64,000 bases of DNA from positions 12,884,042 to 12,948,041 of the forward strand of contig CM055272.1 in assembly GCA_029237695.1 (NCBI GenBank), written 5' to 3'. The position numbers were made by a program, and so were the translations under genes. Shown one piece after another: positions 1-64,000 of the stretch (its first letter is position 1; each line of letters begins with the position of its first letter). The notes under the pieces were generated by a model. It did not search any database. It saw nothing but the letters and a program-made list of their open reading frames with translations, and had not been told where the DNA came from. The stretch comes from Conchocele bisecta (taxonomy: Eukaryota; Mollusca; Bivalvia; Lucinida; Thyasiridae).

Positions 1-779
1 TCGTATGCTCCCACCTGCCACCCACAAATTGTCAACTTTTGACTTTATTTTTGAAAAATATTGTAAATTTTGTAAACGTATTAAATGAAATTACGTAGAT
101 GTGCGAATGTACACAATCACATGACGTGTCCACCTCATGTGATTTTGTATCTAAGCATATATGTGATATCTCAGGCTCCAGATAAGCTGCGTATTTGCGT
201 AAATACCCAATTAAAATTGCCAAAAACCCAATTGAAATCAGAAGTAGCGAATATCAAAAAGCAATAATAAATTTGTGGTACCTTTATCATGCTATATAAA
301 ACAATAAACAGACCACAAATATAGCACATTTTTCTTATTTTCCATGAAAACACATCTTGGTATTATGTTTTCATTTCGAAGAAAAATATTCAATAATTGC
401 GGTCTGTTGATGTTTAAACGATAGCGTGATTTTATTTTACCCAATTAAAATATTGAAATACCCAATTGCTTCAGATATGATGGAGTGAAAATACTCAATT
501 ACTAATTCCTTATCTGGAGCGCTGATATCTCATGAAAAATATTTATACATTTTACGACAGTTTCCATAAATTACATGTACGACGAATGTTGTGGACATTG
601 TCATTTTGCGGAATTCTATACCACATTTGTTATGGGAATCTCGCCAAGTCATTTACCGATGATATACCAGTTTCTGTAAATATAATTATGTCGTGAAAAA
701 TCGCACATGTTCTTAGGTACAAAATCACATGGCGTGTCTCAAGTATGTGTCGATGACAGGAGAAATGGGGCGTATGGGT

Positions 780-1215
780 TTTACGACCAGTGTATATCCA
801 GATCAGCCTGTGCATCCGCACAGTCTGATCCGGATCTGCACTGTTCGTCAGTCATTCAATGAAACACCGGTCATGCTTCGAGGAAGCAATATAAATCGTT
901 ATCCGGTCACTTGATTGTGCTACATTTACGACCAGTGTAGATCCGGATCAGCCTGTGCATCCGCACAGTCTGATCCGGATCTGCACTGTTCGTCAGTCAA
1001 TCAATGAAGCACCGGTCATGCTTCTAAGACGCAATATAGATATTGCTACATATATAAATATAAATCGTTATCCGGCCACTTGATTGTGCTACATTTACGA
1101 CCAGTGTAGATCCAGATCAGCCTGTGCATCCGCACAGTCTGATCCGGATCTGCACTGTTCGTCAGTCAATCAATGAAGCACCGGTCATGCTTCTAAGACG
1201 CAATACAGATTGTGC
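780..1215. repeat. Three tandem copies of a palindrome-bearing repeat
   Basis: Three copies start near 782, 928 and 1098 (periods about 146 and 170 bp). Each contains an imperfect palindrome with arms GTGTAGATCCGGATCAG and CTGATCCGGATCTGCAC around CCTGTGCATCCGCACAGT, followed by a conserved tail. The same hairpin core recurs singly elsewhere in the window (near 4476, 29455, 37081 and 47790), so this is a locally amplified member of a dispersed family. Confidence 0.8.
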
Positions 1216-1596
1216 TACATGTATTTGATCAGAAGATACCCTGTTAACAAAACCGTATGATCCCCATTTCTCCAACCACATATCAGTATATGCAATGTGC
1301 ACGTGTCTTCCATTAGTTACTAGTGGCAACAGAAGAGTCAGAGATGTGGGTGGCGCAATGCACCGGTATGTGTGATAGGAGAGAGTAAATATTTTGTTTG
1401 CTTTTTTACTCCACTTATTGATGTTTTTTTGGGTATATTTAATGTATTTATATAGTTACTAGATCTCCAGAAAAGGTGCGTATTGGCGTATTTTACGCAC
1501 GTATCTAGCTGAATACGCATTGAACATCAACAGTGGGAGTACAAAATACTCACACCAATGTGAAGATACGCATTTATTTTCAAATTGAGTAGTGGA

Positions 1597-1749
1597 AATA
1601 CTGTAATAAAGTTGAAATTTACCTAACTGTGATAAAGTTGAAACAGCTGCAAAAAACACAAAGTTGAAAGTTTACTAAATTGAGCTGCAAAAAGCTGTTT
1701 ACTTTTTGAAGCTCAACTAAGTAATTTTTTTAACTTTATTACAGTATAA
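1597..1749. mobile_element. Short inverted-repeat element (MITE-like)
   Basis: The ends are inverted copies of TACTGTAATAAAGTTGAAA and TTTAACTTTATTACAGTA, with further internal AAGTTGAAA/AGCTGCAAAAA repeats. No coding capacity is seen. Confidence 0.55.
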
Positions 1750-2665
1750 ATACGTGAATAAGTAATAATACACTCAACTATGAGAATACTCATGATCCGT
1801 TTCTTCAACCTGTGGTCACAGTCAGAGATAACTACATACAGTAGTGTCAGAGTTTTTGTTTTGTTCGAGTTTACACTTGGCGTTTTTGGTTTGAAACCAG
1901 CCTTGACTCACGCTTGCCATACACCAACTTTTGTGGTTTCTGTGCGCTTCCCCGTTCTGGCCAAAAAAAAGGTGAAACGTTTCACCGTTTTTACATCACT
2001 ATGCATGTACAGAGTTTCACCAGAAAACCCCGTTTTGCGTTTTTGTTTCAATGCGCATATTTTTTGAGGAAATTCTACGTCACGAAATACGACATTTTCA
2101 TTGGATATGCTAACAGAAAACGGTAAACGGTTCGAACTCAGTAAACAATCCGAAAAACTGGTTTATGACGTTTGCAAACGGAGATACAGGGATTTGATTA
2201 GTTAATAGGAATACAATGTACAGGAATCGCGCGTTTGGAACACGTTTGGGCCACGGTCACTTCTAAACATGAGACACAAAGAAGCTGTAGCAGCTGCGGG
2301 ACGGTAGAAAAACGAAACAATTTGGAAATTGACTACAGAACCTGGCTTGATCTAACTAAGAAAACAAAAGTTATATTTTGAAAATCGCTGAACAAATCCC
2401 AAAATTATTTGGCCTCCTATTTTCTTTAGCCCCTATGTTAAATTCGCATAGAGAAAGAGTTTTTTTCGCAATAATAATATTTGATGTAATTTCATCAAAT
2501 AAAAAAAGTGGGTGGGTGACTCTTTTGTTATTGATGAAAAAGTACTTACATTTAATGTGTTTAAAGGCCAAAAGTTCGTCGGCAGCAAAACGTGGAATAG
2601 ACAGTAGTTCCAATGAGAACACACATACAAACGCTACTGTAACGTCGATACGGGTCCATTTGCAG

Positions 2666-2790
2666 AACGTGGAACACGTCGCCAGCGAATGACGGCATCT
2701 CCAACTGCGGGGCCCTCAATATACAGGGACACATGGCCGACATGGACTGTAACTCGCATCAGGGCTATACGTGTGGGATGCAGAGACCAG
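2666..2790 (+). CDS. C-type lectin gene, exon A3 (last exon of CTLD-A)
   Basis: This 125-nt exon lies between a TTTGCAG acceptor and a GGTACGTA donor. It encodes the C-terminal third of a C-type lectin-like domain: a TWNTSPAND stretch, SNCGAL, a MADMDC segment in place of the canonical W-N-D strand, and YTCGM as the last cysteine strand. It starts with one nucleotide completing a split codon and ends with one leftover nucleotide, the phase pattern used by the three later CTLD terminal exons. The calcium/sugar site looks lost, since SPA stands where EPN or QPD is expected. The first two exons of this domain are not in the window. Confidence 0.75.
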
Positions 2791-3652
2791 GTACGTACAT
2801 ATATATACAAACGTGCTCCGGTTACTATACGAACATGCGTTCATGCGATAGTTTGTTTTCGTACGTGTAAACAATATTTTCGTTTAAATACCCAGCTTTC
2901 ATCTACATGTATTTAATCGCCTGTCGTTTCTTGTAACATATCGTGTTTTTTACATCGTTTTAGATTGTTTTTAATTGGAAAACGATGTTTTCGTTGGTTT
3001 AATTAAACGTGACACGTTTAAACCAACGAAAACATCCGTTTTCTAAATGTAAAAAAACGAAAACGATGTCAAAACGATGTGTAAACGATAGACAATCGTT
3101 CGTTTGTGGAACCAGGAACAAATCCGGACTGTACGTTTCTGGAGATCGCAGCATCAGTATCAGCACCAGTCCCGCCTTGTTGTAGCCGATGACTCTTAAA
3201 GGGGCATATCAGATTTTTTTGAAAAAAGTACTATAAAACGTGTTTTCATCATGGCCCTGTGTAAAGTTGTTTAATTGAAGATATATGACGATACAAGGAC
3301 CGCTGGGTTGTTTCAATTTTCACCCATATAGGTACATAAATATCGGATTTCCTATCTTGTTGCGGTCAACAAGATAGAAAAATATGATACATATGTATCG
3401 ATTCGGTGAAACAACCCAGCGGTACTACATGTAGTATCGTCATATCACTTTACACAGGGCCATGATGAAAACTCATTTTTATGTTTATATTACCTTTTTT
3501 TCCAAAAAAAATTCAATTAAACCCCTTTACACAGGGCCATGATGAAAATACGTTTTTATATTTCATAGTACTTTATTTTTAAATCCTGAGATGCCCCTTT
3601 AATGATACTCTTCTTTGTCGATGTGCCGTTATTCGCAATGCCATTGTTGTAG
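2791..3652. other. Intron A/B with hairpin and MITE
   Basis: The intron holds an imperfect hairpin at about 2976-3042 (arms GAAAACGATGTTTTCGTTGG and CCAACGAAAACATCCGTTTT) and a complete inverted-repeat element at 3196-3602, which ends 50 bp before the next exon. Nothing coding is seen. Confidence 0.65.
3196..3602. mobile_element. MITE-like element, copy 1
   Basis: Long inverted ends begin TTAAAGGGGCATATCAG and finish CTGAGATGCCCCTTTAA. Inside are inverted copies of a stretch containing CATCATGGCCCTGTGTAAA and of GGACCGCTGGGTTGTTTC. A second copy is at 36164-36568. There is no open frame of note, so it is a non-autonomous DNA element of unidentified superfamily. Confidence 0.8.
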
Positions 3653-3819
3653 CGGGTGGCAACTGCCCCGTCAACTGGCAGCAGACGGCAACAGACTGCT
3701 ACTGGGTGAGCAACGCGGCCGATCCCTCCCAGCTGATCACGTGGTCTCAGGCGAAGACAAAGTGTACAACGCTGAACGCCGCCAGCTCCCTGCTCGTGAT
3801 TGATGACGTCAACGACATG
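3653..3819 (+). CDS. C-type lectin gene, exon B1 (first exon of CTLD-B)
   Basis: This 167-nt exon (TTGTAG acceptor, GGTAACG donor) starts with two nucleotides finishing a split codon and ends in phase 0. It encodes the N-terminal part of a CTLD: GNCPVNWQQ, then TDCYWVS with the second cysteine of a long-form domain, a SWS-type helix (TWSQAKTKC) with the conserved helix cysteine, and SLLVIDDVNDM. Extracellular carbohydrate- or ligand-binding domain; ligand unknown. Confidence 0.85.
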
Positions 3820-4629
3820 GTAACGCGCGACACTATCACTTGCATATTACATTAATTAGCAATAGGTTAACCGCGTCGTCATTAAACTATTTTTCTCACC
3901 TATCATTTTCTGATATACGCCGCAAATTTAAAAAATACCATACTGTTAACCCTGTAACATCAATCAATAACACCATGTTTTGATTTGATACAAATGCCAA
4001 AAACATGGAATTTACGTTTAGTTATACATGTATAGTGATGTACCGTGATTCTGGAGGAATTTATTTCCTAGACGTTCGCGAGACGTAATTGACGTCACAT
4101 TTTGTCGTCATTTCCATCGAAGAAACAATTCATATGCTAACGTCAAAATTGTCAATTCTGACAGTTATACGCTGGTCTAAGAGCAAATTTCATGTAAAGA
4201 GCATGTAATATACAATTTATTCCACAACCATTTTAAAATACGGGATTTATTGCCCTTGACATCTGTAAATCCGACAAAGAAACTCGTGCTGCGCACTCGT
4301 TTCTTTATCGGATTTCCATATGTCTCGGGATATAAATCCGGCATTATAAAATGGTAGTTGAATAAACTATATATGTACATGTATGTACCTTCTACCACAA
4401 ACCATGATAAACAGGGGGCATCATTTGGTTTGACAAAATTTGGTATTTTATTGGTATTTACTTGCAAAAAGTGTAGATCCTGATGAGACGGCTCGTCACC
4501 AATGGGCTCATCGGGATATACACTTCTTGCAAGTAAATACCAATAAAATACCAAATTTTGTCAAACCAAATGATACCCCCTGTTTATACAGGATGTGGTG
4601 TTGAAAGGGTTAAGGTCCAATCATTTAAG
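3820..4629. other. Intron B1/B2 with a long hairpin
   Basis: The main feature is a near-perfect inverted repeat at 4416-4584. Its arms of about 75 bp contain CCAATAAAATACCAAATTTT, around a loop carrying the GTGTAGATCCTGATGAGACG hairpin core. No gene is seen. Confidence 0.7.
4416..4584. repeat. Long hairpin / foldback element
   Basis: The left arm (GGGGGCATCATTTGGTTTGA onward) is mirrored by the right arm ending in TCAAACCAAATGATACCCCC, giving about 75-bp arms with few mismatches. It is a foldback-type element inside a lectin intron, ending 45 bp before exon B2. Confidence 0.85.
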
Positions 4630-4748
4630 GGTTACGTGACGGGTCAACTAATCAGGAGCCCGACGACCAAGGTTCATTGGACTGGACTTCACCGGACCAA
4701 CAATCGGTGGGCCTGGGACAACGGCGCCACCTACGACACGAGCTTCTT
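4630..4748 (+). CDS. C-type lectin gene, exon B2 (middle of CTLD-B)
   Basis: This 119-nt exon begins after CATTTAAG in phase 0 and ends before GTATGT in phase 2. It encodes the central CTLD strands: a helix tail ending VHWTGL (the WIGL-type motif) and the RWAWDNG strand. The left boundary is inferred from phase and from alignment of GQLIRSPTTKVHWTGL with EQLLDPIISSAEMWTGL in exon C2. An acceptor at 4671 would also keep phase but would drop 14 residues. Confidence 0.75.
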
Positions 4749-5208
4749 GTATGTCAGTCTAGATCCTGGTCTGCTAACTCGTATTCGTTGGCTTTTGGTG
4801 GCCATCTTGAGAATTGTTATCTCACTTAGCACATATATCTCTAACTTGGCACCACCACTTCGCTTGTGAATACATACTAGGACGACTTTTAAACAATATA
4901 CTTACACTATATTTAAAATTAGCGATAATAGGAAAACATAGGTCAATTTGGCTATTTTGTGCGGCCATTTTGAATTTGCGCATATAAATATTGATTTCCG
5001 CATCCAACAGCATGTATATACGTCCATAGAATTAATACGGGATGGTAACAACATTGTCTTTCGAGATTCTGGTCATACATGTATGATATAGCAAGCATGT
5101 TCAATTGGATTGAGAACCACCATTTATCAATGACCTAGATGCATAAGAAATGGCAACCACCGTCTATTGTGTGCTCACCAAAGAACATGTGGTGCAAATA
5201 TTGCTGCT

Positions 5209-6582
5209 TTAAAGGTACATGCCCACTCAGTAGGCGCAAACTGTTCTTTACAGTAATTAAATAAATGTATAATTGTGTCACTATTTCGCCAGTTTTAAAA
5301 ATTACGAGTTCCCGCTATACAGATATAATCATTTAGTAATATTTATTTTACTGATAGTGACTCGCGGTGGTATCGGTCTATTTTCATATGCAAATAAGGC
5401 ATGCTTTTGTTTAATTATTTATACTAGTTAAATGTGTCACTTGAAAAAACTAGACGGTCGATAAATCCGACAAATGCTCCTCGATGACGCCTGGATTGAA
5501 ATTCAAAGTCCTTGGCCCTTGGTATTGGTGACGTGTAGTATACTTATTAATCACAATAAATGGTGATCAATGTGTATATAGATAATAGTAGGTTAGTGCC
5601 GTAAATGGGAAAAAATAGCTGGCAAGGCTTAGGAAACGGGATGGGCGAGGCTCTGCCGAGCACATCCCGTTTCCGTACCGCGCCACATATTTTTTCCCAT
5701 TCACGGCACTAACCTACTATTTAATTTATACCGTCAACACCTACAAATAGCTGTAAAATGCAACATAAATTACCCCAGCCACCGCACATATTCTTACGCA
5801 GTGATTAGATCTTATTGACAGGATATCAAAAATGTTTCACGGCACCGTGTTTCACGGCACATACGCACTGTGTTGACGGGATAAATGATGTTTCAAGAAT
5901 TTGAGAAACTTTCAGGTAAGCTTTAAACAAAATGCTAAGTCATTTGACCTTGGGCTCTTGTGCAGCAGGTAGGGTATGCAATGAAAATATGGATGGTGAT
6001 CAATGTGTATTTGAAGTTTCAAATCGCAAGCGGTCACAGAGATATAGCAATTTAAAAAAAACTTAAAGTTTAACGTAAGTTTTAACAAACAAAATTCTAA
6101 GTCATTTGACCTTGACATTGGGCAGCATGCGTATGGTATACAATGAAAATATGGATGGTGATCAATGTTTATATGAAGTTTCAAGTTGATATCCCAAGCA
6201 GTCACAGAGATATAGCAATTTGAAAAACTTTAACGTAAAACTTGGACGCAGGACGCAGGACGGCGGACAAAGCGGTAACTATAAGCTCCCCCGAAAGTTC
6301 TTTTCGGGGAGCATAATAATAGTTTCGACATATTATAAAGTATGACCATAGCACATCGAAAAATAAATACAGAGAATAAATAGTACTGTCTGTTAACATT
6401 TTAAGGAAACACGGTTATTGCCCCTGATATCAGCGGGTAAATTTACCTGTGATATAAATATATAATAACACCAATCAATACGTGGGTAATGGTGAATGAA
6501 TGTTTATTTTTCCAGAAAATGTCTCAAATGATGTCTCTGAGACAAAGAACATGTTGTATACCGAGTGGGCATGTACCTTTAA
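5209..6582. mobile_element. MITE split by a nested insertion
   Basis: The ends TTAAAGGTACATGCCCACTC and GAGTGGGCATGTACCTTTAA, plus the subterminal sequence, match the intact 504-bp copy at 10053-10556. Only 5209-5450 and 6309-6582 belong to that family. Between them, about 5455-6308 is foreign: a foldback unit (5586-5722), a segment ending TTGACGGGATAAAT shared with 9466-9853, two tandem units of about 170 bp (5905-6240), GGAC-type minisatellite traces and a terminal hairpin CCCCCGAAAG/CTTTTCGGGG. So at least one element inserted into another. Confidence 0.75.
5586..5722. repeat. Foldback unit, copy 1
   Basis: The arms AATAGTAGGTTAGTGCCG and CGGCACTAACCTACTATT enclose a second inverted pair with AAACGGGATGGGCGAGGCT-like sequence. 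A more complex copy lies at 9468-9656. Confidence 0.8.
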
Positions 6583-7520
6583 TCCAGCAGGTAACGACTT
6601 TCTGGCTACCATGGTTAAGCGACTTGCCCATAACTCCACATCCACATACATAATCTTACCCAGATGCCAACATTTCTGATCATCTATTGGCAATATCAAC
6701 TCGCAATCAAGCAGTTTGGTTGGCTAAGCCTGAGTTGTAGTACAACCCAGGCTCAGCCAATCAAGCTACTTGATTTCAAGCACAATATTTATAAAGGAAA
6801 CAATTGCTATATATCGACAATATTTGCGCAGTAGGTGGTGTATGTGCCCTTTGGAGCTACATGTACCTAGTATAGCAGCCATAGAGATGGAATGTCAACT
6901 ATTTCTACATTTAAAACTACCATTATGAGTGTCGAATTTGTAATGTTTCATTACTGAATTTTACTGAAATAGCACATAAATCACACAGTCTGTGAATAAA
7001 TCACACAGTCTGTATTATTTAATGATACATGTATATTTACATTATAGTCAATGTTTTGTCCTACTGTCCCATTAAACAATAGTTAACTGAACTGTCATGA
7101 CCACCAGAGGTATCGTACCAGTTTAGTGGAAGGATACCTCGCGGCCATTATGGCGACTTGTGAGACCATATAAAGTTAATTTATTGAATATCATCCGAAT
7201 TTTGGAAGCATCAACAAATGAATACGTGAGAGAGAAAAATAATCTACCAATTTTTACTCCATCTTATAACACATCAATGTGTATAGGAGGGAGTAAATAA
7301 TTGTTTTAGCTCATTTTTCTTTCACTTATTGATGCTTTTTTTTCATAAACTATATATTTAATGTATTTATAGACCATGGTCCGTCACTTGAACCTGTGGC
7401 CGGAAACACACCACATCTGACACACCGATGTTGTGTATTGAGGGAGCAACTGCTGATTAGATTCAGCTGCTGATTTTTCGGCTCATATTCTCTCCGAGGC
7501 ACATAGAGGTTAGCCACCTC
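6583..7520. other. Intron sequence, no gene
   Basis: AT-rich sequence. The stretch 7255-7375 (ACTTATTGATGC core followed by a T run) repeats 1345-1460, and 7374-7410 has a weak match to 1790-1825. Nothing else is identifiable. Confidence 0.55.
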
Positions 7521-7524
7521 CAAA

Positions 7525-7900
7525 TAGTTTTACTATATAATTTAACCGATTGCCATCCAATAAGGTCAGTCTCTCATACTTTCACTATTCGTATGGATGA
7601 TGTGGGACCCACTTGTACATGACCTGCAGCCAGTCTGTACTGGTGCTGCATGAACTAAACAATAGGTTCACTTACTCATAAGAAAGAAAAATCCAACCTT
7701 GTCATATCCTCCAATATTGTTTACATTTTTTGGCCACGGAAACTCTGTTTACACCTCAAGTGAAACTGGGTAGTAATGGGTCAAAATTTGCAAGCAAACG
7801 GTGTCTGTGACCTCAAAACACCTGCACTATATTTTTTATACCGGACTATTTTTGCTATCCTACCCTGGGCGATTTCGCACCATTTGGTATCCTCTAACCT
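7525..7900. repeat. Dispersed intronic repeat, copy in CTLD-B intron
   Basis: It shares long near-identical stretches with 27060-27450, for example CTATTCGTATGGATG, TGACCTGCAGCCAGTCTGTA and GCAAGCAAACGGTGTCT, in the same order. A more diverged partial copy sits at 8790-8930, just after exon B3. It could be a remnant of intron duplication or an unclassified transposon. Confidence 0.75.
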
Positions 7901-8622
7901 AGAGTAGGATAGTAATTTTGGTTTATTGTCGGCGGTGCGATGGTGTGAGTGTTTGGTCAATAATATTTGTTGATTTGCATACACGGTGAATCGTTTGAAT
8001 TGAAATTTAATCTGTTTATGTAGCTGGGTGTCAAACATGAACATTGTGGGTGTCTTCATAAATGTTTAATTAATATGTCTTATTTATTCGAAAATATAAT
8101 GGATTGATGGTGAACACCAAATTTAATTGTTAGATTATATAAGTTAGATCGGAAAATATTCGGCTTTGCGAAGCCATGTACACTTCCACGTTCCAATTGG
8201 TTCACGTAGTACAACAACAATGGCGTATCATTGAGCTAGCGTGAACTGTCGGACATGTGACACACATATGTCCGGTGTTGAGTGTCCTATCTGTCAAACT
8301 ACAAACAAAGATGAACTGTATGTGTATACTTGTTTCTGATAATTATCAAAATGTATGTAAAGTGTGCGAAGCCACGTACACTGACTGTATATTTTTGTCT
8401 GTAAATATTCTGTTCTGATTTTGGAATTTTCCTTCTTCCCTACATATGCAATATGGGATTTGACCCTGTTATTTCTGACCTAAATGACTTTAGCCGACGA
8501 TAAGCCATTAACCATCATTATATAAATAAATAATACTTATTAGTAATATTGTGGAGCTAACCTAGTTTCAGTACTTTCAGTACGGTTATGGCGGGAACTG
8601 GAAAATGTTGATAACATTTCAG

Positions 8623-8753
8623 CCAATGGCAGCAGGAGCCGGACAATGTCGCGGGCGTGGAGAATTGCGGTGTGGTCAGGTACAACGGCCACATCAGCGA
8701 TCGCGACTGTACCGCACTGCAGAACTACATATGTAAACGGGCCACAAACGTTG
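8623..8753 (+). CDS. C-type lectin gene, exon B3 (last exon of CTLD-B)
   Basis: This 131-nt exon lies between an ACATTTCAG acceptor and a GGTAAGC donor; it starts with one nucleotide of a split codon and ends with one. It encodes WQQEPDNVAGVENCGVV, then HISDRDC and YICKR. EPD replaces the EPN/QPD sugar-specificity triplet and ISD sits at the WND position, so calcium-dependent sugar binding is uncertain. The length is identical to exon C3. Confidence 0.85.
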
Positions 8754-9879
8754 GTAAGCAGGTCCACAACCAACATTGATTTTTCCTATATAAACTAACC
8801 AATGACCACACAGTTCGCTATTCTCTGCTTCTTTCATTTTTCGTATGGATGTTGTGGGACATAACCTGCAATCAATTCTGGTCTGGATATTCACTAATTA
8901 AACTATATGTTAGTGTTAAGAAAGATAAATTCAAAATAATCCCAAAGCATACGTTTGAAACTGATGTAAATGATACATTAACATACCTGTAAAGTAGATT
9001 AGTACATCAATTAACCGTTCCTGCAAGACAAATGTGTCTATAGCAACAAATCTGGCTTGTTGTTTTTAACGTACTACTACACCGCGCATGAATATCTGAT
9101 GATTCAGTGTGGTTAAACCTAAGCACTGCTTGGTGGTGATTGCATTGGTACTACACTCAGCGTAAATGGTTCACGTGGATTGTTGACGAATTCTCATTCA
9201 GCTACACGCAGAAAATTCTGCATAAGCACATTTTCGTCTAGTAACCGGCGCAAATATGCGTTTATGCGATAGCACTAAGTAGAGCTGAGTGGCAGCTCGT
9301 CAGGAAACCGGTGCATATTTCGACGTGAAACATTTTATGCCGGTGCGGAGTGCAGCATCAGTGGATTGGGTTGATACAAAGCTGTACTTAGAAATATGAG
9401 ATAGGATTACGCGTATCGTGGTCAATCCGAATTCCGAACTATATTTCTCCCTATCCTCTATACAGAGAATAGTAGGTTAGTGCCGTGAATGGAAAAAATA
9501 TCTGGCAAGGCTTAGGAAACGGGATGGGCGAGGCTATGCCGAGCACATCCCGTTTCCGTGCCGCGCCAGATATGTTTCCCATTAACGGATAGCCTCGCCC
9601 ATCCCGTTTCCTAAGCCTTACCAGATATTTTTCCCATTCACGGAACTAACCTACTATTCTCTTTATCCCGTCAACTCCTATAAATAGCTTTAAAATGCAA
9701 ACAAATAAACCCAGCCGCACCCTCAAAATCGGAGAATCGACTATTCCAACCGCACATATTCATACGCAGTGATTAAGTCGTATTGACAGGATATCAACAA
9801 TGTTTCACGGCACCGTGTGTCACGGCACATAGGCACTGTGTTGACGGGATAAATCTCAATATGCGTTCCATGTTGACAG
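8754..9879. other. Intron B/C
   Basis: It contains the partial repeat copy at 8790-8930, unannotated sequence at 8940-9460, and a compound foldback/inverted-repeat unit at 9466-9853 whose end lies only 26 bp before exon C1. No coding sequence is supported. Confidence 0.6.
9466..9853. mobile_element. Compound foldback element, copy 2
   Basis: It starts AATAGTAGGTTAGTGCCG and carries three alternating inverted copies of AAACGGGATGGGCGAGGCT-like sequence up to 9656. An inverted pair TTTATCCCGTCAAC (9662) and GTTGACGGGATAAA (9840) follows. The right part matches 5715-5885 closely. Confidence 0.7.
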
Positions 9880-10037
9880 CGGTGGCGACACTAAACCTGG
9901 GCTGTGGTACGTGGTTTCGGGCGGGTTCCATGTGCTACATGTTCTACCATACCCTATCCTGGAGCTGGGCCGACGCCCGGGCAAAATGTCAGTCATACCA
10001 GGGCGACCTACTGAACGTTAAGGACCTCGATACAAAT
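9880..10037 (+). CDS. C-type lectin gene, exon C1 (first exon of CTLD-C)
   Basis: This 158-nt exon lies between a TTGACAG acceptor and a TGTAGGT donor; it begins with two nucleotides of a split codon and ends in phase 0, exactly like B1. It encodes LGCGTWFRAGSMCYMF, the helix SWSWADARAKC with its conserved cysteine, and GDLLNVKDLDTN, a standard CTLD beginning. A repeat ends 26 bp upstream and a MITE begins 15 bp downstream, so the exon is tightly hemmed in by mobile DNA. Confidence 0.88.
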
Positions 10038-10052
10038 GTAGGTTTAGTAGCG

Positions 10053-10556
10053 TTAAAGGTACATGCCCACTCAGTAGGCACAAACTGTTCTTTATAGCCT
10101 TTAGGAATTAAATAAGTGCATACTTGTGTTACTATTCCACCAGTTCTAAAATTACGAGTGCCCGCTATACAGATACAATCATTCGGTAATATTTATTTTA
10201 CTGATAGTGACTCGCGGTGGTGTCAGGCTATTTTAATATGCAAACGAGGCAAGACATTTATAGTAATTAAATGCGTCAATTGAAACAATAATATTTTCGA
10301 TAGATTATAAAGTATGATCATTGCACATCAAAAAATAAATACAGAAAATAAATAGTAACGCCCGTTAACATTTTAAGAAAACACGGTTATCGCCCCTGAT
10401 ATCAGTGGAAATATAAGTCTGATATAAAATGTATAAAACTGCCAATCAATACGTGGGGTAATGGTGAATGAATGTTTAATTTGCCAAAAAATGTCTCAGA
10501 TGATGTCTCTGATATAAAGAACATTTTGTGCCTACTGAGTGGACATGTACCTTTAA
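10053..10556. mobile_element. MITE, intact 504-bp copy
   Basis: The terminal inverted repeats of about 45 bp begin TTAAAGGTACATGCCCACTC and end GAGTGGACATGTACCTTTAA. The interior contains TATTTATTTTACTGATAGTG and a GCCCCTGATATCAGTGG segment. Fragments of its right half are repeated downstream to 11560. Confidence 0.88.
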
Positions 10557-11560
10557 GGATCAGGGGGTGGGGGGAGAGGGGGGACATTTCCCTAAGCTTC
10601 GTACATTAAGACTAAAGTGTTCGTAAGTGCAAAAATATGATAGTCTATAAACTTCACAGTAACAATGTTTTCTTGTAAACAATTATTGGATTGTAAATAT
10701 TTTTATTTTCGACAGATTATAAAGTATGATCATTGCACATCAACAAATAAATACAGAGACTACATAGTAATGTCCATTAACAATTTAAGAAAAGGAAACA
10801 TGGTTACCGCCCCTGATATCAGTGTGGAAATTTACGTCTGATATAAAATGTATAATGATGCCAGTCAATACGTGGGGTAATGGTTAATGAATGTTTTCTT
10901 TGCCAGAAAATGTCTCAGATGATGTCTCTGATATAAAGAACATTTTGTGCCTACTGAGTGGACATGTACCTTTAAGGATCAAGGGGTGGGGGGAGAGGGG
11001 GGACATTTCCCTAAGCTTCGTAAGACTAAAATGTTCGTAAGTGCAAACATATGATAGTCTGTAAACTTCACATTAACAATGTTTTCTTGTAAACCATTAT
11101 TGGATTGTACAAAAATATATTTTCGACAGATTATAAAGTATGATCATTGCACATCAAAAAATAAATAAAGAAAATACATAGTAATGTCTATTAACATTTT
11201 AAGAAAAGGAAACATGGTTACCGCCCCTGATATCAGTGTGGAAATTTACGTCTGCTATAAAATTTATAATGATGTTAATCAATACGTGGGGTAATGGTGA
11301 ATAAATGTTTTTGCCAGAAAATGTCTCAGATGATGTCTCTGATATACAGAACATGTTATGCCTACTGGGTGGCCATGTACCTTTAAGGATCAGGGGGGCA
11401 TTTGCCTAAATTTCGTAAGACTGAAATGTTCGTAAGTGCAAAAATATGATAGTCTGTAAACTTCACATTAACCATGTTTTCTTGTAAAATGTATCAGATG
11501 ATGTCTCTGATATAAAGAACATGTTATACCTACTGGGTGGCCGGCCATGTACCTTTAATG
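10557..11560. repeat. Tandem duplication of a roughly 415-bp unit containing the MITE right half
   Basis: Units run about 10557-10975 and 10976-11386, with a shortened third from 11387 to about 11560. Each starts with a G-rich GGGGGGAGAGGGGGGACATT-like block (lost in the third), passes through CGTAAGTGCAAA and ATTATAAAGTATGATCATTG, and ends with the MITE terminus CATGTACCTTTAA. The interspersed G-rich block is not part of the MITE. Confidence 0.8.
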
Positions 11561-11678
11561 TGATTCACTGATGCTGCACCTTTCCACCTACATGTAGATA
11601 TCATCAAATCAACAATACACCAACTATTTCTCAAAAACCAGATGACACTGTAATGCACGTGTAGCATTACATACCTGG

Positions 11679-11935
11679 CGGCCGTTTCACTAAACTTCGT
11701 ACAATAAAAATGTTCGTTACACAGATTTCTATGAATTTGCCACCCACATTCACGCGTTTCTATAATGCTACCATTTTGTACCTACGTGTTCATATCATTA
11801 AACGTAGCACATACATGTACACAAATTTATTTTCCAAAATCGCCTGTCAGAACAACTGTTATCGTGGATTTCAATTTTGCATTTACGAACTTCTTAGTCG
11901 TACGAAGTTTAGTGGAACGGGCCACGGGGCATTAC
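11679..11935. mobile_element. MITE at the edge of the satellite array
   Basis: The inverted ends GGCCGTTTCACTAAACTTCG and CGAAGTTTAGTGGAACGGGCC flank AT-rich DNA. A related element is at 35337-35543. The flanks GTGTAGCATTACATACCTGG and GGGGCATTACATGACAGTAG resemble pieces of the 44-bp satellite unit, so the element seems to have inserted into the outermost unit. Confidence 0.75.
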
Positions 11936-14900
11936 ATGACAGTAGCATTATGGACCTGCATACAAGTGTAATGTTAGTAATGACAGTAGCATTATGGACC
12001 TGGATATAAGTGTAATGTTAGTAATGACAGTAGCATTTTGGACCTGAATACAAGTGTAATGTTAGTAATGACAGTAACATTATGGACATGGATATAAGTG
12101 TGAAGTTAGTAATGACAGTAACATTATGGACCTGGATGTAAGTGTAATGTTAGTAATGACAGTAGCATTATGAACCTGGATACAAGTTTAATGTTAGTAA
12201 TGACAGTAGTTATGGACTGTTACAAGTGTAATGTTAGTAATGACAGTAACATTATGGACATGGATGTAAGTGTGATGTTAGTAATGACAGTAACATTATG
12301 GACCTGGATACAAGTGTAATGTTAGTAATGACAGTAGCATTATGGACCTGGATGCAAGTGTAATGTTAGTAATGACAGTAGCATTATGGACCTGGATATA
12401 AGTGTAATGTTAGTAATAACAGTAGCATTATGGACCTGGATATAAGTTTAATGTTACTAATGACAGTAGCATTATGGATCTGGATACGAGTGTAATATTA
12501 GTAATGACAGTAGCATTATGGACCTGAATAATTATAAGTGTAATGTTAGTAATGACAGTAGCATTATGGACTTGGATACAAGAGCAATGTTAGTAATTAC
12601 AGTAGCATTACGGACCTGGATACGAGTGTAATATTAGTAATGACAGTAGCATTATGGATTTGGATATAAGTGTAATCTTAGTAATGACAGTAGCATTATG
12701 GACCTGGATACAAGTGTAATGTTAGTATTGACAGTAACATTATGGACCTGGATACACTTGTAATATTAGTAATGGTAGTAACATTATGGACCTGGATACA
12801 CGTGTAATGTTAGTAATGGTAGTAACATTATGGACCTGGATACACGTGTAATGTTTGAATTGACAGTAGCATTATGGACCTGGATACACGTGTAATGTTA
12901 GTAATGACAGTAGCATTATGAACCTGGATACACGTGTAATGTTAGTATTGACAGTAGCATTATGGACATGGATATAAGTGTAATGTTAGTAATGACAGTA
13001 GCATTATGGACCTGGATATTAGTGTAATGTTAGTAATGACAGTAACATTATGGACCTGGATACAAGTGTAATGTTAGTAATGACAGTAACATTATGGACC
13101 TGGATACAAGTGTAATGTTAGTAATGACAGTAACATTATGGACCTGGATATAAGTGTAATGTTAGTAATGACAGTAACATTATGGACCTGGATGTAAGTG
13201 TAATGTTAGTAATGACAGTAGCATCATGGGCCTGGATACAAGTACAATGTTAGTAATGACAGAAGCATTATGAACCTGGATGTAAGTGTAATGTTAGTAA
13301 TGACAGTAGCATTATTGACCTGGATACAAGTGTAATGTTAGTAATGACAGTAGCATTATGGACCTGGATGCAAGTGTAATGTTAGTAATGACAGTAGCAT
13401 TATGGACCTGGATATAAGTGTAATGTTAGTAATAACAGTAGCATTATGGACCTGGATACAAGTTTAATGTTACTAATGACAGTAGCATTATGGATCTGGA
13501 TACGAGTGTAATAATAGTAATGACAGTAGCATTATGGACCTTAATAATTATAAGTGTAATGTTAGTAATGCCAGTAGCATTATGGACTTGGATACAAGAG
13601 CAATGTTAGTAATTACAGTAGCATTGCGGACCTGGATACGAGTGTAATATTAGTAAAGACAGTAGAATTATGGACCTGGATATAAGTGTAATTGTAGTAA
13701 TGACAGTAGCATTATGGATTTGGATATAAGTGTAATCTTAGTAATGACAGTAGCATTATGGACCTGGATACAAGTGTAATGTTAGTATTGACAGTAACAT
13801 TATGGACCTGGATACACGTGTAATATTAGTAATGGTAGTAACATTATGGACCTGGATACACGTGTAATGTTAGTAATGGTAGTAACATTATGGACCTGGA
13901 TACACGTGTAATGTTTGAATTGACAGTAGCATTATGGACCTGGATACACGTGCTAATTATTGGTTAAGTTTAATGACAGTAGCAATTTATGGAACCTGGA
14001 TTAACGCATGTTTAATGTTAAGTCTTGAACAGTAGCATTATGGACATGGATATAAGTTGTAAATGTTAGTAATGTGCAGTAGCATTATGGACCTGGATAT
14101 TAGTGGTTTAATGTTGGTTATGACAGTAGCATTATGGGACCATGGCTTACAAGTGTAAATGTTTAGTAAACTGAACTGTATCATTAATGGACATGGGATA
14201 CAAGGGTTAATGTAAATAAATGACCGTAGCATTATGGCACTGGATATCAAGTTTTGTATGTTTAATAAATGGACAGTAGGCATTATGGACATGGATACAA
14301 GTGTAATGTTAATAAATGACAGTAGCATTAATGGACATGGATTAAACAAGGTGCATTGTTTAATAATGGGGGGTGGGGGGGGGACGAAGTAGCATTTATG
14401 GACATGGATACAAGTGTTAAATGTTAGTAATGACAGTAGCATTATGGACATGGATACAAGTGTAAATGTTAATAATTGACTAGTAGCATTTATGGGACAT
14501 GGATACAAGTGTAATGTTAATAATGGACAGTAGCATTATGGTAACGGATGGAAACAATGTGTTAATGTTAATAATGACAGTAGCATTATGGACCTTGGAT
14601 ACAAGTGTGATGTTAGTAAGGGACAGTTAACAGTATGGACCTGGATACTAAGTTGTAATGTTAGTTAATGACAGTAGCATTATGGACCTGGAATGTAAGG
14701 TGAATTTGGTTAGTAATGGACAGTAACATTATGGACCTGGATTACAAGTGTAATTGTTAGGTAATGACAGTAGGCCAAATATGGACCTGTATATAATGTA
14801 ATGTTAAGTTAATGAACTAAGTAATTAGCATTATGAACAGGATAGCACTTGTAATGGATTTAGGTAATACAGTTAACATTATGGACCTGGATTAATGTTA

Positions 14901-17900
14901 ATGTTAAGTAACGACAGTAAGCAATTAATGGACCTGGATGTCAAGTGTAATGTTTTAGTAATTGAACAGTAACATTAATGGACCTGGATACACGTGTAAT
15001 GTTAGTTAATGTAAGAAGCCAAAAGTCCAGGATATAAGTGAAATTAAAATGGAACCAGTAGGCATAAAGGCACAGTGTAACAAACTGTTACTAGGTTAAT
15101 TGGTGACAGTAACATTATGGAACCAGGATATAAGAGTAATGATAGTAACACAGTACATTATGGACCTTGGAATGAAAGTTTGTAATTTGAAGTAATGACA
15201 GTAAAGCATTATGGACCTGGATACACGTTGTAATGTAAGTAATGACAATTAGCATTAATGGAACCTGGATAAACACGTTGGTAATGTTAGGGTTATTGAC
15301 AGTAGCATTCATAGGACATGGATATTAAGTGTAAAATGTTTAGTAAGTGACAGTAAGCAATTAAATGGACCTGGATTAAAAGTTGTAATGTTGGTTATTT
15401 GACAGCACAATTTCCAGGACCTTGGATACAATGTAATGTTGTTATTACAGTTAGCATTATGGACCCTGGGATCACAAGTCGTAATGTTAGTAATGGACAG
15501 TGAAGAACGTAATTGGAAACCAGGAATACAAGTGTAAGTTACTAAAAGCAGGTAAGCTTGATAAAAAAGGACCGGTAACAACAGTAATGTTAGTTAATGG
15601 ACAGCAACATTAAGGACCCAGGATACAAGTGCCATGTTAAAGTTAATGAAAGTAGCATCATGGACCTGGATAAAAGTGAAATTGTTTTGTTATGACAAGT
15701 ATCAATTATGGACCTGTACAAGATGTAATGGTTTGGTTAATGGACAGTAAGCATTATGGACCAATGGATACAAGTGCTTGTTAAGTAATGACAGATAGCA
15801 TTCATGGACCATGGGATACAAGTGTAAAATTTTATGGGTTTAAATAATGGTGATGACAAGTAGCAATTATGGACCATGGAATAACAAGTGTAACTGTTAA
15901 ATATAATGATCAGTAGCATTCTATGGTCCCTGGATATAAGTTGTAATGATTATTAAAGAACAGTAAGCATAATGGACCAGGAAATACAAGTTGTAATTTA
16001 TAATGGACAGTAGGGAACTAAAGGACCCCGGAAACAAGTGTAATGTTAATAATGAACAGTAAGCATATGGACCTGGATATAAGTGTGAATGTGAGGTTAA
16101 GGACAGTAGCAGTTATGGACCTGGATACAAGTGTAATGTTAGTTAATGACTCGTAAAGCAATTGGACCTGGATACCAATGGTAATGTTTAATTAATGACA
16201 GTAGCATTATGGACCAGGATTAGAAGTTAATGTTGGTTATGACCAGTAAGCATTCAATGGACCACTGGATACCAAGTGTAAATATGTTAGTAATGATAGT
16301 AGCAAATCATGGACCTGGATATAAGTGTAAATGTTAGGTAATGGACAGTAAGCATTAATGGAACCTGGATACAAGTGTAATGTTCGTAAATGACCAGTTG
16401 CCCATTATGGACCATGGATATCAATTGTAATTTTTTGGTTATGGACAAATAGCATTAATGGGACCACGATACAAGTGTAATGTTAGTTAATGGGACCATA
16501 GGCATTGTGGAAGTGATAAAAGTGTTAAATTTAGTAATTGACAAGTTAACGCATTATGGACCTGGATGCAAGTGGGTTAATTTGTTAGTAATGACACGTA
16601 GCAATTATGGACCTGGATTATAAGTGTAATGTTAGTAATTGACAGTAGCATTATGGTACCTGGATACAAGTGTAATGTTAAGTAATTGACAGTAAAGCAT
16701 TATTGGACCCTGGAAATAATAAGTGTAATGTTTCAGTAATGACAGTAGCATTAGTGGACACCTGGATGTAACGTGGTAAATGTTGGAAAGACGAAGCATT
16801 AATAGACCTGGAGTTCAAGTGTAATTTTTAGTTAATGACCAGTAGGTTCATTATGGCTTGGATACGAATGCTAATGTTTAGTAAATGACAAGTATGCATT
16901 ATGGACCTGGATATTAAGTGTAAATGTTAGGTTAATGACAAGTAAGCATTATGGACCTGGATACTAGTGATAATGTTAGTAATGAAACATGCAGGCATAT
17001 GGAACCTTGGATTGACAGTGCATATGGACCTAATGAACCAGGTAGCAATTATGACGGACCTGGATATAAGTGTAATGTTAGTAATGACAGTATCAAATTA
17101 TGGCCTGGATTACAAGTGTAAATGTTAAGTTAATTACAGCAACCCATTATGAACCAATGGATTCAAGTGTAATGTTTAGTAAATGACAGCTAGCATTATG
17201 GACCTGATTGCAAGTGGATAATGTCAGTATTGACAGTAGCTTTATGGACCTGGATACAAGTGTAATGTTAGTAAATTGACAGTACATTATGTGACCAATG
17301 ATACAAGTGTATGTATAGTAATGACAGTACAATTATGGACCTGGATATAAGTGTAATGTTGGTTATCACAGTAGCATTATGACCTGAAAATTCAAGTGTA
17401 ATGTTAGTAATGACATAGTAAAAAAAACATTATGGTCCTGGATACAAGTGTAATGTTAGTAATGACAGTAGCATTATGGACTGGATATAAGTGTAATGTG
17501 TTATGACAGTAGCATAATGGACCTGGAATACAAGTGTAATGTTAGTAATGATAATAACAAATGGAACCTGGTTACAAGTGTAATAATATTAATGACAGTA
17601 AGGCATTATGGACCAATGGATATAATGTAAAGTTTGTTTATGACAGTTAGGGCCTTAGGAATTTGAAATACACGGTTACCTGGTTAGTAATGATAGTAAA
17701 GCCTATTGGACCTGGATGCAAGTGATGTTAGTAATGACAGTAGATTATGGACCTGGATACAAGTGTAATGTTAGTAATGGACAGTACATTATGGACCTGG
17801 ATACAAGTGTAATGTTAGTAATCGACATTTTAGGCATTTATGGAACATGGATATAAGTGTAATGTTTAGTAATGACAGTAGCATTATGGACATGGAAATA

Positions 17901-20900
17901 CAGTTCAATGTAGTAATAACAGTAGCAATAATGGACCTGAATTACAGTGTAATGTTAGTAATGAATAATCATTATGACATGGATACAAGTGTAATGTTAG
18001 TGGTTTAAAATGACAGTAGCATTATGGCCCTGGATAACAGTGTAATGTTAGTAATGACAGTAGCATATAATGGAAACCTGGTGATAAGTGTAATGGTTAT
18101 AAATGAACAGTAGCAATATGGATGGTCTGGAATACAAGTGGTTAATGTAAAGTATGAACAGTAGCATTTATGACTGGATGCAAGTACAGTTAGTAATGGA
18201 ACAGGTAGTATAGGAACTTGATTAACAAAGTGAAATGTTAGTAATAGTAGGCCATTTGAACCTGGATACGAGTTGGTAATGTTTGTAATGACAGTGCATC
18301 TTGGACCTGGAGAATAGTTGTAATTGGTTAGGTAATGACAGTAGTATTATGACCAGGATACCAAGTGTAATGTTGTAATGACAGAGTAGCATTATGGACT
18401 GGATTGGCCAAGTCCAATGTTAGTATGAACAGTGCATATGAACTTGGATACAAGTGAAATGGTTGGTAATGAACAGTAGCATTACGGAACCTGGATAAAC
18501 AACTGAGGTGGTTGTAAATTGGACAAGTAGCATTACCGGGAACCTGAATACATGTGGTTATGTTAGTAATTAACAGTAGCATTCTGGACCTGGATACAAG
18601 TGGTGTAAATTGGTTAGTAATTGCGTAGAAATATGACATGAATACAGGTGCAAATGTAGAAATGACAGTAGCATTATGGACCTGGATACAGTGTATATGT
18701 TAGTATTGACAGTAGCATTATGGACCTGGATACAAGTGTGATGTTAGTAATGTCAGTAGCATTATGGACATGTGATACAATTGTAATGTTAGTATTGACA
18801 GTAGCATTATGTACATGGATATACGTGTAATGTTAGTAATGACAGTAGCATTATGGAACTGGATGTAAGTGTAATGTTAGTAATGACAGTAGCATTATGG
18901 ACCTGCATATATGTGTAATGTTAGTAATACCAGTGGCATTATGGACCTGGATACGAGTGTAATGTTAGCAATGACAGTAACATTATGAACCTGGATACAA
19001 TTGTAATGTTAGTAATGACAGTAGCATTATCGACATAGATACAGGTGCAATGTTAGAAATGACAGTAGCATTATGGACCTGGATACAAGTGTAATGTTAA
19101 TAATCATGGTAATGACAGTAACATTATGGACCTCGATACAAGTGTAATGTTAGCAATGACAGTAGCATTATGGGCCTGGATACAAGTGTAATATTAGTAA
19201 TCACAGTAGCATTATGGACCTGGATAGACGTGTAATGTTAGTAATGTCAGTAGCATTATGGACCTGGATACAAGTGTAATGTTAGTATTGACAGTAGCAT
19301 TATGGACCTGGATACAAATGTGATGTTTGTAATGTCAGTAGCATTATGGACATGGATACAATTGTAATGTTAGTATTGACAATAGCATTATGGACATGGA
19401 TAAACGTGTAATGTTAGTAATGACAGTAGCATTATGGACCTGGATGTAAGTGTAATGTTAGTAATGACAGTAGCATTATGGACCTGCATATATGTGTAAT
19501 GTTAGTAATACCAGTGGCATTATGGACCTGGATACGAGTGTAATGTTAGCAATGACAGTAGCGTTATGGACCTGGATACAAGTGTAATGTTAGCAATGAC
19601 AGTAGCATTATGGACCTGGATATACGTATAATTTTGGTAATGACAGTAGCATTTTGGACGTGGATACAAGACTGTAATGTTAGTAATGACAGTAGCATTA
19701 TGGATCTGGATACGAGTGTAATATTAGTAATGACAGTAGCATTATGGAACTGGATAATTATAAGTGTAATGTTAGTAATGACAGTAGCATTATGGACTTG
19801 GATATAAGAGCAATGTTGGTAATTACAGCAGCATTATGGACCTGGATACGAGTGTAATATTAGTAATGACAGTAGAATTATGGACCTGGATATAAGTGTA
19901 ATGGTAGTAATGACAGTAGCTTTATGGACCTGGATATAAGTGTAATGTTAGTAATGACAGAAGCATTATGGACCTGGATACAAGTGTAATGTTAGTATTG
20001 ACAGTAGCATTATGGACCTGGATGCACATGTAATGTTTGTATTGACAGTAGCATTATGGACCTGGATACAAGTGTAATGTTAGTATTGACAGTAGCATTA
20101 TGGACCTGGATACACGTATATTTTTGAATTGACAATAGCATAATGGACCTGGATACACGTGTAATGTTAGTAATGAAAGTAGCATTATGGACCTGGATAC
20201 ACGTGTAATGTTAGTATTGACAGTAGCATTATTGACCTGGATATAAGTGTAATGTTAGTAATGACAGTAGCATTATGGACCTGGATATAAGTGTAATGTT
20301 AGTATTGACAGTAGCATTATGGACCTTGATACACGTGTAATGTTAGTATTGACAGTAGCATTATGGACCTGGATACACGTGTAATATTAGTAATGGCAGT
20401 AGCATTACATGTATGGACCTGGATACACGTGTACTGTTAGAATTGACAGTAGTATTATAGACATCGATACACGTGTACTGTTAGAATTGACATTTGCATT
20501 ATGGACCTGGATACACATGTAATGTTAGTAATGACAGTATCATTATGGACCTGGATACACGTGTAATGTTAGTATTGACAGTAACATTATGGACCTGGAT
20601 ACACATGTAACGTTAGTAATGACAGTAGCATTATGGACCAGGATACACGTGTAATATTATTAATTACAGTCACATTATGGACCTGGATACACGTGTAATG
20701 TTAGTATTGACAGTAGCATTATGGACCTGGATACACATGTAATGTTAGTAATGACAGTAACATTATGGACCTGGATACACGTGTAATATTAGTATTGACA
20801 GTAGCATTATGGACCTGGATACACGTGTAATGTTAGTATTGACAGTAGCATTATGGACCTGGATACAAGTGTAATGTTAGTAATGACAGTAGAACTATGG

Positions 20901-23900
20901 ACCTGGATACAAGTGATTTGTTAGTAATGACAGTAGCATTATGGACCTGGATATAAGTGTAATGTTGGTTATGACAGTAGCATTATGGACCTGGATACAA
21001 GTGTAATGTTAGTAATGACAGTAGAACTATGGACCTGGATACAAGTGTAATGTTAGTAATGATAGTAGCATTATGGACCTGGATATAAGTGTAATGTTGG
21101 TTATGACAGTAGCATTATGGACCTGGATACAAGTGTAATGTTAGTAATGTTAGTAGCAACATGGACCTGGATACAAGTGTAATGTTAGTATTGACAGTAG
21201 CATTATGGACCTGGATACAAGTGTAATGTTAGTAATGACAGTAGCATTATGGACCTGGATATAAGTGTAATGTTGGTTATGACAGTAGCATTATGGACCT
21301 GGATACAAGTGTAATGTTAGTAATGACAGTAGCATTACGGACCTGGATACAAGTGTAAATTTAGTATTGACAGTAGCATTATGGACCTGGATATAAGTGT
21401 AATATTAGTAATGACAGTAGCATTATGCACCTGGATATACGTGTAATGTTGGTAATGACAGTAGCATTATGGACCTGGATACAAGTGTAATGTTAGTAAT
21501 GACAGTAGCATTATGCACCTGGATATAAGTGTAATGTTAGTAATGACAGTAGCATTATGGTCTTGGATACGAATGTAATGTTAGTAATGACAGTAGCATT
21601 ATGGACCTGGAGATAAGTGTAATGTTAGTAATGACAGTAACATTATGGACCTGGATACAAGTGTAATGTTAGTAATGAAAGCAGCATTATGGACCTGGAT
21701 ACAAGTGTAATATTAGTAATGACAGTAGCATTATGGACATGGATATAAGTGTAATGTTAGTAATGACAGCAGCATTATGGACCTGGCTACAAGTGTAATG
21801 TTAGTAATGACAGCAACATTATGGACCTGGATACAAGTGTAATGTTAGTATTGACAGTAGCATTATGGACCTGGATGCAAGTGTAATGTTAGTAATAACA
21901 GTAGCATTATGGACCTGGATACAAGTGTAATGTTAGTAATGACAGTAACATTATGGACCTGGATACAAGTGTAATGTTAGTAATGACAGTAACATTATGG
22001 ACTTCGATATAAGTGTAATGTTGGTTATGACAGTAGCATTATGGACCTGAATACAAGTGTAATGTTAGTAATGACAGTAGCATTATGGACATGGATACAA
22101 GTGTAATGTTAATAATAACAGTAGCATTATGGACCTGGATACAAGTGTAATGTTAGTAATAACAGTAGCATTATGGACCTGGATACAAGTGTAATGTTAG
22201 TAATGACAGTAGCATTATGGTCTTGGATGCAAGTGTAATGTTAGTAATAACAGTAGCATAATGGACCTGAATACAAGTGTAATGTTAGTAATGATAATAA
22301 CATTATGAACCTGGATACAAGTGTAATGTTAGTAATGACAGTAACATTATGGACCTGGATATAAGTGTAATGTTGGTTATGACAGTAGCATTATGGACCT
22401 GAATACAAGTGTAATGTTAGTAATGACAGTAGCATTATGGACATGGATACAAGTGTAATGTTACTAATAACAGTAGCATTATGGACCTGGATACAAGTGT
22501 AATGTTAGTAATAACAGTAGCATTATGGACCTGGATACAAGTGTAATGTTAGTAATGACAGTAGCATTATGGTCTTGGATACGAGTGTAATGTTAGTAAT
22601 GACAGTAGCAATATGGACCTGGAGATAAGTGTAATGTTAGTAATGACAGTAGCATTATGGACCTGGATACAAGTGTAATGTTAGTAATGACAGTCGCATT
22701 ATGGACCTGGATGCAAGTACAATGTTAGTAATGACAGTAGCATTATGGACCTGGATACAAGTGAAATGTTAGTAACGACAGTAGCATTACGGACCTGGAT
22801 ACACACTTGTAATGTTAGTAATGACAGTAGCATTACGGACCTGGATACAAGTGTAATGTTAGTAATAACAGTAGCATTATGGACCTGGATACAAGTGTAA
22901 TGTTAGTATTGACAGTAGAACTATGGACATGGATACAGGTGCAATGTTAGAAATGACAGTAGCATTATGGACCTGGATACAAGTGTAATGTTAGTATTGA
23001 CAGTAGCATTATGGACCTGGATACAAGTGTGATGTTAGTAATGTCAGTAGCATTATGGACATGTGATACAATTGTAATGTTAGTATTGACAGTAGCATTA
23101 TGGACATGGATATACGTGTAATGTTAGTAATGACAGTAGCATTATGGACCTGGATGTATGTGTAATGTTAGTAATGATAGTAGCATTATGGACCTGCATA
23201 TATGTGTAATGTTAGTAATACCAGTGGCATTATGGACCTGGATACGAGTGCAATGTTAGCAATGACAGTAACATTATGAACCTGGATACAATTGTAATGT
23301 TAGTAATAACAGTAGCATTATGGACATGGAAACAAGTGTAATGTTAGTTATGACAGTAGCATTATGGACCTGGATACGAGCGTAATGTTCGTAATGACAG
23401 TAGCATTATCGACATGGATACATGTGCAATGTTAGAAATGACAGTAGCATTATGGACCTGGATACAAGTGTAATGTTAGTAATGACAGTAACATTATGGA
23501 CCTCGATACAAGTGTAATGTTAGCAATGACAGTAGCATTATGGGCCTGGTTACCAGTGTAATATTAGTAATGACAGTAGCATTATGGACCTGGATAGACG
23601 TGTAATGTAAGTAATGTCAGTAGCATTATGGACCTGGATACAAGTGTAATATTAGTATTGACAGTAGCATTATGGACCTGGATACAAATGTGGTGTTTGT
23701 AATGTCAGTAGCATTATGGACATGGATACAATTGTAATGTTAGTATTGACAGTAGCATTATGGACATGGATAAACGTGTAATGTTAGTAATGACAGTAGC
23801 ATTATGGACCTGGATGTAAGTGTAATGTTAGTAATGACAGTAGCATTATGGACCTGCATATATGTGTAATGTTAGTAATACCAGTGGCATTATGGACCTG

Positions 23901-26091
23901 GATACGAGTGTAATGTTAGCAATGACAGTAGCGTTATGGACCTGGATACAAGTGTAATGTTAGTAATGACAGTAGCATTATGGACCTGGATACAAGTGTA
24001 ATGTTAGCAATGACAGTAGCATTATGGACCTGGATATACGTATAATTTTGGTAATGACAGTAGCATTTTGGACGTGGATACAAGACTGTAATGTTAGTAA
24101 TGACAGTAGCATTATGGATCTGGATACGAGTGTAATATTAGTAATGACAGTAGCATTATGGACCTGAATAATTATAAGTGTAATGTTAGTAATGACAGTA
24201 GCATTATGGACTTGGATATAAGAGCAATGTTGGTAATTACAGTAGCATTATGGACCTGGATACGAGTGTAATATTACTAATGACAGTAGAATTATGGACC
24301 TGGATATAAGTGTAATGGTAGTAATGACAGTAGCATTATGGACCTGGATATAAGTGTAATGTTAGTAATGACAGAAGCATTATGGACCTGGATACAAGTG
24401 TAATGTTAGTATTGACAGTAGCATTATGGACCTGGATGCACATGTAATGTTAGTATTGACAGTAGCATTATGGACCTGGATACAAGTGTAATGTTAGTAT
24501 TGACAGTAGCATTATGGACCTGGATACACGTATATTGTTAGAATTGACAATAGCATAATGGACCTGGATACACGTGTAATGTTAGTAATGAAAGTAGCAT
24601 TATGGACCTGGATACACGTGTAATGTTAGTATTGACAGTAGCATTATGGACCTGGATATAAGTGTAATGTTAGTAATGACAGTAGCATTATGGACATGGA
24701 TACAAGTGTAATGTTAGTATTGACAGTAGCATTATGGACCTGGATGCACATGTAATGTTAGTATTGACAATAGCATTATGGACCTGGATACAAGTGTAAT
24801 GTTAGTATTGACAGTAGCATTATGGACCTGGATACACGTATATTGTTAGAATTGACAGTAACATTATGGACCTGGATATAAGTGTAATGTTCGTTATGAC
24901 AGTAGAATTATGGACCTGAATACAAGTGTAATGTTAGTAATGACAGTAGCATTATGGACCTGGATACAAGTGTGATGTTAGTAATGACAGTAACATTATG
25001 GACATGGATACAAGTGTAATGTTAGTAATCACAGTAGCATTATGGACCTGGATACAAGTGTAATGTTAGTAATGACAGTAGCATTATTGTCTTGGATACG
25101 AGTGTAATGTTAGTAATGACAGTAGCAATATGGACCTGGAGATAAGTGTAATGTTAGTTATGACAGTAGCATTATGGACCTGGATACAAGTGTAATGTTA
25201 GTATTGACAGTAGCATTATGGACCTGGATACACGTATGTTGTTAGAATTGACAATAGCATAATGGACCTGGATACACGTGTAATGTTAGTAATGAAAGTA
25301 GCATTATGGACCTGGATACCCGTGTAATGTTAGTATTGACAGTAGCATTATGGACCTGGATATAAGTGTAATGTTAATAATGACAGTAGCATTATGGACC
25401 TTGATATAAGTGTAATGTTAGTATTGACAGTAGCATTATGGACCTTGATACACGTGTAATGTTAGTATTGTCAGTAGCATTATGGACCTGGATACACGTG
25501 TAATATTAGTAATGGCAGTAGCATTACATGTATGGACCTGGATACACGTGTACTGTTAGAATTGACAGTAGTATTATAGACCTGTATACACGTGTACTGT
25601 TAGAATTGACATTTGCATTATGGACCTGGATACACATGTAATGTTAGTAATGACAGTAGCATTATGGACCTTGATACACGTGTAATGTTAGTATTGACAG
25701 TAACATTATGGACCTGGATACACATGTAATGTTAGTAATGACAGTAGCATTATGGACCTGGATACACGTGTAATATTAGTAATGACAGTCACATTATGGA
25801 CCTGGATACACGTGTAATGTTAGTATTGACAGTAGCATTATGGACTTGGATACACATGTAATGTTAGTAATGACAGTAACATTATAGACCTGGATACACG
25901 TGTAATATTAGTATTGACAGTAGCATTATGGACCTGGATACACGTGTAATGTTAGTATTGACAGTAGCATTATGGACCTGGATACAAGTGTAATGTTAGT
26001 AATGACAGTAACATTATGGACCGGGATACAAGTGTACGTTAAGCAATGTCAGTAGTGTTTTGAACTGGGATACAAATGTATAATTAGTAAT
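11935..26091. repeat. 44-bp minisatellite array (about 320 copies)
   Basis: The unit reads ACAAGTGTAATGTTAGTAAT, GACAGTAGCATTATGGACCT, GGAT (44 bp). It repeats over about 14.2 kb, with unit variants such as ATACACGTG, ATATAAGTG, GTATTGACAG and AATAATTATAAG. Marked variants recur together: a CATGTATGG variant occurs at about 20401 and 25519, and a CAAGACTGTAATG variant at about 19665 and 24075, showing blocks of 4.4-5.1 kb duplicated inside the array. The array lies entirely in the intron between lectin exons C1 and C2. Open frames inside it are by-products of repeat periodicity. Confidence 0.95.
13940..18660. other. Indel-dense part of the minisatellite
   Basis: Within these limits nearly every 44-bp unit carries one or more single-base insertions or deletions, often doubled bases (TAAGTTGTAAATG, GGACATGGGATAC, and a G run at about 14367-14381). 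The units before 13940 and after 18660 are almost indel-free. The abrupt change at both sides suggests low-accuracy long-read consensus in the array core, not older repeats. Confidence 0.8.
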
Positions 26092-26448
26092 TTGATTTGA
26101 ATTAAACACATATAACACCTGTTGATATTGTATATGCATGTATTATAACACGTGTTTACAATAACATTTTCATCTGCAACCCGCCAAATTAAATAAAGTG
26201 ACGGACCTATACTTCAACACTTCAATAAAGAAGAAACTGTAGTTGACACTAAAGGCTTGATAGTGATTTCAGTACTCGTAAATAATTCGGGTTCAAGCTG
26301 AGGTAACTTTCTGTTGTTGTTGCTGGTATGAACACGTAACCATGTTACAAGATGGGTTACTGGATGAAACCCATCTAAATTAATCACCGGGTGTCCGGTT
26401 TAGCGGTGTTCTACTGTAGTAAACTTTTATTGAAATGGATATTTATAG
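26092..26448. other. Intron sequence between satellite and exon C2
   Basis: Unique-looking AT-rich sequence with no gene, hairpin or repeat that I can recognise. Confidence 0.5.
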
Positions 26449-26576
26449 TTGTGGCTGAAGGAACAACTGCTGGATCCCATCATCAGTAGTGCAGAGATGT
26501 GGACGGGGCTCACTGATATGCAGACAGAGGGGACGTACCTGTGGACGGACGGTACAAAACTCGATCCAAATGTCAT
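26449..26576 (+). CDS. C-type lectin gene, exon C2 (middle of CTLD-C)
   Basis: This 128-nt exon lies between a TTTATAG acceptor and a TGTAAGT donor, entering in phase 0 and leaving in phase 2. It encodes LWLKEQLLDPIISSAEMWTG, with the WTGL (WIGL-type) motif, then TYLWTDGTKLDP. It is separated from exon C1 by a 16.4 kb intron that holds the minisatellite, and the phases match C1 and C3 exactly. Confidence 0.85.
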
Positions 26577-27059
26577 GTAAGTGGTCGGTTGATGTTGTAT
26601 TATAACAGCGTTTGCTTTTGTGTTCACATTGGCAACCAGAAGTGAACGTGGTCCAAACGTGTTGTCCAAACGCGGGTCACATGTGTTCCTATTAGCCAAA
26701 ACATTGCATTCCATTTTGCAAACGGCTGAAATACGCTTTTCACCCTTTGTTTTATCACGTTTATGACATAGAATTTCCTGTAAAAACCATGAGCATTAAA
26801 GCAAAACAGGGTATCTTGAAATTCTGTACACGCGCAGTAATATAAAAAAGGTTAAACGTTTCCGATGATTTCATCGGAAACGTTTCACTTTGTTGTTTTT
26901 TTCACTGAGCATGCGCAATGACGATACAAGGGGAAAAGCACTATACATGCAAACCACAAACACTGGTTTACAGGCAAAGTATCACAAGCGTGAGCTAAAC
27001 GTGGGTCAAACAAAAACGCTACGTGTAAACTCGAATTGTTACATGACTGCCGTTGTTTG

Positions 27060-27450
27060 AAGATTAGACACCTCCAAATAGTTTTACTATATAATTTAAA
27101 CGAATGCCATCCAATAAGGCCAGTCTCTCCTACTTTCACTATTCGTATGGATGCTGTGGGACCCACTTGTACATGACCTGCAGCCAGTCTGTACAGGTTC
27201 TGCATGAACTAAACAATAGGTTCACTTACTCCTAAGAAAGAAAAATCCAACTTTGTCATAGTGTTTTCTTTAAATGCTACAAATATCCTGAAAACTGGTG
27301 TTAAAAGCACCCCAAAATGTTCCTCAAACGAAACCGGGTAGTAATGGATCAATATTTGCAAGCAAACGGTGTCTATGACCTCAAAACACCCGCACTATTT
27401 TTTTATACCGGACTATTTTTGCACCATTTTGTATCCTCTAACCTTCAAAC
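27060..27450. repeat. Dispersed intronic repeat, copy in CTLD-C intron
   Basis: Second copy of the 7525-7900 repeat, again in the intron between the middle and last exon of a CTLD. Shared blocks include TGACCTGCAGCCAGTCTGTA and GCAAGCAAACGGTGTCT; there are internal deletions relative to the first copy. Confidence 0.75.
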
Positions 27451-29598
27451 GTACAGCACGTGCTGTTTTACCATGGCAGTAGACAATGCTCATTCCGGAC
27501 CCAAGCCAAAACCTACGTAATCACCCGACCAGTTCACAACGGTCGCACTGAAAATTTTAAATTGACGCGGCTGCATCACGCGACGTGTAATGCGGCCCCG
27601 GAATATGTATGTGTAAATCAGCTATTTGAGCAGATTATCAAAGAACCGAAAATACTGCATAATTATACAATGTCTGCTACAATTACACGATGCAACAATA
27701 ACAATAACTTTCCACCATGTCCATACGTGGGTAAACGTTTGCCGGGGCACTCGGGAACTGTTTAAACCCTCGGCCTACGGCCTTGGGGTACAAACACTTT
27801 CCTCGTGCCATGGCAAACGTTTACCTACGGCTGGACACTGTCGAACCTTTAAGAAACGTTTATCTCACTGACTATCATTTCTGGCACTGCCCATTGACAC
27901 ACGTACAATAGAACCACACATTAAATGGATTTTTTTTTGGTAGCCATGTTTGGTGTCTCTTGGCCGATAGCTACTTCTACAGGTGCAAGCATTCTAGTTC
28001 ACATTGTATTCGTTAATCTATTTCATAAAGCAATATTAGTACGAGATAAAAGCAAATATTGTGCGCGCGACGGGCCAGACAATACAAGATAGGTCCGATT
28101 TTAATTGAGAAATAGCAAACGCAAGAATGTAAGCACTACATACGAAAACTGCGGAAATTTGCAAACGCTTGAGGAAACCATAGTTCGCTTCAACTAGTGC
28201 AAGTGAACAAGGGCTCACGGATACCCCCGGCCGACGCCTTGTCTGCCCAACAAATGTTTTCTAAGTCATTTGACCTTGACATTTGACATGAAAGCCACAT
28301 GGGTGGGCTATAGAATGAAACTATGGATGGTAATAACAATGTATATGCGGTTTCAAGTCAATCTGACTTACGATTACAGAGATAACAGATACCTGGAAAC
28401 TAACGCAAATCTTACGGACGGACGGACGGACGGACGGACGGACGGACAGACGAATGTATAGTTAAGTGGCTATTATTTTGTTCAAAACAGCCACAAAAAC
28501 GTAAAAATTAGCACACACAACAGAACGGAGTGAATGAAATGTACAGTTACCATTGTTCTTTTAGCCACATAAACTACCCATTCGCCAGCCCGGACGGACC
28601 AAATAACGAAAACTATTTATACCGCAACCATTGCTCCATGTAGCATAATAAAGGGGGTTGAATAAATGTTGTTTATATCTGAAGTAACCTAATATACCTG
28701 AAGTAACCTAATATACATAAAGTGCCAATTTTGCCTTTATTTTTTCACCTTTGACCCCGAATTGCGGCCTCTGATTGGTCATTCTCAACAGCAAATTCAA
28801 GATGGCGTCGGATTTTAAAATCAAAATCGCTTTCGATTCAGCCGAATTGTGTCCATATTTACAGTATATGCGATATAACCAAGGACACGGACATGTCCGT
28901 CATGATTTTAATCCTTATTATGACAACTGTGGAGTCTAAAACCAGCCAATATTGAAACTCATCGTAAATAAATTCGAAGATTTAATCAGACACAATGCCG
29001 AATCTACCTAGCGTGGACGCCGCAATTTTGCTTTGAATGATGTCGCTAAATTTGTGACGTAGATTTGCTCTCTAAAGCTCGCCCCAATAAAGCTGTCTAA
29101 GGCTCAACCGAATATATTTTATATTCGACGGCACTAACCATATATTTACTATATACCCCATGTATACATCGAATGCCGGGGCATAATAACAGTTATCATG
29201 ATGGGCGGATCAGTCGTAGGTAGGGCTTGGCCGCAACGCAACATTTGTCAACGCCTACGTTTGCGCAATTGCAACTGACAGTTTGTCGTTACATGTAGTT
29301 TAGTTTAATCCTTTTACCCCTAAGTAACTGGAATGGATTTTGATATGAATATTCTGTAACCAATCCAACCGTCACAAAATGATCTTCAAACTAGTCTATT
29401 TATGAAAAGGGGATGTTTTTGTTCTCAAACATACGAAAATTACTTACAAAAAGTGCAGATCCTGATGAGACGGCTTGTTACGTGCCGGCACATCTGGATC
29501 TGCACTGATTGCATAATCGGCTATAGCGGGTTTTCGGGTTCAAATGGTTAACTATATCTTAGAGAGGTTGCACTGTACATTACTCGCTGCTGTTGTAG
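27451..29598. other. Remainder of intron C2/C3
   Basis: At 28255-28455 lies a dispersed repeat (TCTAAGTCATTTGACCTTGA core, also present twice at 5930-6130) ending in a (GGAC)n microsatellite at about 28417-28447. The hairpin core AGTGCAGATCCTGATGAGAC...GGATCTGCACT is at 29455-29506. Imperfectly repeated AAACGTTTAC/CCTACGG sequence lies at 27730-27860. No gene is supported. Confidence 0.6.
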
Positions 29599-29729
29599 CA
29601 ACTGGAACACGCAGCCGAATAACTTCCAAGGTAACGAGAACTGCGCCGTGGTGTGGGGTCTCGGAATCTACAATGACGTCAGGTGTGACAGCAAAGCCGC
29701 CGCCATTTGTGAACTTGACAACGTCGTAG
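29599..29729 (+). CDS. C-type lectin gene, exon C3 (last exon of CTLD-C)
   Basis: This 131-nt exon lies between a TTGTAG acceptor and a GGTGAGG donor, with the same phases as A3, B3 and D3. It encodes NWNTQPNNFQGNENCAVVWG, then IYNDVRC and AAICE. QPN at the sugar-specificity position and YND at the WND position make this the most complete calcium site among the CTLDs seen. It is the closing exon of the only domain whose three exons span the satellite intron. Confidence 0.9.
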
Positions 29730-29959
29730 GTGAGGGATGGTCCAAAATTAATACAACTATTTACATTTCAACCAACTTCACTTCACAACTTCACTATAAT
29801 GGTTTCATGTCCTATATAACAATTGTTTTCAAAGCTATGTAGAACTCCCTACTGTTCATCATCTCCTAGTGTAACACATGCCTCGACAACTTCTTAATTT
29901 TCCACTCGTCCAGATTGGATTTCAACTCGCACATTCCTATATGTTTTAATGTTTATGCC

Positions 29960-30500
29960 GCACTGTCTCTTTCAAATTACCACTCGTCGAATGCGTTAGT
30001 CGTGTATATCCAATGCGTAATCGACTAGGGACAACTTCATCCCGGCGTACATATCTGTAACCAGGAGTCCCTTCTACCAATGTCGGTTTCACAACATGAA
30101 GTTTATTACCTGTGAGCAGATCCCACCGGGTCTGCATTGTATCAGAGATGGATGAGTTAATGGATGATTTAAAATCATGATAGCAAACAGGAAAATTAGA
30201 AGTCGGTAGCCCCAGGGCGGCTTTGGCAGCACTATCTGCCCTGTCATTTCCCGTGATAACAGTATGACTGGGGAGCCAACAAAAAATAATGTCCGTGCCA
30301 GACAAAAGTAAAATATGGTGTAGCTCCATGATTTGGCCGATAAGTGGATGCTCAAGCTTCATGTTGTACAAAGCTTGTAGTGAAGATAATCGGAAATAAA
30401 ATGAATTGCTTTCTCTCAAGATATTTTCGCAAAATCAAGAGCAATTAATTCGCCCTCAAGTCCGCAGAAAATATAGAAGATTTACATGTCAAAGAAAAGA
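29960..30500 (-). pseudogene. LINE retrotransposon fragment (RNase H to C-terminus)
   Basis: The - strand reads part of the same protein as 42218-43369: SSLQALYNMKLEHPLIGQ, FCWLPSHTVITGNDRADSAA and RRDEVVPSRLRIGYTRLTHS. These are the second half of an RNase HI domain (the GNDRAD aspartate is visible) and the following region of an I/Jockey-type non-LTR element. The frame opens late and ends early with sequence changes, so it is a dead fragment inside the lectin intron. Confidence 0.85.
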
Positions 30501-30689
30501 GTTGAAATGAATGGCGGGACACTTAGATATATCCTAAAGATGGTAAATGTCTATTTTCGATTTATTATGCCAAGGCCGTAAACATTAAATACCTCTAATG
30601 AGGTAGCGAATGCCAATAAACTCATGATATGTGAACACGGAGTTCCGAAAAGCATACAATGTGACTGAATTTTGTGGAGAGTTCAAAGC

Positions 30690-31734
30690 ATTGATATAAA
30701 TAAATTGGATACGGTGGATACATTGTCGAACTTACCACCCCAGTCGCAGGTTGAATGCGAACAGACAAATCGAACATTAAAACAAAATATTCACTTTGCT
30801 ACCTACCACAACGAAAGTGATGTAACTGGGCGGAATCGCTACCGAAGTGGCAAGTGCTATTAAGACGTCCCATAAGCGCATTCTTGCGAAAAACACGTCG
30901 TTTGCTATTTATCACGGGAGAAGATTTAGGGGTACTCTTCTGACGGATCGTTGAAATATACGTACTAGCAAGGCGGTGCGCAAGGCGGTGCGCAAGTCGG
31001 TGCGCAAGGCGAATGACAGATATATTCAATCGCTCTCAAGAAAAACAATATACCATTCTACATATCGCATGAAAGAGCGCATTCTTACTATGAAGTACCA
31101 GTTAAATACCGCACAAACGGCACATACTGGAACCAACAGTTGTTTCGCGGAACATGGCCGCACACAAATACAAGGTATCACACTGGTGGGAGGATTGCGT
31201 CAACGTGGACAGGTGTAAATAGTAGAACTATTCTAACAAAGCAAAAAGAGAATAACCGGCGTTATCTTATCGAAAGGAGCATATAAGGTTATGCCATCAC
31301 CGGAACTACTACATTCCACTCGCAGATTAAGATAACAGGTTCTTTGGACTTGTTCTATGACGGTTCCATACAAATTGCCTATTATCCACCAGTTTGAGGC
31401 GGTTTCAAACCAATTGGCTAACATTTGTATTCATAGAATAGTAGTTCTCTTCGGAATGAAGCCACTGATCATCTCACAGCATTCGAGGAAGAGTACACAT
31501 CTTAAGTCCTTGAAGATTACAAAGTTTATACTAAACGCAAGAGTTTATGGAGACCATGTCACAGTAAAGGCATTGTCCCGCGAGTACAATAGGCAATGTT
31601 TGGTAGTTTCGACAGCCGGAGAAGATCACACACAGTTACTAGCAAACGACTCTAAATATGACATAAATCTGCCACTTATTTGTCTTGAACATTTTCCAGA
31701 GAACAAAGGGAAGGTTTTTGGAAACAGACACTAG
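30690..31734 (+). pseudogene. Decayed OTU-like protease pseudogene
   Basis: Protein-like sequence is scattered over two or more frames: NIHFATYHNESDV-type text near 30790, VPVKYRTNGTYW in one frame near 31095, and a longer frame at 31357-31734. That last frame has FEAVSNQLANICIH and YGDHVTVKALSREYN, with ICLEHFPENK near its end. The FxAVSxQL and GDHVTxxAL motifs and the late histidine region resemble OTU cysteine-protease domains, as carried by many transposons. The DGNC cysteine motif is not recognisable, and frame breaks are plain. The family call is by motif only. Confidence 0.5.
30960..31015. repeat. Short minisatellite (GCGCAAGGCGGT)n
   Basis: Four to five imperfect units of AAGGCGGTGCGC at about 30968-31012, within the decayed pseudogene. 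Confidence 0.75.
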
Positions 31735-32011
31735 CGTTTGAGTAGCGACCGTTCAAAACTTTCAACACACCGCCCATAGATCAAGTCTAGCGAGCGTAAT
31801 GTGGAAGATATAAACAGAAAATAAATTAAAACTAGTTAAACAAAAAGTAAATGTAATAACTGATACTAATTATATTTGCCGCGTATTTTTGTCCATAGTC
31901 GGCACATTTTACGCTTCGTCCGCATCCACCAACTCTACATTGTGGAAATTGTTGATAGTTCACATCCTATAAGCCCCATTTCTCGAGTCACAGCCATATA
32001 TCTCATTGCAG

Positions 32012-32211
32012 GCCATTGCCCGACGAGGGGCGGAACATGGATATCTCGGCCGGCGGACAGCGGGTCGGGCATCAACTGTTACCTGTTTACGGAGTACAAG
32101 AACTCCTCCTACTGGTTCACCCAGTCGGAGGCGGTCACGTTCTGTGGTCAGCAGGGAATTTCGGCCACTGCCATACCGTCCTTGCTGAACGTGGATACGG
32201 CCGCCGAATGG
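32012..32211 (+). CDS. C-type lectin gene, exon D1 (first exon of CTLD-D)
   Basis: This 200-nt exon lies between a TCATTGCAG acceptor and a GGTAGCT donor, starting with two split-codon nucleotides and ending in phase 0. It encodes HCPTRGGTWISRPAD, GSGINCYLFTEYK and WFTQSEAVTFCGQQG, followed by PSLLNVDTAAEW: a CTLD beginning with three cysteines in the expected places. It is longer than B1 and C1 by 11-14 codons. Confidence 0.85.
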
Positions 32212-32816
32212 GTAGCTATGTCGAACACTCTGTAACCCTTATAGTGTTGGAAACATAAATTGTCATCTGCTGTTCTATATTGTCTATTATTGTGTGTAAA
32301 TAAAAAAAGAAGACACGGTCTGGAAGTACTTTAGAATCATTTCTTAATTAAACATGGTTTGACAACAACACTTTAGAAACATTTCCATCTCTAACCTTTA
32401 GAATGCGGGAAAATTAATCGTCTGCTTTTGTTTTATATAGGTCTTCTTTCTCAGAGATAGCATAGTTTAACCAAAGCCTTCGATTGATTGATTCTTGGTG
32501 TTTAACGGCATATTAACAGGTACTGTCATTTAAGGCCGACCAACACGTTGGAAAATGTAAATGATTATAAAATGTTGTCAAAGCATATGTTGATGAGAAC
32601 AAATGGAAAATAAATAGCAGACACATTTAAGTATTGCTATCAAAACTATAATATTGACAAATTAACACGTCCAATATGATAATTGAATAGGGCTCTTTGC
32701 CCGAAAAATGTCATATCTAAAGAATGGATGAACAAATATGTCGCCATATATTACAACCTGGGATGTGGGAGTCCAGGTTTAAGGCTCTTCCATTGACTGT
32801 TCACTCTGTGTTTCAG
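32212..32816. other. Intron D1/D2
   Basis: Around 32494-32560 is a dispersed motif (GTGTTTAACGGCATATTAAC followed by AAGGCCGACC) that also occurs at 41833-41890, at 42008-42050 and inverted at 34549-34600. It is probably a common retroelement tail. No gene is seen. Confidence 0.55.
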
Positions 32817-32950
32817 ACATTCATCAAGACCCAGCTAACGACAAAGTACATTGACAACTTCAAGGGATTTTACACGAGCCTCACAGACAAGGACATTGAG
32901 GGTTTCTGGCAGTACAAGGTGGCCGACATTACTGTCCCCACCGTCCCCAT
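32817..32950 (+). CDS. C-type lectin gene, exon D2 (middle of CTLD-D)
   Basis: This 134-nt exon lies between a GTGTTTCAG acceptor and a TGTAAGT donor, entering in phase 0 and leaving in phase 2. It encodes TFIKTQLTTKYIDNFKGFYT, then SLTDKDIEGFWQYKVAD and a TVPTVP tail. The WIGL-type motif has degenerated to FYTSL. Position, phase and length match exons B2 and C2. Confidence 0.82.
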
Positions 32951-33779
32951 GTAAGTTGGCGATATAAAATGGTAGATCTGCAAAATCAAATTCGAAGAAG
33001 TCGCATACGTGACTATCTATGTTCAGATCTAAAATGAGTTCTCAACGGTGTATTTAAAAATCACACTACACTAGCAGTAGTGTCATTCCCAGTGAATCTA
33101 TGACTACTGTCTGTTACACAAGTACGTTTTCATAAATATCAAAGCAGTCTCCCTCCCCTCCCCACCACCCCCCCCCCCCCACAATAATTTTTTTAATTAT
33201 TTGCGGAAATTCAATCAAATATTTATTTTATTGCGAAGTGGCTAAAATATATTTTTTTTTAATAATTTTGGTATTTGTGGACCGATTTTCAAAATCGAAC
33301 TTTTATTTTCTTAGTTGTTTTATTTCCAAGCTATCTAGACAGGTGTCGGAGTCACTTTCCAAAACATTTCGTTTTTCGACCTTCATCATCACTGCCCAGC
33401 TTCTCTTTGCCTCATGTTTAATTACAATATAAGTCAACATTTGATCGAATTTCATAGAAAAAAAAACAATTGGGGAGGGTGACCTTTTTCTTATTTTGTT
33501 ACTTTTACTATTTATCAGATTTATTGTGTTTAATAGCCAATAGTTCGTCGGCAGCAAAACGTGGAACAGACAATAATAATATATGTATGTGACTGGAGAA
33601 TGGAGATTCTGATCAGACTATGCGAATATATATATATATGACTGGAGAAATGGGGTTTATGGGTTTTATGACCGGTGTAGATCAGCACAGTTGTTATGCT
33701 CCTGCCACCAAATGATGAGGGGTTGGGGCATATAGTATTACCGGTGTCCGTAGTACGGCCATACGTCCCGTCCCGGGAG

Positions 33780-34850
33780 AATTTCTTATGATTTTCATTT
33801 CATGTAGCCTCTTCATATTTCACACATGCGTTCCTCTGATGGTCCTCCATCGTGCTGTGATAAATCCACGATCCTGGGGCCCCCGCTAAACCCAAGGTCA
33901 ATGTCACATACTTAGTGCATTCAAAATGTTAACGCTCGGGTAAATTTCTTATAATTTCTGTTTTCTTGCACGGATCTGCTTGACATTTCACACATACATT
34001 GCTCTAATGGTCATCTGCCGCCCTGTGACAAATCCTCGCACGCGAAGCCCAGAGTCAATGTCACAAACCTGGTGCGTTAAAAACCGTAATGCCCGGGTAA
34101 ATGGCTTATACTGTCCTTGTTTCCAAGTTTCCTGGTTGATATTTCACACACGTATTGTTCTAATGGTCATCTACTGCCGAGTGACAAATCCACAATCGTC
34201 CCGCCCTTGCTAAGCAGAGGGTCAAGGTCACATACTTGGTGCGCTCGAAACCTTAACGCTCGGGTAAATATCTTATAGAGGGTGGCAGATGGGAGCATGC
34301 GATGGGTAATTTAACGACCGGGTTTCGTCCTTACCGGAATCCCGACCTGGTTTTGCCCTCACATACGTCTTTGGCAATTTTGTATGTGACAATTGAATCT
34401 GGTTATACCCCTTATGTGAGTATTATTCGCAATCCTATTACTTTAGGGGAAGGGGGCAAGTGACTTTAGTGTGGTATGGAACTGGCGCCAGGTCAGGTTA
34501 TTCTAATTTCAGAGCTGAATATATGTTTCTCGATGTAAATATTTAGTTTTGATTTTGGTGACCTTTGCTGTTGATAGGCCGTTAAACACCACTATGCAAA
34601 CAAAATGTCTTATAAGGTATGTTTCATTGCACGGATATGCATTGCTCTAATTGTCCTCTACCGCCCTGTGACAAACCCAAGATCATCCCGCCCCCGCTAA
34701 ACACAGGATCAAGGTCACATATTTGGTACGTTCGAAACCTTAACACTAGGGTAAATGTCTTATAATTTATGTTTCCGTACATGGATCTGCTTGATAATTC
34801 ACATACACACATTGATCTGATGTTCTGCTTGCTCTCATGTTGTGGCAAAT
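33780..34850. repeat. Diverged tandem repeat block (about 165-bp period)
   Basis: Successive units carry TTCTTATGATTTTCATTTCA-like, CACACATNCATTGCTCTAAT-like, CTGTGACAAATCC and AAGGTCACATACTTGGTGCG-like segments, seen near 33780-33940, 33945-34105, 34110-34270 and, after an insertion, 34610-34830. The block is non-coding; an unrelated insertion lies at about 34280-34605. Confidence 0.7.
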
Positions 34851-35336
34851 CCACGCTTCTCTAGCTCTCTGTGTTTTCAAATTTGCCTCGATTTCGTTGG
34901 CTGCCAGCGGGGGCATTCGTGTGCCGACGTGCCACATTTCTAGATTAATTCGGCAAAATGACAGACGAGACGACCGTCTCGTCTGCCTCATCCTAGTTAC
35001 GGCCATGATAAGCCAAACTTCTCCAGTCAGAGACACTTATCAGTGAGGGAAATTCCAAATGCTCATCCCGGGGACAAGCCAACACGTAATGCATGTGTCC
35101 GATGACGTTGCTAGAACGCGCCATTACGTCACAAGACCAGTTCACAACGGTCGCACTGAACTTTTGAAATTGCTGCATCACGCGGCGTGTACTCCGGCCC
35201 CGGAATAAGTATGAATGTGAAAACCAGCTGTTTGAATGGAGTAAATTATCAAATTACTGCATACATGCTCAAATTGCATGAAATTTCCGACGGAAATGTA
35301 ACAATAACATTCAACCATGTCGAATTGAGCAAAGCT

Positions 35337-35543
35337 GGCGCCCGTTTCACTAAACTTCGTACGACCAAAATGTTCGTAAGTGCAAAATTAAGTCTGTAAA
35401 TTTCACATTAACAATGTTTTCTTGTAAACAGTTATTGGATTTACATTTATTGAGCATAGGCTGCATATATAAAATTTCCAGACGATCCTAAATTTGCAAT
35501 TAGTCAATATTTTAGTCGTACGAAGTTTAGTGAAACGGGCCCC
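35337..35543. mobile_element. MITE related to 11679-11935
   Basis: The inverted ends CCCGTTTCACTAAACTTCGT and ACGAAGTTTAGTGAAACGGG bound about 160 bp of AT-rich DNA that includes TTAACAATGTTTTCTTGTAA, a string also found in the 10.6-11.5 kb tandem units. Confidence 0.85.
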
Positions 35544-35684
35544 AGTTCCATTGTAGATTCGGTTGCTACCGCTACTGTTGATAAATGAAGGGGTCAGTGG
35601 GAAAAAGGAGCAAAGTCCCTTCTTTCACTGACCCCTTCAAATATGATCCGCCAAGGGACCACATGACCCTTTACTATCTCGTAT

Positions 35685-35850
35685 GTACGAGATGCCATCA
35701 CATGGAAAACAAGATACTATCTCGTGGGAAAGAGATGTTATGTCATGGGAACGAGGTAGTTAACTCGTTCGAACGAGATGTTATCTCGTGGGAACGAGAT
35801 AATAACTCGTGGAAATCTGATAGCTAACTCGTGGAACGATATACTATGTC
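35685..35850. repeat. Cluster of ATCTCGTGGGAACGAGAT-like palindromes
   Basis: About nine ACGAGAT/ATCTCGT half-sites occur at roughly 14-18 bp spacing, many as TCTCGTGGGAACGAGA. The same motif builds the element at 38534-39067, and an A/T-variant (CGTGGGAACGAATTGTT) builds 39433-39666. Confidence 0.85.
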
Positions 35851-36163
35851 GCGCGAGATTGAAAACAAAAGTTTCAGGTGTGTAGCTATTAGGGTTTAAA
35901 TGTTTTACGACTTGCAAGCCAAAATTGGAATATTCTACGTCGAAAAGGTGGAGATAATTCATGACCATGTGGTCGAATAAAAAATCGAAATGAACTTTGC
36001 GCATCTACTCATCATAAGGAAGCTACATACCAAGTTTCAGGTCTGTAGCTATTACGGTTTAAAAGTTTTACGACTTACAAGGTTGGCAACGGACGGGCGG
36101 AAGTACGGAACGGGACGGGACGGACGGACTAGGGTAACACTAAATGCCTCCTCCACTATCGTG

Positions 36164-36568
36164 GTGGGGCATACAAATAAAAATGTGTTTTCGTCATGGC
36201 CCTGTGTAACGTGGTTTAATTGGAGATATATGACGATACAAGGACCGCTGATCTTATTTCTTTCAGGATTTTTTGGAGAAAAAAATAATACAAAAAAACA
36301 AAATGTGTTTTCATCATGGCTCTGTGTAAAGTGGTTTAATTGAAGATATATGACGACACGAGTATCAACTTAGCTATCGTGTTGAACGCAATACGATAGG
36401 AAATCCGATATTTGTGTACCTATATGGGTGAAAATAGAAACAACCCAGCGGTCTTAGTATCATCATATACATGTATCTTCAATTAAACCACTTTACACAA
36501 GGACATGATGAAAACACGTTTTTATTTTGTATAGTATTTTTTCAAAAAATCATGATATGCCCCGTTAA
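36164..36568. mobile_element. MITE-like element, copy 2
   Basis: Same family as 3196-3602: GGGGCATAC start, CATGGCCCTGTGTAAC inside, and end GATATGCCCCGTTAA. It also has an internal tandem repeat of TGTGTTTTCATCATGG-like sequence. It ends 34 bp before lectin exon D3. Confidence 0.8.
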
Positions 36569-36602
36569 GCTGCCGTATTATATGCGTTATGTTTGTCCCC
36601 AG

Positions 36603-36745
36603 AAACTGGGCGAAGGAGCCGAACAACTACATCCCCGAAAACGACTGTTGTATGATCCAGTATGGGGGCACGTACCATATGCGCCGGTGTATCATCAAGG
36701 CGGGGGCTGTGTGCCAGCGACCGGCCAACACGGCCTATGCACAGA
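36603..36745 (+). CDS. C-type lectin gene, exon D3 (last exon of CTLD-D)
   Basis: This 143-nt exon lies between a GTCCCCAG acceptor and an AGTAATC donor, with the same phases as A3, B3 and C3. It encodes NWAKEPNNYIPENDCCMIQY, then YHMRRC and AGAVCQRP. EPN is the mannose-type triplet, but YHM stands where WND is expected, so the calcium site is incomplete. No further CTLD exon was recognised to the right; the 3' end of the gene is unknown. Confidence 0.85.
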
Positions 36746-36842
36746 GTAATCAGCCATCACGGGCTGGTACGTGTGGGGTTGAAGTAAAACATGTCCTATG
36801 GCAAGACGAAAATTCACCGATTCCTAGTAGCGGGAAGTAACC

Positions 36843-36893
36843 GGGACGGGGGGCGGGGCGGGACGGGGCGGGACGGGGCGGGACGGAGGTTAC
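36843..36893. repeat. GC-rich minisatellite (GGGACGGGGC)n
   Basis: About four units of GGGACGGGGC in tandem, in sharp contrast to the AT-rich surroundings. Confidence 0.85.
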
Positions 36894-37339
36894 ATGGTTT
36901 GATCCCCAGATTCGCTACCTCGTACCTTGGTTCAGGCTACATGTATATATGTGGCTGTGTCTGGATACATGGAGATTATGTGATATGTGACCAATGTAGC
37001 TCTGATCAAATTACACACTCATGTAGCCTGATAACGATCTGTATTGCTTGTTAGAAATGTGACGGGCGCTTGATACACGGTGCAGATTCTGATCAGACTG
37101 TGCGGATGCTTAGGCTGATCTGGATCTACACTTGTCGCACAACTCGTAAGCCGCATTTCATTTCTCCATTCACATCCACATAATGTGCACCATAATATAT
37201 GTATTAACTATGATCTGAGAGCGTCACTGTGACTCCATTTGAGGTTGTAAACACCAAACGCCTAGATCTTAGTTTGGACTCGGATGGTAATTTTGGTAAA
37301 GCCTACATGTAGATTGAGAATAATTGTGTATTAAATGCT

Positions 37340-37424
37340 GAGTTTGTGGTAGACTAAACACCGAGTTGCGGTGATAAATTTTATCACCGCAACTCGGTGT
37401 TTAGTCTACCACAAACTCAGCAGG
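37340..37424. repeat. Perfect-arm hairpin (about 42-bp arms)
   Basis: The left arm (TGCTGAGTTTGTGGTAGACT onward) is exactly mirrored by the right arm ending AGTCTACCACAAACTCAGCA, with essentially no loop. It would form a strong cruciform or stem. Confidence 0.9.
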
Positions 37425-37557
37425 AACTGTGGTCTATATGGCCACGTACAGACGAATAGCCAGAACTATGGTGTCGATGAAACTATCAATTGACGTTACG
37501 ATTTGCAGATTTAGCATACACTAGGTTTTCTCACACCATGTACATGATGTATAATAA

Positions 37558-37945
37558 TCATATTCCAGTCTCCGCGAAAGTCGTCGGTCCGTCGGACATG
37601 TCCGCGAAAGTCGTCGGTCCGTCGGACATGTCCGTCAAAATTGCCGCCGGTCCGACGGTAAACCAGAAGTCACCGGACCGAATGTCCGACTATAAAATAC
37701 TTTTTTATTCCAAGCTTCAATGAAATCACCTTCCTTTGGTATACGTTTCTGGTGCAGCTAGATTTTTTTTGTATGACTGATATACCGAAAAAGCTAAAAA
37801 GGTCTTAAATATCACACAAAATCAATTTTTATTTTTTGTAAAAAATAAATTGGTCTCGTAAATTTTAGTCCGGTCTGGTAAAAATTTCCAGTTTACCAGA
37901 CCGAATGTCCTTTAAAATTTTGGAAGTTTCGCGGAGATTGATATT
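37558..37945. mobile_element. MITE-like element with internal 30-bp duplication
   Basis: Inverted ends contain AGTCTCCGCGAAA and TTTCGCGGAGATTGATAT. Just inside the left end a 30-bp unit (CCGCGAAAGTCGTCGGTCCG core) is repeated twice and partly a third time, followed by inverted GGTCCGACGGTAAACC/CCGGTCTGGTAAA-type sequence. Confidence 0.65.
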
Positions 37946-38533
37946 CAATATTGGGCTGAAAATGGCCTAGTATACGATCCAAATGAGCAAGTGATAAGAA
38001 ATGCGTGATGCGTGCAATTTTAACTATCATCATGATCATATGCTATAATTGTATAATTTGTAATCACTCGTTCTGTAAATTATCTTACGTGTACGCACTG
38101 TTTCTACTCTAGTACAATTAGTTTAAATGAAATTAAACCAGGAACCACCAATCACACAAAAACTAGCGTTCAAAACATTAGTATTTTTCAGTAGTAGGTC
38201 CATAAACAGCAGACGGCACAATCTAATTCAGCATTGTATAGGTTCAGCCTCAGAATTGCATAGTCACCTTTGATTCATTTGACAAGTGTGTCACAAGAGG
38301 CCGAGTCGAGCAGTTCGTTTTGTTTATGACAATGACGTCATAACTGACTGGACTGCTTTGTTTTCAGTTTCAGGGAAATAAAATCAAAAGACGCCGGATG
38401 CTGATTGGATACTTTATTGTTGTGTTGACATCTACGTTGCGGTAACCGTGATGATTGGACCAACTCCCGACGTCAATACAGCTACATCCGTATCAGTTCA
38501 TTAAGACGATCAACAACAAGTACTCGTGTGCTT

Positions 38534-39067
38534 GACACCTATGGCAGCTTAAAAATGACATCTCGTTCGCTGGGCATAGCATCTCAATCCCAAGAGATAG
38601 GATATCGTTCCCCCGAGACAGCTATGTTGTTGCCACGACATAGCATCTCGTTGGCACGACATAATCAGCCAATCAAATGGTAGTATAATTGTCATTCAAA
38701 ATGGTGGAGTACTATCTGCTATTCTATTGGCTGACAGTCACTTTGTCGTTCGAACGAGATTTATCTCGTGGGAATGAGAGGCTATGTCGTTGGGACGGGA
38801 TACGTAACTCGTGGGATTGAGATTCATCTGGTGGGAACGGGATGCTATGTCGTGGGAACGAGATATCCATCTCGTCGGAACAAGATTCTATGTCGTGAGA
38901 ACGAGATAGGTAGCCCGATTATACATGGTGGGAACGGGATGCTATGTCGTGGGAACGAGATATCCATCTCGACGGAACGAGATTCTATGTCGTGGGAACG
39001 AGATGCTATGTCGTGGAAACGAGTTAAAAGAAGCACATGTCCCTTTTAAGTTGCCATATACACCTGC
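38534..39067. mobile_element. Inverted-repeat element built from ACGAGAT palindromes
   Basis: Imperfect inverted ends (CACCTATGGCAGCTTAAAAA and TTTTAAGTTGCCATATACACC) enclose oppositely oriented arrays of GCTATGTCGTGGGAACGAGA-like units. The left array reads as the complement of the right one. A centre with AGCCAATCAAATGG and TCTATTGGCT is also inverted. Its nested symmetry indicates a foldback element grown by tandem amplification. Confidence 0.75.
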
Positions 39068-39432
39068 GTGGACGAGGGGTGGTGTCCCAGAAAGGCATTT
39101 GATCATTTAATCTCAATTACAAGACGCACTGAGCAATGTTCGCTGTGAACCAATTGTCGACATCAACTTGCCTCGGTAATATATTGCCTATCCAAGGGGT
39201 GGCAATCATTGGTGGGTTTGTCATCTTGCAGGCCAACTTACATGTACACTTGTAATCATGCATACTTTTCAGCCTTGAATGTGAGAATTTCGCCCTGAAA
39301 TGCCGCAATAAAATAACAGCCTATATATATCGAATCTGTTTTGTTTGCAATGTCCAACAAATAGCGTATGAGCTTACAAGTAAACTTGTGATATTGCAGT
39401 ATCATGCAAAAATTGCGCAACTTATGATACAC

Positions 39433-39666
39433 GCCCCACAGGGGACGTAGAATTCTTTTTTTATTAATTTGTTTCCCACGAAAAATGAATTGTTATTTCG
39501 TGGGAACGAATTGTTAAATTGAGGGAATGAATTGTTCATTCGAGGGAACGAATTGTTATATCGTGGGAACGAACTGTTAATTCGAGTGATCGAATTGTTA
39601 AATTGAGGGAACGAATTGTTATTTCGTGGGAACGAATTAATAAACAAAATCCATGTCCCCTGCGGG
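39433..39666. mobile_element. Inverted-repeat element with CGAATTGTT iterations
   Basis: The ends CACAGGGGACGTAGAATTCT and AAAATCCATGTCCCCTGCGG are imperfect inverted repeats. The interior is about eight units of GGGAACGAATTGTTA(T/A)(A/T)T, an A/T-shifted version of the ACGAGAT palindrome in the neighbouring element. Confidence 0.8.
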
Positions 39667-41999
39667 GCTCCGTACATATGACACTCGGCACATTTATAGA
39701 GATGGATGCACTGAACATTTTGGTATGTACAGTGAAACCCCTCGAAACCGGACACCCCAGGGTTTAGAGAGGTTCCACTGTATATCCACTTTAAAAATCA
39801 TGATGGCCACCATTTTCAAGATGACCGCCGGATTAATCCAGTCAACCAGCACACAGTTTATTCAGCCAGTGTAACAAATTGCTGGTAAATAATTGAAACA
39901 CGCCTGGGATTTTGTACCTTCGGACATCTGCATAATTTCAAGAAATTTGACAATATTTTCAGAGTACATGCGGAATGACAATCTTGTCAACTTTTGACGC
40001 CATTTATAAATTTTTGTAAACGTATTTCATAAAATTACGTAGATGTCCGAAGGTACAAAATCACATGGCGTGTCTCAATTACAAGATACAACTTATGGTT
40101 TGTACAAAAAACGGTTTAAATCAGGCATTGCCTATAAAACAATTGCAGCAGTGTTCCAGATTTCATACAATTTATATATTTTGTAATTTTGACTGACAAT
40201 TTAAAACGAGATGGCCGCCTCGAGGCTTTGATAATACAGTGTATACTGAACAATATTTCCAGCACACCAATATTTACACAATTCACTAACATTTGATTGG
40301 CCCATAGCAAGTCTCTGTCCAAAATTTATATCCCAGTAAACTCCCACGCCGAACTACTTTCTACAGGTGCGCTGTCAGTGCTGTCAATGTAAACAAATGG
40401 CTGCCGTCTGTCAAAATAAACACATTTTCTTGATGAATGTATTTCAAATGCTGGAATTATAAGGAATGAATGGCCTTCGTCCAGTATTCCCGCGACTTTT
40501 CCAAGTTTATATCCCTGATAAATTCCACAAAAATGCCATTCATTCCTATAACCTTAACCAACAACTTTAACCTGGACGCACGTACGTACGTACATACGTA
40601 CGCCAATGTATCGACTATATCGCGCTGTCCGCAAGCGGGTGCGACAATGAATAAAACTGCAAACGATAGCCCAATGAACGCTAACGATAATACACCATAA
40701 ATGCACCTATCGATTTAAAAAATGTATACCATTTCCAAGATGGCCGCAACAAACTTCATGTTCCCGAACTGTTAACTGGTTGATTGTATGGTACTATATG
40801 TGATATTTACATTATATACGAATTACCAACACGTACGCACGATTATCATTGATTGTATAAAATGCTGCTGTCATTATATGTACTATTGCTTTCTTTGGAA
40901 AACTGTAAACATACTAATACTTGTGACCAAAATGTGTTTCTTTGGTGACAACTCTGTGTAGGAATGATTACTCTCCTGTTTTACTTGTTGTCATTACATG
41001 TATATGGATGGTGTGTTTCTCAATATGGGATACATGTGTAAACTGTTTCAATAGTTACAATGCCAGAGGAGCCATGGTTAATTGTATTGTATACATGCTT
41101 TCACGCATTTACATTTCCCAGAACATCATCTAATTAGCTTTGGGACTCACTGCATACTTTTAATCATCAAATATATGCAGTCGTTAGTTCTATATGAAAA
41201 AATACATTTCTGGGAAAATAAATGATTACTCCCTCAAAGGATACTTTGCTAGATAAGTATTAACTGCCTGCACTCATGATTTGCACACTCAGTCATGTGT
41301 ATGCTCTTCTTGTGTGCATTCAATGTGATACATCGCTGTATGTTCAGACTGCTACACAGGACCGAATCAGGAGATTATTTGCTTGTCCTCATATTCGACA
41401 TTTGTGGAAAGTAGATACTTGAATAACTCCAGTTTCAGGAATAAACTTCAATTGCTTGGATGACCACGCCGCAATATGCATGTGCTTCGCTTAGTGCGTT
41501 CTGCGGACCTTAGGCCATTGTACGAATAGCACTCCACAGAGAGATGTTACCTACTTTTGGAAAGTCGCATGGACATTTTCACCTTTTTCCTGGTGTACGC
41601 TTCGGCTATAGTCTCTCGCAAACCCAGCAGAACAATTTCAACCCAAAGGTTGGAAACCAGCTGAACAACCAACAATAACGTGGCCCTATAATCCATCGCA
41701 CTACAAGCCTTCCACCACATGTAACTCATCGTCTTCACAAACAAAATCTACCCGAGACCGGAGCCCAAAGGCCTCAACCGCGAAACCTACTTCGGAAGAC
41801 AAGGCCTCAAAGGCCACGCCTTCCAAATTGTGCGTTGGGGTTTAACGGCCTATCAACAGCTAAGGTCATGTAAGGCCGGGTCAATGTGTTTAGTACTAAA
41901 TACCATGTATTACCTGTATAAATGGTGTGGAGGGGGTGATCCGAAAATCGGAACTGAATATTTACAATAAAAACTGTATATTCAGCCCTGAAATCAGGA

Positions 42000-43880
42000 A
42001 TGGAATGGTTCTTAACGGCCCATCAACACAAAAGAGTATCATTTACGGCCAAGAAATGTAGATGAAGAATAAAAATAATAGTAAATAGTATGTTCGAGGT
42101 GGTAGGCAATCAGATGATTAGGGTAAAACAAAGTATATAGATCAACAATATAAATGAACAACATGTATTACAATGACAAAATTATAGTAATGAGAAACAT
42201 GTATACAATGATAAAAATCAGATCTTCTGATACAAGCTGGTTTCATGGAGAAAGCTAAGCAACCCGTTAATGTTCTCCACCTGGAATAACAGCGCAAGTG
42301 AAGTAACAGTGAAGTGTTTGTGTCGAATATCGGCAAAATCGATACAGTCCAGTAGGATGTGTTGCACGGTAAATGCGCTGTGGCATGGAATACACCATGG
42401 ACGCGGCTCACCTTTGAGCATATACGAATGCGTTAGTCGTGTATGTCCAATGCGCAATCGACTAAGGACAACTTCATCCCGGCGTACATGTCTGTAGCCA
42501 GGAGTCCATTCGCCCAGAGTCGGTTTCACAGCATGAAGTTTATTATCTGTGAGCAGATCCCACTGGATCTGCATTGTATCGGAGATGAATGAGTTGATGG
42601 ATGATTTAAAATCATGATAGCAAACAGGAAAATGAGAAGTTGGTAGATCCAGGGCGGCCTTGGCAGCACTATCTGCCCTGTCATTGCCCTTGATACCAGT
42701 ATGACTGGGTAACCAACAAAAAATAATGTCCTTGCCAGACGAAAGTAAAATATGGTGTAGCTCTATGATTTGGCGGATAAGTGGATGTTCAAGCTTCATA
42801 TTGTACAAAGCTTGTAGTGAAGATAATGAATCGGAAAATAAAATGAATTGCTTTCTCCAAGATATTTTCGCGAAATCAAGAGCAAGTAAAATCACCCTCA
42901 ATTCCGCAGAAAATATCGAAGATTTGTCTGGGAGTCTGGATTGAAGATCTCCCTCGGGGACAGCGGCAGCAGATGCTACCCGGTCCCCGATCTTTGAACC
43001 ATCAGTAAAAATCGGAGTGTACGTATTGTATCTGTCTTTAATCTCAAGAAAAAGTGATTTAAAAATGGATGGATCAGTTGTTGCTTTCGTGTGCTGACTA
43101 AGATCGAAGATCACCTTGGGCTGCTCCAACTGCCACGGTGGAGTATCTGGAACAGCGTATTTGGCAATGTGATCCAGATCCAAGCCAGCATCGTGTATAA
43201 AAGGATCCATTCTCTTGCCGAATGGTGGCTTGAAGCTTGGTTTCTTATCGAATACAGCATCTGTAGTTCGATGAAAGACAGTGTTATAAGCTGGATTAGA
43301 TGGATTGGAATGTAGTTTAGTGGCGTAGCAGTTGGTAGTGGATATCATCAGGACCAGCTGATGTATCATGTGCTTTCTCGAGTGAAGCTTTTAATTCCCT
43401 CATAGCGAAAGGAGAGTTGTAATGTTCTGAATTGTCTAAATTAAAATTAAGTTTCGTTTTCTCTTGCTCAGATTTCACCTTTAAGAACTCCTCAGAATAG
43501 TTATTAGATGAGGAGTTGTTGGAGAAGGTATCTGCTAAAATGTTTGCAATATCTGCTTAAGAAACTTGGTGTCCTGCTTTGTTGAGATGATTAAATGAAG
43601 TCGTTTTACCTTTACCGTTTATCTTGCGAATCATGTCCCATGTTGTTTCATTTTAGATCGAGAGTTCAACTTGGAGACAAAAGATCTCCAAGTCTTTCTC
43701 TTGCTAGCTTTGATAGTGCGTCGAGCTTTAGCTCTAAAAATTATATGAGCATTTAGGTTTTCTGGTGTTGCTTGATTATTGATTTGACGAATAGACTGCT
43801 TACGAGCAGTCATTGCCTCTTTGCATTATTCGTCAAACCATGCTTCGCTAGTATGAACTGAAATTGAAACTCCAGAGATC
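42000..43880 (-). pseudogene. I/Jockey-type LINE remnant with reverse-transcriptase core deleted
   Basis: Read on the - strand, from 43880: the endonuclease-RT linker (ARKQSIRQINNQATPENLNA), then the start of RT with AHDTSAGPDDIHYQL, interrupted by stops. It then jumps at about 43330 straight to sequence downstream of RT (SNPSNPAYNTVFHRT). The 383-aa frame 42218-43369 carries an RNase HI domain with its four acidic residues in place (FTDGSK, SAEL, FSDSLSSL, GNDRAD) and a C-terminal CIPCH...HILLDC knuckle. The RT palm including any YxDD motif is missing. 42000-42217 is the presumed 3' UTR ending in the dispersed TTAACGGCC motif. The element cannot reverse-transcribe. Confidence 0.88.
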
Positions 43881-46150
43881 CATTATAATCGTCGAATATG
43901 ATACCAAAAATTTACGTTAAAATTGTGTTTTTGTTTTTATCCTGGACTGTGCACTGCTAGCACAGGCATAGTCCATGACACAAACTAGCCTAGCAATGTC
44001 TTAAGTTAACTATTGCGCCTACATGTACATTGCGATTTAGTAGTCATTCATCTAGGTTGTTCAGAAAGTCGGTCAATACAAGTAAACTATTCATATAGTG
44101 TTCCTATTGTCCATGGAATGCGTTGAAATAGTGCGCAGCCATCAAGAACACTGTGGACATCGGCAGTTGATTTTGCCATTTCTATGGGCATTAGCGATCA
44201 GTTTACATCTGCTGAAGCCAGTGCGTTTGCCTGCCTCATGATACATCCATATATACATATCTATATTTAACTTCAAATAATTCTGAGAGAAAGTTGAGAA
44301 TCGATATGAATTACTTCATTGTCCGGTTTATCTTGTTTCTAAATGTATTAGTGTCATATAGCTATTAGGCTCTATGTCAATAGTTTCTGAAATTGAGTTT
44401 TATATGCCTTTGGATTGATTTATCTGTAAAGAGCGATAACCAAAAATATACCCTAGTCCTATAGATATACACAATTAAGCATCCATTTAATATTAAAAGA
44501 CATCAACTCCACTATCCAATGGTATTTTGTGCGTAATGTCACATGATCTCTCTTTAGTTGTGCGACATGATTGAGATGGTAGCGCATGGATTGTACGTAA
44601 TTATATTGGACACTCAAAGGAACATAGGCATGTGTTTAATTTTTGTCTTTGATATAATTCTATCCCGTAGTATACCAATACACTGAGTCGAATGGTATTA
44701 ATGTATATATTTTGCGACTAGGGTTGCGATTGAACTTACAACCTCTGATATTGTAGTCGAATGGTCCACAACCCATGATAATACCCAGTTCACACACAGT
44801 TCATAGAAAGTAGAACTCAATATGATAAGAGACAAGTAATCGACCCCACACGTAACCAGCTATGTGTGTATTCGTATTTAAGTTGTCTAAGTTTCCAATT
44901 CACTTCATCCTTCTGTGGTAGTTTGGGATGAAATCAACCACATACACGGCAATCATTAACTCACAGATCGTGTACATTCCATGTTGAATATACAGCGCCC
45001 TGTGAACCACATCAACAATGTGTACTGACTGGCTTCACCCTGTCCCGTGTCTGTATATGACATTGCTGATAAACATACAATGTATTAATTTAGCGTTTTA
45101 TGCATATATATATATATATGTATATATAATTGCATTCGCAACGTGTGAAATCCAAACACGCAGGCACACGTGTGCATAACATTGGAGTGTCGATCTATTG
45201 GTATTGTCATGTTTGTATATATGTGGGTCTATGGGAAATCAATTGCCTGCCTGTTTCCTATAAGGCCCTGTGCTGTAGGAAACAGGCAAGCACTTGATTT
45301 CCCATAGACCCACATTCACACAAACATGACAATCACAAACTACGTGTGGAAAAATTAAACTGTGTTACTTCCATTCCTAGTGACTTAGAAGCCGGTTCTA
45401 GATCCATGCCAAACACAGTATCATGCAGATTGATTTCCATGTGTTAGTTCCCCTTTTTTGGTGAAACCGTCTATCTCATCCGCACATCAAGCACACAGAA
45501 AATTTAACCTGCATGTGTAGAGCATGCAAATAATAATAAAATATTTGGCACATACATACCTTTCGTGTAGCATCTATTTTATTTATCTCTCTGTCATAAT
45601 AATAACACTCAATGCCGTTGTGTTGAGAATTTACTCCTTGTTGCTAAGCTGTACCAGGACTGGTTTACCGTCTATATTATTCATAAGTTGACGGTGTGCT
45701 TTACGGTCACATTATCCATTGGTCGACTGGTTCCTGTATACGATCAGAACGCGACTGGAATTTCCGACTGTAATTCAATAATGACCGATGAAATCCGAGT
45801 GTTCCCGAGTGCAGTTTTTCGACCATGTTAAAGGTTTCATTCCAGTAAATCGAGTGTGGTCCTTAGTTCCAGTCGAAAGTAGTACATATTGAAGAAATAG
45901 TGCGAAACATTGTGCTTGCTTCGAGCTAACTGCTTGTGGTTACTGGTGAATTTCGGATTGGAACTACTAGACGTACATATATATTATTTCTTACATGATT
46001 GCCAACACCAATCCTTGATTTCTCCTCATATTTTACTGTACACAAGCTAATTCATTATGAAAATTCTAGTCTGACAGAAAGTATTCCATTCTACATGCAT
46101 TTTAAATAATTCCAGGTGACACAGGTTTCTGTTAAATTATAGCATAGCAA
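43881..46150. other. Non-coding stretch, one hairpin
   Basis: AT-rich sequence without a credible gene. A (TA)n run lies at 45102-45130. A foldback at about 45208-45330 has arms ATGTGGGTCTATGGGAAATC and GATTTCCCATAGACCCACAT. Confidence 0.6.
45208..45330. repeat. Foldback hairpin (about 50-bp arms)
   Basis: The left arm starts GTCATGTTTGTATATATGTG and the right arm ends CACAAACATGAC. Inner inverted pairs are GCCTGTTTCCTA and TAGGAAACAGGC. There are few mismatches. Confidence 0.85.
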
Positions 46151-48890
46151 TGGTGGAATGTATCCATAAAAAAACGGCAACTGGGCCGGTCTGGTACCAG
46201 TACGTGTTTATGGGCGAGTTTATTCCCCGGAATAGTTATAATATAAAACGGATACAAAACGGAACTCACAAATGCGGCCATAAGTTATGCCACCTATGAC
46301 CGATTTTATTATATGATGTGTCAAATTAAAGCTATTAGCTTTAATGTGGTATATATATATGAACTAATTTGGATATACCGAAAGTTATAAATTTGTCCAT
46401 TGAAAAATACATTTTCTTAGGGTTTTTTTCTCCCTGAAAACGGTGCTCAGATTCCCCGAAACTTATTAATGTATTAAACAATTATATTTCTTAAAACAGT
46501 GTAGCAATTTGAGATGCACCTCATTAAAGGTGATATTCGTAGTTTTATTTTGATATATTGATTTGTATAATTGGTCATTGTGAACAGTAGTTTAATGTAA
46601 AAAAAAAATCAGCGATAATCCCCGGAACTCTTAATAAATTACACATCCCTTTACCTATTACAATATATTCTATGTTATTTTAAAGATGAGTCGCATAGCT
46701 TTAATTTGATATATTGGTCGATATATATGGAGATTTCTAAAGTATGAAACTATTCGCTTTAATAATGCAATTTTCATGGCCTTGTTTATCGCCAAATTAT
46801 CAACTGGCGGTCAATTGTGAAAAGGACAGGGCCGCATTGATTCCCATCCCACGTGTGCTCTAAACATAAATATTGTGTATATATAGTATTCTGGTAAGAT
46901 ATAAAGGCATCTTTAAGGATTGCACATATTATCACCGCAAAACAAAATGCGATATAAGTGAACATCAAAATATATAAGATAAATTTGGAATATCAAAATA
47001 ATTATAAACTCCAGATAAGAGCAGATAACACGGTCTGGGCCCATACGCACAGTACTACAACGTGATTTCCAAAGAAGTGAATGAACGCTTGCATAACGTT
47101 GAACGTGTTATACCCTGGGTTCGCGTAGTGAGTCAGCCGGATCTTACCGATACATTCGGGCATACCAGACGCGATATGCTTATTCGTGATGGTCTTAATC
47201 TCAGCCCAACGGGAACGTCTGCAGTTGCCAGCAACATACAAACGACGGTGATGATTCATTTGAACGATATGCCCGTGGCTACAGAGCAACCATCTTATAA
47301 ACAGCAACCTATGGGACCACTTACGTACAGTCAGGTCGTTGAACACTGTGAACATGTTACAACTCAGGACAGACCAACTACATCGAATTATGGAGGAACA
47401 CCCCAGAATATCGTACCCAACACCACCGCCAACACAGCCGCCACCCATCAGAAGCAACCACACCAGTCTTCGAGAATAGCAGAATCGCGGAAAACGCCAC
47501 TTACCAAATCTTCAAGTAGCAACAGATTACACGTGTTAAAATAGAGAATACGAAGAACTTTATGAGACTGCTTCCGATCTGAGTTTGCACTGGTCACACA
47601 CGCAATAAAGCTAGATCAACAGAAATCCCGATTCAGGGTCCATATTGTCGCAATTGTTTATGTAATATTAATTATGGATGTTGTCACCAGTCAAACGCAT
47701 AATCGTCTAGCGGACTCATGCAGTCTGATAAGGATCTATACTTATGTTTAGTATAATTATGGCTGAATCACTGAATGAATGGCGAACAGTGCAGACCCTG
47801 ATCAGACTGTACGTATAGGGAGGTTGATTTGTAGCTACATTGGTGAACATTTCAATACGCCCGAATTCCCCAGTCACTGTCCCAGTCACGTTTATACATT
47901 ATGATCGGGATCTACACTAATCACAATTTGACCGACGCAGTTTCAGAAGGAACCAACTAAGTCCATGCTCTATCAGTATCTATACTTATATGTAGAAGAA
48001 TGCCATTCGCGATTCATTGATTGAATAGCGAACAGACCTTGATCAGAATGTACATATAGATGTAGGCTGATTTATATACGTAATACGCCTGTATCGGCTG
48101 ACTGAACGCTCTTTGGTGGGTCAATATTCGTTAATTTCAATTCACCTATTTTGTAACTTCAAATTGGTCGATCTTTATGTTTTATACATCATATTAAAAC
48201 ACAGAGATACACATTTTATTTGGTGTATTATTGGTCATGATTGATTATACATTATTGAAATTAGAATGGTTGATAAAGGTTCCGGGGATTGTAAATACTG
48301 TTAAACCGAATCCGGCACTGCGAGTTTTAGTAAAAATTTTTTTTTTTTTTTTTTTTTTTACACTTTTCGTCGGTTAATCGTTACAGTCAATGTACTAACT
48401 TAAAGCATATAGACTAATGTTCAATATGACATGATTTTGCAATTTTGATAACACAGTTTAGAAATTATGAACGGTTACGTGGGTTCCGGGGAATGTAAGC
48501 TCCATTTTAACGTTGACAAGGAATGTAAATTTTGCCAAATTCAATTGAATATTTATATTAATTACACACATCGTAGACAAACATATTATGCACCAAATAA
48601 AAATGTGGAGACATACCTTTAATTTGATACATTTGCCATAAAAATAGAAATTATAAAATATGAATTATAACCGTTAAAAAAGGTTCCGTTTTTTTTACCG
48701 CATAATAAGCATGATAAGTGCAAGAGTTCCGGCGAATAATCCTATCACGTGTTTATCTGGTAGACGAATAGGTGTTTTTGATTGGGAATTGTTTTTGATT
48801 GGGAAAAAACACGTACCGGGGAGATACCGGTTTTCGTGTCCTTAAGGAAACAAATGTAAAATAATGTACCGGCCTGCTATACAGTGATCA
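46150..48890. mobile_element. Putative element with degenerate long inverted repeats
   Basis: The left block (46150-46790) contains ATTCCCCGGAA-type motifs at about 46224, 46451 and 46617. The right block (48240-48890) has the same motif inverted (GGTTCCGGGGAATGT, GGTTCCGGGGATTGT) at about 48286, 48485 and, weaker, 48683 and 48727. Outer parts also match inverted (GTACGTGTTTATGGG against the complement of AAAAAACACGTACCGGGG). The blocks are built of roughly 165-230 bp subrepeats. An SGNH-like frame lies between. Superfamily and exact ends unknown. Confidence 0.5.
47026..47544 (+). CDS. SGNH-hydrolase-like C-terminal fragment
   Basis: The open frame runs from a TAA near 47026 to 47544 (about 170 codons, no clear ATG start). 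It reads YYNVISKEVNERL, VERVIPWVRVVSQPD, then RRDMLIRDGLNLSPTGTSAV. This is the pattern of the last catalytic block of SGNH/GDSL esterase-like domains in many invertebrate and retroelement proteins (RDGLHLS). The catalytic histidine of DGLH is asparagine here, so the domain may be inactive. The remaining 80 residues are polar (QPHQSSR, SSSSNRLH) without a recognised domain. No paired upstream exon with GDS was found; it could be a terminal exon or a captured fragment. Confidence 0.45.
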
Positions 48891-49041
48891 CAATGGCATC
48901 CGACTATTGGTTTCGCCGAAGTTCGGTAAATATCCATTGTAAATATCAATGATATATAACTAGGTCTGTTGGATAATATTACATAGTAGCGATCGCTAAT
49001 CAGGTCCAGTTATAATAAGTAGTTTACCTGTAAACTTTCCG
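47545..49041. other. Non-coding stretch left of the Polinton
   Basis: It contains three degenerate CTGATNAGNNTCTA-type hairpin-family traces (47715-48080), the right inverted-repeat block described separately and a poly-T run (48339-48359). No gene. Confidence 0.6.
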
Positions 49042-49186
49042 AGTAGTAATGGGTAGCACTATGGGATACTTTTTTAACATGTGTTTTTTACATAGACATT
49101 TTTTACCGGAACACCGGGTGTCTATGTAAAAAACACATGTTAAAAAAGTACCCCATAGGTGCCACCCCTTATTACTCCCATTATCA
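49042..49186. repeat. Long hairpin at the presumed left end of the Polinton
   Basis: The arms of about 52 bp read AGTAATGGGTAGCACTATGG onward and, inverted, AGTAATAAGGGGTGGCACCT onward. The inner 35 bp are nearly perfect (TACTTTTTTAACATGTGTTT). The GGGGTGGCAC motif recurs inverted in the adjacent tandem units (49187-49390). The AGTA start and position just outside the first gene make it a candidate for the terminal inverted-repeat region; the other end of the element is not in the window. Confidence 0.6.
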
Positions 49187-49390
49187 GGGGTGGAAACTTC
49201 TTGTATTACGCCATAGTGCCACCCCTGAACCATTTTTGTTGAAAATTCGTGAAATATATCCGGGTGGAAACTTCTTGTATTACCCCATAGTGCCACCCTG
49301 AACCATTTTGTTGGAGATTCGTGAAATTTATCCGGGTGGAAACTTCTTGTATTACGCTATAGTGCCACCCCTGAACCAATCGTTTTTGTA
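49187..49390. repeat. Three tandem units of about 73 bp
   Basis: The units share GGTGGAAACTTCTTGTATTA, ATAGTGCCACCC and TGAACCATTTTTGTTG, beginning near 49190, 49262 and 49335. They sit between the hairpin and the first Polinton gene, as subterminal repeats often do. Confidence 0.85.
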
Positions 49391-49437
49391 TTCAACACGA
49401 GCAGTATGTAAGGTATTCATTTCTTGAGAAAGTGTAT

Positions 49438-49453
49438 AGCCCTGAAAAGGGCT
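49438..49453 (-). terminator. Histone-type 3' stem-loop, SL1
   Basis: On the - strand the sequence is AGCCCTTTTCAGGGCT: a 6-bp stem and TTTC loop, 16 nt after the stop of the Cys-rich gene. It is preceded by the A-rich flank ACAAC and followed about 14 nt later by CAAGAAATGA, a purine-rich tract where the U7 snRNA target lies in histone pre-mRNAs. No AATAAA is nearby. Confidence 0.75.
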
Positions 49454-49469
49454 GTTGTCTTTTAGTAAA

Positions 49470-49682
49470 CTATGTAGTGTTCAGGTTACTCCACATACAA
49501 TCGACGACTATTTGGCAGGCCTCACAAATTTCGAGGTCTTTAAGGTCCTCTTCTTCAAAAAAGCCTTCGTCGAGCTCTGGACAATTGTGTTCTTCCCCGT
49601 GAGTGTCCAACACTGCATAGCATTTTCTACACTATATGTAACAGGACTCACTGCACATAGAGCATTTACCGTTCTTCTGCAT
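49470..49682 (-). pseudogene. Small Cys-rich (zinc-ribbon-like) protein with in-frame TAG
   Basis: A 70-codon frame is interrupted by TAG at codon 17. It begins MQKNGKCSMCSESC and, after the stop, reads CRKCYAVLDTHGEEHNC, then an acidic stretch (DEGFFEEEDLKDLE) and ICEACQIVVDC. Ten cysteines in CxxC-type pairs plus two histidines suggest at least two zinc-binding sites. The frame is supported by context: promoter cassette A lies 60 bp upstream on the same strand and a histone-type stem-loop follows the stop. Function unknown; the TAG may be a mutation or an error. Confidence 0.55.
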
Positions 49683-49740
49683 TCTTATGTAGTTGGTTGA
49701 ACAGTTGAATGACTAATGAAATATAGTTGTATGTTTTTTA

Positions 49741-49833
49741 CTTTTATACACATCAGAAGGATTGACCTACTTTTGATAGCTTAGTCATTTTTCAGATTTT
49801 CGACCAATCAGAAAGCGCATTGTAAACGCGTTT
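49741..49833 (-). promoter_or_regulatory. Promoter cassette A, copy 1
   Basis: The - strand carries, in order, CGCTTTCTGATTGGTCG (inverted CCAAT box), AAAAATGACTAAGCTATC, AAAAGTAGGTCAATCCTTCT and GTATAAAAG (TATA box at 49741-49748). It is nearly identical to 51834-51926 and 57656-57751, and drives the Cys-rich gene to its left. Confidence 0.8.
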
Positions 49834-50101
49834 TGTGATATCCTAGTGTACTGTTCCTGTATACAATTTTCAAATATTTTTGACAACTCCAATATTATCA
49901 AATACATATGAAAATGGCCTAGAAATAAGTTTTCACCCACTTCTGACAACTCTAATATTGACAAAGGTTAATGAAAATAAATATTGATTGTAAATCAATA
50001 TATTGGTATTTTTCAATTTATGGTGGGGAAAATTGAATACGAAACATGTAAAGTTTTAATAATATTTTATTGAACAATAACATATTTTACAACATGTATG
50101 T
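49834..50101. other. Intergenic, with AATAAA 3' cassette on the - strand
   Basis: AT-rich spacer. The - strand at 50058-50096 reads TGTAAAATATGTTATTGTTC followed by AATAAAATATT, the polyadenylation cassette shared with 51945-51981 and 57100-57136. It would end the gene at 50102-50641. Confidence 0.7.
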
Positions 50102-50641
50102 TTAACATTCAAGAGGCATGATCTCTGTCCATGTATCGTGATCACTGTCCATGAAGCGTGAACAATGGGAGCACACACACATTGATTCAGTCTCACTAAT
50201 CTGTACTATTTCCATTGGTACAATCTCTCTCTGTCCAGGAACCGTGAGCAATGGGAGCCTTAGCCCTGATATTGTTTCAGTCGTTACACTATTCCGTAAG
50301 TTCGGTTTACATCGTTTAAATAAGAAATTCACAATATTGTCATTTTCAACAACTTCGTTTCTCCATTGTTCAAATGTTAATTGTTCTACTTTAATCCTTG
50401 AATCTTTGAAGAACCCCGTTGTTACTAATAGGGCTTCCTTGAATTCATCAAACATATCTATTTTCTCTAATTCATCCTTGATGATCCCGGTTGTAAGATA
50501 TTTTTCATTTGATACTTTTAGTTTGAAAGCAAGTATCAATGCTTTCCTGTATGCTATGCGATTTAATAGATCTGTCAGAGGATTCATTGTTATTGGTTTC
50601 CTGATTGCTATATGATTTATTAGATCTGTCAGAGGATTCAT
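50102..50641 (-). CDS. Uncharacterised Polinton protein with duplicated N-terminus
   Basis: 179 codons. The first 18 residues (MNPLTDLINHIAIRKPIT) are repeated as MNPLTDLLNRIAYRKALI, a 54-bp tandem duplication, so the original start is probably the second ATG near 50587. The middle is helical and charged (DELEKIDMFDEFKEALLVTT, EQWRNEVVENDNIVNFLFKR). The C-terminus has ESMCVCSHCSRF, a possible zinc site. A TATAAAAG box lies about 50 bp upstream (50690-50700) and the AATAAA cassette follows. I do not recognise the family. Confidence 0.6.
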   Translation of the reverse strand: MNPLTDLINHIAIRKPITMNPLTDLLNRIAYRKALILAFKLKVSNEKYLTTGIIKDELEKIDMFDEFKEALLVTTGFFKDSRIKVEQLTFEQWRNEVVENDNIVNFLFKRCKPNLRNSVTTETISGLRLPLLTVPGQREIVPMEIVQISETESMCVCSHCSRFMDSDHDTWTEIMPLEC

Positions 50642-50717
50642 TGTTTCTTCAACTGTGTCTATTCATAGAATGATTCAGTTATAATCCGTTCCTACTTTTA
50701 TAGTCTTTAATATCAAT

Positions 50718-51053
50718 CTATTTCCACGATTGTTTGACTTGTTTTTTCAACTGTTCCAACCACGATTCATTGAATCTAAAACGGATTTTGTTTTTAATTT
50801 GTATCCATAGTCTGTATGCTTCCAATTTCTCTTGATAGTCCAATGCCATATCTTTGAGAATTGGATACCATTCTTCCATAATTTTATAGGGATCTAATTT
50901 CTGTAGAGCTGTCAATATGAATAAATTTGTTTGTTCATCTTGATCTGTGAATAAGCACAGTTGATGTCGTAATTGACTTGGATGTTCAACCTGACATCCA
51001 TAACAATTATCATTTACTTCTTTCTTAATTAATGATTGAAGTTGTTCAACCAT
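50718..51053 (-). CDS. Uncharacterised Polinton protein with CxGC...HPSQ motif
   Basis: 111 codons: IKKEVNDNCYGCQVEHPSQL then RHQLCLF, followed by a helical part (LFILTALQKLDPYKIMEEWY and LDYQEKLEAYRLW) and a basic tail. The CYGC-x4-HPSQ-x2-H-x2-C pattern looks like a small zinc-binding head, and I have the impression of similar short proteins in other animal Polintons, but have no function for it. It ends just before the TATA box of the next - strand gene. A start at the ATG of MVEQL is chosen; another ATG 8 nt upstream is out of frame. Confidence 0.6.
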   Translation of the reverse strand: MVEQLQSLIKKEVNDNCYGCQVEHPSQLRHQLCLFTDQDEQTNLFILTALQKLDPYKIMEEWYPILKDMALDYQEKLEAYRLWIQIKNKIRFRFNESWLEQLKKQVKQSWK

Positions 51054-51309
51054 ACATCCATTGAATGTGTCATGTATTGTCTTTCTTTGTCATAGTACTT
51101 CTCGTGATTTCTTTATCAGACAAACATCGTTTTGTAACCACAACTCATAATTATGCCCCATCATTTTTATTGTTTATTATCTAAAAGTACTGTATAATAT
51201 TTGTTGTTTCTAGAGCGAATACCTTGAAGATAGTGGCTTATGACAAAATGCAAAACGTTTATATAGGTACAACTGATTATAAGTTTTTTCTATTCTAAAT
51301 ATTTGTATT
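51054..51309. other. Intergenic spacer
   Basis: AT-rich; no conserved cassette recognised other than the stem-loop that follows at 51310. Confidence 0.5.
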
Positions 51310-51325
51310 GACCCTGAAAAGGGCC
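51310..51325 (-). terminator. Histone-type 3' stem-loop, SL2
   Basis: The - strand reads GGCCCTTTTCAGGGTC, with 5' flank GACAAAA and 3' flank AATAC. The 6-bp stem includes one G-T pair; the loop is TTTC. It lies 54 nt past the stop of the 141-aa gene, and a purine tract (AGAATAGAAAAAA) begins about 15 nt later. Confidence 0.75.
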
Positions 51326-51379
51326 TTTTGTCTTGATCGTCTAATTCAAGTTTGCTGTTTATCATACTTGTTCACTCTT

Positions 51380-51805
51380 TCAATGTATTATTTCATGGCC
51401 ATCACAGTCCCGTGATCCACAGCTTCTACATGTTAAGAGAAATCTGTGTGTAGACTTTTTGCTGGGTTTTCCAGGAATCGCAAATGATGGTGTCGGAGTT
51501 CGTCGGATCTCCTCATCCCAGTCTTCTTGCTGTGGTTGTACACTCGCTCTCTCATCATTACCCCAGTTTTCTGTAGGCTTCGACATCGTGTTCGATGAAG
51601 CATGTGTCCTGATGATATCGTTCATCAAATCATCGAACTTGTTCCAGTTATATACGAAGCTATTCGAGGCTTCTCTTGCTTCAAATTTCAAATTATAGTA
51701 AGGAATTAAATTCCTAACCACGTACTCATGAAATAAATATATTAAAGTTATCATCCTAGATGTGTAGAGACAGGGTTGTACTCTGAACAATGTAATGCTT
51801 CTCAT
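51380..51805 (-). CDS. Uncharacterised Polinton protein with C-terminal Cys/His cluster
   Basis: 141 codons. The N-terminus is hydrophobic and aromatic (RMITLIYLFHEYVVRNLIPY). The middle is polar (NWGNDERASVQPQQEDWDEE) and the end, TCRSCGSRDCDGHEI, is a likely zinc-binding cluster. It follows promoter cassette A copy 2, with the ATG 29 bp after the TATA box, and is closed by stem-loop SL2. Its first codons (AGCATTACATTGTTCAGAGT) are repeated in the 5' leader of the gene at 58339. No family recognised. Confidence 0.6.
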   Translation of the reverse strand: MRSITLFRVQPCLYTSRMITLIYLFHEYVVRNLIPYYNLKFEAREASNSFVYNWNKFDDLMNDIIRTHASSNTMSKPTENWGNDERASVQPQQEDWDEEIRRTPTPSFAIPGKPSKKSTHRFLLTCRSCGSRDCDGHEIIH

Positions 51806-51833
51806 CGAATGTAAATTAATGATTTTATGATCG

Positions 51834-51926
51834 CCTTTTATACCATCAGAAGGATTGACCTACTTTTGGTAGTTTAGTCATTTTTCAGATTTTCGTCCAA
51901 TCAGAAAGCGTGTTGTAAACACGTTT
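51834..51926 (-). promoter_or_regulatory. Promoter cassette A, copy 2
   Basis: On the - strand: CGCTTTCTGATTGGACG, CTGAAAAATGACTAAACTAC, AAAAGTAGGTCAATCCTTCT, GGTATAAAAGG. The 35 bp after the TATA box (CGATCATAAAATCATTAATT and TTACATTCGAT) are also identical to those after cassette copy 4 at 58871, so the transcription start region is shared. Confidence 0.85.
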
Positions 51927-51944
51927 TTACAGTTAAACTTGTTT

Positions 51945-51981
51945 ATTTAACAATATTTTATTGAACAACAATATATTTACA
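51945..51981 (-). terminator. AATAAA 3' cassette (F-box gene)
   Basis: The - strand reads TGTAAATATATTGTTGTTCA then ATAAAATATTGTTAAAT, identical over about 30 bp to 57100-57136 on the + strand. It lies 76 bp past the stop of the F-box-like gene. Confidence 0.8.
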
Positions 51982-52056
51982 CGTTTTCGTTTTAGAATTA
52001 AAAACAATACATAATATCGCATGTACACTGCTTATCCGTTTATACACGTAAGGCTA

Positions 52057-52314
52057 TTAAACATTGTGTATTATATCTTGCGAAAATTTATATACACCAA
52101 ATGGCCTCATGTTGTAAACTGTGAATGAGTGGCCCCTAAAGTCTTCCTTTAGCATGGCAGTCCAAAACGCAGCATCTTCAATCATGCGTTTTGCACGCTC
52201 GTCAGCGCGTGCGAGACTTTTGGCATCACTCTCCGACAGATACAATTTTATTAACATAACCAGTAACTCCTCTGGTAGCACAGCTAACCGACTGTAGTTA
52301 TTAAATGTGTCCAT
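52057..52314 (-). CDS. F-box-like small protein
   Basis: 85 codons. Residues 13-58 read LPEELLVMLIKLYLSESDAK, then SLARADERAKRMIEDAAFW and TAMLKEDF. The LPxELL...YL...D...R...D..FW....DF pattern is that of an F-box, the Skp1-binding motif of SCF ubiquitin ligases; its placement near the N-terminus fits. The remaining 27 residues carry no recognisable substrate-binding repeat. It sits just downstream of PolB on the same strand and ends with the AATAAA cassette. The call is by pattern only. Confidence 0.5.
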   Translation of the reverse strand: MDTFNNYSRLAVLPEELLVMLIKLYLSESDAKSLARADERAKRMIEDAAFWTAMLKEDFRGHSFTVYNMRPFGVYKFSQDIIHNV

Positions 52315-52317
52315 GAC

Positions 52318-52347
52318 TGAATTTCTGGATATTCAAACAACAATTCT
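52318..52347. repeat. 30-bp exact duplicate of a PolB segment
   Basis: The 30 bp starting TGAATTTCTGGATATTCAAA are identical to 55388-55417, which is coding sequence of PolB (the LLFEYPEIQF region). Here the copy lies in the 5' leader of the F-box-like gene. Confidence 0.9.
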
Positions 52348-52368
52348 TAATACACAGTGTATATTCAA

Positions 52369-55300
52369 TCAAAGTCTCAATGTGTTGTAACCGTATGGTA
52401 CAGTATTGAAATTGTCAACAATGACACGTTTTGTGTACACAGACCTAAATGTCTTGCTTTGACATTCACTCGTTACTGTTCTGTTTGCATGTCTCCGGAT
52501 TTTACATGCATACACAACTTTCACTTCGGTACTTCGGTCCTCTGCACATTGAACATACGTATCAAAGTTAACTACTTGACTTGTGTTGTAATCGAGTGTC
52601 AGTCCTTTAACTTTGCATTTCGATTTTATTTCCCCAGCTTTTGTTAGCAACTTGTATGCATAACTCTTTGGTCCTAAACCCCTAAAACTTATTATTTTAT
52701 TTCCGGGTTCTTCATCAGTCCATTTACCAAGTCTACTATTGATTATGGGAGGGTTCCATGAATTCTGTTTGTGTATGTACATACAACTGTCTGTATCGAA
52801 ATACAACACACGCTCATTTATTTTTTCCAAAACACTGTATAGTTCAAGTCTTGCATATGCTGTTACATATGATCCCACTACAACGTTTGATGTTGCATGG
52901 GATTCAATGTGTTCAAGTCTAGTTTCATAGTTAACCAATATGAATGGACATTCATTATCAAATAGTTCTACTGTTTTGTTTTTACCATTATACATGGATT
53001 TGAAATCAAATCAAAATATTTTGAAGGATTATTGATGTATTCCGTTTGTGTCATGATTTCACGTTGTGCCAATTTACCCCATAAGCAATTTAACATAATC
53101 TTGGCAAATGCTCTACGTCCAGTATTTGTTTGTATGTTTGATGGATCAAGACAAATACCTTCAGCTTCTTCATAGTCCTTAACAAATTTTTCTTTGTCTT
53201 TTTCTGTTACACACCATCCTGGATAACCACTTGCTTCTTGTTTGATTTTAAGAAAATTGTCCACATACCCCGAGAAAAAATCATTAGATTTTTCCGAAAA
53301 ATGCCATACTTCATATACGTCTAATAACGTATAGCCACAGTCCAATGCTTTAAACAATTCTATTGACACCCATGTACCAACCAAAGCTCTTTCTTCAATT
53401 GTATGTGCACACTTTGTAGAACTTTCTTCTCCACATGTTCTACATAGCAAAAACATGAGTTTGTTATTACAATGTGTTGGTAACACAGGATGAAATAGAT
53501 TAGTCGGGGGGAGAACTTTACATTTTATTAAACCCTCATACTGTCGGATGTTTTCTACATCAATTTCTTTTGTTAAAATATCGGGGTGTCCTATCGGATA
53601 TTCTTTGTGTTTACATACAAATGGATACAATGAACAAATATCAATATATTTGATTTCATCATCTGAAATTTCTTCAATATCATATTTAATTTTTATACCA
53701 TTACAACGGCCACCAAACAATCCTTCCCTAGGTTCAATCGGATCACAGTTTGGAAAGAATTGTTCGATCATCTTTTTGTATTCTTTATCAGTTTTCATTT
53801 TCAAATCAAACTCATGTTCCCACATAGTGTGAATTTTGTAACCACTTACACTGAAATATTCCAATCTTTCAAATGTTTGTGAATATAAATTTTGCATTGT
53901 TTCACCATTTATAGGGTTTTTTAGATTACGATTTGGGTAACATTTAGGACAACCATGCCATAGGTCCCCAAGAAACTCATAGATAGTATTTGATTCTTTG
54001 TGAAACCCATCTACAGTATAAGGACCAATTTGATATTCTCCACCATTTTTTGCATGTTGGATAACAATATTGTTTTCGTGTGCAATACTTTGTATCCATC
54101 GAATACCTTTCATTGAAAATTTGCGTTTAATCGGATCTCTGCTTGAAATAATACCGATCTGATTACTTGGTATATATTTGTTACGCCAAGCTTTGTTACA
54201 TGCATCAGCGATTGTACTGGCTTCTAGAAACGGATCTATACCCCCATATTCCAGGAATACCTTCCTGAATTCTCCACAACCACGTCTCAAAATATCTACA
54301 TCCGATCGACAATATTTTTCCATTTCTTGTTTGAAATTGAAACAATCGTTGTTTTCCACACGTTCGTTATACCATGATAAAAACTTTTCCCTAACAGTTA
54401 TCCCCATTGAATCTGGTTTATAATAAGAAACATCAACGTATGGGCCAACATAAGCGGCAAATTTATCAGTATTTGCCCAATGTGGAAAATACCCCTTAGT
54501 CATTTCTTTCAATTCAAAGGTTTCTGGAAATTTTTGCCAATCCTGAATTTATGAAATTATATAAATCAATCAATCGTATACCTCCAGCTTCCATAACCAT
54601 GATGTTATTGCCGTTCATTATTACCTTAGGTCGAAACATCCCCTTTTCAATGAGATGGTGAAGAATGAATTGGCCATCATATGCTTTGAAATTATGTGCA
54701 ATAGCTGTAGCACCTTTATGTTGTTTTAAAAACAACCAATTACAAAATTCTGTCAAAGTATTTTTTCCTTCAAATACTACTTCTCTTCCTTCAGGAAACC
54801 GACTACAACATTCCCAATTGAATTATATTGGTTCATTGATACATTCATCACAAGCTCTGTGTGCAATACAATAGTTAGGAATGTGCACCCCCGTGTCTTG
54901 TTGACATTCAAAATCATAAAATATGAAAAACGGTTTGTGATCATCTTCTTCAGTTTTGCTTTTATACTGTTGAATATGACATTTATGGTCAAAATTAACA
55001 ATCTCTTTACAAAATTTACATTTCTTCTTTCCTTTGCATGTATGATTCTTCTTGGAGTCGGCAAACTGAGCTCCACATTTGCCACAACATTTTATGAGTT
55101 GACAAATTGATTTATTTTCTCGTCCTTCAATTTGCTTATGATTTGCAAAACACGTTACACTATAAAATGTCCTGAGACAATCTTTACACTTGATACAATT
55201 TATCACATGACATTTTGTTTTGGAACGACATGCCTTACACGAAGTAGGGCATATATGTGTTTCACGATTTTGATAACCAACATTAAACATCTCAAAATAG

Positions 55301-56190
55301 TAAGAACATCCAAGAAATCCTACGATATTTGTAATAGAATCATAGTGATCTTGATTATAGAATACATGTATTACTTTGCTGTAGAATTGAATTTCTGGAT
55401 ATTCAAACAACAATTCTGTTCTCACATGTTGTTGATGAATCTTGATCACATATTCTGGATACATATATTGTTGTATTTTCTTGTATTCTTCAATTCCACA
55501 AGCTTTTTGTGGTGAAATTCCAACTTCATTCAATAATTTCTCTGTTTCAATACGTTGTAACGATCTTCTGGAATCTCTGAATATTTCCCACCACATATTC
55601 CATGTTGAAGAAACTTCTCGGTCAGCATGACATTTTCCAACAACAATAGCCCGGGCTAAACACATACTGTCTTTTGAATTTTCAATTTTTACAATAGTTT
55701 TCTTTTTTTTCGTGAAAACTCGAGAATCAGTTTCAGAGGTCGTCTTCTTTCTTCCAGAACCTGTTGGCATTTTGGTAAACGTTGTTTCGATTGTCATCTC
55801 ACCATCGTTCAAATTAAAATCCATATTCGATTGCATAACTTTTTCTATTTCTTGTAACAATATGTTCCCATTCAAATCTTCAACATTCAAGAATGGAATC
55901 GGTATCCCCATCTTTAATGCAGGGTGATTTAATGTTACCCTGATTTTGTCATGTGGATCGCCATCAATTCGTTCGATGATTTGATGAACGATATCATCAA
56001 ATAATACCCCAACGAAATTTTGAGGGTGTTCGTCTACATCAAATTTCTTGAATGTTGTTTTAAAAACTGATCATTCAGTTCTGAATTTTCTTGATCTTCG
56101 ACTTTTCTCTTGTATAAGATCATAAAATCTTCTAACATCTGATGACTCTTCGTTTTCACTCTCGGTGTCCGAGTCTGGTACAAGTGGCAT
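52369..56190 (-). pseudogene. polB: Protein-primed type B DNA polymerase (PolB), broken
   Basis: About 1,270 codons on the - strand from ATG at 56190. The N-terminal part has a Cys-rich zinc region (CPTSCKACRSKTKC, CIKCKDC). Exonuclease motifs follow: FYDFEC (Exo I), HNFKAYDGQF (Exo II) and YCRSDVD (Exo III). Then come polymerase motif A DICSLYP, motif B KIMLNCLWGK and motif C YFDTDS. All catalytic motifs are visible. Breaks: TGA at codon 40 (56071-56073), TAA at 54823-54825, a frameshift near 54540 in a short A run and another near 52990. Protein-primed PolB replicates Polintons. Its start faces the zinc-knuckle gene across a shared promoter. Confidence 0.9.
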
Positions 56191-56216
56191 GTTGAATTTT
56201 ATAATAAAGTATTAAT

Positions 56217-56315
56217 CAATTTGCAACAGCTTATATACTATCGTTACATCGTGACGTCCATAAAAGAAGCCACAAATTCCATATGGTCATCATTAGTTTA
56301 CTGAACTCTGAAGCG
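56217..56315. promoter_or_regulatory. Promoter cassette B, copy 1 (divergent)
   Basis: This stretch runs CAATTTGCAACAGC, then CTATCGTTACATCGTGACGT, CATAAAAGAAGCCACAAATT and CCATATGGTCATCATTAGTT. It is over 90% identical to 58204-58302. TGACGTC is a perfect CRE/ATF half-palindrome. On the + strand CATAAAAG may act as TATA box for 56318; on the - strand TATATAAG (56230-56237) may serve PolB, whose ATG is 40 bp away. Confidence 0.75.
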
Positions 56316-56317
56316 AC

Positions 56318-57035
56318 ATGGACTCTCAAGCGACAGAACGCTCTTCCATTCAACTACAAAAACACGAGGAACATTTTGCTGACTATTTCGAAAGTATGAA
56401 ATATTGGCATAAAGGATGTGAAATGAATTTATATGTAAATCCGTTTACTCATGAAGTTGAATTCAGCAACATACCGAAAACCTATCCAATAAAACATATT
56501 GGAAACTTTGTTGGATCGTTTACATCTTACAATTATTCGGGCGACTCTGAGTACCTGATTTCTACAGGAAAGAGGTTTACAAAATTCAGCATCGATGAGA
56601 AATATGGAGGGGACGAAATATCACCTAACAGATGTTACATCTGTCAATCAACGGAGCATTGGGATAATAAATGTAGCCAGAAGCTACAAGGAAAGTACAT
56701 GGATGTGTTTGTGAATCCATATTCTCATGAAGTTCAATTTTTGGATTCTCCTAGTATTACCCAAGACCTGTGTGTCGGAAAATTCATGTCTTATTACAAC
56801 GAAGAGTCATCTGAAGCTGCCAAGAAATGTTATGTACGCTGGATGTTTTATCTGTAAATCGAAATCACATTGGGCTTGTGATTGTGACCAGAAACCCACG
56901 TCTAACACAGTGGATGTTAAGACCACAGAGAAACCAGTGAACAATCGTAAACGTAAACGCCAAGATGAACCGAGTGTTCAAATCAAGAAGAGGAAAATTG
57001 CGGTTCCAGTCAAGAAGATGAAAATTGACTTTTAG
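56318..57035 (+). pseudogene. Zinc-knuckle protein with internal duplication, frameshifted
   Basis: Two related halves. Half 1 has NLYVNPFTHEVEF and, at its end, CYICQSTEHWDNKC (CX2CX4HX4C). Half 2 has VFVNPYSHEVQF and CFICKSKSHWACDC (CX2CX4HX4C). The C-terminal tail is strongly basic (NNRKRKRQDE, IKKRKIAVPVKKMK), like a nuclear-localisation or nucleic-acid-binding tail. A frameshift near 56830 separates half 2's knuckle from the rest; the first frame stops at 56857. Retroviral Gag-like CCHC knuckles bind single-stranded nucleic acid; the role here is unknown. Promoter cassette B precedes it and the AATAAA cassette follows. Confidence 0.7.
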
Positions 57036-57099
57036 ATTTGATTGATTTATTTGTCTTGTTAAATGAATACAATTTTGAATAGACACTATGTATTACATG

Positions 57100-57136
57100 T
57101 TGTAAATATATTGTTGTTCAATAAAATATTGTTAAA
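57100..57136 (+). terminator. AATAAA 3' cassette (zinc-knuckle gene)
   Basis: TGTAAATATATTGTTGTTCA followed by ATAAAATATTGTTAAAT; about 30 bp identical to the - strand copy at 51945-51981 and similar to 50058-50096. It lies 65 bp after the stop. Confidence 0.8.
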
Positions 57137-57248
57137 TGAATACAAGTTGAAATGTATTTTCTTGTTTTGTTATTTATCATTTTTATAATTTATATGGTTA
57201 ATTCATATGATTTATAAAATGCAAGTGTTTCTTTCTGGAAAATATTGT

Positions 57249-57264
57249 GGTCCTGAAAAGGACC
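57249..57264 (-). terminator. Histone-type 3' stem-loop, SL3
   Basis: The - strand reads GGTCCTTTTCAGGACC with 5' flank ATCAAAC and 3' flank ACAAT: a perfect 6-bp stem, loop TTTC. It starts 13 nt after the stop of the 66-aa gene. About 12 nt downstream is CCAGAAAGAAAC, close to the classic U7-pairing purine element (CAAGAAAGA). Confidence 0.82.
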
Positions 57265-57277
57265 GTTTGATCTCTGT

Positions 57278-57478
57278 CTAATAGAATCCAGACAGATCAG
57301 GATATAAGTTATTCAATGTAACTTTCCAAACAATTTTTTGTTTGGAAGGCCAATGATAACCACGTCTTGCAAATAATAGTTGTAATAATTCTTTATTTCT
57401 CTCTTTTTCTTCATTAACATCATTTTTCCTGGACAATACAATGTTTCTCAAACGGTGGAAGAATTTCTTGATCTGCAT
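57278..57478 (-). CDS. Small basic Polinton protein
   Basis: 66 codons, rich in Lys/Arg: KKFFHRLRNIVLSRKND, NEEKERNKELLQLLFARRG, then WPSKQKIVWKV. Probably helical; no family recognised. It is supported as a gene by the stem-loop directly after its stop. Upstream on the - strand there are several CCAAT boxes (57540-57605) but only a weak TATA-like TATAGTATT near 57506-57523. Confidence 0.5.
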   Translation of the reverse strand: MQIKKFFHRLRNIVLSRKNDVNEEKERNKELLQLLFARRGYHWPSKQKIVWKVTLNNLYPDLSGFY

Positions 57479-57655
57479 TCTGGTATGTAAGAATGAATAG
57501 AATGAATACTATACGCTTTAGATCCTGAAATGATTTCATCCATCATTTCATTGGCTAAAAATTAGAGGAATTGATTGGTTAAGGATTCTGTCCCTCTCAT
57601 TGGATGATTTGCAATCCGTTTTTACAGCCAAGCTTGTGTAAACAAACTTTGTTCA

Positions 57656-57751
57656 CAAAACGCGTTTTGCAACACGCTTTCTGATTGGACGAAAACCTGA
57701 AAAATGACTAAACTACCAAAAGTAGGTCAATCCGTTTGATGGGTATAAAAG
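57656..57751 (+). promoter_or_regulatory. Promoter cassette A, copy 3
   Basis: CAACACGCTTTCTGATTGG, CTGAAAAATGACTAAACTAC, AAAAGTAGGTCAATCC and GGGTATAAAAG (TATA box 57744-57751) on the + strand, 50 bp before the ATG at 57801. It faces away from the 66-aa gene, so the 57479-57655 spacer is a divergent intergenic region. Confidence 0.85.
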
Positions 57752-57800
57752 CATGTTTTTTTAACACATACTTCACATGTTTCATTGAACACTCAAAGAA

Positions 57801-58073
57801 ATGAATACCGATCGAAGCAATATGATGGCACGGAGGATCGCAGATTTGGTTGAAGTCGTAGGGTCAATGCAGAAAGACATAGAAACGCTGCAAATGGTTA
57901 CAGCTGACCTGTTGAGGAGAATAAAGGAACAACCAAAGCCTGGTTACAAAGAAATGGAAATGGAGGACGGAAAGAGTTTTACTACAGAATTAAAACCTGA
58001 CACTACAGGCGTGTTGAGAGTTAAAACTCGAGAATCAAACAACAAATGGCGCCGCACTACCATTGAATATTAG
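57801..58073 (+). CDS. Small coiled-coil Polinton protein
   Basis: 90 codons. Residues 10-45 (RRIADLVEVVGSMQKDIETL, QMVTADLLRRIKE) have heptad-like hydrophobic spacing, so a short coiled coil is likely. The C-terminal half is polar (GKSFTTELKPDTTGVLRVKT). The frame is intact, with promoter cassette A 50 bp upstream and stem-loop SL4 30 bp after the stop. Function unknown. Confidence 0.65.
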   Translation: MNTDRSNMMARRIADLVEVVGSMQKDIETLQMVTADLLRRIKEQPKPGYKEMEMEDGKSFTTELKPDTTGVLRVKTRESNNKWRRTTIEY

Positions 58074-58103
58074 TTTGTACAGGTGTACACTCTAAACAAA
58101 AAC

Positions 58104-58119
58104 GGCCCTTTTCAGGGCC
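58104..58119 (+). terminator. Histone-type 3' stem-loop, SL4 (best match)
   Basis: GGCCCTTTTCAGGGCC with 5' flank CAAAAAC and 3' flank ACCACA matches the metazoan histone stem-loop at stem, loop and both flanks. A purine tract (CGAAAAGATT) lies about 14 nt further on, where the histone downstream element would be. It begins 30 nt after the stop codon, within the usual range for histone genes. Confidence 0.85.
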
Positions 58120-58203
58120 ACCACACATTATTACGAAAAGATTACTTTGCAATTTATATCCTAATAACTTTGTATATTGTATCATTAGTTGTTAAACATT
58201 AAG

Positions 58204-58302
58204 CAATTTGCAACAGCTTCTATACTATCGTTACATCGTGACGTTTATAAAAGAAGCCACAAATTCCATATGGTCATCATTAGTCTACTGAACTCTGAAA
58301 CG
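58204..58302 (+). promoter_or_regulatory. Promoter cassette B, copy 2
   Basis: Same order as copy 1: CAATTTGCAACAGC, CTATCGTTACATCGTGACGT, TTATAAAAGAAGCCACAAAT and CCATATGGTCATCATTAGTC. Here the + strand has a full TATAAAAG, and the - strand TATATAAG of copy 1 is changed to TATAGAAG, fitting a one-way promoter for the gene at 58339. Confidence 0.8.
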
Positions 58303-58338
58303 AAAGCATTACATTGTTCAGAGTACAAACCTGATAAA

Positions 58339-58780
58339 ATGGATCAACTAAGAAAACATTGTGACCAGCATCCGGAAGCCGAAGAATGTAATTGTTTCGA
58401 TTTCCTCAACAATTGTTCTATAGGCATATTAAACGGAGAATACGCTATTAATAATGTAAAAATTTATAAATCACCCAAATATCAATATTATCCTTTCATC
58501 GGGTACATAACAAACAATTCTAGATTTATACCTTTTGGTATTTGTCCAAAGATAACTGTGATAGAAAAAAAGAAAGATTTATAGGTTAGTAAGTTCTAGA
58601 ACATACGGAGAGGATAGTCAGATTTATTTCGATAAGGATCTTAAACCTTTGCTTCATATACACAGTCATAAAATTCCTTTTTCAGGGGATTTGAACATAG
58701 AAACTAAAATTATTAAGAGTTATCCCAGTATCCCTCAATTAAATGTGAGAAAAGAGTACTGTAAATGGAATATTGGTTAG
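58339..58780 (+). pseudogene. Uncharacterised Polinton protein, one frameshift
   Basis: The frame starts MDQLRKHCDQHPEAEECNCF and continues through GEYAINNVKIYKSPKYQYYP to a stop at 58584. Shifting one base in the run GAAAAAAAGAAAG restores sensible protein (YRLVSSRTYGEDSQIYFDKD, VRKEYCKWNIG) to a stop at 58780, giving about 147 residues in total. No family recognised; two CxC-like sites near the start. The leader 58315-58338 copies the first coding bases of the gene at 51805. The long homopolymer at the break makes sequencing error plausible. Confidence 0.6.
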
Positions 58781-58785
58781 CAGCT

Positions 58786-58868
58786 ATCGTTTTGTAAGAC
58801 ACACTGTGATTGGTCACTTGATTTTTATCAATTTCTAAGTAGGTCAATCCTTCTGATGGGTATAAAAG
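58786..58868 (+). promoter_or_regulatory. Promoter cassette A, copy 4 (shorter)
   Basis: GTGATTGGTCACTTG (CCAAT box), then AAGTAGGTCAATCCTTCTGA and GGGTATAAAAG (TATA box 58861-58868). The middle (AAAATGACTAA) is poorly conserved, but the post-TATA sequence (CGATCATAAAATCATTAATT) matches copy 2 exactly. Confidence 0.82.
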
Positions 58869-58902
58869 ACGATCATAAAATCATTAATTTACATTCGATA
58901 CT

Positions 58903-59421
58903 ATGGCTGACAACAGAAGTTACGATTTTGTCGCTCAAGATTTTGATATATTAGCAGAGACGATGAATGAAATATATCAACCAACCTTCCAGCCACCACA
59001 ACAACAACAAATACAGCAGCAGCCAACTGTTCCTGTATACATTCCATTAGAGAAGAAGAAAGAAGATTCTATGATATTGAAAGAACTACAGAAACTGAAC
59101 AACAATACAGAAAGAATATTACAGGAACTAGAGAACATCGCATCACGACATAGTGTTCAACTGGACCGTATGACAGACACATTATCAAGGAAACTAGAGA
59201 AACAGTGTGAAAATCGGGACTTGACATTTAACACACAGCCATTGAAAGTACCTATCAAGTTGGAATTGGACAAGAAAACAGTGACACAGATCAGTCAACA
59301 TGCCGAAAGGGCCCTGTGTGATACAGTTGACGAAAAAATACATTCACATAAAAGTGGGATTGGTGCACATCGTAAACACATTCGTCCAGAAAAAGAAAAT
59401 CATTTGATTCCACGAAAATAA
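58903..59421 (+). CDS. Coiled-coil Polinton protein
   Basis: 172 codons, intact. N-terminus SYDFVAQDFDILAETMNEIY, a Gln/Pro-rich linker (FQPPQQQQIQQQPT), then a long helix with heptad pattern (MILKELQKLNNNTERILQEL and HSVQLDRMTDTLSRKLEKQC) and a basic tail. It is probably an oligomer-forming accessory or structural protein; no family recognised. Cassette A precedes it and stem-loop SL5 follows, after three tandem 3' UTR repeats. Confidence 0.65.
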   Translation: MADNRSYDFVAQDFDILAETMNEIYQPTFQPPQQQQIQQQPTVPVYIPLEKKKEDSMILKELQKLNNNTERILQELENIASRHSVQLDRMTDTLSRKLEKQCENRDLTFNTQPLKVPIKLELDKKTVTQISQHAERALCDTVDEKIHSHKSGIGAHRKHIRPEKENHLIPRK

Positions 59422-59423
59422 AA

Positions 59424-59516
59424 TAGTACCAGTACTCGTGCCTTTTTTATTTTTTAAAATTGTACCAGTACTCGTGTCTTTTTTAAAACATAAAAATAAC
59501 AGTACTCGCACCTTTA
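59424..59516. repeat. Three tandem 3' UTR repeats
   Basis: ACCAGTACTCGTGCCTTTTT-like units begin near 59428, 59463 and 59498, between the stop codon and stem-loop SL5; they push the stem-loop to 102 nt from the stop. Confidence 0.85.
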
Positions 59517-59523
59517 CCCAAAC

Positions 59524-59539
59524 GGCCCTTCTCAGGGTC
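59524..59539 (+). terminator. Histone-type 3' stem-loop, SL5
   Basis: GGCCCTTCTCAGGGTC with 5' flank CCCAAAC and 3' flank ATCCCA: a 6-bp stem with one G-T pair, loop TCTC. A purine-leaning tract (CGAACAGAA) lies about 14 nt downstream. It is the weakest of the five, but in the same position relative to gene and strand. Confidence 0.65.
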
Positions 59540-59634
59540 ATCCCAAACTATTCGAACAGAATTCCTTTTCAAATAAAACATTGCTATACACATGCTAGTA
59601 TATCATTATACATCTGGACCTTGTACTGTAAACA

Positions 59635-60301
59635 ATGGAGAACGAAGACCTATTGTCTTTGTTATTTCAACATCCCTGTAACATTTACATAGCAGGTCCA
59701 AGTGGATGTGGAAAAACTGAAATTGTACAAAAGATTATTGATTATCGCAGATTTATTTAATATTGTACCCGAAAAAATAATATGGTGTTACAAAGAATGG
59801 CAACACAGTTATACTATTATGCAAGAAAAGTTCAATTTCCTCAAATTTATTGAAGGTATCCCAGATGATGAAAATGAAATTGTATCCGATGTATCAATTC
59901 CACATCTTGTAGTATTTGATGATATGTTAGGAGAAAAAGATGCAGAAAAAATAAAATTGTGGTTTACAAGAAAAGGTCATCATAGAAATTCAAGTGTAAT
60001 ATATATTACACAAAATATGTTTCAACAAAATAAATCGAGTAGAACTATAAGTCTTAATTCTCGTTACATGATTTTATTTAGAAATGAACGTGATGGGTTA
60101 CAAATTAAAACATTATCACGTCAAATGCAAAGTCCACACTTAATTTCAGCCTACAATGATGCTACTTGTCAGGAACATGGTTATTTGTTAATTGATTTTC
60201 AATCACGAATTAAAAAACAATTTCGTTTAAGAAGTGACATTTTTCATCGCTGGATTACAGATAAGAATGTTAGAGGACCTAGTATTTATTCTCCAATATA
60301 G
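59635..60301 (+). pseudogene. A32/FtsK-type DNA packaging ATPase, one frameshift
   Basis: From ATG 59635 the frame reads NIYIAGPSGCGKTEIVQ, a Walker A P-loop (GPSGCGKT, residues 21-28), and stops at 59757. The next frame (to 60301) continues with FNIVPEKIIWCYKEWQ, VSIPHLVVFDDMLGEKDAEK (Walker B VVFDD), the HHRNSSVIYITQNMF sensor-like strand and RYMILFRNERD. Together they make a complete ATPase of about 220 residues of the poxvirus A32-like family conserved in Polintons, which pump DNA into capsids. One extra base near 59742 accounts for the shift. Confidence 0.88.
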
Positions 60302-60343
60302 TAATATAGATATCAGTATTGTACTTTCTATCAAGGTGCTAAC

Positions 60344-61309
60344 ATGGCTTTCTCATACACATCAGGAAATATTATTCATGCTTTAAGAAATTTGAGTGAC
60401 TTACAAGAGAAATAATATTGAAATCTGGATTAAAAGAGATATTGAAATGGTTTTCAATAGCTGCTCAAAATATAGTTGAAAATAAAATAAAATTACCAAA
60501 ACAAACAGTGCGTTTTATAGAAAAAAATAAAAAAAGATGTTAAACAATTAGCGGATCCTACAGTTGATGATGATACAAAGAAAAAAATAATATTAAAACC
60601 TGGTGGTGGAGGATTTTTAGGTGGTGTAATTATTAGAAGTTTACTTCGTTGGACAGGTACAAAAAACGTGAAAAATAGAAAACTAACCAAAAAACAAACT
60701 AAAAAGAAAACAATTAAAAAACAAAAGAAAACACGAAATAAAAAATCTCAAAAGAAAACAACTAAAAAGAAAACAACTGAAAAGCAAAATGAATCTTCAA
60801 GATTTTCTTCAATGTCTAGTATGTCTACAAATCCTAGTCCTGTTAATTCTCGTAGATCTATATCACCGTTTCATACACCCTCATCGACTGGAAAACCTCA
60901 GTTAACATCGACACCAATTTCCTTTAGATCTCCACAATTATCATTTACATCAACTTCTAACAAATCTGGATCATCATACAATGCATCTTTCCCCAGTAAT
61001 TCTGGTTCAATTGAGCGACAAACTCAAAAAAAAAAGAAGTACAAGTATACCCCTGAAATTGAAAATTGGTTTAGACTTGTTAATAAAGCAACAAAAGAAC
61101 ATGAAAAACTGTTACAGGAATATAATGCATTGGATGAACATCCAATAGGTAGGTTTTCACCGTTAAGAACACCTTTGAGATCTCCTAAAACCAAACAAGC
61201 TGTCAGAAACAAACTTATTCAAAATGAAAAGGAAATAAAACATCTAAAAGATTTTGCGTTTAAAAATCCAGAATTAAGAGTAAAAATTAAAAGGTACTTA
61301 GGTGTATAA
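60344..61309 (+). pseudogene. PX-like basic protein 1, two compensating frameshifts
   Basis: It begins MAFSYTSGNIIHALRNLSDL, shifts frame near 60411, reads LKSGLKEILKWFSIAAQNIV, and returns to the first frame near 60525 in an A run (VKQLADPTVDDD, then KPGGGGFLGGVIIRSLLR). It continues with a Lys/Arg-rich stretch (KKQTKKKTIKKQKK), a Ser/Pro-rich linker with RSISPFHTPSS, and a C-terminal domain EIENWFRLVNKATKEHEKLL...KIKRYLGV. The LADP...KKKI...GGGGFL block resembles the small basic glycine-hydrophobic proteins of Polintons (PX-like, core-protein-like). About 320 residues. Likely a DNA-binding virion core component; inference only. Confidence 0.6.
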
Positions 61310-61365
61310 AATACAGTTATTAATTAATTTTGTATCATTCAATATAAAGTATTGTTAGTATAAAG

Positions 61366-61717
61366 ATGGGTAAGGTAAAGAATAAAACCAGTAAAAAGAA
61401 ACTATTAATTAAAAAACATGGTGCTATGCTAATGAACCTAAAAAATAATTAAGTGTATTTGTGAATGTTGTCACAATCTCTTAAAAAGCAATGTCACACT
61501 TACATCTGATCAGAAACATAAATTGTATCCTAAGCGTAAACATCTCAGACAACTTGTATCAAAATCAATTTCAATTAAGAAAAAGAAAAATATTATAAAT
61601 CAGACAGGAGGTCTTTTACCATTTTTACTTCCATTATTACCATTAATAGGTAAAGCTGTTCTAGGTGGTGCACTTGGTGTTGGTGCCAGAGCAGGTATTC
61701 GAGCTCTAGTTAAATAA
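61366..61717 (+). pseudogene. PX-like basic protein 2, one frameshift
   Basis: ATG at 61366 opens a Lys-rich start that stops at 61450. The other frame continues CICECCHNLLKSNVTLTSDQ, LYPKRKHLRQLVSKSISIKK and QTGGLLPFLLPLLPLIGKAV to 61717. It has the same order as protein 1: a helical head, a KxxLRxL core, Lys run, GG, then a hydrophobic stretch (here GGALGVGARAGIRALV). This form is familiar from animal Polintons. The stop overlaps the next start (TAATG). Confidence 0.65.
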
Positions 61718-62448
61718 TGTCGGTCCGGAAAATGGCACTTGTTCGTTTTCATTTACTGGAAGAAATGAATAAATGGAAAATAGAACAAAGTCAAAAACCT
61801 CAGCTTCCACCGGATCCACAAATTGCAAATACAGCTAAACTTCAAAAAAAATTATCTAACCTTTCAGAAACAACAGATTTATCGGAAAGTGAAAAGGTAA
61901 AGCAGCACGGAGAAACATTACATAAATTTCAGGAATCATTTAAAAAAGTTTTAGAACCTCAACATGTTACAGTAAATGAAAGTACAAAAAGGCCACTTAA
62001 TGATAGGATTTTACAAAGTATACCAACAACAATGCAAAGAAAGGCAGAACTTCTTTTAAGCATGCTGAAAGATAATCTAAAAATCAGTTGGGATGAAAAT
62101 GGTTTAGTAACATATAAAGGAAAACTTATAAAGGGATCAAATATTATTGATTTAGTTAATGACACTTTACGTCAAAGAAAATGATTTAATCCCAGAGGTT
62201 GGGAGACATTCAGTACAGCTTTACAGGAACTCAATATACCACAAGACGTAGTTGGTAATAGACAACGATGGAACTGGATGCATAAATATCAAACTGATAC
62301 ATCTGACATTGAGTCGGATTCAATATTTAGTACACCTAAAACAGTAATGAAACATCGTAAAACACCAAAATCAAAAATTTCGATCACCCCAACTGGTATA
62401 AAAAGAAAGTCTGATTCAACATATCTTAAAAAATGGGAGCCTTATTAA
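61717..62448 (+). pseudogene. Conserved Polinton protein (PY-like), in-frame TGA
   Basis: 244 codons with a TGA at codon 156 (62182-62184). Helical N-terminal half (LVRFHLLEEMNKWKIEQSQK, ESEKVKQHGETLHKFQESFK). The conserved domain ISWDENGLVTYKGKLIKGSN, then IIDLVNDTLRQRK, is cut by the stop and goes on FNPRGWETFSTALQELNIPQ and NRQRWNWM. The tail is basic. Such a domain followed by a basic tail recurs in Polintons, with unknown role. It overlaps the preceding gene by 1 nt and the integrase start by 16 nt. Confidence 0.65.
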
Positions 62449-63548
62449 AGCATAAAGAGAAGAAACTTAATTCATTACTAAAGAAAATATATTATGATCC
62501 AAAAAGTTAAATTGCCTACACAAGTGCAAAACACTTGTATGATTCAATTAAACGAATAAACACATTTTCAGATGTTAGATTAAAACATATACAAGAATGG
62601 TTGAGTAGACAGAAAACATATACACTTCATAAACAAATTCAAAGACGTTTTACACGTCGTAAGACAATAGTAGGAGGTATCGATCAACAATGGCAAGCTG
62701 ATTTGGCAGATATGCAACAATTCTCAGGCGAAAATAAGAATCAAAGATATCTATTGAGTGTAATAGATGTATTTTCAAAATATGCCTGGGTCATGCCCCT
62801 TCCTAACAAAACGGGGAAAACATTGATTAACGTGTTTGATTTGATAATGAAAACATCAAAACGCAGGCCACGGTCTTTACAAAGCGATAAAGGAACGGAA
62901 TTTACAAATAAAGAATTTCAACATTTCTTGAAATCTAAGCACATTCATTTTTTCACAACCGAAAACCCTGAAACTAAAGCAAGTATAGTTGAACGATTTC
63001 AAAGAACTTTAAAAACACGTATGTGGAAATATTTCACATATCATCAAACTAGAAAATATATTGATATTTTACAAAATATTGTTGATGGATACAACCGAAC
63101 ATACCATCGTAGTATTAAGAGGACCCCAATTTCTGTCAATACCTCAAATGAAATTGAGGTTACACATGCATTGTATGGAATGAAACAAGCTATTTCAGCC
63201 AAAAACAAATTACATGTCGGTGATTTAGTTCGTATTAATAAAACAAAACGCACATTTGAAAAGGGTTATCTACCAAACTGGACGAAAGAATTATTTAAAA
63301 TATTTCATATTAATAAAAGTTTACAAGCAACTTATAAAATTGAAGATCTTGATGGTGAAAAAATAATGGGTACATTTTATGGAAAGGAAATTCAAGGTAT
63401 AAAAGATGATGAAATATATGAAATTGAATCAGTTCTTGCTCGACGTATAAGACGTGTAGGTAATAAAACAATCAAGGAAACTAAAGTTCGTTGGATGGGT
63501 TATCCGTCAAAGTTTGATAGTTGGATTTCAACATCAAACATAATATGA
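62433..63548 (+). pseudogene. int: Polinton integrase with chromodomain, early in-frame TAA
   Basis: From ATG 62433 the frame has TAA at codon 26 (62508-62510) right after KKIYYDPKS, then is open to 63548. The catalytic core is complete: WQADLADM (first D), LQSDKGTEF (second D) and IVERFQRTLK (E, 34 residues after the second D). An SH3-like part (LHVGDLVRINKTKRTFEKGY) follows, and the C-terminus YEIESVLARRI...VRWMGYPSKFDSWIS is a chromodomain. Retroviral-type integrase inserts Polinton DNA; a chromodomain can guide it to chromatin. A shorter product from an internal start after codon 26 would keep the whole catalytic core. Confidence 0.92.
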
Positions 63549-63826
63549 ATGAACAAGATATAATTGAAAACGGAAAAATAGAAAAACAAGAGTTTTCATT
63601 TTGTGGTAAACGAATACCAAAAAATCAATTTCAATACATTTCTCAAGTAATTATAATATATGCAATTGTTACAACAGCCATCATTCATTTAAGTATCCAA
63701 AGTCCTAATCATGAATTGTGGCTCATTCTTTTAAGTAGTTCTCTTGGATACATTTTACCAAGTCCCGGGTTAAAATTTACCAAAAAACCCCAGACAGGCT
63801 TCGATTTTACAGACGGTAAAAAATGA
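63545..63826 (+). CDS. Small membrane protein of Polinton type
   Basis: 93 codons, intact. The N-terminus has FSFCGKRIPKNQF; two hydrophobic segments follow, YISQVIIIYAIVTTAIIHLS and LWLILLSSSLGYILPSP, then a short basic tail. The CGRRIPK-TM-SSLGY-LP arrangement is familiar from other Polintons; perhaps a virion membrane or assembly protein. Its ATG overlaps the integrase stop (ATGA) and its stop overlaps the next ATG (ATGA). Confidence 0.75.
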   Translation: MNEQDIIENGKIEKQEFSFCGKRIPKNQFQYISQVIIIYAIVTTAIIHLSIQSPNHELWLILLSSSLGYILPSPGLKFTKKPQTGFDFTDGKK

Positions 63827-64000
63827 ATTCATTTTACGTAACCTTACTGAGTGATAGTTCTATGGATATTTATCCATCAAATATACAATGTTGTTTCAAA
63901 GTTAAATTACCTCGAACAGTTCGTATCGATAAAGAAAACTGGGAAATAGCATTAGCGGAATTAATTATTCCTTCACAGTTTTTAAATATCAACAAAGACC
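63823..64000 (+). CDS. Minor capsid (penton) protein, start only
   Basis: 59 codons before the window ends. It reads NSFYVTLLSDSSMDIYPSNI, CCFKVKLPRTVRID and ENWEIALAELIIPSQF, the typical N-terminus of Polinton minor capsid proteins (short strand, 'IYPxNxxxxFxVxLP', then 'WEIALAEL'). The start codon overlaps the membrane-protein stop. The rest, and presumably the major capsid gene, lie to the right. Confidence 0.8.
   Translation, partial: MNSFYVTLLSDSSMDIYPSNIQCCFKVKLPRTVRIDKENWEIALAELIIPSQFLNINKD

Follow-up and report, generated by a model that had tools for sequence, protein, structure and literature searches.

A Polinton/Maverick family of the host genome appears to have captured host histone regulatory DNA and to express a subset of its genes like replication-dependent histones, a reading to which we assign a probability of about 0.78. 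What is observed is the set of signals, their mutual pairing, their likeness to host histone genes (with clear homology in the case of the H2A type) and their presence across many copies of the element. The sequence evidence for captured histone signals in a Polinton is strong.

The window, i.e. the whole 64-kb stretch of DNA analysed, contains on its two strands exactly five matches to the stem-loop pattern GGYYCTTTTCAGRRCC with at most two mismatches, against a chance expectation of 0.09; five matches were reached in 0/100 shuffles. All five stem-loops of the preliminary description are thereby recovered in place and strand: AGCCCT-TTTC-AGGGCT behind gene 1 (49438..49453, minus), GGCCCT-TTTC-AGGGTC with one G-U pair behind gene 2 (51310..51325, minus), GGTCCT-TTTC-AGGACC behind gene 3 (57249..57264, minus), GGCCCT-TTTC-AGGGCC behind gene 4 (58104..58119, plus) and GGCCCT-TCTC-AGGGTC, again with one G-U pair, behind gene 5 (59524..59539, plus). 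The range of 13-102 nt given there for the distance from the stop codon is correct (16, 54, 13, 30 and 102 nt for genes 1 to 5), and the A-rich 5' flank is present as AAAC/AAAA at four stem-loops and ACAAC at 49438. Assignment to the metazoan histone 3' element (RF00032; gathering score 34 bits) is borne out by more than one match above that score in the whole window, namely 58099-58144 on the plus strand (39.0 bits, E 6.6e-8) and 57224-57269 on the minus strand (36.3 bits). A run over 46000-64000 added three matches below the gathering score: 49414-49458 (minus, 31.3 bits, E 1.4e-5), 59519-59564 (plus, 24.8 bits, E 0.0038) and 51285-51330 (minus, 24.4 bits, E 0.0051). The Polinton stem-loops share with the histone element its 6-bp stem, 4-nt loop, A-rich 5' flank and, mostly, a purine-rich downstream tract, and their scores reach 42.2 bits in the Polinton copy L007, compared with 30.7-42.4 bits in the tested host histone loci. 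The loop is UUUC at four of the five window stem-loops and UCUC at 59524, whereas the core histone elements observed in the host have UUUU; a host element in an H1 region also has UUUC, and UUUU recurs in two stem-loops of Polinton loci. Over all 16 nt the 57249 stem-loop is identical to a host stem-loop behind an H1-like stretch (L100). MiRNA-family scores at 49047-49171, all below cut-offs, are due to a near-perfect inverted repeat.

What sets these stem-loops apart from the histone element is their place in a mobile element, where they follow non-histone genes. The mobile element's family-B DNA polymerase is recognisable in two frames (52968..54756, minus; PF03175, E 5e-30 and 2.7e-4), of whose gene the adjoining frames 52369-52995 and 54823-55911, without Pfam match, are probably part. 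A packaging ATPase frame, interrupted near its start in the window copy (59702..60301, plus; PF04665, E 0.0054, below cut-off), has 249 relatives, many with PF04665, and an integrase with a chromodomain follows (62535..63548, plus; PF00665, E 3.5e-14; PF00385, E 1.2e-5). Family-B polymerase, chromodomain integrase and A32-type packaging ATPase are likewise found in Polinton/Maverick elements and adintoviruses. The element extends beyond the end of the window. Gene 1 is a small Cys-rich frame, zinc-ribbon-like by eye (49470..49682, minus), and given its in-frame stop, this 'gene' at 49.4 kb is in the window copy a decayed frame. The other four are intact ORFs of 141 aa (gene 2; 51380..51805, minus), 66 aa (gene 3; 57278..57478, minus), 90 aa (gene 4; 57801..58073, plus) and 172 aa (gene 5; 58903..59421, plus), and a Pfam scan of these four found no histone family. 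Genes 2 and 4 match no Pfam family at E 0.1 and gene 5 none above the cut-off; a protein database search with the gene 4 product gave no candidate. Gene 3 has a relative in the locus L071 (49% over 45 aa) with an RF00032 match of its own behind it. The copy in the window is a decayed one, possibly silent itself.

Downstream of the stem-loops, the purine-rich tract that had been described for all five stands at four: CAAGAAATGA at gene 1 (49417..49426, minus; compare CAAGAAAGA, the type of tract that follows the same stem-loop in host histone genes), AGAATAGAAAAAAC at gene 2 (51283..51296, minus), CCAGAAAGAAAC at gene 3 (57227..57238, minus; compare CAAGAAAGAAAC of host H4) and CGAAAAGA at gene 4 (58134..58141, plus). 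It fails at 59524, where there is instead an AATAAA, a possible poly(A) signal, 32 nt past the stem-loop (59572..59577, plus), which counts against a purely histone-type ending of gene 5; this gene can probably also be polyadenylated. These differences carry over to other copies and bear on the best-surviving alternative, namely that the Polinton did capture genuine histone signals, yet ordinary polyadenylation is the main route and the stem-loop only adds regulation, e.g. of translation or stability via SLBP; host histone genes with both signals may be alike in this respect. An AATAAA within 110 nt accompanies 30/30 copies of the 59524 type (two more copies, listed as 'other', are alike), none of which has a GAAA[AGT] tract, as well as 4/5 stem-loops of the 'mid' type and 5/11 with the host-type UUUU loop, two of the 11 lying in Polinton loci. 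Against this, AATAAA within that distance is below its baseline of 14% in the 58104 type (1/64) and the 57249 type (2/38), and the GAAA[AGT] tract is far above its baseline of 21% in both (60/64 and 36/38). On balance we regard predominant polyadenylation as unlikely, though the most serious of the alternatives. As for the host machinery, exons of the SLBP domain are present in the host genome (PF15247, five matches, the best with E 9.7e-13, spread over two chromosomes). A search for a host U7 snRNA by the Rfam model and by two sequence patterns did not find one; the patterns gave four matches, none with a clear 3' hairpin.

The same genes carry histone-type promoters, which the preliminary description had missed and which strengthen its proposal of S-phase expression. 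Three of them are homologues of the H2A promoter of the host: those of gene 1 (49741..49838, minus; with ATTGG, GTAGGTCAATCC and TATAAAAG; 87.5% identity over 80 nt, E 1.7e-25), gene 2 (51835..51930, minus; 87% over 76 nt, E 2.5e-23) and gene 4 (57647..57752, plus; 89% over 91 nt, E 2e-30, and 82% over 109 nt to L004). Gene 5 is preceded by a host-H2B-like element with CTAAGTAGGTCAATCCT and TATAAAAG (58832..58868, plus; 95% over 20 nt to the host H2B promoter, E 7e-5), and gene 3 by a weakly H3-like stretch (57594..57623, minus; 80% over 30 nt, E 8.6e-4), a match equalled by 3/200 random host 220-mers. All five frames have histone-like promoters, three homologous to host H2A, one H2B-like and one weakly H3-like, versus 0/11 of the other Polinton upstream regions compared (best E 0.13; Fisher p 2.3e-4). 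The two ends are paired more generally: among 105 GTAGGTCAATCC elements of the window and loci, host ones included, a TATA box lies within 28 nt in 100, and an intact stem-loop follows on the same strand within 1100 nt in 77. For the remaining 28 no intact stem-loop lies within that distance; when 26 of them were rechecked to 1900 nt, 10 proved by score to have a stem-loop farther away or mutated and two more by eye, two belong to loci that end too early, and 12 have no recognisable stem-loop.

Recurrence was followed in other Polinton copies of the host genome. Through RF00032, 59 distinct loci were collected, with at least one intact stem-loop in 59/59, as the mode of selection entails, and at least two in 50/59; the 49438 and 51310 types are hardly met among these loci, since what was collected is centred around 58104. 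A further set of 20 copies was picked by the ATPase regardless of any hairpin, and these, which concern the 59524 type alone, have an RF00032 match at the 59524 position in 18/20, four above the gathering score and 14 below it with E<=0.0046, the other two being without a match. In 15 hand-picked stem-loops from the window, other copies and host histones, 98.9% of the stem cells are paired and three of the six pairs show changes on both sides, pointing to a stem kept by compensatory change. The covariation score was reached by 0/500 shuffles and the number of doubly changed pairs by 8/500; the measure of further pair types did not exceed shuffles. The 57249 stem-loop, which played no part in collecting the copies, differs among 45 of them by 0.020 per site, compared with 0.15 before it and 0.060 after it; codon positions 1-3 in the same comparison differ by 0.054, 0.049 and 0.105 per site.

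These patterns make it improbable that a Polinton once acquired histone DNA and has since spread it unused. The apparent tandem histone arrays of the host and a promoter identity of up to 97% are consistent with such plain capture, but passive carriage fits poorly with five frames, on one strand or the other, that each have promoter, ORF and stem-loop in sequence, with the presence of more than one type of promoter, with the compensatory stem changes, or with signals that vary less than their flanks; nor did any of the 59 distinct Polinton loci yield histone coding sequence.

The direction of transfer does not follow from homology alone. The H2A promoter of the host histone arrays and that of the Polinton are homologous over about 105 nt, at 86% identity in the window and 97% in L007 (87/90 positions), and have GTAGGTCAATCC in common; the Polinton version differs in preceding Polinton ORFs and in having TATAAAAG where the host has TATATAAG. 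That the host arrays obtained this promoter from the Polinton is, if anything, a shade less credible still, as GTAGGTCAATCC also lies upstream of the host H2B gene, the H2A promoter recurs at regular spacing on many small host contigs, apparently tandem histone arrays, and the Polinton has another, H2B-like promoter as well.

The expectation that related Polintons would have such elements holds for dozens of copies in the host genome and fails in the sole Polinton of another species compared, so that it is so far supported within this genome. That Polinton (L012), the one relative from a scan of genome contigs, lies in a Bathymodiolus symbiont assembly and is probably mussel DNA; it has neither an RF00032 match nor GTAGGTCA. 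Scans of IMG/VR with the integrase and with the ATPase alignment gave no relatives. Its matches to the stem-loop pattern (three contigs) and to the stem-loop-plus-tract pattern (three), all six without an RF00032 match, and to the promoter-element pattern (12 contigs, none with a stem-loop by score) were put down to chance. Literature searches on Polinton/Maverick elements and adintoviruses found no paper naming histone-type gene ends; in passages of PMC11071296 histones appear solely as histone-like proteins and the word 'stem-loop' is absent. The IMG/VR scans show that a large collection can yield single pattern matches by chance, and three of the five window stem-loops are below the Rfam cut-off, but with 0.09 matches expected in the window, recurrence in ATPase-picked copies and paired histone promoters, chance or convergent hairpins unrelated to histones are refuted as far as sequence allows.

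Under the favoured reading, capture of histone signals that are used as such, each gene would owe its promoter, by capture or by imitation, to a host histone gene, mostly H2A, and its end would be formed by a histone-type stem-loop that in most cases is followed by a U7-type tract and has no poly(A) signal nearby. Host histone transcription factors are predicted to drive the stem-loop genes at the G1/S boundary; SLBP would bind the stem-loop and the U7 snRNP would pair with the downstream tract, so that the mRNA would be cut shortly past the stem-loop, carry no poly(A) and decay after S phase, and the proteins would be made exactly when nuclear DNA replication is possible. The preliminary proposal that histone machinery is borrowed for S-phase expression of a gene subset is supported, if still at the level of prediction. 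Rather probable, though less so than the favoured reading as such, is a regulon built from host histone signals (H2A, H2B and perhaps H3 promoters together with SLBP/U7 stem-loops), whereby early or host-manipulating genes would be coupled to S phase and switched off when the histones are.

We know of nothing established on the timing of Polinton expression in animal cells, and, to our knowledge, only histone mRNAs end in the histone-type manner in animals. Should the transcripts be produced in the manner of histone mRNAs, both ends of a class of genes under cell-cycle control would have been captured by a mobile element; the time of Polinton activity would then be known, and the histone-only rule broken. 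With 150 ATPase matches scored in one genome, the question is open to ordinary RNA data. The histone-type hairpins and histone-like promoters at several genes of this virus-like mobile element suggest that these genes are on while the host cell copies its DNA.

The right part of the window (~49-64 kb) is a single decayed Polinton copy, with a family-B DNA polymerase (PF03175, E 5e-30), an integrase with a chromodomain (PF00665, PF00385) and an A32-type ATPase, two of whose relatives, P0062 and L012 (a Polinton from another species), derive from assemblies of bivalve symbionts. The five histone-type stem-loops of the preliminary description are borne out here: GGYYCTTTTCAGRRCC with up to two mismatches has five matches in the window against 0.09 expected, and none of 100 shuffles contained five. 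They lie at 49438(-), 51310(-), 57249(-), 58104(+) and 59524(+), each in the orientation of the small frame upstream of it (at 49.4, 51.4, 57.3, 57.8 and 58.9 kb, respectively) and 16, 54, 13, 30 and 102 nt past its stop, as the claimed spacing of 13-102 nt had it. RF00032, the Rfam covariance model of the histone 3' stem-loop, recognizes two of them above its cut-off of 34 bits (39.0 and 36.3 bits) and leaves the remaining three below it (31.3, 24.8 and 24.4 bits). Gene 1 (49470..49682, minus strand) has an in-frame stop in the window copy; Pfam detected no histone family in the four intact stem-loop ORFs, and a protein database search with the 90-aa product of gene 4 (57801..58073, plus strand) returned no candidate.

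A near-perfect inverted repeat (49059-49158; 40-bp arms, 98%, 20-nt loop) adjoins a 72-bp tandem repeat to the left of stem-loop gene 1. An 85-aa frame at 52057-52314 resembles an F-box protein by eye, which Pfam does not confirm. Elsewhere the window carries a satellite array with strong GC skew (11936-26091; ~313 copies of a 44-bp unit) and two retroelement fragments, an RNase H-type reading frame found by Pfam (42218-43369) and a shorter RNase H-like one recognized by eye (29946-30419).

An RF00032 search of the 1.89 Gb host genome, in which 75 of 257,327 first-look candidates were scored, gave at least 75 hits, and 68 fetched loci (8 + 60) cover 74 of those 75. By BLAST, 60 of the 68, including 59 distinct loci, align with the Polinton along hundreds of bases; the other eight are L071 and seven loci with histone matches, one of which, L004, resembles the Polinton solely in promoter and hairpin stretches. 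All 59 distinct Polinton loci contain at least one intact stem-loop, which proves nothing since the loci were selected by it, but the additional ones do count, and 50 of the 59 have at least two. Relatives of gene 2 (51380..51805, minus strand, 141 aa) in L020, L024 and L046 are followed by a stem-loop within ~25 nt. The protein of gene 3 (57278..57478, minus strand, 66 aa) is 49% identical over 45 aa to one in L071, where a stem-loop of 31.0 bits with one mismatched pair, and CAAGAAAGA downstream, stands behind the same gene. In some copies (L020, L030, L046 and other loci) two 58104-type stem-loops are separated by 470-660 nt, an arrangement that would fit the duplication of a cassette holding a stem-loop gene. 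A further Polinton copy with three stem-loops, L015 (G000:C8:12965233-12969750), lies ~17-22 kb past the window end.

A hairpin-independent test, which concerns the 59524 type alone, used a genome search with the ATPase (150 matches scored of 990 candidates), reading ~630 nt upstream in 18 copies of 69-86% identity and two of 95%. The RF00032 element was present in 18 of these 20, four above the cut-off and 14 below it with E <=0.0046, and in degenerate form in the other two (L078, L087). Because most flanks are near-identical and many of the ATPases have stops, these are decayed copies of one family rather than independent lineages; yet L073, with an ATPase of 78% identity, no stops and quite a different flank, has the element at 35.3 bits. 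The expectation of such elements in related Polintons holds for many copies of this one host genome and fails for L012, the sole Polinton of another species compared, which has neither the histone-type stem-loop nor the promoter signals. Two protein scans of IMG/VR returned no relatives of this Polinton.

In a hand-picked set of 15 stem-loops, drawn from host histones as well as from the window and other copies, pairing holds in 98.9% of stem cells, and both sides have changed in three of the six pairs; none of 500 shuffles reached the covariation score and eight reached the number of doubly changed pairs, while the number of pair types did not exceed shuffles. Across 45 copies, including that of the window and collected without the 57249 stem-loop, differences per site amount to 0.020 in that stem-loop and 0.032 in the tract downstream of it, as against 0.15 before and 0.060 after, with 0.054, 0.049 and 0.105 at codon positions 1, 2 and 3. 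The 58104 stem-loop gives 0.010, a value biased by how the copies were found. Before gene 4, GTAGGTCAATCC (0.020) and the TATA box (0.024) vary less than the whole promoter (0.071).

The unexpected part of the results is the likeness of the regions before the stem-loop genes to histone promoters. That before gene 4 is 82% identical over 109 nt to the host H2A promoter of L004. A genome search with the latter, with 40 of 254 candidates scored, yielded many matches on small contigs ~7.5-8.1 kb apart, as in tandem arrays; at least two of the chromosomal matches are Polinton copies (L007, L041), and three further matches that were read (L097-L099) each precede an H2A start with frame disturbances. 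In local alignments to L098, Polinton promoters are identical at 87/90 (L007), 101/110 (L041), 90/104 (L039) and 92/107 (window) positions. The 220 nt before 16 Polinton frames with hand-assigned starts were compared with five regions upstream of host histone genes; among the stem-loop genes, three matched that of H2A (E 1.7e-25, 2.5e-23 and 2.2e-30), one that of H2B (7e-5, through CTAAGTAGGTCAATCCT) and one, weakly, that of H3 (8.6e-4); three of 200 random host stretches equalled the H3 match and none the H2B match. The best value for the 11 frames without a stem-loop was 0.13, giving histone-type upstream regions in 5/5 versus 0/11 (p = 2.3e-4, with a cut chosen after seeing the values). All four occurrences of GTAGGTCAATCC in the window precede a stem-loop gene; of 105 such elements counted in the window and the loci together, 77 have an intact stem-loop no more than 1100 nt away, and 12 of 26 re-examined among the other 28 lack a recognizable one. 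A different stretch of 106 nt is duplicated upstream of two other Polinton genes (56211-56316 and 58198-58303, 94%) and may represent another class of promoter in this element, of non-histone type.

Relative to baselines of 14% for AATAAA within 110 nt and 21% for a GAAA[AGT] tract, the former is rare behind 58104-type (1/64) and 57249-type (2/38) stem-loops and the latter common (60/64 and 36/38); hence genes 3 and 4 look like histone genes at the 5' as well as the 3' end. In the window, AATAAA lies 131 nt past 51310 and 197 nt past 57249; 49438 and 58104 have none in the next 400 nt. The 59524 type is reversed (AATAAA 30/30, tract 0/30); therefore, gene 5 (58903..59421, plus strand, 172 aa) either has both end signals or keeps the hairpin merely for regulation. 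Three genes without a stem-loop are followed by TTGTTCAATAAAATATT, a poly(A)-type sequence (50061-50077, 51952-51968, 57114-57130).

Among the open-access titles and abstracts listed, a scope that takes in few subscription journals, none describes gene ends or promoters of the histone type for Polintons or any other virus; passages of one preprint, PMC11071296, mention histones only as histone-like proteins and do not use the term stem-loop. The host itself has matches to H2A, H2B, H3 and H4 (L004, L008-L011, L067, L072, L100) and weakly to H1, several with disturbed frames. Those of its core histone stem-loops that were seen have the sequence GGCCCTTTTTAGGGCC, accompanied at H4 and H3 by tracts of the CAAGAAAGA type, and the element behind an H1-like stretch in L100, GGTCCTTTTCAGGACC, is identical over 16 nt to that at 57249. 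The host genome contains SLBP-domain exons; its U7 was not found by the Rfam model or by two patterns, which is no proof of absence as the model was also silent in the control genomes. Replication-dependent histone mRNAs are bound by SLBP at the hairpin and by U7 snRNP at the downstream tract and cut without poly(A). By analogy with this pathway, the most likely reading of the sequence signals is that the stem-loop genes would be switched on at S-phase entry by host histone transcription factors, that SLBP would attach to the Polinton hairpin and U7 snRNP base-pair with the downstream tract, and that the Polinton RNA would be cleaved without acquiring poly(A).
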